Shown one piece after another: positions 1-64,000 of a stretch of DNA of 64,000 bases (positions within the stretch are counted from its first letter, which is position 1; every line of letters begins with the position of its first letter). The notes under the pieces were generated by a model, which saw only the letters and a program-made list of their open reading frames with translations, ran no database searches and was not told where the DNA came from. Source of the DNA: Toxorhynchites rutilus septentrionalis (lineage: Eukaryota; Arthropoda; Insecta; Diptera; Culicidae); assembly GCF_029784135.1 (NCBI RefSeq), contig NC_073744.1, forward strand, positions 106,446,266 to 106,510,265, in the 5' to 3' direction. The translations under genes and the position numbers were made by a program.

Positions 1-835
1 CCATGTTCTCAGCATCAACCAAGTGCAGCGGAAGAACGTGCTCGTTCATGAGCTTTACTGCACTTGTCAGCCTGCGGGAATGCTGCAACTTCGGGATCCT
101 GGGGCACGACAAAGGGTCCGTGTCGCGGAACTGTGAGATCGCCTCGTCGTAATGGAAGACCAGATCGCGTAGTAGTTGTTGATCTGGCTGTGGATCTTCC
201 GGCTCAGAGGGTTGTTGTACTGTGGCCTCCACTGGTGCTGATTCGCGTGCCCCACTCGCGAATGAATTGCTCAGCCGTACTGAACTTCGTCTCGACACAT
301 CGCTTGCTCTGCTTGTTCTGGAGCTTAGTTCTCTCTGCACCTGCTGCTTGATCTCGTCGACTTGCGTTTGGGAGAGCATATTGTTGCGTACAATCGCTCT
401 ACGCCTCGCGTTCATCGCGTTTTGGTCAAGCCTCCCGACGAACTCTGGATACGCTTCCTCGAACATTGCGAGTATTCGAGGGCGACCGCTCATGTCCGTC
501 TCCAAAGCAGTGCAGATGTAATAGGCGCGGATCACGAATTCGTTCATTTCGTGTGTCCACATGATCCGTCGCCTAGTAGTACCCACAAGTGTGGACGACT
601 GTCGTCTGACAGTCGCAACACGCCTCGTAGGCGCAGCGTTTCGTTGGTGATGTCGATGGCTGCTGTTTCCGTGTGGCGGTAGCTCTTCGGGTTGAACCCG
701 GCTGGTGGCCCGCTCTTGCACATCGCCCTCCAGCCGCTGGCCGCTCGCTCTTACGCCCGTTCCAGGACCAGCTCCAGTTCGGGGACCCTCCTCGGGCGAT
801 CGCATTCTGAGTATTCTTCGTGAACGTAGCTCCAT
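1..835 (-). CDS. LINE ORF N-terminus, copy A (partial, runs off the window)
   Basis: An open frame on the minus strand starts at the ATG at 835 and is still open at base 1. It is the same protein as the N-terminal ORF of copy B (start at 4898). The N-terminus is basic and Arg-rich. It is followed by a Myb/SANT-like stretch (Trp-Thr-His then helical segments) and an Arg/Ser-rich linker. In R2/R4-type elements the N-terminal region carries DNA-binding domains that help target integration. The RT and endonuclease parts lie outside the window, so it is unknown whether this copy is intact. Confidence 0.7.
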   Translation of the reverse strand, partial: MELRSRRILRMRSPEEGPRTGAGPGTGVRASGQRLEGDVQERATSRVQPEELPPHGNSSHRHHQRNAAPTRRVATVRRQSSTLVGTTRRRIMWTHEMNEFVIRAYYICTALETDMSGRPRILAMFEEAYPEFVGRLDQNAMNARRRAIVRNNMLSQTQVDEIKQQVQRELSSRTSRASDVSRRSSVRLSNSFASGARESAPVEATVQQPSEPEDPQPDQQLLRDLVFHYDEAISQFRDTDPLSCPRIPKLQHSRRLTSAVKLMNEHVLPLHLVDAENM

Positions 836-1117
836 TGTCTGGGTGTATCTCCTTTGCCCGGGAGACAGCGGGTTGGCAAGGCCTCCATGACCCGGGAGGC
901 CTTCCCCGGGAGAGATATAGCGCTCTGACTCGCTCGCACCCCCTCACTTAGCCACTTTCGACACCCGTTCTCGGAGCCAAGACCAGGTGTGTGTTTCCAG
1001 TTCACGCCCGATCTAAAAATGTCGTCATATGATCTTCGTGGAGGCGTGAGATAGGAACATTTGAGACCAACAGGTAGGCTCCTACCCTAGTGTTGATCCC
1101 CATTTGAGAACCATTTT
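1..1117 (-). mobile_element. R2-superfamily (R4/Dong-like) LINE, copy A, 5' end only
   Basis: This stretch repeats 4064-5180 almost exactly: I see about three substitutions in 1.1 kb. It is the 5' end of a minus-strand LINE whose body continues left of the window. Identity stops at 1117, where the 3' end of copy B begins directly, so the two copies are head to tail with no visible spacer. The match includes the presumed 5' UTR (about 836-1117) and the start of the ORF. The near-identity implies a recent duplication, a tandem insertion or an assembly artefact. Confidence 0.8.
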
Positions 1118-1244
1118 TTTGGCAGACTTATCTCACTTCTTAACTAGGCGAACCTAGCCAGAATTTTCACCTGCCCCCGGGCTTCTGAATGCCAAAGGGG
1201 GACTAGGCTCTGCGGAATGCACGTATCTGCATGCTCGTGCTGTT

Positions 1245-1763
1245 TCAGTCCTGACCGAGAAATTGTCGGACAATCGCGCAGGTGCTAAGGATGACCGACT
1301 TTTGGATGCCGGCCAATTCCTTCTCCATGTTCAACACCTTTAGCGCTTCCAGAAGTGTCTTCGGGACAATTCCAGTTCCAGAGAGAACGACTGGAACAAT
1401 TCTTGGGACCTCCCTTAGCCCCCACAGTTCCTTGAGCTCCACGGCCAATGGTCGGTACTTGCAGATTTTGCGACCGTGGGTCTCCTCCAGATTCTGGTTC
1501 AGTGGAATAGCGACATCGATGATGGTGACTTTGCGGTCGCTCTTGTCGTAAACCATTATATCTGGTCGGTTGTGGTGGATCGAGAGGTCGGTCAGAACAG
1601 TGCGATCCCAGTACAGCTTGAAACGGTCATTTTCCAGGACAGGTGCAGGCAGGTACCGGTAGTTTGGTACGTTGTCTTCCAGTAGAGCACATTGGAGCGC
1701 CAGTTGTCGATGAACAATACGGGCCACGTTGTTGTGGCGCTCGGTGTAGGCTGCGTTGGCCAA
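1245..1763 (-). pseudogene. Restriction-like endonuclease domain of R4/Dong-like LINE
   Basis: A 172-residue C-terminal segment carries the RLE signature: an RPD motif at residues 66-68, an acidic residue in an IIDVA-type strand at about 83, then a KYRPLA block where RLE families have a conserved K/Y motif. In R2-type elements this PD-(D/E)XK-like nuclease nicks the target DNA that primes reverse transcription. The frame is one base out of register with the upstream RT frame, which ends in a CCHC motif (CRMCHQ...H...C) next to the overlap, so a frameshift near 1765 detaches it. All recognisable catalytic residues remain. Confidence 0.75.
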
Positions 1764-3411
1764 AACAGCCTCCCATAATGTGCTCTATGTTTTCACCTGG
1801 TTGATGGCACATCCGGCAAATGTCATCAACGTCTTGATGCCAGACGTACCGCCTGCAGTTTCTCGTCGGCATTATCCTGTCCTGGATGGCTAACATGTCG
1901 GCTTCTACTACTGAAGAGAGTTCACCACGCGTTAGCCACAGATTGGATGCGGCCTTGTCGACGTGTGGCCGATCCAGTTGATGGGGGTGGGCACCATGCA
2001 CTGCCTTCTGCTTCCAAGCTGCAATCTTCTCCTCCACTGTCTGCAGATTGCAGTTGAGTTGGTACTCCGCTTGCGCCAAGTGCAGAGCGCTGTATACTCT
2101 GTCGGCGACGCAGACAGCCCGGTATAGCGCGTTTTGGTTGGCGCGTTCTGCGAAGTACTCGCGCAGTTGTCGTACCTGGGCAACACACAGTGCAGATATG
2201 TCGACTATTCCAAGTCCCCCTTCTTTGCGTGGCAGTGAAACTCTCTCCAGTGCCGATTGAGGATGGTGCATTCCGGCCTTTTTGAATGCTTTCCTCATCC
2301 TCCTCTCAAGGTCCTCTAGGTCAGTTTTGCTCCATTTGACTACACCAAAACTGAAGGTCAGCAGGGGAACCGCGAATGTGTTGATCGCGCGTACCTTGTT
2401 CCCCGCGTTGAGGAAAGTCCTCAGGACACAGTTCACTCGACTCAAGAACTTGTCTCGCAGCTTCGTCTTGATGTCGGAGTGGCGAATCCCGGTGAGCTGT
2501 TGGAATCCAAGATATTTATAGGATTCGCCACGAACCATGTCTCTTATGAACTCGCCGTCATAGACCTCGTAACCTCCGGATTCGGTAAGCTGCCCTTTCA
2601 GCAGATGGACACAACGGCACTTGTCGAGGCCGAACTCCATGCAGATGTCCCTGCTTATGTCTTCGACAACCCGGATAGCTACACCTAGACGCTGACGTGA
2701 ATCAGCGTAGACCTTGAGATCATCCATGTAGAAGGTATGGGTCACTTCTTCGTGGGCGCCGTCGCCATACCTTATTTTATAGCCATGACCGTTTCTATTG
2801 AGCGTCCTACTGAGGGGGTTCAGTGCCAGACAAAACCAAAGCGGGCTGAAAGAGTCGCCTTGGAATATCCCCCTCTTTATCTGCAGCGTTCTAGACTGCA
2901 ACACATTTTCCCCATCACTGAGGTGCAGAGACGTGCTCCACTGCCTCATCGCATGCTGCAGGAACCTAACGACGACGGGATCAATTTTGTAGAGCTCCAA
3001 TACCCGGACGAGAAACGAGTGAGGTATGGAGTCATAAGCCTTCCTGTAATCGATGTAGGCCATACTTAGGTTCCGCTGGTTATATACCGCCTGGCCGACT
3101 ATGGCTGCGTCGATGATGGCCTGGTCTTTGCAGCCATGCGTATTTTTCCTGCATCCTTTCTGCTCTTCTGCGATGATGTGATGCTGTTCGCAGTGAGCAG
3201 AAACTTTGGCGGTAATTATGCTGCTCAGTATTTTGTACAGACTCGATAGGCACGTTATCGGTCTGTACTTTGATGGGTTCAATGTGTTGCTGTCTTTCGG
3301 GAGGAGGAATGTGACGCCACGAGTGGCGAATTCAGGAAGGTTGTGTGGGTCACGTAGCACCTTGTTGAAGCACTCAGCTATCTTTGGATGTGCGACGGCT
3401 TCTTGTGCCAA
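1627..3411 (-). pseudogene. Reverse transcriptase of R4/Dong-like LINE
   Basis: The 594-codon frame holds an RT domain. It has a fingers motif around PSKYRPITCLS, motif A in AYIDYRKAYDSIPH, motif B in GIFQGDSFSPLWF (about residue 187) and the catalytic FYMDD (about residue 229). It continues through the thumb to a zinc-finger-like CRMC...H...C near the end. The first residues overlap the previous frame, whose last real motif is APGPDGVQNFW, so a frameshift near 3400 separates the N-terminal half from the RT. The protein would copy element RNA at a nicked chromosomal site. The catalytic aspartates are present; the reading frame is what is broken. Confidence 0.85.
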
Positions 3412-4898
3412 AAGTTCTGGACACCATCGGGGCCCGGTGCTGCCCAGTTCCTCAGGTACCGCGAGGCTTCGCGGACATCGTTCTCTCCGACGATGATAGC
3501 TGGCATCTCTCCAATTTCACCACAACTCTCCTCCTCCCGTCTTAACCACATTTGCCCGTCGCGATGTTCTACTGGGGTCTCCCAAATACCAGCCCAGAAG
3601 TTCGTCACATCGCTAATATCTGGCAAACCTTCGCGGTAGTCGGGCTTCTCGTCGCTAATGTGGTCGTAGAACGCTTTCTCGTTATCTCTGAACATCCGAT
3701 TTTGTTCCAGGCGCTTTGCAGAGTCAGAGTAACGTTTCAGCCGTTTTGTAAGGACGCTCAATTGCTGTACCAGTGTGTCGAGTTTTTCCGTCAGCTGGTG
3801 AGCTCCCAGCTGGCGAAGTTCAGTAGGCCGCACGATCACAGCAACTTGGCGACCTAATTTCACCGATCTGCTGCCTCTTTTGTACGCCATCAGTCTTCCA
3901 ATTGCGGCGCGCTTGTTTAGGATCCGTTGCTCCAATCTCCTTCGCCATGGAGGCTCACGCCTTTTACGGAGATGTTGGAGCAGTCCGCCTCTTGGCCTAA
4001 TACGGTATCCTAAACTTTTGGCGGTCGCCACAGCAGCACAGTAAACTTTCAGTTGCAGCTCCTCCATGTTCTCAGCATCAACCAAGTGCAGCGGAAGAAC
4101 GTGCTCGTTCATGAGCTTTACTGCACTTGTCAGCCTGCGGGAATGCTGCAACTTCGGGATCCTGGGGCGCGACAAAGGGTCCGTGTCGCGGAACTGTGAG
4201 ATCGCCTCGTCGTAATGGAAGACCAGATCGCGTAGTAGTTGTTGATCTGGCTGTGGATCTTCCGGCTCAGGGGGTTGTTGTACTGTGGCCTCCACTGGTG
4301 CTGATTCGCGTGCCCCACTCGCGAATGAATTGCTCAGCCGTACTGAACTTCGTCTCGACACATCGCTTGCTCTGCTTGTTCTGGAGCTTAGTTCTCTCTG
4401 CACCTGCTGCTTGATCTCGTCGACTTGCGTTTGGGAGAGCATATTGTTGCGTACAATCGCTCTACGCCTCGCGTTCATCGCGTTTTGGTCAAGCCTCCCG
4501 ACGAACTCTGGATACGCTTCCTCGAACATTGCGAGTATTCGAGGGCGACCGCTCATGTCCGTCTCCAAAGCAGTGCAGATGTAATAGGCGCGGATCACGA
4601 ATTCGTTCATTTCGTGTGTCCACATGATCCGTCGCCTAGTAGTACCCACAAGTGTGGACGACTGTCGTCTGACAGTCGCAACACGCCTCGTAGGCGCAGC
4701 GTTTCGTTGGTGATGTCGATGGCTGCTGTTTCCGTGTGGCGGTAGCTCTTCGGGTTGAACCCGGCTGGTGGCCCGCTCTTGCACATCGCCCTCCAGCCGC
4801 TGGCCGCTCGCTCTTACGCCCGTTCCAGGACCAGCTCCAGTTCGGGGACCCTCCTCGGGCGATCGCATTCTGAGTATTCTTCGTGAACGTAGCTCCAT
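3378..4898 (-). pseudogene. N-terminal part of R4/Dong-like LINE protein
   Basis: The 506-codon frame starts at the ATG at 4898. Residues 1-90 are Arg-rich and low-complexity. Residues of about 90-170 look Myb/SANT-like (RRRIMWTHEMNEF followed by helices). Later residues approach the RT, with a basic helical region and the pre-RT motif APGPDGVQNFW near the end. The frame then shifts near 3400 into the RT frame. Family knowledge says this region binds nucleic acid. The Myb assignment rests on pattern only and would need an HMM search. Confidence 0.7.
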
Positions 4899-5198
4899 TG
4901 TCTGGGTGTATCTCCTTTGCCCGGGAGACAGCGGGTTGGCAAGGCCTCCATGACCCGGGAGGCCTTCCCCGGGAGAGATATAGCGCTCTGACTCGCTCGC
5001 ACCCCCTCACTTAGCCACTTTCGACACCCGTTCTCGGAGCCAAGACCAGGTGTGTGTTTCCAGTTCACGCCCGATCTAAAAATGTCGTCATATGATCTTC
5101 GTGGAGGCGTGAGATAGGAACATTTGAGACCAACAGGTAGGCTCTTACCCTAGTGTTGATCCCCATTTGAGAACCATTTTCTTTTCTGCCGGATTCTG

Positions 5199-5241
<43 letters not shown>

Positions 5242-5504
5242 GAGGTGAGGAACGCTCTACCAGCCTTATCTGGGAAGGGTTAACCCTGACGTCGAGTGGG
5301 GATCGCACCCACAAAAACCAAGCCCTCTACTCGTTGCCTTATTCCCCCTGGGACCACATCTAGGCGACTACTTCAGGGGGCGGCTGTGCTCATGCACTCT
5401 TCGAGTTTGACTAGCGTTGTCCTTCCCTTTTTCTCAACATTTTTTCTCTCTATACGCTTTTCATTCCACTGCGCTTATGTCCTCTTCGCAGGCATCCATT
5501 TACC

Positions 5505-5990
5505 CGTCGAGACGTGTACCGATTCGGAATTGCCCTCCAACTTGACGCGCAACCCGTCACAGTCACCCTCGCGGGATTTCTCACCTGTCGAGACGTGCAC
5601 CGATTAGGAAGCGCCCTCCAACTTGACGCGCGCCCCGTCACAATCACCCTCGCAGGATTTCTCTTCCCAGCGGAGTGCCGATTAGGTAGTGCCCTCCTAC
5701 ATGACGCGCACTCCGTCACAGCTACTCTCGTGGGGTATACACCATTTTGATCACGGCTTCATCCTTCGCGGTGTTTCTCCATCCAGGCCACGATCAGGCG
5801 TTGCCAGGCAGGCATTTTTGCTCTTCTCCGTGGCAGTATCCGGTTACCTGTCGAGACGTGCACCGATTAGGAAGCGCCCTCCAACTTGACGCGCGCCCCG
5901 TCACAGTCACCCCCGCAGGATTTCTCTTCCCAGCGGAGCGCCGATTAGGTAGTGCCCTCCAACATGACGCGCACTCCGTCACGGCGGCTC
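5505..5990 (-). repeat. ~80 bp tandem subrepeats in R1-clade 3' UTR
   Basis: Diverged units contain a core CGAGACGTG, CCGATTAGG, a GCCCTCCAAC-type block, GACGCGC and GTCAC. Three are seen at about 5505-5740 and two more at about 5845-5990. The same units occur in the full-length sister element (36870-37460). They are part of the family's 3' UTR, not host satellite. Confidence 0.75.
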
Positions 5991-5993
5991 TCG

Positions 5994-6016
5994 GGGGGGG
6001 GGGGGGGGGGGGGGGG
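5994..6016. repeat. 23-base poly-G run
   Basis: A pure G tract lies between the 3' UTR subrepeats and the remaining 3' UTR of the R1-clade element. The sister copy has no such run at the equivalent place. It may be a replication expansion or a sequencing or assembly error. Confidence 0.8.
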
Positions 6017-6060
6017 TACTATCCGGTACTACAGCCGTCTCGATTATTCATCTCTTATGG

Positions 6061-6378
6061 TCAGGCGTTATCCAGCATATAGTGGAACTGGTCCATCGTC
6101 CATCTGGGAGGTGCGTAGCAACTGCAGATAAAAATTCCGTTGATCTTTGTGATCACGAAACCCTCGCGAGACCTCGAAACTACCTCCTGAATGGGATATC
6201 GGCCCATGACCTGGATGGCGGCCATTCCTACTTTATCCGTCACCCAATTACCGTTACCGGGGGGAACGCGATACGGCTCCGCGATAATTGCGACATCACA
6301 TTTTGTTTCTGTCGTTGACTGCCACAACAGTTGCTGTGCGATGTCACAATGGTTGAGATTAATTTGGGTTATCTCCAT
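6061..6378 (-). pseudogene. R1-clade ORF2 fragment (start of APE endonuclease)
   Basis: The frame starts at the ATG at 6378 and covers only the first part of the apurinic-like endonuclease: the QINLNHC start, the AEPYRVP motif and the SCYAPP strand. It then runs into the internal deletion. The start codon overlaps the ORF1 stop as TGATG. R1-clade elements such as SART1 are known to translate ORF2 by termination-reinitiation at such an overlap. The RT and the rest of the nuclease are gone, so this fragment cannot mobilise anything. Confidence 0.8.
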
Positions 6379-7959
6379 CACTGTTGGCTTGCCCTCGCCT
6401 GTTTGTACACAGGGCAATTAAAGCCTCCCGTCATATGGTCATTACTGTCCTCTTTTTCGCAGAGCATACACCTTGGTTTTCCCTTGCAGTCGCTGGCAAA
6501 GTGTCCCTCTATTCCGCATTTCCTGCACAGTTTGGATCTATCTGGCCCCAAGCAGCCTTTCGCCAGGTGGCCGAAGTTTAAACACTTGAAACATCGCTCC
6601 AGTTGCTTGGGAACAGGCGGAATGATTCTAAAACGACCCACAGCCCAGCAGACGTTTATACTCTCTAACTTCAGTAACTTGTTCGCTGCGTCCGTTGAGA
6701 GACGAATCGTTGCGGTCTGCGTCCCGCGATACGCCTTTCGTAGTCGGATTTTCATCGGAACTTTGCCCAGGATGTTTTCCTCCTCCAACTTCTGACGTAG
6801 GTCTATCTCGGTGGTGAACAGACTGAGGTTCCTGCATTCTATCGATGCCTCGGAGGATAAGGCCCTTACGTTCGCTCCATCGCCGAGAACCCTTTCTACA
6901 AGATCCTTGAATGCTGAGCTCCTGATTTCTGGGTCTCTCTTCAGCTCGAACAGCATTTCGCCGTTCTGGGTGCGCCTGGACTTCACCACGCTCTCCTCCA
7001 GTTTCTTGAGGCCAGGGTCCTCTCGCATTTTTTTTAAAGAGATCAGCGTATGATACGTTGCCCTTCGCTTCGACGATGAGTGCATCGCCTTTGTCTCTCG
7101 CCCGCCGAGGATTAGGCTTCTTGTCTTTTGGCCCCTGCCACTTTTCATTCTCTTTCTTATTTTTTTCCACTATTTTCACTTTTCTCTCCCTCTCTTTTTC
7201 TTCGTTCCTTTGTTTTTTCTTGTTTCTTTTCGTAACCGTGCTCCAGTCGTTTCTCTTGCTGTCGGTGCTGATCTGGTCATCGCTGTCACCCAGCTCTTCG
7301 CTGTCGCCCTGGGCGGCACTATCGTCTTGATCATCGTTGTCGTGATCGTCCTTGCGTTTTTTGAACATTTCTTCTTCTGCTGGTGAATCCTTTTTTCTTT
7401 TTTCCGAACGGTTTCGACGAATCTTTGGCGTCACCTGTCCAGCTGCAGCTCTTTGCAACGCTTCTGCGAGTGCCTTCTCGGCGGTTTTCGTCCTTTCGAC
7501 GAGTCCATCGTGCTCCTTCAAAGCTCGTCCCAAGAGAGATCTTATACCCGACATCCTGGTCTTGATCTCCTTATGCACGTTGGGTTTGTCCTGCACGAAG
7601 GTGTCGAGTTCTTTGACCCTCAACATGATCGTGCTCAGGATGCTATCTCCAGTCAGCCCTCCTTCCTGGGTTAAACTACCGCTGGACTTTGGCAGGAACA
7701 GGGGATTGATCCCCCGACTTTGCTGGGTCTCAGGTATTCCTCCATTACTGCCGCTAGGGCCTGGTGTTTCCACTTGTTTGAGTATTGGCGATCGCAGAAG
7801 CTTTTTACTACGAATGAACGCGTTGGCTTGGTCACCTGTATCCATCATACTCTCTCTTCGTTCTTCGTTGGTTTTGTAGGTTGTCTCCATTTTGGTTGGG
7901 TCCCAACTTCGGGCCGCTATCTCCGCTCGTTGTACATAGTCGCCTTTTTGTGATCCCAT
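6378..7959 (-). pseudogene. R1-clade ORF1 (gag-like, CCHC) with frameshift
   Basis: ORF1 begins at the ATG at 7959 and ends at the TGA at 6378. It has a long charged, coiled-coil-like N-terminal half rich in Lys/Glu/Asp. The C-terminal half carries three zinc-knuckle-type motifs near the end (CFKCLNFGHLAKGC, CRKCGIEGHFASDC and a CMLC...H...C variant). A frameshift near an 8-T run at 7028-7035 separates the halves. ORF1 proteins of this clade bind element RNA and form RNPs. The sister copy at 40466-41851 has the same order without this break. Confidence 0.8.
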
Positions 7960-8479
7960 GGTTATCTATGCAAGCAGTGAGGCCATGCAGGGGTTGACAC
8001 GGTCCTTCATGGGGACCGTGTTCAGAGCCGGATCAGCGCAAGTCAGGAATGTGACATCTGATGCCTAGTACCTAGTGCCAAGGCCTAGACGAGCATCGAA
8101 CGTACCCGAAGACTTGCCAAGTTGTTACCGGGACGGGGGCAACCGTACTATTAACCCACACGCCATTTCAGGTAGGTGTCACCCTTCCTTACTCAGGGAG
8201 CAGAATAGCACGACTGTCGGCTTTTAGCATCGCATTTTATCCGTTTTCGTGTCTTGTCCGTTTTCCATGTCATACCAGTATGTCGTAATCAGGATCTTAC
8301 TGGCGTCGATCCTGATGTGCTCGGCACTCCTCTCGTTGCTCCTGTACACGGTATTTCCCCCGTGCATTCTCCATAGGCTTTACCGTGCCCTTACTCGCGT
8401 TGTCACCCGATTAGTCGCCTTCTACGACAGGGACAGGGACGTAGACCCGAAGTGCTATTCTAGGCCGGCAGCTCCACGG
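7960..8479 (-). other. R1-clade 5' UTR
   Basis: Non-coding sequence matches the 5' UTR of the full-length element (41852-42444) over its whole length with scattered differences. It includes the blocks around the GGGACCGTGT and ACGGTATTTCC motifs. By analogy with other LINEs it should hold the internal promoter, but I see no specific promoter element I could name. Confidence 0.7.
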
Positions 8480-8548
8480 TGTGATATACAGTGTAGGGAT
8501 TCATATGTATGTGTAATCTATAGGTGTGTGTGTGTGTGTGTTCTAACT
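8480..8548 (-). repeat. 3' LTR remnant of gypsy element
   Basis: This 69 bp segment repeats 15750-15815 (start of the 5' LTR on the minus strand), including the GT/CA microsatellite and the AGTTAG end. Next to it inside the element is a purine-rich tract (minus strand AAATGGGGAGG). The rest of the LTR is replaced by the R1-clade 5' end. Confidence 0.8.
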
Positions 8549-8557
8549 CCTCCCCAT

Positions 8558-9904
8558 TTAGATTGGCGAATCCTCCTGGCATTCGTCTATTCCTCTTATT
8601 CGTCTAATTTTTGTATTTAGATCTTTCAGTTTTATAGTAGTCTCTATTTTTGTGCGTCCAAATTTTATTTTAATTATAATAATTGTGACGATTAGACACA
8701 CTATTATGGTTGTCAAACTAAATGATACGATGTGAAATTTAAAATGAAGGCTCTCTGTTTTAAGTTTAATATAATTTAGTTTCTCTCTTTTAATTTCTTT
8801 TTCATTGATTATTTTGTTATAGGTTGTGTTTTTGTTCGATTGTATTATTTTAAATTGATATTGTGCCTCGTGTACGATAAATGTCTTGTTTTCAATACAC
8901 ATTTCTTCTGTTATTTTCAGTATTTTAGGTGGAAAAATTGTAATTTGACCTTGAATGGTTGTAATGTTTGTAGGTTTTCTTATAATAATCAATGTGTCAG
9001 TATAAATATTTTCATTGATTTCTTCGTCCTCAGTACATTTAGGGGCTAGTAAATATTGGTTACATTCATATTTTTCCTGTGGTGTACAACTATTCCATAG
9101 TGTACCATTTTTGTCAATCAATCTGTACTCTCTTTTCATATTTTCGATAGGTAAAATTCTATAAAGTTGAATTTTATTTATTTCCCTTGGAACTTTGTAT
9201 ATAAAGAGCATATTTCTGTTGTTAGAAGTAATTTTGACTGTTCCAAAGTGAATTATCTCTGAGATTGATAAATTACTCTTATTTTCTATTTTCAATAATT
9301 CATTTTTTGTAAATATGTCAGGATATATTATTTCTTGTTTTGCGAATGAAATTGCTTGTGTTATATAAACTAATTCCTGTATCAAATATTCCAGATTGTG
9401 GCTCAGCTTGAGATAAAAATATATCATGTTTTTTTCTTGTATAACTTCATCTATTTGTGTCTGTAAGCCATTTATTCTTATCGTCAATTGATCGTTGATT
9501 ATAACTTGTTTATTTTCTTCTGTTATTATGTTGTTCATTGTATTATTGATGATTCTTAGGTCATTGGCATCAGGTGAACCTGATAGCCATTACCAAACTT
9601 GTCCTAAAATTTCCTATCTTTTGAATCTTGGGGTGTATATTCTGAAAAATAAATCTTTTAATTTTGAAAGTTTATCCTCTAGTTCATAACTAAATGTTGA
9701 ATTAATACCTCGTGTCATTGTTACGTATTCGTATTCCCCGATTACATGTTTTATTTGTGTAATGTTGATTTGATGGATTAGAATAACTTCACCATTTGAG
9801 ACGATACATTGTTTTTCTTCATAAAGTAGATACGCCTTATCCTTGACGTCGATTATTTCTATTCCTAGGATGGCGGTTATTAGGAATATCCACGTGAGTT
9901 TCAC
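8558..9904 (-). pseudogene. env: Env-like glycoprotein gene of the gypsy element (broken)
   Basis: Two open stretches, 9614-9904 and 8558-9538, lie in different frames separated by about 75 bp, so the gene is interrupted. The first begins with a hydrophobic signal-like N-terminus and ends with RFKR, a furin-type cleavage motif. The second has a helical surface/ectodomain-like region, several cysteines and Asn-rich N-glycosylation-type sites. It also has one strong transmembrane segment near residues 265-290 followed by a basic tail. This organisation matches the F-type envelope proteins of insect errantiviruses. As an old genomic copy it is inactivated by the frame break. Confidence 0.7.
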
Positions 9905-10242
9905 TGAAAAGATTTTGAATTTATTAGTCGTTTATGGATTTTACGGTTATTCGTATCAACTATATATGAGGGGTGATTTTCCTTTACATAATTAATCCTG
10001 TATCTGGGTTTATTTTTGTCTATATCGTTTGTTTTTTCCCATATTTCTTGTCCTTGATCTAAATTTGAATATTCTTCTAATACTTTCTTGTACTGCTCTT
10101 GTAGTTTTTCTAAGTCCTCTTTTGTCATGTTATTGAACCATAACTCGATCGGTTTATGTCCGGTGACTTTATGAATCGTGTGATTGTATTTTCGATAAGC
10201 TATTAGAGAGATGTTCCTTGTAAGTTTCTTGTAATAATCCAA
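9901..10242 (-). pseudogene. pol: Integrase C-terminal remnant
   Basis: About 113 codons resemble the end of a gypsy integrase: YRKYNHTIHKVTGHKPIELW, the usual block after the catalytic core, then a charged coiled segment and a basic tail. The zinc-binding HHCC domain and the DDE catalytic core are absent. The previous RT/RNase H frame runs straight into this block out of register, so an internal deletion of several hundred bases removed them. The remnant overlaps the env start by a few bases, as is common in this group. Confidence 0.75.
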
Positions 10243-12245
10243 TAATTCTCGTAGGTGCTTTGATTCCAGTTTTTATTCTGTCTTGTATGATCATTAAAAA
10301 TTCTTCCTGTATTTGTTTATCTGTTTTTCCTTCAAAATTCACATAGATGCGTGTTCTGCCATCTTGTGTTGTATACGTAGCTTTTTCACCCTCAATATAC
10401 ACGATTTGTAATTTGTAGACATTAATAGGAGCAGTAGAACTTGGAAAAAAATATTCGTCTGAGTCTTCTGCGCTATGAGCAGTCATTGTATTAACAGAAA
10501 CTCTACTCAATGCATCTGCGACTTTGTTAGTATTGCCTGGTTTGTATTTTATTTCTATCTTATATGTTTCAATTGTCGATTTCCATCTTCTTAACTTACT
10601 GTTATCATTATTTTGTGATATTGTATAAGTTAATGGTTGATGGTCAGTGAAAACAATTATTTTTTGACCATAAATATAATTCCTCAAATTTTTCAAACTC
10701 CATTTTATTGCTAATAACTCCTTCTCTATTGTGGAATAATTTTGTTCACTAGAGCTCAATGTTCTACTGATAAATGTTATGGGCTTTTCGCCTTGCTCTG
10801 TTTTTTGTGAAAGTACAGCGCCTATAGCAATGTTGCTCGCGTCTGTCGTTAATAGGAATTCTTTCGTATAGTCTGGATATTCTAATGTAGCGTCGTTAGA
10901 GATAGCGTTTTTAATTGTTTCGATAGCTTGTCTAGCTTCATGGGTGAGATCTATTCTTGTGTTATTATCTCTTCTGTTGTCAATACCTTTCAAGTAATTG
11001 GTTAGTGGTTTGCAAATATGTGCATATCTGTGGATGAATTTTCTGTAATATCCACTAAATCCTAAAAATGCTCTGAGTTCCTTAATTGTCTTTGGTTCGG
11101 GATACTCATTTAATGCTTGTAGTTTCTTTGGGTCCGGTCTAATTCCGTCAGTAGAAATAATGTGTCCTAGGAAATTTACTTCTTTCTGTAAAAATTGAGA
11201 TTTGTCAATTTGAATAGTAACTTTGTGCTCAACCAAAGTTTGGAATATTTTACGTATATTTTGTATATGTTCCTCCAATGTTTTTCCATATATGATGATA
11301 TCGTCAATATATGCAAAGCATATTCTATTCAGATGTTCGCCCAATATTTGGTTGTTTGCGTGTTGAAAGATCGCCGGCGCATTCTTCAAGCCGAACGGCA
11401 ATCTTAAAAATTCGTATTTCTCAGTTCCTGTGCTAAATGCTGTTTTTTCAATATCTCTTGTATCTAGTTTAATTTGATGAAACCCATTTTTTAGATCAAT
11501 AACTGTAAAATATTTTTGTCCTTTCATTTATATCTGGCATTGGAAATTTATATTCGATTGTATTATCGTTTAACTTTCGATAGTCGATGACCATTCTATA
11601 TTTTTGAATCTGACTGGTATCGATCTTCTTAGGAACGATCCATAACGGGGAATTATATGGTGATTGAGATTTTCTAATGATTCCTTTGTCTAATAGTTCT
11701 TGAATTTGTTCTTTAGCTTCGTTTCTCATATTGTGTGGTGGATTATAAGGTCTCGTATAGATAGTAAAATCGTCCTTAGTTCGAATTTTTGCTGGAATGG
11801 TTTTCATAGTTTCATTATTATCTTGAAATAATTTGAAATTTTCGCTAATTACTTCTTGCAGTTTATACTTCTCTTCCTCATTTAAATGGGAAATTTGGAT
11901 CATATGTATTGCATCAGAGTCATTTTCGTCGTATTTGAGGAATAATTTTGTTTTGGGGAGTATAATAGTGTTATTAACGGTGTTAATAATTGCACCAATT
12001 CTTTGTAAGGTTTGAATTCCTATAATCCCGTCATATTTAGTTAAAAGTGGAAGTATATAATTTTTTTGATTCTCGTTAACAGAAGGTATAATATTTAAAT
12101 TTGCAAATTCATTTATAACATTTACACCATTTATGGATTCAACATGAAATCTATTTCGTAGTAGAAATGTTTTATCAACAATTCCTGGTTTGATAAAATT
12201 ATATTTTGATCCTGTATCAATTAGAAATTTTCTTGTTTTTATTTT
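10169..12245 (-). pseudogene. pol: Gypsy pol: protease, RT and RNase H (frameshifted)
   Basis: The protease region begins next to the gag stop, with a FLIDTGS active site near 12205. It is open to 11496, covering the RT fingers (PYNSPLWIVPKK, YRMVIDYRKLN). A frameshift near 11525 moves to the frame 11527-10169, with motif A around FTVIDLKNGFHQI, FGLKNAPAIFQ, the catalytic YIDD, the GFSGYYRKFI connection and an RNase H (TTDASNIAIGAVLSQ, TDHQPL, VADALSRV). The order and motifs are those of Ty3/gypsy pol. The protease frame is the same as the gag frame, separated only by one TGA at 12246-12248. Confidence 0.85.
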
Positions 12246-13301
12246 TCATTGAATTTCCAAATATGGAAGGCCTTTTTTATTTAGGGTAAATAGTTGACAT
12301 GAACTTGCCTCATTTCCGTGTTCCTCGCATTCTTCTATATTATTTATTAGCTGGTTTCTGTTTTCATAATTCACATGTCGTGATCGTGTTGAACGATCGA
12401 TTTCCATCGGCTCCCCTCTCGGATTATTTCTTAGCTCTCGATCACGCTGAAGTTGTTGCTGGAACTGTTGGTTCTCATGTTGCTGTTGTTGGAATGGTTG
12501 GACTTCTCGTTGTTGTTGTAATTGTTGTAAATCTCGCAGTTGATGTGGTTGAAATTCTCGTTGTTCAAAACCTCGTTGTTGTCTTTGAAATGGTTGAAAT
12601 TCTCGTTGTTCAAAACCTCGTTGTCTTTGAAATGGTTGAAATTCTCGTAGCTCAAAACTGTGTTGTTGTCTTTGAAACGGTTGGAAATCTCGTTGGTGTT
12701 GTCGTTGTTGGTATAAAGTACCTTGTTGTTGATACTGAAATCTTTGATCTTGTCTTTGTTGTTGAAAATTGTTATTCGGTTGGTTGGATGATCTTCTTTG
12801 ATAATTTCTTGCTGGTACTTGTGGAACGTTCGTAATTTCGTTCTTCAATCTTGTGTTAGCTTCCATTGTAATTACATGATGATATGCTTCTTCAAGTGTC
12901 TTTGGGTCATACCATTAATCCATTTATGCCATTTAATCCACGAAGATATGCCGATACAGCTTGCATTTTGTATTGTTCAATTAATGGCTTTGCATTTTGA
13001 TTGCCGTATTTCAGAATTGTAGAAGATATAAGTTGGTTTAGTCGAGTCGTAATGTATTCATAAAATTTGTGATTACTTTTTCCATGTTGCTCCGCTGTAA
13101 TAATCTCATATAATAAATGCTCAATTTTCTTTTATTCACCGAACGCCTCAATAAGTAACTTCTCCATTAGTGAGAAATTTGCTTCGTAATTATTTTTTGC
13201 AAGCACTTCCTGTGCAGGTCCAATAATTTTGGATTCTAGTCCAAGCAGAAATGTGTAATAATGACCCTGTTTTTGTTGAGTATCCGAATCCGTTGCAAAA
13301 A
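12246..13301 (-). pseudogene. gag: Gypsy gag, middle and C-terminal parts
   Basis: The C-terminal part (12246-12866) is very rich in Gln, Arg and Phe, with FQPFQRQ-type repeats. It ends in LPYLEIQ directly before the TGA and the in-frame protease. No CCHC knuckle is seen. Further upstream, 13132-13296 in another frame carries a capsid-like helical stretch (YYTFLLGLESKIIG...). The two parts are out of frame. Upstream of 13302 the gene is interrupted by the H2A module, and the N-terminus is found again at 15072-15257. Confidence 0.7.
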
Positions 13302-13477
13302 AAAAGACGGGTGGGTAATGTCGGGGACATAACCGGAGTGACGTAGGACTATACAAAGGGGACAGCTTTTGTTAAATATATATTTTAAATATATTGTTTT
13401 ATTTTCTTCTCCTACGTGAATACCTACCTATCTACCTGAAAAATGGATTAGTGTACTGTTTACTCTTTATGAATATG

Positions 13478-13494
13478 TTGATGGTTCTGAAAAG
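13478..13494 (-). promoter_or_regulatory. Histone-type 3' stem-loop (module M1, first unit)
   Basis: On the minus strand this reads GGTTCTTTTCAGAACC, a perfect 6-bp stem with a UUUC loop matching the metazoan histone mRNA 3' signal bound by SLBP. No H2A body follows upstream in this copy, because the first H2A unit was deleted. Coordinates are good to a base or two. Confidence 0.75.
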
Positions 13495-14075
13495 AACCTT
13501 TGGTGTTGTGTTTTTGTTATCACTCGATATTCCCATCTTGTTCGGTTAAACCTTCCTGTTTAGCTATTGCGTTTGCCACTCGCCACAGCTTTCACAGTTG
13601 GAAAATTTCTTCCCATCCAGCTTTGTGACATATTGTACAGTAAATTACATTCAATGCGACGTGCCGAAGCGCCACTCAGTGTCGCATTGGAGGCGATTTT
13701 AACCTGTAATTGAACATTTGCGATGACAGTGGTACAGTGTCGACTTTCAATGTGGGGTCATAATTTGGATCTCTATGTTTACAAAAATGTCCAACTAAAT
13801 AAGTCGCATTACATGTCCGTCCAATTAGCTAAATGTCGAACTAATTGTAAATTACTGTACTTTCAATCTGGAAACAATTTAAGAATTGGTGAAAATTGAA
13901 TAATCAGGAAATTCCCCAACTATCAATTAGCTCAGAACAACTGCCAAATTCACATACTCATCATATCCTGGCAAACAAATTATGAAAAAATCAATTTGTG
14001 TTTTATTATTATTTTGGATATTGTTTTAGAAAGCATTGAACTGTATTTCCTAAACTCTTTTTTGGAAGGTTTAAT

Positions 14076-14091
14076 GGCCCTGAAAAGCGCC
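14076..14091 (-). promoter_or_regulatory. Degenerate histone-type 3' stem-loop (M1)
   Basis: The minus strand reads GGCGCTTTTCAGGGCC: a histone 3' stem-loop with one mismatched stem pair. It lies about 220 bases downstream of the H2A relic at 14300-14516. The same mismatch recurs in three other copies, so it predates the spread of the family. Confidence 0.7.
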
Positions 14092-14299
14092 TTGTTTTAT
14101 GGAATGGTTCCAATTTAGAAAACTTAGTACTCGTGGTTTTGAAAAAAACCATTTCGAACGCCCTCTTTACCGCCTTGTTCTGGATTTGCCACCAAAGCAG
14201 TTTGTACGAAGAACAAACGTTTTTCTTCTGCTACCTGCTGCCGTATTGCGATTGCGTTTGCGTCCGCCTGTTGTTGTCTTGATGCCCACCGAACCAAAG

Positions 14300-14516
14300 C
14301 GCAAGCAGTTTTGCCAGCCAACTCGATCACTTCGGCAGCCGGCGAAGAACTCTATAACGGCGGCTAGGTGGACTGGTGCACTGGTAATAACGCGCTCGGC
14401 CTAGCTACCCTTGCGGAGTAATTGGCGAATACACCTACGGGAAACTGCAGTCCAAAATGGTTCGAGCGGAATTTTGCCTTTCCCTTCACTTTTCCTCCTT
14501 TACCATGTCCAGACAT
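14300..14516 (-). pseudogene. Histone H2A pseudogene (relic a)
   Basis: From the ATG at 14516 the minus strand reads an H2A N-tail, [15 protein letters not shown], then RSN and a recognisable LQFPVG. The LLRKG and AER positions follow as fragments with a stop and frame slips. After a gap comes EVIELAGKTA, equivalent to the H2A EVLELAGNAA helix. The docking domain and C-terminal tail are not recognisable. Upstream (14620-14790) lie an AT-rich TATA-like element and a CCAAT box (GACCAATCAAA on the plus strand). Real insect H2A is about 124 residues; this copy cannot encode a histone. Confidence 0.8.
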
Positions 14517-15071
14517 GGCTGCTTGGGTTGGTTTGTTGATGTGTTGTGATGCGAACCGATGTGGTGTACGGTTTGAATGAGAATGATCGTTTCGGCAGCG
14601 GAGCGGGGATTTTTAAGCTGACTGGTTGGCTCGAGAATTACGCATGTGTGAGACTGCGACCAATGTTTCGTTCATTTTTTTTCTTTTTCCTTTCCAATCG
14701 TGCTTCATTGTATTTCGCTGCTGCTCTGGTTGCCCGTTTTGGTCGGTACGATTTGAGGAGCACAAAATGGACCAATCAAAAATGGGCTCATAATGCATTT
14801 GGACAATGCTTGATATTTCACAATTATTCAATTATTTATCTCAAGAAAAATGAAATGTTATTCGTTATGATAGATGCGTAGATATATTTCCTATCAATTG
14901 ATGCAAAAACCTTTGCGATCTATTGAGAAATGCTCGAGTTATAAGCGTTCCAAATCTTGCATTTTTTCCTACTTGTTCAGTGCCTAGATTTTCATTTCAC
15001 CCCCTATATCTTCGCTTTATTCAGCCAATGGTTAAGGAGATTCGGGTTTCCATCGTAGTCGTTTATAGTTT

Positions 15072-15257
15072 TTAGAAGAGCCAACGTGGATCCTCGTGCG
15101 ACACCTGAGCAATGTGCCCCGTCGTGGGGTTTCTAATTTCGAATGGCGCGAAATTAGCTTCCGGCGTTGGGTTAACTTGGTTATTTAGTTGTGTCACTTG
15201 TTGTGCTAGGACACTGATTGCTGCGTTCAAACTTTCAAGTGATGGTGGTGTCGACAT
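15072..15257 (-). pseudogene. gag: Gypsy gag N-terminus (separated by module M1)
   Basis: Sixty-one codons from the ATG at 15257 include a Leu/Gln-rich helical stretch (SVLAQQVTQLNNQV) and HEDPRWLF at the end. The position, about 180 bp inside the primer-binding site and LTR, is that of a gag start. Reading stops where the H2A module begins, and gag-like sequence resumes on the far side near 13296. Confidence 0.6.
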
Positions 15258-15437
15258 TTTTTTTCTTTTTGAACTTACTTGTTCCTCTCAGAGTGATGTC
15301 GTTGTCGCTTTCGCTGGCTTGCTACTAACGAGACCTTCACCCGGCTTCCGATTGGGATTAGAACAATGCAGTATTTTTTTAATTGCACTGTATCTGGATT
15401 GCAGTACCTCCAGATTGCACTTAAATTTTCACACTTT

Positions 15438-15452
15438 CACTTTCGGGCGCCA
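15438..15452 (-). other. Primer-binding site of gypsy element
   Basis: The minus strand reads TGGCGCCCGAAAGTG immediately after the LTR end, the usual TGGCGCC-type tRNA primer site for gypsy elements. I do not assign the tRNA. Confidence 0.7.
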
Positions 15453-15815
15453 ATTATCTAGTATTCAAACCAGACTTCATGAGTGACCGTTTTCAACTGA
15501 TTTTATTGTTCAATTTATTTCTTCGCGCACCCATGGTTAGCGATCGTTGCTTATCTTAGTAAGCTAAACAAAAGATAGCATGCTAACGCGGATTCCGCAT
15601 TTGTTATTGTTACAGATCGTATTTCGATCTCGGTCTGACCGTTCTATTGCGGATGTTTGTAATGCTTTTATGTTAGCTACCGTAGGGTGGCGTTATATTG
15701 ATATTCGGTACATTATAATTTGTGAATACAAATCTAAAGACGTATGTGTGTGATATACAGTGTAGGGATTCATATGTATGTGTAATCTATAGGTGTGTGT
15801 GTGTGTGTTCTAACT
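15453..15815 (-). repeat. 5' LTR of gypsy element
   Basis: The LTR is about 363 bp, starting AGTTAG on the minus strand at 15815 and ending ...AAT before the primer-binding site at 15452. Its first 66 bases are repeated at 8480-8548. It contains a CA/GT microsatellite. The right neighbour is a satellite unit (15816 on), so this is the true outer edge. Confidence 0.75.
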
Positions 15816-18100
15816 TATTAACCACTGGTGGGCTTCCAGTATCGAGAAAATGTGGAAATATCTAATCGTTACTGAAAATAATCTGCCAGTTCCTCTGGGA
15901 ATTTAAAAATACATTCATGTGAAAGAGTTTATTTGAATGTTTTCTATCCATGTAACACTGTGACCAAATATGTTTCAATCAAGTGCTATTAACAGATGGT
16001 TATCGAGTTAGCATTAACCACTGGTTGGCTTCCAGTATCGAGGAAAATGTGGTTTGCGTTTGTGAAAGAGTTTATTTTAATGTTTACTAACCATATAACA
16101 CAGCGATCAAATACATTTGATTTTGTAATATTTCAACCAAGTGTAATTAGCAGGAAAGCTTCTGAAGATTATCCTTCCCCATCAGTAGGATATTTCCGTA
16201 TCCAATATTGTATGCGTACGCAATCGATTATTGCTCAGTCGCCGAAAGTTTAGAGCTCAGAGAGTTCATTCCCCTCTAGTTTGCCTTCCAAATTGCCATC
16301 GTAAACCACACCTTCTCTCGATTCAATCACACACAAAAAGCATACTTAAGCGATATTCTGGTGGTGAGACACATTCATTTTTCGTGAGGACATCGACAAG
16401 ACAACATCGTTGCCTAACGTGCTGGAGGAGGTGGACGGCGAAGGATCGACACATACACGCGCAGAATTCTTTCCGTTTGGATGCCATTCAGCATCGAGAA
16501 AGTTCCGGAAAGATCTAATCACTGCTGAAAAATAATCTGCCAGTTCCTCTGGGAATTTAAAAATACATTCATGTGAAAGAGTTTATTTGAATGTTTTCTA
16601 TCAACGTAACATTGAGAACCAAATATGTTTCAATCAAGTGCTATTAACAGAAGGTTATCGAGTTAGCAGTAACCACTGGTGGGCTTCCAGTATCGAGGAA
16701 AATGTGGAAATATCTAATCGTTACTGAAAATAATCTGCCAGTTCCCCTGGGAATTTAAAAATACATTCATGTGAAAGAGTTTATTTGAATGTTTTCTATC
16801 CATGTAACACTGTGACCAAATATGTTTCAATCAAGTGCTATTAACAGATGGTTATCGAGTTAGCATTAACCACTGGTGGGCTTCCAGTATCGAGGAAAAT
16901 GTGGAAATATCTAATCGTTACTGAAAATAATCTGCCAGTTCATCTGGGAATTTAAAAATACATTCATGTGAAAGAGTTTATTTGAATGTTTTCTATCCAT
17001 CTAACACTGTGACCAAATATGTTTCAATCAAGTGCTATTAACAGATGGTTATCGAATTAGCATTAACCACTGGTGGGCTTCCAGTATCGAGGAAAATGTG
17101 GAAATATCTAATCGTTACTGAAAATAGTCTGCCAGTTCCTCTGGGAATTTAAAAATATATTCATGTGAAAGAGTTTATTTGAATGGTTTCTATCCATGTA
17201 ACACTGTGACCAAATATGTTTCAATCAAGTGCTATTAACAGGTGGTTATCGAATTAGTATTAACCACTGGTGGGCTTCCAGTATCGAGAAAATGTGGAAA
17301 TATCTAATCGTTACTGAAAATAATCTGCCAGTTCCTCTGGGAATTTAAAAATACATTCATGTGAAAGAGTTTATTTGAATGTTTTCTATCCATGTAACAC
17401 TGTGACCAAATATGTTTCAATCAAGTGCTATTAACAGATGGTTATCGAATTAGCATTAACCACTGGTGGGCTTCCAGTATCGAGGAAAATGTGGAAATAT
17501 CTAATCGTTACTGAAAATAATCTGCCAGTTCCTCTGGGAATTTAAAAATATATTCATGTGAAAGAGTTTATTTGAATGGTTTCTATCCATGTAACACATT
17601 TTCCTCGATAATATATCAACCACCAATATGACCAAATATGTTTCAATCAAGTGCTATTAACAGATGGTTATCGAGTTAGCATTAACCACTGGTGGGCTTC
17701 CAGTATCGAGGAAAATGTGGAAATATCTAATCGTTACTGAAAATAATCTGCCAGTTCATCTGGGAATTTAAAAATACATTCATGTGAAAGAGTTTATTTT
17801 AATGTTTTCTAACCATATAACACAGCGATCAAATACATTTGATTTTGTAATTTTTCAACCAAATGTAATTAGCAGGAAAGCTTCTGAAGATTATTCTTCC
17901 CCATCTGTAGGATATTTCCGTAGCCAATGTTGTATGCGTACGCAATCGATTATTGCTCAGTCGCCGAAAGTTTAGAGCTCAGAGAGTTCATTCCCCTCTA
18001 GTTTGCCTTCCAAATTACCATCGTAAACCACACCTTCTCTCGATTCAATCACACACGAAAAGCATACTTAAGCGATATTCTGGTGGTGAGACACATTCAT
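15816..18100 (+). repeat. Satellite-like tandem array, ~197 bp unit (first block)
   Basis: Units begin AACCACTGGTGGGCTTCCAG and recur at about 15820, 16016, 16671, 16868, 17065, 17262, 17458 and 17684: a period of 196-197 bp, with one 226 bp unit carrying a ~30 bp insert. Units differ by a few percent. Two places (about 16070-16520 and 17790-18100) switch to a longer variant ending in a shared ~300 bp segment containing AGCTCAGAGAGTTCATTC and GTGAGACACATTCAT. This gives a higher-order structure. The array resumes at 23406. Confidence 0.85.
18088..18100 (+). repeat. Target-site duplication, left copy (I-clade LINE)
   Basis: GAGACACATTCAT here is repeated at 23393-23405. The uninterrupted sequence survives in a sister satellite unit near 16368-16380, which shows the pre-insertion site. 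Confidence 0.9.
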
Positions 18101-18627
18101 ACTGATTTTAACCTCCGACCGAGAAGGTCGTTTTTTTCAGCAGCTCGGCGTTGTGGCGTTTTGGACAGCAGACTGGGACGTCTCCCGTTGGCGATTTGAG
18201 AAGGAGAATTATTTAAATTTTTACAGCGTGGAAGCAGAAGGCGAATAGGAGAAGGCATCAGCTCGTTTCGACCGTGGAAAGCGGGCGCTCACCGGCTAGC
18301 CGGAAAAAGCGCGCGCTTTCGTGGCGTCACTGACGCTACTGCCTCATAGTGCCTCTTTTAGTGTTTAGAATCAAATAATACATAGCGTGAATATACGCAA
18401 ACGAATTTCAACGGTGAAGTGATTGAACTGAAAGTGTATACGACTGAAAAATTTTAGTACGTTTTTTCCAAATTTTCGCGTTACAGTGAATCAGTTTCAG
18501 GCTATTTCGTTTTTCTCCATTGAGTGTGTTAAGCGTTTTCTCGCACATATCCGAATAGTGTTTTGTTAGGTTTGTGTAAACCGATACCATTCTGCCGGCT
18601 ATACCCAGGGTGTAGCTAGGCAATATC

Positions 18628-19171
18628 ATGGCGTCCAGTAGCTCCGGGCCTCCGGGAGGCCGGGCTACAAATTTTTATCAAGGAAAGCCGACTCAACGTA
18701 CCGCTCCAGAGAGGGCTGACCCTCTGAACGGTAATCTTCAAATTTTACTCTTGCGTGCTACAGGAAACCATGTGTTACCATCCAACCCATTTGTTGTGAG
18801 CAAAACCATCGCCAATTTCATGAAAGATTTTGATAAAAACAACGCCCGACCATCAAAGGACGATAAGAAGAGAACGCAGTACATCTTAACGGCCAGAGAC
18901 GAGGACACCATCGGTAAGCTCCTCTTAATAAATGAACTCATCGATAAAACACCTGTTGAAGTAATATATCATCCAACATTAAATCAACGCAAATGCGTTG
19001 TCACATGCCGGGAAGTGATTGATATTCCTGAATCAATAGTTCTCACTGAACTTGCCGACCAACAAGTGATCGATGTTAAGCGGATCACTAGGAAGGAAAA
19101 CAATATAGTTATCCCCACAGCTACCCTTATTCTGACCATTCGTGGGACAGTGATCCCAGAAGTAATTTTAT
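18628..19171 (+). pseudogene. I-clade LINE ORF1 fragment
   Basis: The ATG at 18628 opens a frame of about 181 codons of ORF1-type protein. It has a Ser/Gly-rich start, then a compact alpha/beta region resembling the RNA-binding part of LINE gag-like proteins. The usual C-terminal CCHC knuckles are missing because the frame continues into sequence belonging to ORF2 (junction near 19170). The start agrees with the end of a ~530 bp 5' UTR. It is deleted and non-functional as an ORF1. Confidence 0.65.
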
Positions 19172-21641
19172 TTGGATTCCTTCGCATCGGAACTCGGAAT
19201 TTTTACCCGAACCCACAATTTTCTCCCCGTTAACACCGCTCTACAAGCAGTGGCAATACGCATAAACCTTCCGTTTCCAATCACAGTAGCCAGCATATAC
19301 ATTTCTCCTACGTCCGATGTGGCTCCTCTACGGGGTCAACTGGACCATCTTCTCAACCAACTTCCCTCCCCAGTTCTCCTTATGGGTGATTTCAATGCTC
19401 ACTCGTATGCCTGGGGATGCTCATACCTCAATCGAAGAGGGTCCATTTTAGAGGATTTTCTCTCCGATAATACTCTCACTCTTCTGAACAACGGCCAACA
19501 CACCAGAATCAATTCTGCTTCTGGCTCTTCTTCGGCCATAGATCTCACCATCGCATCTCCTCAACTTTGTTCAAAGCTTTCATGGAACACCCACGATGAT
19601 TGCTGCAACAGCGATCATCTCCCAATATGTATTTCCCTTGTCCAACCTTCTCCAGAAGTTTCAACAAGGCCGAGATGGAAATTTGAATATGCAAACTGGG
19701 CTGGCTATCAATGTGACATTGAAAGCTGCCTCTCAACCAAACAAGATTGGACACCCGAAGACTTTTCCCAAGCCGTCCTTGAGGTTGAAATACGGCACAT
19801 TCCTATAACCAGCGGAAATCCTGGTAGAAAATGCGTCCCATGGTGGACACCTGAAGTAAATACAGCCATCAAAGACAGAAGAAAAGCCTTACGCAAGCTA
19901 AGAAAGGCCCACCCGGATAACCCATCTAAGCACACTCTGCTAGAGAAATTCCAAAGGGCTCGCAACAATGCTAGAGCTATTATTAAAACAGCCAAGCATA
20001 ACAGCTGGATTAAATTCGTCAACGATATTAATCCTAACACGTCGTCAAAGGAATTATGGAGCAAAATTGGCAGGCTTCATGGCAAAAAAAGAAACAATGA
20101 ATACAACCTTCTAATTAACGGTCATTATACAAATGATCGGAAAACTATAGCAGAGGCTTTCGGAGATTTCTTTGCCTCCACCTCATCCAACCAAAGCTTC
20201 GATACTACCTTCCAAACCCGCAAGGCATAATGCGAAAAAATCCCAATTGATTTTAACACCGATGCAAATTTTGACTTCAACAAAACTATTTCCCTCAAAG
20301 AACTAGAATGGGCCTTAAACAAAGCAACACGCGGCTCCACTGGACCAGATGACATCGACTACCCAATGCTGAAAAACCTACCCTATCTTGGGAAAAAAGC
20401 TCTTTTAAAACTTTACAACAATGTATGGAACAGTGGAATTTTCCCAAATTGCTGGAAAGAGGGCCTAATGGTCTCTCTGCCTAAACCAGACAAGAATAAT
20501 CACCTGCTGGACAACTTCCGTCCCATCACTCTTCTGAGTTGCGTCGGTAAAATCATGGAAAAAATTATCAACCGGCGCCTAACGACCTTTTTAGAGTCAA
20601 ACAAGCTGCTCGACCCTAGACAATTTGCCTTCCGCGCGGGTAAAGTACAGAAGTACAGAAGACTGCCTCGTAGCTCTCGAAAAAGTCCTAGACGACGCTG
20701 CTGAAAGTAATCTGCACGCAGATGTTGTATCACTCGATCTTAGCAAGGCCTTCGATCGAGCATGGAGGTACCCAGTTCTGAAAAATCTTTTCAACTGGGG
20801 GGTTCGTGGTAGATTAGGCTTCTTTATCAAAGGGTTCCTGGAAAACAGAACCTTTAAAACAATCATCAACAATCACAAGTCTTCATTGAAAATCCTTGAA
20901 AACGGGTTTCCCCAAGGTTCAGTCCTTTCTCCAACACTGTTCAATGTTGCCATGCAACCTATTTTTGAATTAATTCCCGACAGTATAAACATTTTTGTTT
21001 ATGCTGATGATATCACTCTTGTTTCTGTCAGTGGCTTTGGGTTAGCACAGAGAAAGAGACTTCAAAGTACAATTGATTCCATACAAAACTGGGCCCAAAA
21101 CATAGGATTCCAATTTTCGCCAGAAAAATCCCGATTCATTCACATTGGCAAAACACTCAAAAAGAAATCCGCCCTAAAGCTTAATCAAACCGAAATCCCT
21201 CAGAAGAGAACACTAAGAATACTGGGCGTAACCTTCGATACCAGGCTTAACTTTTTACATCATGCTCAATTAGTCAAAAAAACAGCGAACGGTAAAATGA
21301 ATATCCTGAAGTCTATTACAGGAAGTTTATCCTCTGGACACAGAGAAACATTGCTGAAAATTATCAATGTCTGGTTGATCCCCCAAATTCTCTACGGAGT
21401 AGGCATCTTCAGCCGTGGTGGGGACAGAGTACTCAACGCCATTGAACCCATCTACACCAAAGCAATAAAGCTAGCAACAGGAGCCTTCATCACGAGTCCC
21501 ACTTCTGCCGTCATGGCGGAAAGTGGGCATCTACCTTTCAAATACCTTGTGACAAGAATTATCACAGGTAAAACCATCCGACAACTTTCACTTCCTGACA
21601 ATGACCCCCATGTACCATTAGTAATTCGAGCTAAAAACTAG
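19172..21641 (+). pseudogene. I-clade LINE ORF2: APE endonuclease and reverse transcriptase
   Basis: The N-terminus of the endonuclease is deleted, but SIYISPTS, MGDFNAHSYAWG, the SSAIDLTIAS strand and the NSDHLPI active-site block are present (19290-19640). A stop at 20228-20230 interrupts the linker. The RT resumes in the same frame (GSTGPDDIDYPML, DNFRPITLLSC) and shifts near 20640. It continues with DVVSLDLSKAFDRAW, GFPQGSVLSPTLF and the catalytic YADD near 21000. A further stop is at 21639-21641. The domain order is normal for the clade; the copy is dead. Confidence 0.85.
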
Positions 21642-21777
21642 TTCAAAGACCTCACAAATCAGGATCTTCCCTATATATGCGCACTTTCAACTGCCACGGG
21701 AAGAAAATGGAACGTAAAACCGCCGAACGTAAATTGATCTTCTCAAGTCTGTCCGTGCGGGAGACCCTCCACCAAAA

Positions 21778-22608
21778 GTGAAAGCCTGCTTCAATCAACT
21801 CACGGCAACACACTTCAAATTCGAACACCAGGTCTACACAGACGGTTCTGTTAACTCCGATGGAGTTGGGTGTGGAATTTTCGAGAACAGATACACCGGT
21901 AGCTTTTCTCTTCCACCGCAATGCTCCATCTTCAGTGCGGAAGCTTTTGCTCTACTAATAGCTACACAAGAGTGTACCCATGATCACCTTCCTACGGTAA
22001 TTTTCTCCGATTCAGCTAGCTGTCTTCAAGACCTGCTCAGTGGAAACAGTAGACACCCATGGATAATACAGACAGAACAGGCTGCTTCAGAAAAAAACGT
22101 CTCCTACTGTTGGGTTCCTGGTCATTCCGGAATCCTCGGAAACACAGCCGCAGACAAACTGGCCGGTAAGGGTAGCAAAATAGAACCACCAGTTATACCC
22201 TGTCCTCGAACTGATATAGCTCGCTGGGTCAAACAGCAAATTCGCGAAAGCTGGACCGTAGGCTGGTTAAATAGCCCTCCCACCCATCTCCATCAAATCA
22301 AAAATACCACGCTTTCTTGGTTTGATCAAAACAACAGCAAAGAAAGACGGGTGCTAACCCGTCTTCGAATTGGACACACTTTTTTCACACACTCACACCT
22401 AATGAAGAAAACCGAAAGACCACTTTGCGCATGTAACTCAGCCCAAGTTTCAGTTAGGCGTCTTCTACTAGAATGCCAACACACCAAAGATGCTCGTGCC
22501 CGACACAATATAGGTCAGAGTCTCCGAGACACTCTCAGTAGAGACGAGACACAGGAAACCAATCTAATTGCGTTTCTGAAAGAAACCGGCTTCTTTGGTA
22601 AAATCTAA
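21778..22608 (+). pseudogene. I-clade LINE RNase H domain and ORF2 C-terminus
   Basis: The RNase H fold is recognisable: YTDGSVNSDGVGCGIF (first Asp), SAEAFALLIATQ (Glu), IFSDSASCLQDL (Asp) and WVPGHSGILGNTAADKLA (His/Asp end). A tail then contains a CACNSAQVSVRRLLLECQH knuckle-like Cys/His motif typical of ORF2 C-termini. The frame is shifted relative to the RT by changes between 21641 and 21778. The catalytic residues are all readable. RNase H distinguishes this element from the R1-clade copies elsewhere in the window. Confidence 0.85.
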
Positions 22609-23392
22609 AATACATTCTTATTTCAGTTAGTCACTTCACCGCCGCGTATGCATATACATGTAGATATAAGTAAATAAAATGTATATATATATATGTATAC
22701 ATGTACATGCGCATGCATGCACAGGTTTATGTACAAAATTACAAATCTAACAAATAAATTGGCGTATGTATGTGTATGCATCTATAAACATATAACATAC
22801 AAAAATATTAAAACAAATAAAAATATATAAACATAAACATCTTCCATATATAACTCACAAATTAACTTTTTCCAGCATATGCAGCAGTACTACATAGTCA
22901 AACAGCATACCTTTTAAACATATTATTGTTTTGTTTACTAAATTCTAACCACACTAATTCATACTTATCCAGCATTTTACTAACACCATTAAATTCAACT
23001 ACATTTATAAATCATCCAACATCACATCATTCCTTCCCACTCTATCCCACCCCTTTTCCTTATCTTTCCTTTCCTTATCCTCCCCATCTCCCCCTCCCCC
23101 TACATTCCCTTTTGATCTAGAGCTAGGTTATACGATGCTTTGTCGCTGCTTTGGTACTCAATAATAACAATACAATTACGTTACAGCTCATATTAAACAT
23201 CTTATATGGCATAGGATCCTTTCCTACCTTCGCCCGGTTTTACATCTGAGCAGACAGGTCCGCTGAATATGGTTTTTTCTTCTTTTTCACCAGCCTCCTC
23301 AAGACTGGTGCTCAATGGCTCTTCTTAGAGCTAGAGGCGAATGAACTGAAAAGTTTAAGCCCTCTTAAAGCCAAAAAGAAGAAGAAGAAGAA
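22609..23392 (+). other. I-clade LINE 3' UTR with (GAA)n end
   Basis: AT-rich non-coding sequence with TATA/TGTA-type simple repeats (22680-22800) and a CT-rich tract (23020-23110) ends in AAAAAGAAGAAGAAGAAGAA just before the target duplication. I see no gene here. Confidence 0.7.
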
Positions 23393-23405
23393 GAGACACA
23401 TTCAT

Positions 23406-24480
23406 TTTTCGTGAGGACATCGACAAGACAACATCGTGCTGGAGGAGGTGGACGGCGAAGGATCGACACATACACGCGCAGAATTCTTTCCGTTTGGATG
23501 CCATTCAGCATCGAGAAAGTTCCGGAAAGATCTAATCATTGCTGAAAAATAATCTGCCAGTTCCTCTGGGAATTTAAAAATACATTCATGTGAAAGAGTT
23601 TATTTGAATGTTTTCTATCAACGTAACATTGAGAACCAAATATGTTTCAATCAAGTGCTATTAACAGATGGTTATCGAGTTAGCATTAACCACTGGTGGG
23701 CTTCCAGTATCGAGGAAAATGTGGAAATATCTAATCGTTACTGAAAATAATCTGCCAGTTCCTAGAGGAGGCGATCTGGCGTAGTGGTAACATCCATGCC
23801 TCTCACGCTGAAGGTCACGAGTTCAATTCTCACTCCCGACATTCTTCCAAAAATGGAAGTACAAGTGACGAACCAGCTAAATAAGTTGAAAATCACTATA
23901 ATACAGATTAAAAAAAAATCTGCCAGTTCCCCTGGGAATTTAAAAATACATTCATGTGAAAGAGTTTATTTGAATGTTTTCTATCCATGTAACACTGTGA
24001 CCAAATATGTTTCAATCAAGTGCTATTAACAGATGGTTATCGAGTTAGCATTAATCACTGGTGGGCTTCCAGTATCGAGGAAAATGTGGAAATATCTAAT
24101 CGTTACTGAGAATAATCTGCCAGTTCATCTGGGAATTTAAAAATACATTCATGTGAAAGAGTTTATTTGAATGTTTTCTATCCATGTAACACTGTGACCA
24201 AATATTTTTCAATCAAGTATTATAAACAGGTGGTTATCGAGTTAGTATTAACCACTGGTGGACTTCCAGTATCGAGGAAAATGTGGAAATATCTAATCGT
24301 TGCTGGAAAACTAATCTGCCAGTTTCCCTTGGAATTGAAAATTACTTTCAAGCGAAAGAGTTTATTTTAATGTTTTCTATCCATAAAATATCCATATAAT
24401 ACATTTGGGTTTGTGATTTGTCAATCAAGTACAGTTAGCAGGAAAGCTTCTGAAGATTATTCTTCAGAACAAGGTTTTTC
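23406..24480 (+). repeat. Satellite-like ~197 bp array (second block)
   Basis: This continues the 15816-18100 array after the LINE insertion: the segment starting TTTTCGTGAGGACATCG is what follows the target site in the uninterrupted unit near 16380. About four more units follow (near 23689, 24054 and 24248), one split by a SINE. The last units drift and end in a variant with AGGAAAGCTTCTGAAGATTA near 24440. Confidence 0.8.
23763..23916 (+). mobile_element. tRNA-derived SINE
   Basis: The ~154 bp insert has a pol III A-box-like TGGCGTAGTGGTAAC and a B-box-like GGTCACGAGTTCAATTC, then a non-tRNA body and an A run. It is flanked by a 14 bp target duplication, AATCTGCCAGTTCC (23749-23762 and 23917-23930). 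The tRNA-like head cannot fold as a functional tRNA without its 3' half, and the A tail and duplication mark it as a SINE. It resembles the Feilai type of mosquito SINE in layout, though I cannot confirm the family. Confidence 0.85.
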
Positions 24481-25275
24481 GTATCCTATATTGGATGCAT
24501 AGAACCTTGTGCCTCCAACGTAACGCTCTCGTTTTCGAAGTCCCCCAAATATTCATTTATTCATTCATTCAGAATGGATTTAGATTCAACTTCAAACAAA
24601 TGATCTCTAAATCAACGATAGTCCTACGTCACCCTTGCGGTTATACCATAGATATAACCCACTTCCTGTTTTTCACGCTCAAAACAATCAGGCATGTTGC
24701 TAGACATCAGAACAAGTTACCACATACGATTAGAAGTAATAATTTATTGTTAAAGAAGAGAGAAAAAAAATCGTTGGGGGCAATATAGATGCCGGTACAC
24801 GTTAAAGGGTTAAATCAAATACAAAATAGCCAAATATATCACAAGTATAGTTTTTTTACATTTCGAATGGCACTTTGTGAAGAAATGTCAACACTTTATA
24901 AAAAATAGTATAATATAAAGTTCCCAACAATGTAACTGCGCCATGAACTAAACGTGAATATAAGCGAATGCATTGCTGCTCAAACCTCAGTTGATCTATA
25001 GGACTTGTCTGGTAAATACATAGGTGAGCTCGCGTTATACTCGCATTCGTTCTTTTTTATATGTTTTCTATTGGATTGCATAAACCCGTTTTCATTTCAC
25101 AATGCGGATCATGTTCGTTTGTATTTTATTGAATGTGAATAAAATATACCAAAAAATTTATTCATCACCAGTTTCACTATCTAATGCATGGCTCTGTGGG
25201 AGCTAAGCGATGTGTGTGGATGTGTATTTCATGCCCACAACTCCTTAATACAAGAGTTTTCTTGTTCATTTACAG
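24481..25275. other. Region without recognisable gene, upstream of GST exon
   Basis: AT-rich DNA. At 24618-24660 there is CCTACGTCACCCTTGCGGTT followed by a TATA-rich segment, similar in inverse orientation to 30541-30590, probably MITE fragments. Just before 25276 a pyrimidine-rich stretch ends in TTTACAG, a splice acceptor, so the right part is likely intron or 5' flank of the GST gene. Confidence 0.5.
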
Positions 25276-25420
25276 GTTTTCAATCATGAAATTATACACT
25301 GTATCTGATGGACCACCATCGCTTGCCGTACGAATGGCCTTGAAGGTATTGAATATACCACATGAACATATTCCTGTCGATTATGGCAAAGGAGAACACT
25401 TGACGGAGGAGTACGCTCTA
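25276..25420 (+). CDS. Glutathione S-transferase, first coding exon
   Basis: A splice acceptor (TTTACAG) ends at 25275. Ten bases on, the ATG at 25286 opens 45 codons: MKLYTVSDGPPSLAVRMALK, then a strand-loop ending in GEHLTEEYAL. A GTAAGT donor follows at 25421 in phase 0. This is the thioredoxin-like N-terminal start of a cytosolic GST. DGPPSLAVR occupies the position of the delta/epsilon catalytic-Ser loop, and GEHLTEEY matches the GEHLKPEF-type motif of insect GSTs. The enzyme conjugates glutathione to electrophiles. No second exon was found downstream, where only repeats follow, so the gene either has a very long intron or is an orphan exon. Confidence 0.7.
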
Positions 25421-25813
25421 GTAAGTTTATAGAAATATTATTTTAGAATGTCTAGCAAAATATGCAAAATAGGTTGTAAAGTCGTTTAGTGAGGAAAATA
25501 AGGTATTTGTTTAGCTTTCGAATGGGTGGCGCAAAAACAGATCACCCATTCTTTCTCTATGCGAATATATTTTTAGAGATCTCAGACAGCAGAATTCTGG
25601 ATTATGTTTAAATAATTGAAGATCACACAATATTCATACAAGAGCCCAATCTTTTTTTTTAACTGGAACATGCAAATTGGTGTCATCAACTGAAGACAAC
25701 AAATTGAAAATTTGAGATATTAATCTATTATTTTGTCTTATCGAGTACATTGAAGAGTGAATAGTTGCATCAGTTTCGCCTTGTCTTCTCCGGCCTGAAT
25801 CATCTGTTATGGC
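25421..25813 (+). other. Presumed GST intron start
   Basis: Begins with the donor GTAAGT. Sequence to 25813 is AT-rich with no coding or repeat signature I can name. Confidence 0.4.
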
Positions 25814-26577
25814 GGGTTTACATTAGGGAGATCTATAGCTATTCGCGTTGACGTCGAAATGGTGTCGACATCTAGATACGACATTAGTTTGCATGAGGCC
25901 AACTATTCTCTATCAGATTAGTCTGTTCTAAGACAGTTTCAATTTGTTAAAATTTGTATGAATTTTTTTTCTTTGCGTTATTTGCCTACTAGAAATACGT
26001 TGTTCTGACCTCAGTTTAAATTATTTTCTATGAATTTTCAGATATTCTCACCAAAACTTACCATTATAATATAACATTATCTTTAGACACAGTTTTTGTG
26101 TGATATGTTTTCACTACTTGCAAGCAAAAGTGATTTTCATTTACATAGAGTACTAAATTGATTTGGAAATACTAATTTTCATTCATACTTTTGATGTTAA
26201 AAGCGTGTTCATTTCTTCTGCAAAACCATATTATCATGCCTACTCCCCCATTTCGTAATGCGAAGCTCAATGCCGTCAACGCGGATAGATGGATTTATTC
26301 ACGTGAAAATAGGTGTAAACGGGTGAGAATAAATATGATACACTTATTCGAGGTATATATAACTGGAATAAATTCAGCATATGTAAACGCTTGTGAATTT
26401 CTCACTGGTGAGAAATCACTAAAGTTGGATGCAGTTCTACTTCAGGTGAATAAATTCACCAAAGATATGAATATATTCATTATAGAAGTTCACGCTAGTG
26501 TAAACGGTTGATGCGATTTCTATAAATCTCATCATATTTCTTCACATGAATATATCCCTAGTCTAAACCCACCCTTA
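25814..26577. mobile_element. MITE, copy 1 (GGNGGGTTTA termini)
   Basis: The left end GGCGGGTTTACATTAGGG and the reverse complement of the right end GGTGGGTTTAGACTAGGG match at about 15 of 18 positions. Its right two-thirds (26285-26577) is repeated at 27345-27750. It has no coding capacity. Its position in the presumed GST intron is typical for MITEs. Confidence 0.6.
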
Positions 26578-27344
26578 CATTTGGTTTGTCTTCATCAGCC
26601 GGGTGCTATGATTGATGCCAAGGCGCTTTTATCAATGTATAACAGGTGAAGCAACATCATCACTTCAATAAGAAGGGGATTACGGTTTGTGGAGCGGGGG
26701 TTGTTTGTTTTGTTATTGCTAGGATACGCTATTTTTGCCTTTTTACATGCGAGAGTGTGGAAATGAGAATGAAATACTACAAAATCACCCCTTCTATTTC
26801 ACATAAATTCGCAAAAGCCGAACATAGTAGGCATCGTTCGAATAAGCGTCGTAGCAGTTTGTGGAGAGCCGCCGGCAGCGTTCTGATGCTGTTTATAAAC
26901 AATACCGACAGCAATTCCAATATGGCTGAAAGTGCATTTCATTTGATTGTTTCACCTGATTGATTGGTGATTGGCGCCTTGATTGATGCTAGGATCGTTA
27001 GCAAAATCTCAAGCAGAACTGTCAGTGGGATACCCAATTCATATGAAAACAAAGGGAAAATGTCAGTGGGATACCCGATATGTTGGCTCCTGTCAGTTCA
27101 ATGGGGGTTCTCTAAAGACGTCACCCACCTGGTCTTCATAGTTGTGTATGTTGAAGCTCAGCAGCAGCAGCTAATCGTTGAGTTTGATATTGCTGCAGAG
27201 CTATTGCTTATTCGAATTGACAAAACCTTCACCATCCCATGATGATGAAGGGTTCTTGTATATTCAGTGAATATATTTAACTCAAGTCGATCAACTTTCT
27301 GCATCCGTCAGTAATGTTTTCCTGCAAATTAAAGGAAATCTATA
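26578..27344. other. Unassigned region between MITE copies
   Basis: No gene recognised. A sequence around GTCAGTGGGATACCCAAT occurs twice (27023 and 27062), suggesting a short tandem or MITE fragment. A 92-codon open frame at 26964-27242 has no protein-like motif. Confidence 0.4.
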
Positions 27345-27750
<406 letters not shown>

Positions 27751-28133
27751 CTTTTATTACCTTTGAGTATACTATTCCGTCGCTCTATCCCAGCGATTTT
27801 CAACCGGTGGGGAATTCCCGCCTAGTGGGGAATTTGGTCATTAAAAGAGGGGAATTGTGCATGGGAATATTGCACATTTACTTCGTTTTGAAGATGACGA
27901 TGATTAGCAAAAATTGCCACAAAAACTTTACTGGATACCCTAAAATTTTCGATCCTCGGCAAATCTGAAGTATAATGTTCAATCGAACAACTGCGCAATG
28001 TTCGAAACACTTTCGTCGGTGAATGATGATGGAACAGACGACGAAACAGTACAGAAGACCATAAAAAAGGAAATTGTACAGTATTGTCAAGACTTTTTAC
28101 AACAAGTTAAACCTGAAACATATTTACCTTATA

Positions 28134-29431
28134 AAGGGTGTGTCACATCAAATTGCATCACGGAAAAAACGCTGTAGAAATTCGCCCAGTAGACCGATCC
28201 TTTTGAAATTTTTAGACAGTAAAATAAAAACCATTAAACAACTTTTGGCATTTTCTTTTTATTCATACTTCGAGCCCAAGCCCGTATGCTCGCACCTTCT
28301 TCTTTACCCCGTCCATAAGGTTCTGTACAACGTCAGGTTGTAGTTTTTTTTGAACAGAAATCCATTTTCTCTTGAAGTCCGCCTCCGATTTGACAACTTT
28401 TGGGTTCTTCCGGAGGGCCTGCTTCATAATCGCCCAATATTTCTCTATTGGGCGAAGCTCCGGCGCGTTGGGCGGGTTCATTTCCTTATGCACGAAGGTG
28501 ACCCCGTTGGCTTCGTACCACTCCAACACGTCCTTTGAATAGTGGCACGAAGCGAGATCCGGCCAGAAGATGGTCGGGCCCTCGTGCTGCTTCAATAGTG
28601 GTAGTAAGCGCTTCTGTAGGCACTTCTTAAGGTAAACCTGCCCGTTTACCGTGCCGGTCATCACGAAGGGGGCGCTCCGCTTTCCGCAAGAGCAGATCGC
28701 TTGCCACACCATGTACTTTTTGGCAAACTTGGATAGTTTCTGCTTGCGAATCTCCTCCGGAACGTTGAATTTGTCCTCTGCGGAGAAGAACAACAGGCCC
28801 GGCAGCTGACGAAAGTCCGCTTTGACGTAGGTTTCGTCGTCCATTACCAGGCAATGCGGCTTCGTCAGCATTTCGGTGTACAGCTTCCGGGCTCGCGTCT
28901 TCCCCACCATGTTTTGCCTTTCATCGCGGTTAGGAGCCTTCTGAACCTTGTATGTACGCAGGCCCTCCCGCTGCTTGGTCCGCTAGACGAATGAACTTGA
29001 CAAATTCAGCTTATTGGCGACATCCCGGACCGAACTTCTCGGATCACGTCTAAACTGCTTAACTACGCGCTTGTGATCTTTTTCACTGACGGAGCATCCA
29101 TTTTTGCCGTTCTTCACCTTCCGGTCGATGGTTAGGTTCTCGAAGTATCATTTTATTACTCTGCTGACCGTGGATTGGACGGTTCCCAGCATCTTACCTA
29201 TGTCCCGATGTGACAACTCCGGATTCTCGAAATGAGTGCACAGGATTAATTCACGACGCTCTTTTTCGTTCGACGACATTTTTCCAAATTTACGAAAAAT
29301 TTACAGTGAAGCATGGCCAACGTGATCTATACACTCTTATCTGATTATAAGCGAAAGCTGAAGATATAATTCCTAAAAATTAAATTTCTACAGCGTTTTT
29401 TCCGTGATGCAATTTGATGTGACACACCCTT
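28134..29431 (-). mobile_element. DD37E (ITmD37E-type) IS630-Tc1-mariner transposon
   Basis: The 1298 bp element has inverted termini AAGGGTGTGTCACATCAAAT and its complement, which continue well past 40 bp, and TA duplications at 28132-28133 and 29432-29433. It encodes one transposase on the minus strand. The catalytic spacing between the second Asp and the final Glu is 37 residues, which defines the DD37E family known from mosquitoes. It is inserted in a hAT relic. Confidence 0.9.
28263..29279 (-). pseudogene. DD37E transposase with two in-frame stops
   Basis: From the ATG at 29279 the frame runs 338 codons to 28263 without a frameshift. It is broken by TGA at 29150-29148 and TAG at 28985-28983. 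The N-terminus has a helix-turn-helix (RRELILCTHFE...IGKMLGTVQSTVSRVI) for binding the terminal repeats. The catalytic domain has DDETYVKAD (first D), FWPDLASCHYSKD (second D) and PPNAPELRPIEKYW (E, 37 residues later). The enzyme would cut and paste the element at TA sites. An intact 215-codon C-terminal frame (28263-28910) keeps all three catalytic residues but lacks the DNA-binding domain. Confidence 0.9.
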
Positions 29432-29560
29432 TATCAAAGAACAAATTTGGACATGGTTTGAAATGCCTTTTGACTGGCAGTGACGAAAGTTTCGGATCAA
29501 CTTCAGAACAAACTCATAGATCTACAAATGATCGATTCTTATCCTGATATGCAGAATAAT

Positions 29561-30253
29561 GTGCGATTCACATAGCACGTTACGGAGAAGAACGTCTACG
29601 TTCCGTCAACGTCTCCACCAATTCACACATGCAGTCAATGCTTCTACCAGCACCGTCACGTCAAATGCCAAACGAATGATTTATTTAATTTTATTCATGG
29701 TGTCGCCACCTACAACAATTTTAAATTGCAATGCCCTCTTTCAAATCAGCATGCCAGCATGCCAGATCTAAATTTTTAAAAATTCATTGAATTCAATTAT
29801 TTAAATGCTTAAACCCCGTAGTCCGACCCTTATGCAACAATAATAATAAATAGAATAATTCTTTCAACTAGTCGCGAATGATTTTCACTCTGAAATTTGG
29901 AGCTAACAGATATGTTGGCATAAAAAGTACAGTAAGTTACTTATAAAGCGATATGCTGAGGCACCACTCAGTGTCGCATTGGAGTCGGTTTTGACCAGTA
30001 ATTGGACATTTGCGACTTTCAATGTGGAGCCATAATTTGGGCCCCGAACTCAATGTTTACAAAAATGTCCAACTAGAGGTAAAAATGTCTAATTAAACAA
30101 ACCCTGCCGGTCGTTTTCGTTGAACGTATGCTGACGGGTCGTTACGTTGCTGGTGTATGTGAATGTTTTCATGAGAATTGTATGGTAGAATCATTGACGT
30201 ATCGTGACGTGACGGGACGTGAACGTGACGTGTATGTTGTATGTGAATCGCAC
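29561..30253. mobile_element. MITE with GTGCGATTCACATA termini
   Basis: Perfect 14 bp inverted ends, GTGCGATTCACATA (29561-29574 and, inverted, 30240-30253), with weaker similarity extending inward through GACGT-rich sequence. The interior at about 29940-30095 matches the spacer of the H2A-bearing modules (CACTCAGTGTCGCATTGGAG and following). No coding sequence. It lies at the right edge of the hAT relic. Confidence 0.65.
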
Positions 30254-31020
30254 TTAAGCGTTACGAGTGTTGTTGTCTTCTGCATAGAATTTATGTGAAT
30301 CTGGATTTCATACAATGCTGCTGATGGGAACAAAACACCGTCTACAGACATGAATCTGAATTTCTAAATAATTGATCAGATACAAGTATAAAATCGAATT
30401 TATTGCGAATATTACATGAAAACCGTTGGTATTCTTACATTGCTTTACTGATATGTTACAGACTTTTTTTTACGAAATACTGATAGGTGTTCACTGGGAT
30501 TAATTTTCGTAAAGGGAAAATTGTGCAAAAAAAAAAATGAGTGGGTTATATCTATGATATAACCGCAAGGTTCACGTGGAACTACCTTAGCTTAGCAATC
30601 ATTCGTTTGTATTGATTAAATTATTGATTGAATGAAACAGTTTCCAAATTCAATTGAGTTCAATATATTTGCTCTGTGAGTGAAAAAAATGAACAAATGC
30701 CGTGTAAAGTCAATTCATTTATTGTGATTGATTGTTCTTCGTTACAAGTAAATTTAATGACGGACCTTTTACGTTTGGTATGATGACTAGAACAAAATAT
30801 ATGTACGGAAGAATTATCAAACGTTTGATGAACCAGCCTAAGGCTGAAAATCTTTCCAATAAAGACAAAAAAAAATTATCAAACGATTATTTTATTTTAC
30901 ATTTCCCTCTGAAGTTTACATCCCAAAAGTGTACATACTTCTCGAATCTCGAATTTGCTTGAAACTGGGAATTTCATTCGCTTCTAGTGGCTGCACGATT
31001 TTCCCAGGTTCCTAAGTTTA
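30254..31020. other. Region without recognised gene
   Basis: AT-rich. At 30541-30590 is GTGGGTTATATCTATGATAT followed by AACCGCAAGGTTCACGTGG, an inverse relative of 24618-24660 and probably a MITE end. A 76-codon frame at 30732-30962 has no recognisable motif. Confidence 0.4.
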
Positions 31021-31440
31021 GAAGATCATGTTAGGACAGACATATTCCACTCTGCACAAAGGCAAGCGAGGACAAAAGTACTCGCAGTTTGCATTTATTT
31101 GCAGAGCCGATTTCCCCAGAAACCTCGGTTTTGAAGTCTGTGTTAGGGAAACACATTTCAATCGGAACAAAAATACCCCCGATTTGTATGAATTTGCAAT
31201 GCCGATTTCCCCACGCTTCATGGATTTAAAGTCTGTGTTAGGGAAACACATTCCAGTCGGAACAAAAATACCCCCGACTTGCATGAATTTGAAATACCGA
31301 TTTCTCCAGGCACCTTGGTTTAGAAATCTCTATTAGAGAACACATTTCGGTGGGAACAATACTTTCATGTATTTGCAATGCCGATTTCCCCAAGGCTGCT
31401 TGGTTTTGATGGCTGTGTTAGGGAAACCGTAAATCGGGCC
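31021..31440 (+). repeat. Tandem repeat, ~95 bp unit, about four copies
   Basis: Units share GTTAGGGAAACACATT, CGGAACAAAAATACCCCC and GCCGATTTCCCCA, with spacing of roughly 93-97 bp. Two central units are well conserved and the outer ones are diverged. No coding function is inferred. Confidence 0.65.
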
Positions 31441-31479
31441 AATCAAAACGATGCAGTTAGGGCGTTTAGATAACACTTG

Positions 31480-31890
31480 ACATTTTACAGTTATTCAATT
31501 GTTCATTTCATGAAAAATTATATTTTATTAATTGTGATAGACGCCTAGAAATATTTCCTATCAGTTCATGCAAACAACTTTCCGATTTGTTAAGAAATGT
31601 TCGAGTTATAAGCATTCGAATACGGGTAGAGTTAGCACACAAATCGGCAGAACAAATGTATGTGATAAAAGGAAGTTCTTCCAGTTTTCATGAATTAAAA
31701 CCATTTAGAGATTAGCTATTTGTAATGTATAGCATATCAAACAAATCTTAGAGAATTTCCGATTCGATTGGTATGTAAATCATGAGAATTCGTTTACAGT
31801 GAAAATAGTTATTAACGTTAACTTTATTTCATAAAAACGTGACCTGTTTTCTGATTTGACACCCTTCCTGAAAGACGTAGTTCTACGTCA
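31480..31890. repeat. Diverged fragments of module end and foldback element
   Basis: 31480-31640 resembles the end region of the H2A modules (TTATTCAATTGTTCATTTCA, ...GTTCGAGTTATAAGCATTC). 31640-31890 resembles one arm of the foldback at 48245-48773 and ends with the palindrome GACGTAGTTCTACGTC (31874-31889). Confidence 0.6.
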
Positions 31891-32089
31891 AAAAACATTA
31901 TGACCCGGAGCACACTGATCTCATCGCGCAAATCAATTTTGCAATGCCTAGAGTAAAGATTGTTTTCAACTTTCAGGAATAAATAATTAACAAAAAACTT
32001 TTCGCGGAATTTTTTGCGCGTTTTGCAAGTTAAATGTGTGAGTAACTAATATGCATCAAAACAATGAATGTATTAAAATATGTTGTACC

Positions 32090-32335
32090 AATTGAATGGA
32101 AAGTATCGTCAAGTAGTTTTTGTACACTCAATTTTGCGTGTACTGATTTTTCAACGGCTTTTGACAAAATCAACCTCAAAATCGCAGTAGCTGAAATTGA
32201 AAGGCTCGGGTTCCACGGCCCCTTTCTTACCGTTCTTACCTCGTCAATCGTGAAATGTCGGTGAAAATAGGCGACATTATGGGCCTGATCACGAATGTCA
32301 CTTCACAGTGAAAATGAATTAATTTGTATGCAAGG
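32090..32335 (+). pseudogene. LINE reverse transcriptase fragment (Jockey/CR1-like)
   Basis: The plus strand reads ACTDFSTAFDKINLKIAVAE, matching RT motif A of Jockey-type LINEs (DFSKAFD...). After a frame slip it reads YLVNREMSVKIGDIMG, the strand before motif B. Both ends are missing, and the LINE continues no further on either side. It is an isolated decayed fragment. Confidence 0.7.
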
Positions 32336-32439
32336 TTATATACGCTTCATTTGGTTTTCGCCGTGAAGTGGCGTTCCTTATATATCTACTACTTTTCGTG
32401 TGACATTTGGCGCTCATCACATCAGGGAAGACATCTGGG

Positions 32440-34802
32440 TCCATATATTTTCCTCTTCTTCCCCAGAATCGTCTGGTATTGAATGAGGCCATTGGCTCTC
32501 TGGAAACCGGAGAAATTTCGGACCACTAAATCAAGTACTCTCACTGTTGAAGGAAGGCCCAACGCCCCATTTCGTTGCTTCGTCTGCTGGGTTCAGTTCA
32601 GATCGGAGCCAACGCCATTCTTCTCGTTTCGCCATTTCCAGAATTTCTGCTACCCGATGGGCTACGAACGGTTGATATATGTGAGGATTCTTGTTGATCC
32701 AATTGTGAACTGTTTGCGAGTCTGTCCAGAAATACCGTTTGGAGATTGAGAAAGTGTGACCATCCACCAGCTTCATCAAGCGCGAGCCCAGGACACAGGC
32801 CTGAAGTTCTAGTCTAGGAATACTCAAATGTTTGAGTGGGGCTACCTCGCCTTGGCAACAACCAACAATATCCCTACCTCTCCTTGAGCGTTAATCGTAT
32901 GGAAGTAGCATGCTCAGGAATAGGCAGTTGGGTTAGCATCAACAAAGACATGAAGCTGGACATTCTCAAATCTGAAGCTATATGGGCGACCAAAGTAACA
33001 GTGGGGAATTCGAACTTTATTTATGTCATACAGTATTTTTACCCAATCCCGCCAGCGCTGAAAAATGTTATTAACCACTAACTCATCCCACTTCGTTCCA
33101 GCACGCCACAATCTTGGATAAGAATTCTACCGAATATAAGATACGGTGTTAGAAGGCCCAACGGGTCGAAAAGAGTCATCACGCATTGTAAGATTTGACG
33201 CTTAGTAGGTATTGTGTCGTTTTCGATTATTTCCCTGATGTTTTCTCGCATGGTCGTCTCGAAATGTATCACATCCTCTTAAATGTTCCACAGCGTACCC
33301 AGCACACGTTCGAGAGTACAAGCACTCTCTAAATTGAGATTTTTCTCAACATTTTTCGCATTTTCTCCTAGGTGCTTCAGAACTGCCGGACTGTTGGAGC
33401 ACCAGTTGCGGATTTCGAAATCCTCTCTTCTGTGTACCTCTCTAAAGGCTGTTGCCACTCGTTTGGCTTCTTCTTCGTCGGGGCTGGTTGAGCCGAATGT
33501 AGCTACATCTATCACAAATATTTCAAGATCGTGGGAAGAATCAGGGGACCATAGGAAACATTGTGAGTACCGGACGAGCCAACGGAAAAATCTGGTGAAA
33601 CATCTGCTTAACTACTACCACCTGGTGTTTCCGAAAATGGAAGATAACTGGTGGTAAAGACAACAACGGGCCCTTTCAATAGCATGCCATTCAACGAAAC
33701 ACCATCGATTTTCGCGGAGGCGTCCCATATGAGGCGAACTTTCGAAGGCTTTTTTGGGTTGACTACTGCACCTAAGGGCAGGAACCGAATTCTACGAGGA
33801 TCGACAGCTACTAATTCTCCGAATGATGCACGATGAGCATAACCTTTGTCGATGTATTCTTGTATCTGACGCTGAATATTTTCCAGTGTAGCCTTTTGGT
33901 GGCCATTGGATAGCTGTCTGGAAATTCAAATTCGTCGAATTTCCACAGGAGCCTGACATGAATCGATTGCCAACTGAAATTGTGTTTTTTGTAGTATCTT
34001 TAACGCCCGTTGATCTTCCTTAGGCATACACTCGTTTCTTGGACGAGCCCCGACTTCCTCGATCGAAAAATACGTCTTGATCCTTTCATCCATAACTTCA
34101 TCTCTGTTGCAAATGTTCCTTTGACCGCCATATACGCACCATCCAATGCGAGTTTTCAAAGCCACTGGATTATCATCTTCTTCTTCCCGTGTCTTCAAGT
34201 GTCAGTTTGAGATTGTCAATTCCAATAAACAAGCGAGGTACAGCGCCACGGTACCCTTCGATTGGAATTCCTTGTAGGTGTTGATAGTGCAGTTTCATGT
34301 CATTGATTGGTAGCGTTTGCACTGGTAGGTCTAGTGACTGGATTGTTCCGACATCATTCAACCAATAACGCTTCATCTTTCCGATTCCTGATATTTCGAA
34401 TGTAACCCGCTTGGATTGCTTTTCCTCACGTGTCACCTTTCTCGTCCATTTCAAGCATAGTGGCTTATCATAGCCATCGACTTCGAGATTGTCCGCCAAA
34501 CTGCTCTCTATCATCGTAAGAGACGAGCACTTATCCAAAAAAGCCAATGTACCTATACTACCAGTACGTCCGTAAAGGGTAACTGGTACGATGCGGAAAA
34601 AAAGTTTCGAAAGTTGATCTCGATGCACATGATGATCTTCTGTATGACTTTTCCTCTGGGCTGCTTGTATTGAGGAGGGGGAGTGTAACAATGGGTGATG
34701 GCGATACTGACAACCATCGACACCACAACGAGTGGGCATGAACTTCGTCCGTGACCAAAGAGACATGTACGACGAATTGCTTTGCTTTGTATCGTTTTCC
34801 AA
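32440..34802 (-). pseudogene. pol: BEL/Pao element 1 pol: protease, RT and RNase H fragments
   Basis: The zinc-knuckle/protease part lies at 34173-34802 (FLDKCSSLTMIES where active copies have an acidic DGSS, so the catalytic site looks mutated). The linker follows (ALKTRIGWCVYGG). RT fingers at 33660-33900 include EYIDKGYAHRA and VRLIWDASAKIDGVSLN. The YVDD region is deleted near 33540-33660. The connection is DFEIRNWCSNSPAVLKHLGE (33279-33515). An RNase H piece is at 32531-32827 (SIPRLELQACVLG, FWTDSQTVHNW). At least five frame changes separate these. It would have copied element RNA in virus-like particles. Confidence 0.8.
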
Positions 34803-36548
34803 CGCTCATCGATTGACATGGCCAAGAAGACCCTGCACTCCTTCGCTCGGTGTCCGTATTTCCGACAAATCAAACATTCAATTCCCGCTGAATCAACGGG
34901 ACGCTTTTCAATTTCTATTTCCTCCAAGCATTTCTCATTATCAGCATGAACGAAACTCTGGTCTATTCGTCTTTGCTTTGCTGACTGATCGTTCGCTTGC
35001 ATTGAACGATGACACGCTGTATGCATCTTCTGCAATCCCTTCCATAAACATGGTGAATGTCTTTAAATTGACGGTAGGAGATTGATTTCGGTAACATACC
35101 GGGTAGTTTGACCACCAGATCTTTCAGTAGTATTGGATAGGCTAAGCGTTCATGTAAGTTCGCTGCAACAAAATGGTCACAAAGTCCTTGTACCATTGTT
35201 CCGAACTTGATCATAGTTTCAAGTTTGTCGACCCTCGGAATCGGAGTGGATTTAACTTTTTCGACGAACTCTTTAATATCAGAGTATTTCAGGGCGGCCA
35301 AATCGCATCCTTAACTCTATCGCCTGAGGAACGGACGCTGAAAGGATTAATCGACTGCGCACGCATTCCCTTTCAGGCAGCGCTGGAGGCGAATCATATT
35401 TTCACCGTTACTATACCCGCAGGTCTCCGTCGTATAATTATAGTTGCTGATGAACACGGGCCAGTCCGCGGGGTGAAAACGGATAAATCACGTGGAAGGA
35501 CCTGTCTGGTGGCTAGTTGCTCTTGTGACGGCTAAAATCTTGTTATAGCACCATCCTGAGGCTGTATTTGTTCCGTTGCTACTCGATGGTGAAAATCACT
35601 CTGCTCCGAGCCCTCCTGCAAAATTTCCGGGCTGCTCCTGAGCAGTTGACAAACGGTGGTTTAATAGGGAAAAGGTACCATCCGACTGCTCTTGAAAGCG
35701 TGTCTCTTCGCTGTGGTCGGTATCGATATCGTATGCTCCACTGGTGAAATATCCCAATTCACATCGTTGATATGGAATAAAGATTGCTTTGTGCTTCCAG
35801 AAATATTCCTGCTGACTTTAGGAAGCGCTCCCTTATTCATCGTAATGGGCGTGGACTGATTTGGTTGTTTATGTTGTTGCAGTTCAACCTGAAGCTGAGT
35901 CAATTGAGCTTGCAGCGCCTGAATTTGCTGCTGTGACTCCTCTTCCCGAAGCTTTAGTTTCTCACGCAACTTCTCGACCAGCGAAGGCTCTGTGAATTCA
36001 GGTGTCACTGATTACCCGGTCTGATCGACCGATTTCGGTAATGATTGTGTAACTGGAAGATTATCCGTGCTGGTAATAGTTCCTTTCACTGCGCATTCGT
36101 TCGCGTCTGTAGTTATTGGTTCCTCTGCCTGTTTGAGCACCCACTGATTGGTACGGGTAGATGAGCTCACAACGCTGCGGCAGCTGCGAGCACTACGATT
36201 TTCGCTCTCTTCTCGCAGGATCATCAGCTGATGTTTCTCTTCCAGGTGTCTTTTCTGCAATTCGTGCTCTTTTAGCATATGCTGCCTCTCCAACCTTTGT
36301 TGTTCTGCTAAGCGGGCCAAATATTGTTCATGTCGCAACTTCTGACGATGGGTCCCAGACCTGGCTGAAGTAATAGAAATACTCTCGAGTGTGTTTTGAA
36401 CAGGTACACATCGCGAACAGATCCAATCGCGATTTGCTATGGAAGCTGTAACTCCAGCACACGAGAAGTGCCACCACTTTTCGCATTTGTCACAACAAAC
36501 ATAATTATCGGCAGTATGAGGCCTATCACAAGCTACACAACCGGACAT
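34553..36548 (-). pseudogene. gag: BEL/Pao element 1 gag with PHD finger
   Basis: The ATG at 36548 starts a PHD-type zinc finger (CVACDR, CCDCEKWWHFSC-like spacing, WICSRC) at residues 3-50. A long Gln/Glu/Arg coiled coil follows (HEQYLARLAEQQRLERQ), then a stop at 36012. Later pieces include a second coiled coil (35661-36008), a helical capsid-like block (34963-35301) and a CLICRKYGHRAKEC knuckle (34553-35035). Some BEL/Pao gags carry PHD-like fingers; a chromatin-binding role is possible but unproven. Frameshifts and stops separate all pieces. Confidence 0.75.
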
Positions 36549-36550
36549 TT

Positions 36551-36562
36551 CCAACTCAGTTG

Positions 36563-36564
<2 letters not shown>
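36551..36564. repeat. Target-site duplication, left copy (full-length R1-clade LINE)
   Basis: CCAACTCAGTTGTC, repeated at 42445-42458. It lies two bases upstream of the gag ATG of BEL/Pao element 1. Confidence 0.9.
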
Positions 36565-36597
<33 letters not shown>

Positions 36598-36869
36598 GAG
36601 GTGAGGAACGCTCTTCCAGCCTTATCTGGGAAGGGATAACCCAGACGTCGAGTGGGGATCGCACCCACAAAAACCAAGCCCTCTACTCGTAGCCTCATTC
36701 CCCCCGGGACCACATCTAGGCGACTACTTCAGGGGGCGGCTGTGCTCATGCACTTCACGAGTTTTCAACGCTAACTAGCGTTGATCCTTCCCTTTTTCTC
36801 TATACATCTCATTTACGTTTCCGTTGTACTCCGCCACGCACATCTGCTGCACAGGCTTCCTTTTACCCG

Positions 36870-37460
36870 TCGAGACGTGTACCGATTAGGAATTGCCCTC
36901 CAACTTGACGCGCAACCCGTCACAGTCACCCTCGCGGGGTTTCTCACCTGTCGAGACGTGAACCGATTAGGAAGCGCCCTCCATCTTGACGCGCGCCCAG
37001 TCACAGCCACCCTCGCAGGATTTCTCTTCCCAACGGAGCGCCGATTAGGCAGTGCCCTCCAACATAACGCGCACTCCGTCACAGCAACTCTCGTGGGGTA
37101 CCCGCCGATTTGATGATGCTCTCCTAGGCTCTCGCTCCGCCGAAACGATCCTCGCAATGTTCCTCTCTCCATCCACCAACAGGCATTGCCAGCATTTTCT
37201 TGGCCCTGCTCTCCAGATTCCGCTTACCCGTCGAGACGTGTACCGATTAGGAATTGCCCTCCAGCTTGACGCGCAATCCGTCACAGTCACCCTCGCGGGG
37301 TTTCTCACCTGTCGAGACGTGAACCGATTAGGAAGCGCCCTCCAACTTGACGCGCGCCCCGTCACAGCCACCCTCGCAGGATTTCTCTTCCCAACGGAGC
37401 GCCGACTAGGCAGTGCCCTCCAACATAACGCGCACTCCGTCACAACGACTCTCGTGGGGT
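36870..37460 (-). repeat. Two blocks of ~80 bp tandem repeats in R1-clade 3' UTR
   Basis: Three units at about 36866-37100 and three at about 37230-37460, each with CGAGACGTG or a GGAGCGCCG variant, CCGATTAGG, GCCCTCCA, ACGCGC and GTCAC. Unit spacing is 78-81 bp. The two blocks are near-duplicates separated by ~130 bp of unique sequence. Their presence in both copies shows that they belong to the element. Confidence 0.8.
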
Positions 37461-37503
37461 ACTACACTTTGCAACAGCCCTCGCATTTGTTCCTCTTCTA
37501 TGG

Positions 37504-40452
37504 TCAGGGGTTATTACTACGCTGGTCGGCCCTCCACTTCCGCTGTAGCTCGGACATGATGTGTATGATCACACTGTTCACAGCGTTCCAGGTGCCCTCA
37601 TCGCGACACATTTTCTCTACTATGTTCCCGGCATGAAGGGCAGGCAGCCCCTCGCGTCTTGCGGTGAACCTGGGACACACAAATACCACGTGTTCTGGTG
37701 TTTCCTCCACATCTTCACACTCCGGACAGAGTGGCGACGTTGCGTGCCCGAACCGGTGCAAATATTGCCTGAAGCAGCCATGTCCAGACAGGAACTGTGT
37801 CAGATGAAAATTCACCTCCCCGTGCTTCCTGTTCAGCCAGGTCGATAGTACCGGTATGAGCCCATACGTCCACCTGCCTTTCTCCGCCGTGTCCCATTCC
37901 TGCTGCCACTTCAAGAGTGATTCTACTCTCGCTGTTTTCCGGATACCCCTGATTTCCTTTCGTCTGTAGCACTCTCTGTCTTCCGCCAGAGTGATGCCAA
38001 TAGGGATCATGCCGGCGATAACGCAGACTGCCTCCAACGAGATCGTCCTATACGCGCTCGCAACTCGCATCGCCATGAGCCGAAACGTACGGTCCAGTTT
38101 TCTACGATTCCGGTGGGTTTCGAGAGCCGCAGACCAGGCTGGTGCTCCGTACCGCAGTATGGACGAGGATACAGCAGCCAGGAGACGCCTTTTGCTACTG
38201 CAAGGTCCTGCGTTATTCGGCATTATTCTCGCTATCGCGCTAATGGACTTCTCTGCTTTCTCGCAGACGTAGTCGACGTGGTTGTTGAAATTCAGCCGGT
38301 CGTCGATCATAACTCCCAAATATTTCAACCTACGCTTAGAAGGTATCACGTGTTCCCCGACTGTAATTTCCGCTCGCTGCACGGCTTTGCAGTTACTCAC
38401 CAACAATACTTCCGTTTTATTATGAGCAATCTGCAGTTTCGCTGCTTGCATCCAGTTCTCTACTGAGACGATGGACTCGATTGCAAGCATCTTCACCTCT
38501 TCGAGTGTCTCGCCTGCCACTGTGAGAGCGATATCATCCGCGAAGCCCACGATCTCCACGCCTTTGGGAAGCTTCAGATTCAGTACACCGTTATACATTA
38601 CGTTCCAGAGCGTTGGGCCCAGGATAGAGCCTTGTGGTACGCCGGCCGTTATATTCAACGTTGTCCGCCCCATGCTCGTCTCGTAGACTAGGACGCGGTT
38701 CTGAAAGTAGCTTCCTAGAATTCTGCACAGGTACCCAGGAACCTTCATACGGTGTAGGGACTCGGCAATGGCTTCCCAGCTAGCGCTGTTGAAAGCATTC
38801 CTCACGTCGATCGTTACTATAGCACAATGTCGGTCGCCCCTCCGCTTTTGCTGTGATGCCTTCTCTGCTTTTTCAACCACTGTCCGGATAGCATCAACGG
38901 TGGACCTGCCTTTCCGGAATCCAAACTGCATCTTTGACAGACCATGGTCACTCTCCGTACATTTCGTCAGTCTGTTGAGAATAATCCTTTCCAAGAGTTT
39001 CCCGAGCGTATCCAGCAGGCATATAGGCCTATAGGATGTTGGTACCCCCGGGGGCTTTCCTGGTTTTGGCAGCAACACTAACTTTTGGATCTTCCATTTC
39101 TTAGGAAAGTGACCATCATCCAGGCATTTCTGTAGCACTATCCTGAAGATGCCCGGGAACGCCTGAATCGCCGTTTTCAAGGCCGCGTTGGGGATTCCGT
39201 CGGGGCCGGGCGCTTTCTTTACCTGCAGTCTCTTCTCCACTGCTACCAGTTCTTCATTGGAAACTTGAGAACGTTCGGTAGCTATTTCGGCGTACGGTGT
39301 CGGTGGCCATATCGTAGGATCATGCATCGGAAATAAACCCTCCACAATGACCTTCAGCTTCTCGGGACACGATTCGACGGGCGTCACAGGTCCTCTGATC
39401 TTCGCCATCACGACTCGATACGCGTTGCCCCATGGGTTGGCATCTGCCTCTCGGCACAGCTCCTTAAAACAGTTCGCTTTGCTCATTGTAATTTCCCGTT
39501 TCAAGGCGGCTCTAGCTGCTCGGTACACCGTATTACGTTCCTCTCTATCAGCACTGTTTCGTGCTCTCTGAGCGCGTCTTCTGGCTCGAAGACAGCTAGC
39601 GCGAAGGTTGCGGAGAGAGTCGTTCCACCAGTAAGCTGGGCGTCTTCCATTTTTTGGTGCAACTTTCCTCGGCATGGTAGTGTCGCATGCTCTCACCAGT
39701 AGATCTGTCAACTTTTCTGCGTTCCAATCTGAAACTCCGCTATCTAGACGAAGTGCTTCGACGAAAAGGTCCTTGTCGAAAGCATTCGTCTTCCACTTCC
39801 GCTCACAGCTTGTTGTCCTCCGAACTCGCACGTGGTTTCGTTGACCGATTCTGTACCGGATCGCCTGGTGATCACTGTGCGTATACGACTCGCACACTTT
39901 CCACTCCGTACTCGCTAACAGCGACGGACTGCAAAAAGTAACGTCGATGATGGATTCGCGCCCATCTTTCCGGAAAGTGCTGGTGGTACCTTCGTTCAGT
40001 AACGTTACTTCCAGCTTTGCTAGAGCTTCCAGTAGACTGTACCCTCTGATGTTGGTGCATCTACTTCCCCACTCCACCGCCCAGGCGTTGAAGTCGCCTC
40101 CAATGACGATCGGTGTTCTACCAATTAGTTCCTCGGTCATTGCGTCTAGCATCAGGTGGAATTGATCAGTTGTCCATCTCGGGGGTGCGTAGCAACTACA
40201 CATGAAGATTCCATTAATTTTGGCGATTACGAAACCTTCATGTGAACCTCCAACCACTTCCTGGATAGGATATCTGCCCATCACCTGTATTGCAGCAATC
40301 CCTAAACTATCCGTCGCCCAGCTGCCGTTATCACGGGGTACTCGGTACGGCTCCGCTATGATTGCAACGTCGCATTTTGTCTCTGTTGTCGACTGCCACA
40401 ACAGTTGCTGAGCTGTGTTGCAATGGTTCAGATTGATCTGAATTATCTCCGT
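37504..40452 (-). CDS. R1-clade LINE ORF2: APE endonuclease and reverse transcriptase
   Basis: Open from just after the ORF1 end to 37504; 965 codons count from the first in-frame ATG (40401). The sister copy shows that the true start is 17 codons further upstream, where this copy has ACG in place of ATG (40452). The APE domain has AEPYRVP, GGDFNAW (about residues 102-107) and YTHSDHQA (about 175-180). The RT has GPDGIPNAALK, SYRPICLLDTLGK, AIVTIDVRNAFNSASW, GVPQGSILGPTLWN and the catalytic FADD (about 620). A C-terminal CPECEDVEETPEHVVFVC Cys/His motif is at about 890. The enzyme nicks target DNA and primes reverse transcription there. No internal stop is present. Confidence 0.88.
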   Translation of the reverse strand, partial: TEIIQINLNHCNTAQQLLWQSTTETKCDVAIIAEPYRVPRDNGSWATDSLGIAAIQVMGRYPIQEVVGGSHEGFVIAKINGIFMCSCYAPPRWTTDQFHLMLDAMTEELIGRTPIVIGGDFNAWAVEWGSRCTNIRGYSLLEALAKLEVTLLNEGTTSTFRKDGRESIIDVTFCSPSLLASTEWKVCESYTHSDHQAIRYRIGQRNHVRVRRTTSCERKWKTNAFDKDLFVEALRLDSGVSDWNAEKLTDLLVRACDTTMPRKVAPKNGRRPAYWWNDSLRNLRASCLRARRRAQRARNSADREERNTVYRAARAALKREITMSKANCFKELCREADANPWGNAYRVVMAKIRGPVTPVESCPEKLKVIVEGLFPMHDPTIWPPTPYAEIATERSQVSNEELVAVEKRLQVKKAPGPDGIPNAALKTAIQAFPGIFRIVLQKCLDDGHFPKKWKIQKLVLLPKPGKPPGVPTSYRPICLLDTLGKLLERIILNRLTKCTESDHGLSKMQFGFRKGRSTVDAIRTVVEKAEKASQQKRRGDRHCAIVTIDVRNAFNSASWEAIAESLHRMKVPGYLCRILGSYFQNRVLVYETSMGRTTLNITAGVPQGSILGPTLWNVMYNGVLNLKLPKGVEIVGFADDIALTVAGETLEEVKMLAIESIVSVENWMQAAKLQIAHNKTEVLLVSNCKAVQRAEITVGEHVIPSKRRLKYLGVMIDDRLNFNNHVDYVCEKAEKSISAIARIMPNNAGPCSSKRRLLAAVSSSILRYGAPAWSAALETHRNRRKLDRTFRLMAMRVASAYRTISLEAVCVIAGMIPIGITLAEDRECYRRKEIRGIRKTARVESLLKWQQEWDTAEKGRWTYGLIPVLSTWLNRKHGEVNFHLTQFLSGHGCFRQYLHRFGHATSPLCPECEDVEETPEHVVFVCPRFTARREGLPALHAGNIVEKMCRDEGTWNAVNSVIIHIMSELQRKWRADQRSNNP

Positions 40453-40465
40453 TACTGCGATTCTG

Positions 40466-41851
40466 CTAACGCCTTCTTATACACTTGGGACACTTGAAGC
40501 TTCCTGTCGCATGGTCGCTGCCGTTCTCTGGTTTGCAGAGCAGGCATTTCGGTTGCTTCGTGCAGTCTCTCGCAACGTGCCCTTTCTCACCGCATCTCCT
40601 GCACAGTTCAGACCTGTCGGGGCCTGTGCAGCTTCTTGCCTGATGTCCAAAGCCCATGCACTGGAAGCATCGCTCCATCCGCTTGGTCACCCGGGGCACC
40701 ATCTTCAGCGAGCAAACCGACCAGCCAACTTTTATTTTGGTCGTTTCTACCATCTTATTGGCTGCGACTGTTGAGAGCCGTATCGACGCCGTCTGCGTAC
40801 CACCATACGCCTTCCTCATACGGATCGTCATTGGTGTATTGTCCAGCTTACACTGTTCTATCAACTCGCGCCTCAGCTCCTCGTCTGTCGTGATTTCGTC
40901 CAGATTTCTGCATTCGACCACTGATTCCTGGGAAAGAGCCCTCACCTTCACTTCCTCACCGAGCGACTTCGCAACCAGTTCCTTGAAGGCTGAACTTTTG
41001 ACCGCCGGATCCCTCTTGAGCTCGAAGAGCATCTCTCCTTTCTGGGTACGCCTGGTTTTCACCACCTTCTCTCCCAGTTCTTTCAACTCCGAATCGTCCC
41101 TCACTTTCCGTAGAAGTGATGCATAAGTCACTCCTTCCTTCACCTCGACGATCAGGGCCTCTCCCTTACTACGCTCGCGTCGGGGCCTAGGTTTTTTTGT
41201 CTCCTGCACCCCTTTCTTCTTTTCTTCTTTCTTCTTTCGTTTCTCCGTCTGTTTTTCGACAGTGCGCCATCCACTGCCTTCACCTTCCTTTTTGTTTCCC
41301 AGGTTATCATTTTTAACCTTCTTCAGGTCTTCTTCATCCCCTGGGGTATCCCTCTTCCTTTTGTCCGATCGTGGATTTCGTGGCGTCTTCGGCGTCTCCT
41401 GTATCTCGACGGACATCTTCACCCTTGCTTCAGCGAGTGCTTTTTCGACAACCTCTGCTCGCGTGATCATCTCCTTCTGTTCACGGTCAGCAGCCGTAAC
41501 GGCCGATTTGATGCTTGTGACTAAATGTTTTATCTTAGTATGGACATTGTTTTTGTCCTTAATGAACTCGTAGAGTTCATTCACTTTTTTCTTGACCTCC
41601 ATCAAGCTTGACCTCCCGACCTGCAGCCCTTCTAAAGAAGTGGTGGTGTTGGCTTTATGCGTTAGCACTTGTATCAGGCTACTCTCTCCTTGTTGTGGAT
41701 CCTGTTGGTGTCCTGTAGGATTCGCTATGGCTGTCTGGTTGCGAATTGGTGATCTCTGGAGCTTACCGCTCCTTGCGAACACGCTCGCCTCTCCTGTTGG
41801 TGTGTCTTCATTACCGTCGTTTCGTCTGTTGAATTGTTCGAAGGTATTCAT
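40466..41851 (-). CDS. R1-clade LINE ORF1 (gag-like, three zinc knuckles)
   Basis: 461 codons from the ATG at 41851. Residues 1-110 are variable, and 110-260 are charged and coiled-coil-like with Lys/Glu-rich stretches. A conserved region has ALIVEVKEGVTYASLLRKV. The C-terminus carries CFQCMGFGHQARSC, CRRCGEKGHVARDC and a CLLC...H...C knuckle for RNA binding. Compared with the copy at 6378-7959, the last few codons are out of register and end early at TAG (40466-40468). The family-type stop/start overlap is visible a few bases on as TAACG. This is the only clearly altered part of ORF1. Confidence 0.85.
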   Translation of the reverse strand: MNTFEQFNRRNDGNEDTPTGEASVFARSGKLQRSPIRNQTAIANPTGHQQDPQQGESSLIQVLTHKANTTTSLEGLQVGRSSLMEVKKKVNELYEFIKDKNNVHTKIKHLVTSIKSAVTAADREQKEMITRAEVVEKALAEARVKMSVEIQETPKTPRNPRSDKRKRDTPGDEEDLKKVKNDNLGNKKEGEGSGWRTVEKQTEKRKKKEEKKKGVQETKKPRPRRERSKGEALIVEVKEGVTYASLLRKVRDDSELKELGEKVVKTRRTQKGEMLFELKRDPAVKSSAFKELVAKSLGEEVKVRALSQESVVECRNLDEITTDEELRRELIEQCKLDNTPMTIRMRKAYGGTQTASIRLSTVAANKMVETTKIKVGWSVCSLKMVPRVTKRMERCFQCMGFGHQARSCTGPDRSELCRRCGEKGHVARDCTKQPKCLLCKPENGSDHATGSFKCPKCIRRR

Positions 41852-42444
41852 GTCTGTTGGGTCCCAACTTCGGGCCGCTATCTCCGCTCGTTGTACATAG
41901 TCGCTATCAGTGATCCCATGGTTATCTATGCAAGCAGTGAGGCCATGCAGGGGTTGACACGGTCCTTCATGGGGACCGTGTTCAGAGCCAGATCAGCGCA
42001 AGTCAGGAATGTGACATCTGACGCCTAGTACCTAGTGCCTGAGCCTAGACGAGCATCGAACGTACCCGAAGACTTGCCAAGTTATTACCGGGACGGGGGC
42101 AATCGCACTATTAGCCCACACGCCGTTTCAGGAAGGTGTCACTCTTCCTTACTCAGGGAACAGGATAGTACGACTGTCAGCCTTCAGCGTCGTGTTGAAA
42201 TCGTTTCCGTAACGTGTCCATTTTCCATGTCGTAACCAGTATGTCGTAATCAGGATCTTACTGGCGTCGATCCTGATGTGCTTGGCACTCCTTGCGTTGC
42301 TCCTGTACACGGTATTTCCCCCGTGCAATCTCCAATAGGCTTTACCGCGCCCTTACTCGCGTTGTCACCCGATAAGTCGCCTCATACGACAGGGACAGGG
42401 ACCAAGACCCGAAGTGCTATTCTAGGCCGGCAACTCCACGGCCA
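41852..42444 (-). other. R1-clade LINE 5' UTR
   Basis: Non-coding. It matches 7960-8479 and ends exactly at the target duplication (42445). It presumably holds the internal promoter; no element is recognisable by eye. Confidence 0.7.
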
Positions 42445-42458
42445 CCAACTCAGTTGTC

Positions 42459-42583
42459 TAAACAGAATCATTTGTATGTATGATCGAATTATTTGAAGAA
42501 TGTTGTAGTGGACGGAAAAAATAGCTTATTAATGAAGCGCTTCAAAGCTGAAATTTTAAGACCTGTCAGAAACTATGTGAATA
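42459..42583 (-). other. BEL/Pao element 1, 5' flank of gag (displaced)
   Basis: Sequence that lay upstream of the BEL/Pao gag before the R1-clade insertion; it continues directly from the target duplication. It is cut at 42584 by the H2A module, so the 5' LTR of this element is not identifiable. Confidence 0.5.
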
Positions 42584-42765
42584 AAAAAGACGGGTGGGTA
42601 ATGTCAGGGACATAACCGGAGTGACGTAGGACTATACAAAGGGGACAGCTTTTGTTAAATATATATTTTAAATATATTGTTTTATTTTCTTCTCCTACTT
42701 GAATACCTACCTATCTACCTGAAAAATGGATTAGTTCACTGTTTACTCTTTATGAATATGTTGAT

Positions 42766-42781
42766 GGTTCTGAACAGAACC
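42766..42781 (-). promoter_or_regulatory. Histone-type 3' stem-loop (M2, unit 1)
   Basis: Minus strand GGTTCTGTTCAGAACC: intact 6-bp stem with one loop change from the histone consensus. It lies about 200 bases downstream of relic b. Confidence 0.7.
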
Positions 42782-42977
42782 TTTGGTGTTGTGTTTTTGT
42801 TATCACTCGATATTCCCACTCGCCACAGCTTTCACAGTTGGAAAATTTCTTCCTATCCAGCTTGTGACATGTTGTTCAGTAAATTACATTTAATGCGACG
42901 TGCCGGAGAAACACTTTGCCACTCACTGAAACTAATTGTTGCCTTGATGAGCGCCGAACCGAAGCTGCTCTGTTCTT

Positions 42978-43210
42978 GATGCGGGTTTTCTGATTGTCGT
43001 GAGCAGCTTTGCAAGCCAACTCGAGCACTCCGACGGCCGAAACTCTATAATCGCTGTTAGGTATACTGGTGCTCCGGCACCAATCCGTTCGGCCTAGTTA
43101 CCCTTGCGGAGCAATCAGTGAATGCGACCAACAGGAAACTGGAGACTTGCACGGTTCGAGTGAGACTTTGCCTTTCCCTTAACTTGTCCTCCTTTGTTAC
43201 GTCCACGATG
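42978..43210 (-). pseudogene. Histone H2A pseudogene (relic b)
   Basis: Reading the minus strand from 43210: GR-KGG-VK, KAKS and SNRAGLQFP-like pieces, GRIH, LLRKGN, AER-GAGAPVYL with stops and slips, then a VLELA-like helix and a QKTRI-type end at about 42978. The order of these blocks is that of H2A from the N-tail through the first helices to the docking helix. A TATA-like GTATAAAAC lies upstream near 43288-43296 (minus strand). The relic is the mirror counterpart of relic e. Confidence 0.8.
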
Positions 43211-43445
43211 CCGATGCCGTACAACCACACGGGTTTACGGTTTGAAAGAAAATATGATATTTTTTTGGGGTCCGCGTGTTTTATACTCTAGCGGTACACA
43301 CTCACAGGATAGAGACAAATCGGCAGACTCAGCCAGAGGGGCGAGTCCAACGAGACGAACGAATGAGCGTTAAAAGGGAGCGATGGCAAAAAAATTCATT
43401 CATTACGATTTGTTCGCTCGTTGGATTCACATGCAGGCTAAAAAG

Positions 43446-43461
43446 GGTCCTTTTCAGGATC
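43446..43461 (+). promoter_or_regulatory. Orphan histone-type stem-loop on the opposite strand
   Basis: Plus strand GGTCCTTTTCAGGATC: six pairs including one G-U, with a TTTC loop. It points away from relic b, as a divergent second histone gene would. Only a promoter-like stretch and ~150 bp of non-histone sequence lie between the two, so a partner gene body seems to have been lost. Confidence 0.55.
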
Positions 43462-44042
43462 ACAAAATTATCTTCAATCTAAAGAGTTTATTGTTTTGTT
43501 GTCACTCGATATCCCCATCTTGTTCGGCTAAACCTTTCTGTTTAGCGATTGCATTTGCCACTCGCCTCAGCTTTCACAGTTGGAAAATTTCTTCCCATCC
43601 AGCTTGTGACATATTTTACAATAAATTACATTCAATGGCACGTCGCATTACCACCACTCAGTATCGGATTGGAGGTAATTTTAACCTGTAATTGAATATT
43701 TGCGAAGACAGTGGTACAGTGTCGGCATTCAATGTGGGGTCATAATTTGGACCCCGAACTCTATGTTTACAAAAATGTCCAACTAAATATGTCGCATTAC
43801 AGGTCCGTCCAATTAGCTAAATGTCGAGATAAGTGTAAATTACTGTACTTTCAATCTAGAAGCAATTTAAGAATTGGTGAAAATCAATAAGCTCAGAACA
43901 ACTGCCAAATTCACATACTCAAACAAATGATCTCCTGGCAAACAAATTATGAAAAAATCAATTTGTGTTTTATTATTATTTTGGATATTGTTTTAGAAAG
44001 CATTGAACAGTATTTCCTAAACTCTTTTTTGGAAGGTTTAAT

Positions 44043-44058
44043 GGCCCTGAAAAGCGCC
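44043..44058 (-). promoter_or_regulatory. Degenerate histone-type 3' stem-loop (M2, unit 2)
   Basis: Minus strand GGCGCTTTTCAGGGCC, the same one-mismatch variant as in the other unit-2 copies. Confidence 0.65.
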
Positions 44059-44299
44059 TTGTTTTATGGAATGGTTCCAATTTAGAAAACTTTGTACTCG
44101 TGGTTTTGAAAAAACCATTTCGAACGCCCTCGATGCCGCCTTGTTCTGGATTTGCCACCAAAGCAGATTGATAAAAAAAAACATTTTTTCTTCTGCTACC
44201 AGCTGCCGTTTTGCGATTGCGTTTGCCACTTGCCACTCGCTGCAAATGCTAGTTGTCTTGATGTCCTCCGAATGTGTTCTGATCCGAATGCAGTTTTTT

Positions 44300-44417
44300 T
44301 AATCGTCGCGAGCAGCTTTACCAGCTAACTCGATCACTTCGGCGGCCGAAACTAAACACGGTTCGAGCGGGATTTTGCCTTTCCCTTCACTTTTCCTCCT
44401 TTGCTATGTCCTGACAT
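44300..44417 (-). pseudogene. Histone H2A pseudogene (relic c, internally deleted)
   Basis: The ATG at 44417 opens [19 protein letters not shown], clearly an H2A N-tail. The next ~150 bases of histone fold are deleted. The remainder joins to EVIELAGKAAR (EVLELAGNAAR-like), ending near 44300. Upstream at 44447-44670 are the same TATA/CCAAT-like sequences as in relics a, d and f. Confidence 0.8.
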
Positions 44418-44938
44418 GGCTGCTTGTGTTGGTTTGTTGATGTGATGTGATGCGAAACAATGTGGTGTACGGTTTGGATGAGAATGATCGTTACGGCAGC
44501 GGAGCGGGGATTTTTAAGCTGACTGGCTGGCTCGAGAATTACGCATGTGTGAGACTGCGACCAATGTTTCGTTCATTTTTTTCTTTTTCCTTTCCAATCG
44601 TGCTTCATTCTATTTCGCTGCTGCTCTGGTTGCCCGTTTTGGTCGGTACGATTTGAGGAGCACAAAATGGACCAATCAAAAATGGGCACATAGTGCATTT
44701 TGACAATGCTTGATATTTCACAATTATTCAATTATTTATCTCAAGAAAAATGAAATGTTATTCGTTATGATAGATGCGTAGATATATTTCCTATCAATTG
44801 ATGCAAAAACCTTTGCGATCTATTGAGAAATGCTCGAGTTATAAGCGTTCCAAATCTTGCAATTTTTCCTACTTGTTCAGTGCCTAGATTTCCATTTCAC
44901 CCCCTATATCTTCCGGTTAGACGTAGTCCTACGTCAAA

Positions 44939-45351
44939 ATATATACTACATACAATTAAGTTTCCTAACAACGCTAACAACGTAATATATCCAATAGATT
45001 TCGCTTTGTCAATCCAATTCGCCTAAGCTGAAATCTATTGTACAATCCATTAGGTCTGCTACTGATATTAATTTAGATCTCTCAATACCTACTTCTTATT
45101 TATCAATGGATTAATTCAGTATTTTTTAATTAATATAAATTTTTGTCGCATTCAATGATTATCCTAAGCATCCGTGGTAAATACCGGCATAAAACAATAA
45201 ACCGAGATGTCAAACCGTTGTAGCTGATGGCTGCCTTTGTTGTGCAGGGCTACCTACATCGTCCGGGTTACCAGCAGGGTTGCCATAATAAACTCTGTAA
45301 TTTTGGTCCCAAGAAATCTATTTATCTGTGTTTTTTCTCAGAAAATCTGTA
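44939..45351. other. Unassigned AT-rich region
   Basis: No gene or named repeat recognised. Confidence 0.4.
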
Positions 45352-45904
45352 TTAACCCTTTGCGGTCGTTTGTCTGCTTTCAGCCACCACAGCAAACAAG
45401 TATACTAATATTATCATTTATGCAAAAATGTATCAGTTCACAATTTTTCTGAACGAATTTTAATGTCTTGTGAGTTTATTGGTTCGTGAAACGATACTAT
45501 TATGTGTAATAGAGAACGGTAATCAGTATAAACATAGGTTGTCATCCATGCTTGAGGAAAGGATTGATGGAAAACTCCATGTATTGCGGCACTGTGTAGA
45601 TGTAAAGAGCATTGGTCTGTATGTTGAAACAGAAAAATAAAAAACGAAAGACGCTAAACTATTTATTTTTGTGATACATGCGAAAGATATCACACGAAGC
45701 AGAATTATGGCAAATATTTTTTAAACAAACATAAACATAAAAACATTGTTTAGTAAATACTTATCAGAAGTTTACAAAAAATGAAAAAAAAACTGTTCAT
45801 CTTTCATAATCTCACAAAGTTATACATCACTGCTTTTTCGTAAAAAAATAATTGCGATCAGTACGACACACATATCGAAATTTAATAGGACCACAAAGGG
45901 TTAA
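45352..45904. mobile_element. TTAA MITE (piggyBac-like), 553 bp
   Basis: TTAA duplications at 45352-45355 and 45901-45904 flank inverted ends CCCTTTGCGGTC and, inverted, CCCTTTGTGGTC. The interior is AT-rich and non-coding. TTAA targets are characteristic of piggyBac-type elements. Confidence 0.65.
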
Positions 45905-46391
45905 ATTTATTAGTTCAATCTTAAAGCATAAACTTAGCTTTAGTATAATTGATAGTCATAGTTATTATGAACTTGGCGATGTTGATGGTATCCATGTAAA
46001 AAACGTAATCACTGTGCTTTAGTAGGACTAAGATAGACAGTGTTATTTATTTATTGTAAAGTTATCCGATGACGCAGACTTTTGCATTTTTTCGCCTTAG
46101 ATTGAACATTAGAAAGCAGTACTGCACGCTACATATGAATGATAAAATGACTCTCATTCAGACTGATTCCAATCTTTTTTTTTAGACTTTCAGCCTTCTG
46201 GGCTGGTTCGTCTCAGCAATAACGACCGAAACCATGCCGCGATGTGCGATTACAATAAATTTTAATTTATTTTACATGCACATACGGACTAGCAACTAAC
46301 AATAGTACCATAAACAAGAAACAAATTTCATCACGAGAGTTTCCACACATTAGAGCTTTTGTTTTTTTTTGACGTAGAACTACGTCTTTTA
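45905..46391. other. Unassigned region
   Basis: AT-rich, no gene recognised. It ends with the palindrome GACGTAGAACTACGTC at 46371-46386. Confidence 0.4.
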
Positions 46392-46520
46392 TTAACCCTT
46401 TCCCGTACAACATCGAGTCTCACTCGTGGTGTACTTGCATAACATAGGGCGCTAGAACCCTCAGCAGAGTAATGAAATCACTTGATATGTGATTTATTAA
46501 ATAATACGGGAAGGGGTTAA
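46392..46520. mobile_element. TTAA MITE (piggyBac-like), 129 bp
   Basis: TTAA at both ends, with inverted termini CCCTTTCCCGTA and, inverted, CCCCTTCCCGTA (11 of 12). Non-coding. Confidence 0.7.
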
Positions 46521-47149
46521 GGTTGCCAAATCATAAAAAAATATAGGAGGTTGTGTTCAAGATATGACCGCATTGTTGACGTAGAACTACGCTGTTATTT
46601 TTTATAAGTCGCTTGTTTATACCTTCGGATATAATTCTATGATGCTGAATCAGTAGAATCAGTTGACGATAATTGATTGATGATTCATTCTTGCCCTCGC
46701 AAAACAATACACTAGCTGATCGTATGTTGCAATTTATTTCATGTCAATGCATTGAAAATTTACCTCGAACGCTATTCCGGTTGCCTTTTTCGCAATTGAC
46801 ATAGACTCGGCTACAGTCGATTATACACATGTTGCACCAGCACCATTATTCCACATCTCATAACTACATCAATATATCTTTGGCACCCTATGGAAACAAC
46901 AACAATGACAACACTTGCAAGTATCAAATATCATGCTACATGTTATTTAGTATTGCCTCAAAGCAATCGCACCTCTAGGCATCGTTCGTACAACGTAAAC
47001 CAAGCGCCAAACAAGCGTTCGTCATAGCATGCATACATAGCCATACATTGGTGGCTTGAAACTACTAGCAATATAAACACTTCTCATCATTTTGCGCTAT
47101 TCTCAAACGAAACGCTTCTGTTAATATTACTGGCCTCGAAAAAAGTTGC
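46521..47149. other. Unassigned region
   Basis: No gene recognised. It contains an imperfect copy of the palindrome (GACGTAGAACTACGCT, 46578-46593). Confidence 0.4.
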
Positions 47150-47931
47150 ATTACTTTCTCATGATCGAGAGGAGCGCAGCTGTCACCCTTAGTGGAGGAA
47201 GTTTTGCTACTGGTAAGCGAAACCTAATCACATACAAAATTCCAGAACGACATTTACTTGGTGAATAAACAAGCGAAATAAACTCTTTTTGTTAATATCA
47301 ACAACCTCGAGAACAGCAGCAATGCTTCATTATGATCAATATTAGCGCAAATGCAATCCTAGTTGAAGGCAGTTTTGCGACTGGTACGCGAACCCAAATA
47401 ATTTATATCATTTCAGTAAGACATTCAAGATGCTTGGTATTCCCCAAATAATTTTTTGACGCACAACCTTAACGCCTGCTTCGCCATAATGTCAGTTTAA
47501 TGCATTGATGCATTCTCAAAGGCACCAACGAAGCCCTTATGATGACGGAAAACAAACAACGTTAACTACTTGGAAAAAGACTGAGTTATGCCACACAGTT
47601 TGTACTCTGCTGTAACACCCATCAATGCGAATTCGTCGATGAGTTTGTGAAGAGCGACCGCTTTCACCGCCAGCGGGGGGAGCTTGATTTTGGTTGCTGC
47701 CTAGGTAACGGCGTTTACATTTTCGACCGACGCGCCGAAATCGCATACTTCGCTGTTGTTCGATGCGGTGTCACACTCGCGAGAGCTCGGATCAGTTCGA
47801 GCGCTTTTCACTGCATCAACATCGCGTGCATCATTAGTTGACGCTCGCCTCGAAATTTGATTGCCCCTGACAATGCGTTCGTTTTTTGCAGGCCTTCCTC
47901 TGCCTTCCTCTTCTTCTTGCTCATCACACAC
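47150..47931 (-). pseudogene. ORF1/gag-like relic with repeated 3' tail
   Basis: On the minus strand an open frame from the ATG at 47931 runs to 47566 with a single TAG at 47703. The N-terminus is acidic, then Arg-rich (GRGRPAKN). The end has a LPPLAVKAV...LIDEF...EYKL stretch resembling the domain preceding the zinc knuckles in LINE gag-like proteins. The following 47150-47565 is non-coding and reappears inverted at 55795-56200, with an internal ~180 bp tandem repeat. I cannot name the family. It may be a non-autonomous retroelement. Confidence 0.4.
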
Positions 47932-48244
47932 TACGCGAAGCGTTCAATTTATGATGCAGAAAGAAAAACACACGATATGAATAACGCGAAAAACGAACAG
48001 GTAACCAAACGACGATATCGAGTTGGATATTACCATTGGTGCCTGGTTTCAATCTTAGATCGAAGCGCAGCGAAAGCAAAGTGAACTGTATTGCTCAACA
48101 GTCGGATGCCGAATGAAAGTTTGCCTCAGCGAGATTCACTGTCTATACTCTAGGCAAGTATTCTCCTTCATTCTTCTACTTTTCCTTTGTTCACAGAGAC
48201 TTTAAATCCTACGTTTTCCCTTTCGTTGGTCGTCGATAAGTTGC
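47932..48244. other. Unassigned region
   Basis: No gene or repeat recognised. Confidence 0.4.
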
Positions 48245-48773
48245 TCGTTATTGACAGCTCTGTTAGGGAAAGCACATAAATGGACAGAACAAATGTATGG
48301 GAAAATGGAAACGCTTAAAGTTTTCATGAATTTCAACCATTCACAATCTTAGGGAATTTCCGATTTGTTCAGTATGTAAATCGCCAAAATCCGTTCGCGG
48401 CAAAAATGGTTATTAATGTTCACTTTATTCCGTAAAAACGTGACCTGTTTTCTGATTTGGCACCCTTAATGAAAGACGTAGTTCTACGTCAAAAAACGGA
48501 CACGTTTTTATGAAATAAAGTTAACCTTAATAACTATTTTTGCCGCGAACGGATTTGGCGATCTACATACCAAACGAATCGGAAATTTCCTCAGATTCGT
48601 TTGATATGCTATTCTTTATAATGGTTATAATTTTTATGAATTATAACCATTTACACACACATATCCCCTGGTGTGTAAATGGTTATAATTCATAAAAACT
48701 ATATGCATTTCCATTTTCGCATACATTTGTTCTGCTGATTTGTGAGTTTTTCTACCCGTGCCGTCAATAACGA
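48245..48773. mobile_element. Foldback (long inverted repeat) element
   Basis: Ends TCGTTATTGACAG and CCGTCAATAACGA are inverted. The arms (about 48245-48465 and 48495-48773) pair over most of their length. The centre holds the palindrome GACGTAGTTCTACGTC (48475-48490), and a smaller nested hairpin lies at 48615-48700. It has no coding capacity. One arm is repeated at 31640-31890. Confidence 0.7.
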
Positions 48774-50079
48774 GTTAGTTTGGGACTTTTTTTTTCTCCC
48801 GGGTGTAGTTTTAAGCCCCCCTTCTTCGCGTGTGATACACTCGTGCTTGCTTGCTAAGTGAGAGAGCCGATAGGAACAGAGCGGAACAGAGTGGAATGTT
48901 TTATTGAGAGAAAATAGCGTCTCCCGTTTCTACCGCTGTTGCTACAATAACGGGAATATGAACATCAACCAACGCGTAGTTTTAGTTTGAGTGCGTACCG
49001 CTGTGGAAATATCACCATGTACCTCGGAGGAATTGTAAACATCATTAATTGGCAGCAACCCAAGCTAAGTTCTTCTAAAATTTTTGAAAAAGTTAATCAT
49101 TTAAATGAATTTATTCTTTAATTATCTAACTCATTAAGTCATTAATTTATCGTTCTTTTATCCTTTAATTCTTCCGTTTTTAGCTCTTTAGCTCTTCGAT
49201 TAAGTTCAGAGTCTATATTAAGCTGCGGATGTGCGAGAATGTGGCCGTACGGAGTGGTTTGTTTATGTTCGCCAGTTGTGCAATCAAGTTTTCGTTAGAG
49301 CTCGGATCCACTATCACCATAGCCTTCAATGCTATTATATTGGATCGGACTACATACGAGGATTTGACTGTACGGTGACTGGCGAGGAGAGTTAGAATAT
49401 TTTGTACACTCGATGTGTGTGGGGCGAGGAGGCAGTTGCGGCCGCACCGGTACAGTTTTGTGTAATTGTTTACTTCTCGCGATTGCATACGATTCGTGGG
49501 GCTGCATTTTTGCACTCATGGTTACCTTCTATCCCAAAGATAACTCTTCGTCGTCGCGACTGGAGTTTGATAGAGAATATGCGCGAACAACGGAATATAT
49601 CGTAGATCCGATTGACTGTAGAGGAGTTTCTTCGGTTGCCTTCTTAGGTTTCCCAAAAATAACTCTCTGTCGTCGTGATTGAAAAAAAATACACTCGATT
49701 GATAATAATGTATATAGCCGGTCCAATTTTTTTACAGGGTTTCCTTTTCAGGATACCTAAAGATAATCTATGCAGCATGTAGTGACATAGAAGATTTACA
49801 TAATCACATCGCTTACCGCAGTGAATCCTGATTTTTCATAACCATACCCACATCCATGACTTCGTTTACTGTTTTGTTGACAAAGTTGATTGCTCTTTCT
49901 GTTCGCTGTGTTTTGATTATTTTTTGTGTGCCAATAGCCTTTATTTACGTTTTTTTGGTCTACTGCGGTCGCTTTTATGTTCATGCAAAGGCTTGTGCTG
50001 AATGAATAAGTTTATTTGGTGAAAATATTGAGAATTAGTGCAACGAAAAAGTGAAGTGTTTTTGTTGTTCTATTTACTG
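48774..50079. other. Unassigned region
   Basis: No convincing gene. Short similar blocks occur near 49523, 49640 and 49737 (GGTTNCCTTCT... AAAGATAA/AAAATAA), spaced ~100 bp: a weak tandem pattern. Confidence 0.4.
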
Positions 50080-51271
50080 CGAGTACGTCATTGTCCCCCT
50101 TTTTCGCTCGTTTCTCGCAAGACGGGTCTATGGTACTAGGTGAGGCCGTTTCGTCACTAAGTTGGTTAGGGGAGCGGTATATGAAAACAGTACGGAAGAA
50201 AGCAGAAGGGGAATTATTTCCTTGAAGCGTGAAAGAGACAGACTGATCAGGAGCGAGCTTCGGCACTAGCGTATTGTGTTTTGTTTACAAGCAAAACACA
50301 GTAGACTTCCAAGATGGCTGAAGAGTGGTTTTAGCAAGTTGGCCCACCTTAGGATATACTTCTACGCGCCTTGGTTTCTCGCTTCTCAGCGCCATCTGTT
50401 TGCGAAGTAGTGCTAAGAAATCGCACGCAAGCTTGTTCAGAATAGAATAAACTGGTTCCCGATCGCAACGCAGTAATAATCGTTGAATTGAAAAATAAAC
50501 CAATAGGTGGAATTTGAACGCACAATGGTTTGCACTCACTGCAATAAAAAAGTTGTTGATTCTGAACGAATCGTCTGCCAAGGCTTTTGTGGGAGATTAT
50601 TCCATATGATTTGTGCTAAGGTGGACCTGCCTCTAATGGATCAATTAGGGCTGTACGATGGGAACGTAAATAGTCCAGCTGTGCTGGACTATTTTCAAAT
50701 GTAAATTTCCGCACCATGCTTGCAAACAGCAAAACTGTTGAGGATTCCGAAGCCACCAAATCGCTGAAAGACGATATCAGTAAGCTGAGCGAGGCAGTCG
50801 TTGCTCTTTCTGCAAAAGTCGACACGAACGCTCAGGGCAATCCGTTTCAAAATAATATCAGCCCATGGATAAGACAGAAACGGCTTGAAGCGCCAACCTC
50901 GTACAAGCGACGACGCAGCGATACTGGAAGTCCGGTTAAGATTCCGTCAGCTCCGACCAGAACATGCGGGACAAAACCGATGACTGAGAAAGTTAAAACG
51001 GTCCAGCCGAAGGAAGACCTGTTATGGATCTATCTTTCAGCCTTTGACCCATCGACGGAAGAAAGCGATATTGCGACGCTGGTTCGGGAATGCTTGGAGT
51101 TGAGTGGCGAGGCAGGAGTGAAGATCGTAAAACTTATTCCCAAGGGCAAAGAGCCAAGCAGTTTGAGCTTCGTGCCCTTCAAAGTCGGAGTCAGCAAGCA
51201 ATTGGAAGAAATAGCCTTATGCAGCGATTCGTGGCCACAGAACGTAGTTTTTCGTGTGTTCGAAGAGCGTT
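50080..51271 (+). pseudogene. CR1/T1-like LINE 5' UTR and ORF1 (truncated)
   Basis: From the ATG at 50525 there is a PHD-like finger: CTHC, CQGFCGRLFH, IC. A ~30 bp hairpin insertion (50669-50693) then breaks the frame. The frame 50716-51271 continues with a coiled-coil segment (SKLSEAVVALSAKVD), a basic linker, and a folded domain with WIYLSAFDPSTEESDI and SLSFVPFKVG typical of CR1/T1-type ORF1 proteins of mosquitoes. The protein binds element RNA. The ORF is cut at 51272 by an H2A module, and no ORF2 follows. The start of the 5' UTR is uncertain. Confidence 0.7.
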
Positions 51272-51485
51272 CAAAAAAGACGGGTGGGTAATGTCGGGGA
51301 CATAACCGGAGTGACGTAGGACTATACACAGGGGACAGCTTTTGTTAAATATATATTTTAAATATATTGTTTTATTTTCTTCTCCTACGTGAATACCTAC
51401 CTATCTACCTGAAAAATGGATTAGTTTACTGTTTACTCTTTATGAACATGTTGATGGTTCTGAAAAGAACCTTTGGTGTTGTTTT
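51272..51485 (+). mobile_element. H2A-module left end, solo, plus orientation
   Basis: Repeats the first ~210 bp of modules M1 and M2, including a perfect histone-type stem-loop near 51465 (minus strand GGTTCTTTTCAGAACC). It is joined directly to the right end of module M3 in inverted orientation. Confidence 0.75.
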
Positions 51486-52001
51486 GACGTAGGACTACGT
51501 CTAACCGGAAGATATAGGGGGTGAAATGGAAATCTAGGCACTGAACAAGTAAGAAAAAATGCAAGATTTGGAACGCTTATTACTCGAGCATTTCTCAATA
51601 GATCGCTGAGGTTTTTGCATCAATTGATAGGAAATATATCTACGCATCTATCATAACGAATAACATTTCATTTTTCTTGAGATAAATAATTGAATAATTG
51701 TGAAATATCAAGCATTGTCAAAATGCACTATGTGCCCATTTTTGATTGGTCCATTTTGTGCTCCTCAAATCGTACCGACCAAAACGGGCAGCCAGAGCAG
51801 CAGCGAAATAGAATGAAGCACGATTGGAAAGGAAAAAGAAAAAAAAGAACGAAACATTGGTCGCAGTCTCACACATGCGTAATTCTCGAGCCAGCCAGTC
51901 AGCTTAAAAATCCCCGCTCCGCTGCCGTAACGATCATTCTCATTCAAACCGTACACCACATCGGTTCGCATCACAACACATCAACAAACCAACCCAACCC
52001 T

Positions 52002-52203
52002 GGACATGGTAAAGGAGGAAAAGTGAAGGGAAAGGCAAAATCCCGCTCGAACCGTGTTGATCTGGAGTTCCCCGCAAGGGTAGCTAGGCCGAGCGCGTTA
52101 GTACCAGTGTACCAGTCCACCTAGTCGGCGTTATATAGTTTCGGCCGCCGAAGTGATCGAGTTAGCTGGCAAAGCTGCTCGCGACGATAAGAAAACCCGC
52201 ATT
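52002..52203 (+). pseudogene. Histone H2A pseudogene (relic d)
   Basis: [18 protein letters not shown] reads cleanly from 52002 (the start codon is lost), then LEFP, a deletion, and [12 protein letters not shown] in a shifted register corresponding to ERIGAGAPVYL. After a slip, EVIELAGKAARDDKKTRI ends near 52203. This is H2A from the N-tail to the docking helix with a ~20-residue gap. The upstream segment (51760-51975) has CCAAT and TATA-like sequences. Confidence 0.82.
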
Positions 52204-52439
52204 CGGAACAGAACACATTCGGTTCGGTGGACATCAAGACAACAGGCAGTTGCAGCGAGTGGCGAGTGGCAAACGCAATCGCAAAACGGCATCAGGTAGC
52301 AGAAGAAAAAAGTTTGTTCTTTATACAAACTGCTTTGGTGGCAAATCCAGAACAAGGCGGCATCGAGGGCGTTCGAAATGGTTTTTTTTCAAAACCACGA
52401 GTACAAAGTTTTCTAAATTGGAACCATTCCATAAAACAA

Positions 52440-52455
52440 GGCGCTTTTCAGGGCC
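52440..52455 (+). promoter_or_regulatory. Degenerate histone-type 3' stem-loop (M3, unit 2)
   Basis: GGCGCTTTTCAGGGCC, one stem mismatch. It lies ~240 bases downstream of relic d, in the sense direction. Confidence 0.7.
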
Positions 52456-53302
52456 ATTAAACCTTCCAAAAAAGAGTTTAGGAAATACAGTTCAATGCTT
52501 TCTAAAACATTATCCGAAATAATAATAAAACATAAATTGATTTTTTCTTAATTTGTTTGCCAGGATCTGATGAGTATGTGAATTTGGCAGTTGTTCTGAG
52601 CTTATTGATAGTTGGGGACTTTCCTGATTATTCAATTTTCACCAATTCTTAAATTGTTTCCAGATTGAAAGAACAGTAATTTACAATTAGTTCGACATTT
52701 AGCTAATTGGACGGACATGTAATGCGACTTATTTAGTTGGACATTTGTGAACATAGAGATCCAAATTATGACCCCACATTGAAAGTCGACACTGTCCACT
52801 GTCATCGCAAATGTTCCATTACAGGTTAAAATCGCCTCCAATGCGACACTGAGTGGCGCTTCGGCACGTCGCATTGAATGTAATTTACTGTACAACATGT
52901 CACAAAGCTGGATGGGAAGAAATTTTCCAACTGTGAAAGCTGTGGCGAGTGGCAACAAATCGCTAAACAGGAAGGTTTAGCCGAACAAGATGGGGATATC
53001 GAGTGATAACAAAACAATAAACTCTTTAGATTGAAGATAATTTTGTGATCCTGAAAGGACCCTTTTTAGCCTGCATGTGAATCTAACGAGCGAACAAATC
53101 GTAATGAATGTATTTTTTTGCAATCGCTCCCTTTTAACGCTCATTCGTTCGTCTCGTTGGACTCGCCCCTCTGGCTGAGTCTGCCGATTTGTCTCTATCC
53201 TGTGAGTGTGTACCGCTAGAGTATAAAACACGCGGACCCCAAAAAAATATCTTATTTTCTTTCAAACCGTAAACCCGTGTGGTTGTACGGCATCGGCATC
53301 GT

Positions 53303-53527
53303 GGACGTAACAAAGGAGGACAAGTTAAGGAAAGGCAAAGTCTCACTCGAACCGTGCAGGTCTCCAGTTCCCTATTGGTCGCATTCACTGATTGCTCCGC
53401 AAGGGTAACTAGGCCGAACGGATTGGTGCCGGAGCACCAGTATACCTAACAGCGATTATAGAGTTTTGGCCGTCGGAGTGCTCGAGTTGGCTTGCAAAGC
53501 TGCTCACGACAATCAGAAAACCCGCAT
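53303..53527 (+). pseudogene. Histone H2A pseudogene (relic e)
   Basis: GRNKGGQVK, a 1-base deletion, then [26 protein letters not shown], a stop where Tyr is expected, AERIGAGAPVYLTAIIEF, a frame slip, and VLELACKAAHDNQKTRI ending near 53527. This is the best-preserved relic: about 85 residues can be followed in order. Upstream at about 53220 is GTATAAAAC. The C-terminal docking tail is missing. It is a pseudogene by stops and indels. Confidence 0.85.
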
Positions 53528-53767
53528 CAAGAACAGAGCAGCTTCGGTTCGGCGCTCATCAAGGCAACAATTAGTTTCAGTGAGTGGCAAAGTGTTTCTC
53601 CGGCACGTCGCATTAAATGTAATTTACTGAACAATATGTCACAAGCTGGATGGGAATAAATTTTCCAACTGTGAAAGCTGTGGCGAGTGGCAAACGCAAT
53701 AGCTAAACAGGAAGGTTTAACCGAAGAAGATGGGAATATCAAGTGATAACAAAAACACAACACCAAA

Positions 53768-53783
53768 GGTTTTTTTCAGAACC
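53768..53783 (+). promoter_or_regulatory. Histone-type 3' stem-loop, degraded (M3, unit 1)
   Basis: GGTTTTTTTCAGAACC: same position as the perfect stem-loop of other copies, with one stem change. Confidence 0.6.
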
Positions 53784-54521
53784 ATCAACATATTCATAAA
53801 GAGTAAACAGTAAACTAATCCATTTTTCAGGTAGATAGTCAGGTATTCACGTAGGAGAAGAAAATAAAACAATATATTTAAAATATATATTTAACAAAAG
53901 CTGTCCCCTTTGTATAGTCCTACGTCACTCCGGTTATGTCCCCGACATTACCCACCCGACTTTTTTTTTTGTTATCACTCGATATTCCCATCTTGTTCGG
54001 TTAAACCTTCCTGTTTAGCTATTGCGTTTGCCACTCGCCACAGCTTTCACAGTAGGAAAATTTCTTCCCATCCAGCTTGTGACATGTTGTTCAGTAAATT
54101 ACATTTAATGCGACGTGCCGGAGAAACACTCAGTGTCGCATTGGAGGCGATTTTAACCTGTAATTGAACATTTCCGATGACAGAGGTACAGTGTCGACAT
54201 TCAATGTGGGGTCATAATTTGGACCCCGAACTCTATGTTTACAAAAATGTCGCATTACAGATCCATCCAATTAGCTAAAAGTCGAGCTAAATATAAATTA
54301 CTGTACTTTCAATCTAGAAGCAATTTAAGAATTGGTGAAAATTGAATAATCGGGGAAGTCCCCAACCATCAATAAGCTCAGCACAACTGCCGAATTCTCA
54401 TACTCATCATATCCTGGCAAACAAATTATGAAAAAATCAATTTGTGTTTTATTATTATTTTGGATATTGTTTTAGAAAGCATTAAACTGTATTTCGTTAA
54501 CTCTTTTTTGAAAGGTTTAAT

Positions 54522-54537
54522 GGCCCTGATAAGCGCC
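54522..54537 (-). promoter_or_regulatory. Degenerate histone-type 3' stem-loop (M4)
   Basis: Minus strand GGCGCTTATCAGGGCC: the unit-2 variant with one extra loop change. Confidence 0.6.
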
Positions 54538-54784
54538 TCGTTTTATGGAATGGTTACAATTTAGAAAACTTTGTACTCGTGGTTTTGAAAAAAAACCATT
54601 TCGAACGCCCTCGATGCCGCCTTGTTCTGGATTTGCCACCAAAGCAGATTGTATAAAGAACAAACTTTTTTCTCATGCTACCCGCTGTCGTTTTGCGATT
54701 TTGCCACGTTTGCCACTCGCCACTCGCTGCAACTGCCTGTTGTTGTCTTGATGTTCACCGAACCGAATGTGGTCTGTTCTGAAT

Positions 54785-54976
54785 GTGGGTTTTCTTATCG
54801 TCGCGAGCAGCTTTTCCACTTCGGTGGCCGAAACTATATAACGCCGGCTAGGTGGACTGATGCACTGGTACTAACGCGCTCGGCCTAGCTACCCTTGCGG
54901 GGAACTCCAGACTAACACGGTTCGAGCGGGATTTTGCCTTTCCCTTCACTTTTCCTCCTTTGCCATATCCAACCAT
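54785..54976 (-). pseudogene. Histone H2A pseudogene (relic f)
   Basis: From the ATG at 54976 the minus strand reads [20 protein letters not shown], then a deletion to GVPRKG-like and shifted AER fragments. After a further gap come KAARDDKKT residues near 54785. The helix corresponding to IELAG is deleted. The upstream CCAAT/TATA-like block is retained at 55020-55240. Confidence 0.78.
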
Positions 54977-55497
54977 GGCTGCTTGTGTTGGTTGATTGAT
55001 GTGATGTGATGCGAAACGATGTGGTGTACGGTTTGGATGAGAATGATCGTTACGGCAGCGGAGCGGGGATTTTTAAGCTGACAGGCTGGTTCGAGAATTA
55101 CGCATGTGTGAGACTGCGACCAATGTTTCGTTCATATTTTTTCTTTTTCCTTTCCAATCGTGCTTCGTTGTATTTCGCTGCTGCGCTGGTTGACCGTTTT
55201 GGTCGGTACGATTTGAGGAGCACAAAATGGACCAATCAAAAATGGGCACATAGTGCATTTGGACAATGCTTGATATTTCACAATTATTTAATTATTTATC
55301 TCAAGAAAACTGAAATGTTATTCATTATGATAGATGCGTAGATATATTTCCTATCAATTGATGCAAAAACCTTTGCGATCTATTGAGAAATGCTCGAGTT
55401 ATAAGCGTTCCAAATCTTGCATTTTTTCCTACTTGTTCAGTGCCTAGATTTTCATTTCACCCCCTATATCTTCCGGTTAGACGTAGTCCTACGTCAA

Positions 55498-56200
55498 AAC
55501 AGTTTGAACATCGTTCGGATAAATCAACCAAGGTTGGACCCGACCCCTGCACCAATGATGTAGTGTTAGCACGGCTAATTGCCAACAAGACACTGGGACG
55601 CACTAGAGTTGGCATTATGGGAGCCCTTGATCCCCCCACCATTGTCGAGCAATTCTCGCCAGTGACCCGCAGCCGTCCTAGTCCTACGTGTGGGTGTGGT
55701 GTGGTGTAACAATCGCCTAATTTTTTTATGCTAGTTAGAGTATTAGTAATGAATCTCTGCTGATGCAAATATTCAGTCTTTTCCCAAGCAGTTAACATCG
55801 CTTGTTTTCCGTCATCATAAAGGCTTCGTTGGTGTCTTTGACATTACATCGTTGCATTGAACTGACTCTATGGCGAAGCATGCGTTAAGGTTGTGCGCAA
55901 AGAAATTGTTTGGGTAATACTAAGCATCTTGAATGTTATGCTGGAATGTTATAAGTTATTTGGGTTCGCGTGCCAGTCGCAAAACTACCTTTAACTAAGA
56001 TTGAATTTTCGCTAATCTTGATCACAATGAAGTAATGCTATTCTTTTCGAGGTTGTTGAGATTAACAGAAAGAGTTTATTTCTTTTATTTAGTCACCAAG
56101 AAAGCAAATGTTGTTCTGGAATTTTGTATGTGATTAGGTTTCGCTTGCCAGTAGCAAAACTTTCTCCACTAAGGATGACAGCTACGCTTATCTTGTTGAG
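55498..56200 (+). repeat. Relic family copy, inverted relative to 47150-47590
   Basis: From about 55795 this matches the reverse complement of 47150-47565 (CTTGTTTTCCGTCATCATAA and onward). It has a ~180 bp internal tandem pair (near 55945 and 56120). The left part, 55498-55728, has an open stretch of 70-odd codons of unknown nature. The BEL/Pao element at 56201 is inserted in it, and sequence similar to the family resumes briefly at 62953. Confidence 0.6.
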
Positions 56201-56706
56201 TGTTGCGTACATCCCTGATGAGAAGCAACGCGCTGACGTTTGAACTGCGAGAGCTTTGAGATCCACCTTGTTCAGGTTCTTGAAAAGCCTTTTTTTACGT
56301 TTCCTAAAATAGCTCAACTTCTTCTTCTTTTGATCGGAAAAGGACAATGCAAGTTGAACTATCCTGAAGAAACGTTATCTCTACTCACTTGATAAACTCT
56401 GTGTAATCTAATCTAACTTTATACTGTATATATATATATAAATACGCTGAAAGGTAGTTCATGTAGATATCCCGATTGAAGGCCATACTTATATAATATT
56501 TGTATTTAGGAAATATTAAGGGATCGCGGCAATTATATTATCCAGTTTGAGTACGAAGTCACGAGAAACCCACAAACGTGAGTCCTGATACAAACTATTA
56601 ATTCAATGTAACCTAACCTATTATTGTAAACCCTCAGGAAAATTTTAATTATCCATAATTAAATATTAAAATTTCGGAAATCTGTTTCATCTGTTGCTTC
56701 GCAACA
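56201..56706 (+). repeat. 5' LTR, BEL/Pao element 2
   Basis: 506 bp, TGTTGCG... to ...GCAACA. It contains a short (TA)n and TATA-like sequences near 56427-56440. Confidence 0.9.
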
Positions 56707-56747
56707 ATTTAAAATTTTCGTTTCCTGGACTGGATCTATCCGTGAAG

Positions 56748-57508
56748 ATGCCGAAGGACCCGAAAGAAGGAAAAAAAATCCGCTGTCGCAGTCAAGTTGC
56801 GCTGCCTGTCAGTCCATGGACAACAGTCGCATGGTCGCATGTGACGAGTGTGATACTTGGTACCACTACGAATGCGTGGGTGTGTCACAAGACGTGGAGG
56901 AAATAGACTGGAGCTGTAAGAAGTGCGTACTAGCCAGAGCAGCCAAATCCAGGTCAAAATCGCCACAACCGACCACATCAGCACGAACCGTATTGATATC
57001 CACAACAAATGTCACCGCTACCCAAGCAGCACAACAGAGTTACGAGCCACAAGATCCACCCGCAAACAGTGCGGTGGCCCCCGATGCACATGAGGGAACT
57101 TCCCAGGAACAGACGTCGAACGCGATAAGAGAATCATCCGGTAGTGATAATCTCACCCTGGCGCAGAAAATGAAGCTGAAGTACGCTCTCGAAATGAAGT
57201 ATATGGCGAGACGGCGCCAGATCCTGATGGAAACCAACGCAAGTTGTTTTCCTGAAGGTGAAATAAACTCACCTGGGCGTCCTCATTACCATTCGTCTCC
57301 GCACACACCGCTCCGTCCTGACGCGCAGGAATTCCATCCGCGGCCTAGCCAGCAGGCCATTGATTTAGAGCAGAGCGGTTTTTATCAAACGCTGTTAAAC
57401 AGGAGCGAAATAGCAGCGAGGCAAGCTGTTTTCAGGGAACTACCTTATTTCGATGAGGACCTCGAAGAGTGGCCGCTATTTTTTTGCCACATTCGAAAGT
57501 ACCACTAG
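56748..57508 (+). pseudogene. gag: BEL/Pao element 2 gag, N-terminal part (PHD finger)
   Basis: The likely start is the ATG at 56748. The frame is lost in an 8-A run at 56771-56778 (one A short), then picked up by the frame containing CAAC, CDECDTWYHYEC and WSCKKC, a PHD-type zinc finger. A Ser/Thr-rich linker follows, then a helical MKLKYALEMKYMARRRQIL segment and the start of the capsid region. The frame ends at 57508 because of an extra T in the T run at 57479-57485. The next frame continues the same capsid sequence without loss. Both lesions are homopolymer slips and could be sequencing errors. Confidence 0.8.
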
Positions 57509-60500
57509 GATGTGCGGGTACACCCCCGAAGAGAATGCGGTCAGGCTACAGAAGTGCCTGCGTGGGAAAGCGAAGGATTCTGTACGAAGTCAGCTGCTGT
57601 ACCCTGGGAACGTGAACAGTGTCATCGCCACCCTCAAAATGCTTTTCGGACGTCCGGAGATTGTGATTCATTCTCTCATTCGGAAGATCCAAGCGCTGCC
57701 AGCCCCGAAGGTGAACAAACTAGGATCATTGATCGACTTTGCCGTGGCGGTCCGGAACATGGTGGCAACCGTACAAGCTTGCGAACTCGACGATTATCTG
57801 TACAACGTGTCGCTGTTGCAGGAGCTAGTCGATCGTTTACCACCGATGATAAAACTCAATTGGGCCATGCATCGCCAGGTTGCCAATACTCGTGTTACCC
57901 TGAGTTCATTCAGTGACTGGTTGTATTCCGTGGCGGAAGCTGCCACTTCTTCAGCTGATCACAAGCAACATCGTGGCAAGAAAGACGACGGGTACTTAAA
58001 CGCACACCATGAACAATCTCCACCACCGGAAAGGAAGTCCGCTGTTGATTCCTGTCCCAACGCTTGCTGTGTGTGTGAGGGGTCGTGTAACAAAGTGGAA
58101 AAGTGCAATAAGTTCCTCGGATTGGACCACGCTGGACGTTGGTCGATGTTGAGAGACCGTAAACTCTGTCGACGCTGTTTAAAGAATCATCGTGGTGCTT
58201 GTGGAGTTAATGGATGCTCGTTCAAGCACCATCGCCTGCTCCATAATCCCTTGGCTAAACCCCCAACCAATACATCCGGTCCCGAATATTCATCCGTTGC
58301 ATCTACTCCGAAGCCACCAAATCCTCTAACCTCTCCCAAGTCGACCGAGGAACAGAATATTCCGGAAGCTGGGTCATCTCGTGGGCACAATTACCATACT
58401 CACCGTAGCAGTTGTAAATCTGTGCTGTTTCGATATGTGCCCGTTGTCTTATACGGCCAAGGAACCAAGGTGCACACACATGCCTTTTTGGATGATGGGT
58501 CTTCCCTGACTCTGCTGGAGGATGACTTGGCAAACGAGTTAAACCTCGAAGGAAGTCCTCATCCAATCTGCCTTCAGTGGACGGGTGACACATGTCGTTA
58601 TGAAGATTCATCCCGTCGGGTTTCGATCATGATATCCAGCATTCGAAACAAGGAAGCAAAGTTTGCTCTATCAGATGTGCACACCGTTAAGCAGTTGAAG
58701 CTTCCATCGCAAACTCTCGCTTTCGACGAATTATCGGAAGAGTATCGCTACCTAAAGGGGCTCCCCGTTGATTCTTACCAAAACGTACGACCAAGAATTC
58801 TCATTGGGATCAACAACTGGCGTGTTGGTCACGTACTCGAAAGCAAAGAGGGAGAAGAAGCGGAACCCATCGCAGCGAAGACACGCTTGGGCTGGATGGT
58901 ATTCGGAACGTGTTCTAGTGGTCGTTATCCGGTTTCAGTACATTACAGCTACCACATAAATTGTGGCTCCTCTAAAACCGATGAAGACTTGCACAAATCT
59001 GTAAAGGAGTTCTTTTCTTTGGATAGTTTGGGGATCATCAAGTCCGAAAAACCAATAATCAGCCGTGACGACGAGCGTGCTTTATACATGATGCGTTCGT
59101 TAACCACGCTAGAAGAAGACCGCTACCGGACGGGCATGCTATGGAAGTATGACGACTTGAGAATGCCGAACAGTAAGAGCATGGCGATGAAACGACTCCT
59201 TTGCTTAGAGCGGAGGATGGCACGGGAGCCAGAGCTAGCTAAGGCGCTCCGTCATAAGATGAACGACTATGTGGAAAAGGGATACGCTCGAAAATTGACC
59301 CTTGAAGAACTGGAGCAGCCACGCGATTGGATTTGGTATTTACCGGTCTTTCCGGTGTTCAACCCGAACAAGCCCGGCAAGTTGCGGATAGTTTGGGACG
59401 CGGCAGCAGAGGTAAACGGTGTATCGCTGAATGCGTTTCTTCTTAAAGGTCCCGATCAGTTGACCGAGCTCCCATCAGTATTGTATAAGTTTCGCGAGCA
59501 CCTGGTGGCCATTGGTGGGGACATCCGAGAGATGTTCCACCAGGTGCAGATGATTGAAGACGATCAACATTGTCTACGCTTTCTCTGGCGCACCGAGGAT
59601 GCGCAAGATGAGCCTGATGTTTACGTTCTAGCCGTGATGTCGTTCGGAGCCACATGTTCTCCAAGCTGTGCTCAGTTCGTTAAGAACGAGAATGCCGAGC
59701 GGTTTCGATCGCAGTTCCCAGCAGCAGTTGATGTTATCCAGAAAGCCCACTACGTGGATGACATGCTTACCAGCGTAGAGACGGAAGATGACGCAATCGA
59801 ACTGGCCCAACAAGTGAAACAAATTCACTCTCATGCGGGTTTCGAAATGCGAAACTGGGTTTCTAACTCCCGCAAAGTACTCAAAGCCATGGGCGAAGAG
59901 CAAGTTTCGGAGAAATCCATGGATATCGCCTCTGAGATGGCCAACGAAAAGGTCTTGGGTATGTGGTGGTCAACGAGCTCAGATACTTTCACATACAAAA
60001 TGTTTACACAACGTAATGAGAAAATTCTTCTGGAAGGAAAGCGTCCAACGAAGCGTGAATTGCTGCGGACCATGATGTCAATTTATGATCCCCTGGGAAT
60101 GATTGCACATTACCTAATGTTCGAGAACGTACTCCTTCAGGACGTGTGGAGATCAGGCGTGTCCTGGGACGAGTGTATAGCGGATCGAGAATGGGAAAAG
60201 TGGCAAACTTGGCTGCGCTTCCTCCCGAACCTGGAATCGTTGCAGATCCCACGCTGCTATCGGCTGTCTCTCTCAATTGGTCTTTGCACCAACATCCAAC
60301 TCCACACTTTCGTAGATGCCAGTGAAGAAGGCTACGCTGCAGTGTGCTACTTCCGGTTCGAGGAACGCGGTCAAGTGGAATGTGCTCTAATTGGAGCAAA
60401 AAGTCGAGTCGCTCCTCTTAAATTTACCTCCATTCCGCGTCTCGAGCTCCAGGCAGCTGTTGTTGGTTCCCGATTGGCGAGCAATATCCAACAAGGTCAT

Positions 60501-62426
60501 ACGTATAATATCAACAAACGCTATTTTTGGACGGATGCTCGCGATGTCCTATGCTGGCTCAAGTCCGACCATCGACGACACAGTCCGTTTGTGGCCTTCC
60601 GCGTTAGTGAGCTGCTAGAGTCAACTGAATTTTCCGAATGGCGGTGGGTTCCCACTCGTTTGAATGTGGCAGATGAAGCCACGAAGTGGAAGCGAGTGCC
60701 GAATTTGGACTTCGACAGCCGGTGGTTTAAAGCACCAGATTTTCTGTGGCAATCTGAAGACCGATGGCCAGAATTTCCATCGTTGGGACCCACAAATGAA
60801 GAACTTCGTCCGAAGCTGCTTCATCACACAGAAAAAAAACAATGCATTGTGACGCTGAATGATTACACTCAATGGAAAACGCTTTTACAGGCTACTGCTC
60901 GTGCGCTACGATCTTCCAAAGGCACAGTAGCAGTACGTAGTCCGGAGAGCGATCCGCTAACACGTGATGATCTACGTGAAGCAGCAAACTATCTCTATCG
61001 GAAAGCGCAGGAAGACATCTATCCGGAAGAACAGAAGTTACTCACATACTCTAAACCAGATAATGCTAAAAAAGTTCTCCCTAAGAAAAGTCCACTGTTC
61101 AAGCTAGAACCATTTGTCGACGATGAAGGTGTATTACGGCTTCGAGGTCGCCTGAGCGCGTGCAACCTCATTGATGAAACCCAGAAACATCCCATCATTC
61201 TACCACGGCAGCATTTGGTTACTCATCTGGTGGTTAAACAGGTACATGAGGATTTCCACCACCAATGCCATCAAACCGTGCTCAATGAAATTAGAAGCAA
61301 GTTTTACGTCCCTCGTCTACGCGTAGTCTACGGAAAAGTGCGACGAAACTGTCAGGAATGCCAGATACTTCTCGCCAAGCCGGATCCACCAGCGATGGCC
61401 GACTTACCGAGAGCTCGTTTAGCAGCGTTCATCGGGCCATTCTCATACATGGGCCTTGACTATTTCGGACCCATGCAAGTCACTGTCGGACGCCGTGTGG
61501 AAAAGCGTTGGGGTGTTTTAGCCACTTGCCTCTCAACCCGTGCAGTGCACATTGAGTTAGCACATACTCTGACGACGGCTTCTTGCATTATGATTTTGCG
61601 GAACATCATGTCTCGACGCGGAGTCCCAATCGAAATAATTAGTGACCGTGGGACAAATCTGGTCGGGACGAGCAAAAAGCTAAAGAAAGCATTGGAACAG
61701 ATGGACGAAAATCGCCTAATGTCCGAATTCACGACCGAAGAAACGAAGTGGTCGTTTAATCCCCCAGCTTCTCCCCATATGGGAGGGAGTTGGGAAAGAT
61801 TGATTCAGTCCGTAAAGAAGATCCTGATACAAATCCTTCCAACATCGCATCACCCAACAGATGAAGTTCTCCGAAACACCCTGGTCGAGATCGAAAATAT
61901 CATAAACTCTCGTCCGCTGACGTACGTTGCCGTCGACAATGAAAGTTCCCCTGCCTTAACGCCCAATGACATCCTAGTAGGTTCATCAAACGGATTAAAA
62001 TCATTGGTAACCTACGACGACAGTGGATCGGCCCTTCGAGCAGCGTGGAAATCATCACAAGTGTTAGCCAATATCTTCTGGAAGAGATGGTTAGCTGAGT
62101 ATCTCCCCGAAATTACGCGACGGTCAAAATGGTTCAAACCAGCACGCCCAATTCAGGTAGGCGATGAAGTAATCATCGTTGATTTGAACTTTCCAAGGAA
62201 TTGCTGGCCAAGAGGTCGCGTGATCGGCACGAAACCTTCCAATGACGGTCAGGTCAGGTCCGCTACGGTACAAACCAATTCCGGAGTGTACGAACGACCA
62301 GCGGATAGATTAGCTGTGTTGGACGTCAGCACAGAGAAGAGTGAACCGGATAAGGATCCGGCCACCGGGGAGGGGGGGGGCTCTGTTGCGTACATCCCTG
62401 ATGAGAAGAAATGCGCTGACGTTTGA
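57453..62426 (+). CDS. pol: BEL/Pao element 2 gag-pol: capsid, protease, RT, RNase H, integrase
   Basis: 1657 codons without a stop. Approximate residues: capsid-like helices 20-190; zinc knuckles 201-263 (CCVCEGSC, CRRCLKNHRGAC...H); protease with FLDDGSSLTLLE near 345; RT with GDIREMFHQVQM near 690 and YVDD near 767; RNase H with TFVDASEEGYAAV near 952 and FWTDARDVLCWL; integrase zinc region (HH about 1267, CQEC about 1300) and catalytic GLDYFGP, SDRGTN and GGSWERLI (about 1334, 1397, 1447); a C-terminal domain with VGDEVIIVD. This is the full Belpaovirus-type order. The frame runs into the 3' LTR and stops at 62426. Confidence 0.92.
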   Translation: MRTSKSGRYFFATFESTTRMCGYTPEENAVRLQKCLRGKAKDSVRSQLLYPGNVNSVIATLKMLFGRPEIVIHSLIRKIQALPAPKVNKLGSLIDFAVAVRNMVATVQACELDDYLYNVSLLQELVDRLPPMIKLNWAMHRQVANTRVTLSSFSDWLYSVAEAATSSADHKQHRGKKDDGYLNAHHEQSPPPERKSAVDSCPNACCVCEGSCNKVEKCNKFLGLDHAGRWSMLRDRKLCRRCLKNHRGACGVNGCSFKHHRLLHNPLAKPPTNTSGPEYSSVASTPKPPNPLTSPKSTEEQNIPEAGSSRGHNYHTHRSSCKSVLFRYVPVVLYGQGTKVHTHAFLDDGSSLTLLEDDLANELNLEGSPHPICLQWTGDTCRYEDSSRRVSIMISSIRNKEAKFALSDVHTVKQLKLPSQTLAFDELSEEYRYLKGLPVDSYQNVRPRILIGINNWRVGHVLESKEGEEAEPIAAKTRLGWMVFGTCSSGRYPVSVHYSYHINCGSSKTDEDLHKSVKEFFSLDSLGIIKSEKPIISRDDERALYMMRSLTTLEEDRYRTGMLWKYDDLRMPNSKSMAMKRLLCLERRMAREPELAKALRHKMNDYVEKGYARKLTLEELEQPRDWIWYLPVFPVFNPNKPGKLRIVWDAAAEVNGVSLNAFLLKGPDQLTELPSVLYKFREHLVAIGGDIREMFHQVQMIEDDQHCLRFLWRTEDAQDEPDVYVLAVMSFGATCSPSCAQFVKNENAERFRSQFPAAVDVIQKAHYVDDMLTSVETEDDAIELAQQVKQIHSHAGFEMRNWVSNSRKVLKAMGEEQVSEKSMDIASEMANEKVLGMWWSTSSDTFTYKMFTQRNEKILLEGKRPTKRELLRTMMSIYDPLGMIAHYLMFENVLLQDVWRSGVSWDECIADREWEKWQTWLRFLPNLESLQIPRCYRLSLSIGLCTNIQLHTFVDASEEGYAAVCYFRFEERGQVECALIGAKSRVAPLKFTSIPRLELQAAVVGSRLASNIQQGHTYNINKRYFWTDARDVLCWLKSDHRRHSPFVAFRVSELLESTEFSEWRWVPTRLNVADEATKWKRVPNLDFDSRWFKAPDFLWQSEDRWPEFPSLGPTNEELRPKLLHHTEKKQCIVTLNDYTQWKTLLQATARALRSSKGTVAVRSPESDPLTRDDLREAANYLYRKAQEDIYPEEQKLLTYSKPDNAKKVLPKKSPLFKLEPFVDDEGVLRLRGRLSACNLIDETQKHPIILPRQHLVTHLVVKQVHEDFHHQCHQTVLNEIRSKFYVPRLRVVYGKVRRNCQECQILLAKPDPPAMADLPRARLAAFIGPFSYMGLDYFGPMQVTVGRRVEKRWGVLATCLSTRAVHIELAHTLTTASCIMILRNIMSRRGVPIEIISDRGTNLVGTSKKLKKALEQMDENRLMSEFTTEETKWSFNPPASPHMGGSWERLIQSVKKILIQILPTSHHPTDEVLRNTLVEIENIINSRPLTYVAVDNESSPALTPNDILVGSSNGLKSLVTYDDSGSALRAAWKSSQVLANIFWKRWLAEYLPEITRRSKWFKPARPIQVGDEVIIVDLNFPRNCWPRGRVIGTKPSNDGQVRSATVQTNSGVYERPADRLAVLDVSTEKSEPDKDPATGEGGGSVAYIPDEKKCADV
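62367..62383 (+). other. Polypurine tract, BEL/Pao element 2
   Basis: GGGGAGGGGGGGG and CTC immediately before the 3' LTR. This is the plus-strand primer site; it overlaps the end of the coding region. Confidence 0.8.
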
Positions 62427-62607
62427 ACTGCGAGAGCTTTGAGATCCACCTTGTTCAGGTTCTTGAAAAGCCTTTTTTACGTTTCCTAAAACAGCTCAAC
62501 TTCTTCTTCTTTTGATCGGAAAAGGACAATGCAAGTTGAACTATCCTGAAGAAACGTTATCTCTACTCACTTGATAAACTCTGTGTAATCTAATCTAACT
62601 TTGTACA

Positions 62608-62690
<83 letters not shown>

Positions 62691-62952
62691 CGCTGAAAGG
62701 TAGTTCATGTAGATATCACGATTGAAGGTCATACTTATATAATATTTGTATTTAGGAAATATTAAGGGATCGCGGCAATTATATTATCCAGTTTGGGTAC
62801 GAAGTCACGAGAAACCCACAAACGTGAGTCCTGATACAAACTATTAATTCAATATAACCTAACCTAATATTGTAAACTTTCAGGAAAATTTTAATTATCC
62901 GTAAATAAATATTAAAATTTCGGAAATCTGTTTCATCTGTTGCTTCGCTACA
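62384..62952 (+). repeat. 3' LTR, BEL/Pao element 2
   Basis: 569 bp. Longer than the 5' LTR because of a (TA)n run at 62609-62686. Ends GCTACA. Confidence 0.9.
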
Positions 62953-63388
62953 TTGAGCATGAGAAAGTGATCGGTCAAACCCTACGTTGTGTCTTAATTT
63001 TTGTATTTTACAGGACATCCGATGTGGATTTCGAATCAAAGCACGTTTTAACATTCAAATTACAGAGAAACTTTTTAATGCATACTTAAACTTTATTTCA
63101 CAATTAACGAACAATGGACATAATAGAGCTTTTATAACAAGACGAACTTAACATAGTGCTTTATTCCTTACAACTAACAGACAAACTATATACGATGAGT
63201 ACAATGATCTATTGGATCGTGCAGTGCTACCAGACGACAAGAAAAATCTCGTCTAATTTTGAGGAAACACAGTCTTGAAATATTTCACAATCCAACATAC
63301 CCGCCGCCTTGAACGATCAGTTTCAATAAACAATAACAAAAAACATTTACAATGGATGTGCTTTTAGGCTTCGCTACAAATTTACAAT
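62953..63388 (-). other. Flank and probable 3' LTR/UTR of BEL/Pao element 3
   Basis: The first ~25 bases resemble the relic-family continuation. On the minus strand, purine-rich AAGGCGGCGGG near 63300 is followed by TGTTGGATTGTG, which looks like a polypurine tract and LTR start at 63297. The left end of that LTR could not be placed. Confidence 0.4.
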
Positions 63389-64000
63389 TTATTTATCTAA
63401 ATTAGAGGCATTCCGGTTGACTGGTAAGCCTATGCGTCCGTCCTGATCCAGATCTACTGATGAATCTGGTAGAAAGCAGATCTTGGAAGTGGGTCGAGTG
63501 ATAACTCCGCGAGCCGTGCGAAGAGAGACGACTCTGATGATATGGTCCTTCCCAGGATGAACGTCCACAATACGTGCCAAGGACCATCGTGTAGGCGGCT
63601 GCAATTCATCAACTATGATGACCATTCTGCCGATCGAAATTCCATCGTTCCGTATTGAGCCTTTAGTGTCCTTCTGGAGCTCCTGAAGATATTCTGAACG
63701 CCAGTGACGCCAAAACCTTTGCACATGCATCTGAAGTTCTTGGAAGTGATCAAGCCGGTTAGCTGGAAGATGATGGAGATCTGGGTCGGGCAGGGCGGTT
63801 ATTGTAGTGCCTATGAGGAAGTGCGCCGGAGTTAAAGCTGCTAAATCGTTTGGGTCATCCGTAATCGGTAGTAGCGGTCGTGTATTCATAGATGCTTCGA
63901 CTTGAGTCAAAATGGTACACATGTCCTCGAAAGACAGCTTGGAGCATCCTAACTGACGATAGAGATGTCTTTTCGCCACCTTGACCGCGGCCTCCCAGAG
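63389..64000 (-). CDS. pol: BEL/Pao element 3 integrase C-terminus (partial, runs off the window)
   Basis: The frame is open from the window edge to 63389. It begins with LWEAAVKVAKRHLYR, the BEL/Pao integrase block around the catalytic Glu. It continues with the TRPLLPITDDPNDLAALTPAHFLIG motif and the RFWRHWRSEYLQELQ helix. The C-terminal beta-barrel-like domain (GRMVIIVDELQPPTRWSLARI) follows. The integrase inserts element DNA into the genome. It belongs to a different BEL/Pao lineage from element 2. The upstream catalytic residues lie outside the window, so intactness is unknown. Confidence 0.8.
   Translation of the reverse strand, partial: LWEAAVKVAKRHLYRQLGCSKLSFEDMCTILTQVEASMNTRPLLPITDDPNDLAALTPAHFLIGTTITALPDPDLHHLPANRLDHFQELQMHVQRFWRHWRSEYLQELQKDTKGSIRNDGISIGRMVIIVDELQPPTRWSLARIVDVHPGKDHIIRVVSLRTARGVITRPTSKICFLPDSSVDLDQDGRIGLPVNRNASNLDK

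Follow-up and report, generated by a model that had tools for sequence, protein, structure and literature searches.

The question raised by this locus is whether the H2A-like stretches that recur in a window of 64,000 nucleotides from Toxorhynchites rutilus septentrionalis are true remains of histone genes and, if so, what kind of DNA carries them. Six relics were identified, two each in repeat copies B and D and one each in copies A and C (Table 1), which bears out the number originally predicted.

Histone H2A relics and their processing signals

In tblastn searches of the window, the best match to canonical H2A is relic B2 (93 bits, E=6e-26, 43204-43025(-)), followed by D2 (84 bits, E=1e-22, 53329-53481(+)), D1 (E=3e-8, three joined pieces, 52026-52203(+)), and A1 (E=1e-6, 14430-14338(-)). 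The H2A likeness thus persists in a proper alignment, given that control searches reached at most 20.4 bits with the reversed window and 24.3 bits with 20 shuffles. Two relics score near the best shuffle and are weak alone, namely B1 (28.9 bits, E=0.002) and C1 (25.4 bits, E=0.025); their assignment is clear from DNA homology to D1. The variant H2Av was rejected as parent gene, as B2 scores 48 bits with H2Av and 93 with canonical H2A, and a search of the window for H2B, H3, and H4 relics gave no match below E=0.4.

Likeness to canonical H2A reaches residue ~81 only, and the H2A reading frame is no longer intact, with a stop at Y39, frame breaks, and an unrecognizable C-terminus. A profile built from two relics and searched against 5.8 billion proteins returned 365 matches. 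All of the best 120 of these contain the histone domain PF00125, and the canonical TRI-PRH stretch occurs in 117 of the 120. When seven words taken from the relic tail were sought in these best 120 H2A-like proteins, six were absent and the seventh, SRQQ, occurred in one protein.

Table 1. Positions, in window numbering, of the histone relics, their associated signals, and the element copies
Feature	Position	Strand	Remarks
H2A relic A1	14304..14516	-	tblastn, E=1e-6 and 0.001
H2A relic B2	43025..43204	-	N-terminal half, continuing in another frame to 42969; tblastn
H2A relic B1	44287..44419	-	~100-bp internal deletion; tblastn and DNA alignment
H2A relic D1	52005..52212 (approximate ends)	+	tblastn
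H2A relic D2	53303..53537	+	tblastn, main piece and further pieces on both sides
H2A relic C1	54773..54979 (approximate ends)	-	tblastn, E=0.025 and 0.26; DNA alignment to D1
SL2, copy A	13459..13503	-	RF00032, 41 bits
SL2, copy B	42742..42786	-	Histone 3' stem-loop and downstream A-rich element; RF00032, 35.1 bits
SL2, copy C	51432..51476	-	RF00032, 38.7 bits
SL2, copy D	53763..53807	+	RF00032, 34.0 bits (equal to cut-off)
SL1, downstream of B1	44018..44063	-	Weaker stem-loop; RF00032, 24 bits (below cut-off)
SL1, downstream of D1	52435..52480	+	RF00032, 24 bits (below cut-off)
Candidate third histone 3' end, copy B	43445..43487	+ (opposite strand)	Stem-loop 43445-43461, AAAGAGT 43481-43487; pattern
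TATA box upstream of B2	43275..43286	-	GTATAAAACACG
TATA-like box upstream of B1	44508..44518	-	CTTAAAAATCC
CCAAT-like motifs upstream of B1	44558-44567, 44593-44601, 44670-44677	-	ATTGG
Copy A	13306..15013	-	One-relic form; 5' terminal ~25 bp gone
Copy B	42589..44935	-	Two-relic form; ends and self-alignment
Copy C, 3' part (histone orientation)	51279..51485	-	Split by D
Copy C, rest	53961..55495	-	To 5' palindrome
Copy D	51486..53960	+	Two-relic form; nested in C
5' palindromic subterminal repeat, copy B	44920..44935	-	GACGTAGGACTACGTC
5' palindromic subterminal repeat, copy D	51486-51501		GACGTAGGACTACGTC
5' palindromic subterminal repeat, copy C	55480-55495		GACGTAGGACTACGTC
3' end, copy B	42589..42633	-	Inverted subterminal repeat AGTCCTACGTC, hairpin ATGTC..GACAT, CACCCGTC terminus

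Histone-type stem-loops had been noted downstream of the relics, and the strongest of them (SL2) is matched by Rfam RF00032 (curated cut-off 34 bits) in all four copies, in A, B, and C by a whole-window scan and in D by a narrower scan only. SL2 carries stem or loop changes in copies B and D. A weaker stem-loop (SL1) lies downstream of B1 and D1; a lower-threshold scan covering B, C, and D listed none in C. Within the modules there are 10 matches to AAAGAGT, all of which start 15–20 nt past one of ten stem-loop patterns. This motif is presumably the A-rich downstream element of histone pre-mRNA. On the opposite strand, a further stem-loop pattern with AAAGAGT close by is present in B and D. 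Rfam reported nothing for it up to E=0.5, and its folding z score of only -0.91 is no better than that of shuffles; its reading as a third histone 3' end is therefore tentative. Should it be genuine, it may mark where an H2B gene, since lost, ended in a divergent H2B-H2A pair.

The upstream regions also agree with the original description, which had noted CCAAT- and TATA-like sequence. Relic 1 is preceded in all four copies by three CCAAT-like motifs and the TATA-like CTTAAAAATCC, and relic 2 by GTATAAAACACG in both copies that hold it (B and D). The furthest CCAAT-like motif may belong to the carrier, since it lies in a block in common with another element of the window that shows no histone match (element E, below).

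The downstream element of histone pre-mRNA is cut away from the mature mRNA, from which promoter elements are likewise absent. Retention of AAAGAGT thus argues for the capture of DNA, not mRNA. A retroposed (processed) H2A mRNA pseudogene caught in a SINE-like element would fit the A-runs found at element borders on the + strand, but these A/T runs border the element on either side, beyond the palindrome and hairpin, and promoter-like elements are retained upstream as is AAAGAGT past each stem-loop; the probability of such an origin is close to negligible. The relics instead point to DNA-level capture of much of the anatomy of a gene: promoter-like sequence, a partial coding region, the stem-loop, and the downstream element.

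Ends, nesting, and class of the carrier

The four copies of the element measure 1.7–2.5 kb and have conserved ends. In the three copies that keep the 5' end (B, C, and D), TTTT is followed directly by GACGTAGGACTACGTC. At the 3' end, all four copies have an inverted AGTCCTACGTC, a hairpin, and CACCCGTC (CACCCGAC in D), then 6–10 T. The hairpin is ATGTC-CCC-GACAT in A, C, and D, and has the loop CCT in B. The element begins GACGTAGG... and finishes ...CCCGTC (CCCGAC in D), inside T-runs, which are found at seven of seven preserved element ends; in copy B they are A-runs on the + strand, at 42583-42588 and 44936-44939. The sequence flanking B and C showed no non-T repeat.

This arrangement matches that of HINEs, which are non-autonomous Helentrons; Helentrons are relatives of the rolling-circle Helitrons and carry an endonuclease. 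As far as the accessible text of PMC4067079 describes them, HINEs have palindromic subterminal repeats 2–4 nt from the 5' end and ~38–60 bp from the 3' end, and a 3' palindrome of 5–10 bp located 8–35 bp from the 3' terminus; HINEs and Culex Helentrons target T-rich or TT sites, with variable terminal Ts, and leave the target unmodified. Each trait has its counterpart here: a palindromic subterminal repeat 2–4 nt from the 5' terminus (B, C, and D), an inverted copy near the 3' terminus (all four copies), a 5–10 bp palindrome 8–35 bp from that terminus, and a T-rich target without target duplication. From the end of AGTCCTACGTC to the last non-T base there are 34 nt in all four copies (36–44 nt by the terminal Ts counted), which falls at the low end of published values. 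It is very probable that the carrier is a HINE that took up histone-cluster DNA with a replication-type H2A gene. Counted against this reading are the absence of a 5' end from copy A, the SL1 scores under the Rfam cut-off in B and D, the failure of the scanned ORFs of the window to yield a Rep, helicase, or endonuclease partner, and the 3' hairpin of D, whose 5-bp stem (-2 kcal/mol) is equalled by 3 of 200 shuffles.

It is quite improbable that the carrier is a transposon of a different class, whether canonical Helitron or cut-and-paste MITE, with ends that resemble those of HINEs by coincidence. Its inverted subterminal repeats are MITE-like, it encodes no transposase, and no autonomous partner is seen within the window, where no Rep, helicase, or endonuclease domain was found in the 10 ORFs scanned of 27 listed. 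However, the termini are asymmetric, the targets are T-runs with no non-T duplication, and the plan of the terminal hairpin is that of HINEs. A canonical Helitron (5' TC, 3' CTRR) was rejected on the observed ends, as elements of that type, according to the accessible text of PMC4067079, have a CTRR terminus and integrate between A and T. Three exact end patterns gave 0, 0, and 1 matches in viral contigs, the single match (L001) looking like chance in a 155-kb contig; that these searches turned up no element with such ends beyond the window is a further point against the HINE reading. No similar DNA was found in phage records.

Four modules had been proposed, two of them as neighbors at 51486-53960 and 53961-55497. 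Four copies are indeed present; these two intervals are not neighboring copies, since D is inserted within C in the opposite orientation. Copies A and B provide the paralogous empty site, an uninterrupted GTGTTGTGTTTTTGTTATC, where C has GTGTTGTTTT, D, and then T10 GTTATC. No non-T sequence is duplicated at the insertion. A G (or TG) present in the empty paralogues is absent there, which is either a small deletion or an earlier difference and is counted against the HINE reading. The suggestion that copies be checked for conserved ends and target duplications is thus answered in two parts: the ends are conserved, and there are no non-T target duplications, which the Helentron class does not make (PMC4067079, accessible text). 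Neither the nesting nor the carrier class (Helentron/HINE) figured in the original prediction.

The nesting of D in C shows the element to be mobile. The six 300-bp flanks share no similarity at E<1e-3, so that A, B, and C lie in unrelated surroundings. Together with the nesting, this indicates that within the 64-kb window the copies do not form a single duplicated block, the case that would have undone the proposal of a mobile repeat bearing histone-gene DNA; with conserved ends, unrelated flanks, and a nested copy, that proposal stands. A decaying local histone cluster, in which a former histone repeat gave rise to the non-mobile modules by tandem or segmental duplication, would account for the confinement of the copies seen here to ~42 kb and for the overlap of two in one block. 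It is nevertheless extremely unlikely in view of the sharp ends and unmatched flanks, the T-run at which D entered C and the corresponding empty site of A and B, the other elements with similar ends, and the pseudogene mutations common to the relics.

A further HINE-like element (E, 30538-31889) carries a palindrome, GACGTAGAACTACGTC, at 31874-31889. Its 3' hairpin has a perfect 9-bp stem (-5.6 kcal/mol; none of 200 shuffles as good), and the hairpin changes between the histone element and E keep the pairing (ATGTC/GACAT vs ATATC/GATAT). E and copy B have a 190-bp 5' block in common (78%), adjoined in E by 95-bp tandem repeats (31107-31427) where B and D hold relics; comparison at low stringency revealed nothing in E that matches the histone part. 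Two more GACGTAGAACTACGTC palindromes lie by T-runs (46371-46386 and 48475-48490) and are probably the 5' ends of other HINE-like elements. The stretches 31744-31896 and 48345-48497 are 85% alike. Another HINE-like 3' end (24615-24663) gave no hairpin on folding, the folded piece being too short, which is also counted against the HINE reading. These palindromes and this 3' end suggest that such elements are common in the window. Arrays of a 197-bp tandem repeat occupy 16507-17835 and 23917-24384, and the position of the second just before the HINE-like 3' end suggests that satellite-like repeats are carried by such elements.

Other repeats of the neighborhood include a BEL/Pao retrotransposon (56427-62952) with a long open ORF (57453-62426) and 280-bp terminal direct repeats (96% alike). 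Residues 600–1100 of this ORF match two Toxorhynchites rutilus septentrionalis proteins, at 98% identity over the whole stretch and at 97% over 87% of it. The top-scoring match in another named species is from Uranotaenia lowii (70%), with partial matches of 72–73%, among the best 120 of 3491. Two related LINE-type copies (5201-8479 and 36560-42441) contain 81-bp tandem repeats (5501-5721, 36865-37093, and 37226-37444).

Order of events and proposed mechanism

Of the six relics, B1 has lost the Y39 site, and the other five all show the stop there. Relics 1 and 2 have in common this stop, a frame break, and, after KTRI, a tail that replaces the H2A C-terminus; most likely, then, the H2A was dead before it was duplicated and spread. 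A repeat block (R) of ~150 bp is an R1/R2 hybrid in A and of R2 type in C, and these two copies accordingly seem to have arisen from the two-relic form through separate deletions. The simplest reading of the order is capture, death, duplication within the element, and spread. The common dead mutations are of value in that they place these events, and the partial deletion, in sequence. Divergence between copies is 4.4–6.8%, from which the spread looks fairly young.

In the mechanism proposed here, histone DNA would have been taken up at the DNA level, through read-through of an end signal or template switching, and the captured stretch would have comprised a replication-type H2A gene with its promoter and 3'-end processing signals. 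The already disabled H2A would have been duplicated in the element, the two-relic element would then have spread, and A and C may each have lost one relic by recombination between the ~150-bp repeats. For its movement, the element would depend on an autonomous Helentron elsewhere in the genome supplying Rep, helicase, and endonuclease in trans. This partner would nick the element at its 3' hairpin end, and the element would be copied as a single-stranded rolling circle and inserted into T-runs with no duplication of the target.

At present the histone part most likely serves no coding role and is carried as a passenger. In favor of a cassette that still serves the element, its promoter and stem-loop yielding S-phase, non-polyadenylated element transcripts, the TATA-like box is kept, and SL2 matched by Rfam, in four of four copies. 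With copies only 4–7% diverged, however, this conservation may reflect youth; moreover, SL2 has changed in stem or loop in B and D, SL1 falls below the cut-off, and the coding part is dead. A working cassette is therefore very unlikely. For annotators of mosquito genomes, the warning is that a gene model resembling H2A could be the relic of a mobile element.

Comparison with known Helentrons

The element shares its end architecture, T-run targets, and lack of target duplication with HINEs of the mite Metaseiulus, Culex, and Drosophila (PMC4067079, accessible text). Some published HINE copies have internal tandem repeats, as does element E here. The mite HINE families differ in that no gene fragments were found in them, as far as that text reports, whereas the interior here is histone DNA. 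DINE-1/INE-1 of Drosophila is likewise a non-autonomous Helentron that targets TT and combines inverted repeats in subterminal position with a 3' stem-loop; in contrast, its subterminal repeats are non-palindromic, and it contains a core sequence as well as a further, distinct short inverted repeat (PMC4067079, accessible text).

The closest parallel is Helentron-Cq-32A of Culex quinquefasciatus, for which fragments of H4 and H1 (H15) and 8 copies are reported in the accessible text of PMC4067079. The original suggestion, that such an element had yet to be described, is not borne out in view of this publication. Compared by description only, both are mosquito Helentrons with palindromic subterminal repeats, a 3' stem-loop, and broken histone gene fragments. 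The Culex fragments, however, derive from H4 and H1, and that family includes an autonomous element, whereas the Toxorhynchites element is non-autonomous and has two H2A relics in its full form, accompanied by promoter-like sequence and signals for 3' processing. There is a small chance that mosquito Helentrons feed on histone clusters, repeatedly or since an ancient event, with S-phase-linked, non-polyadenylated element transcripts produced via the captured promoter and intact 3' stem-loop. If so, a recurrent process would have left its mark in both the Culex (H4/H1) and Toxorhynchites (H2A) elements, element copying would be tied to replication, and small RNAs could target genuine histone genes. 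No other histone capture by a Helentron was found in a literature search of titles and abstract openings, with most subscription journals outside its coverage. On the published description of Helentron-Cq-32A, the only case so found, the Toxorhynchites element appears to be the second known, with H2A and a fuller gene anatomy, and it extends histone capture by Helentrons from one published species to a second mosquito lineage.
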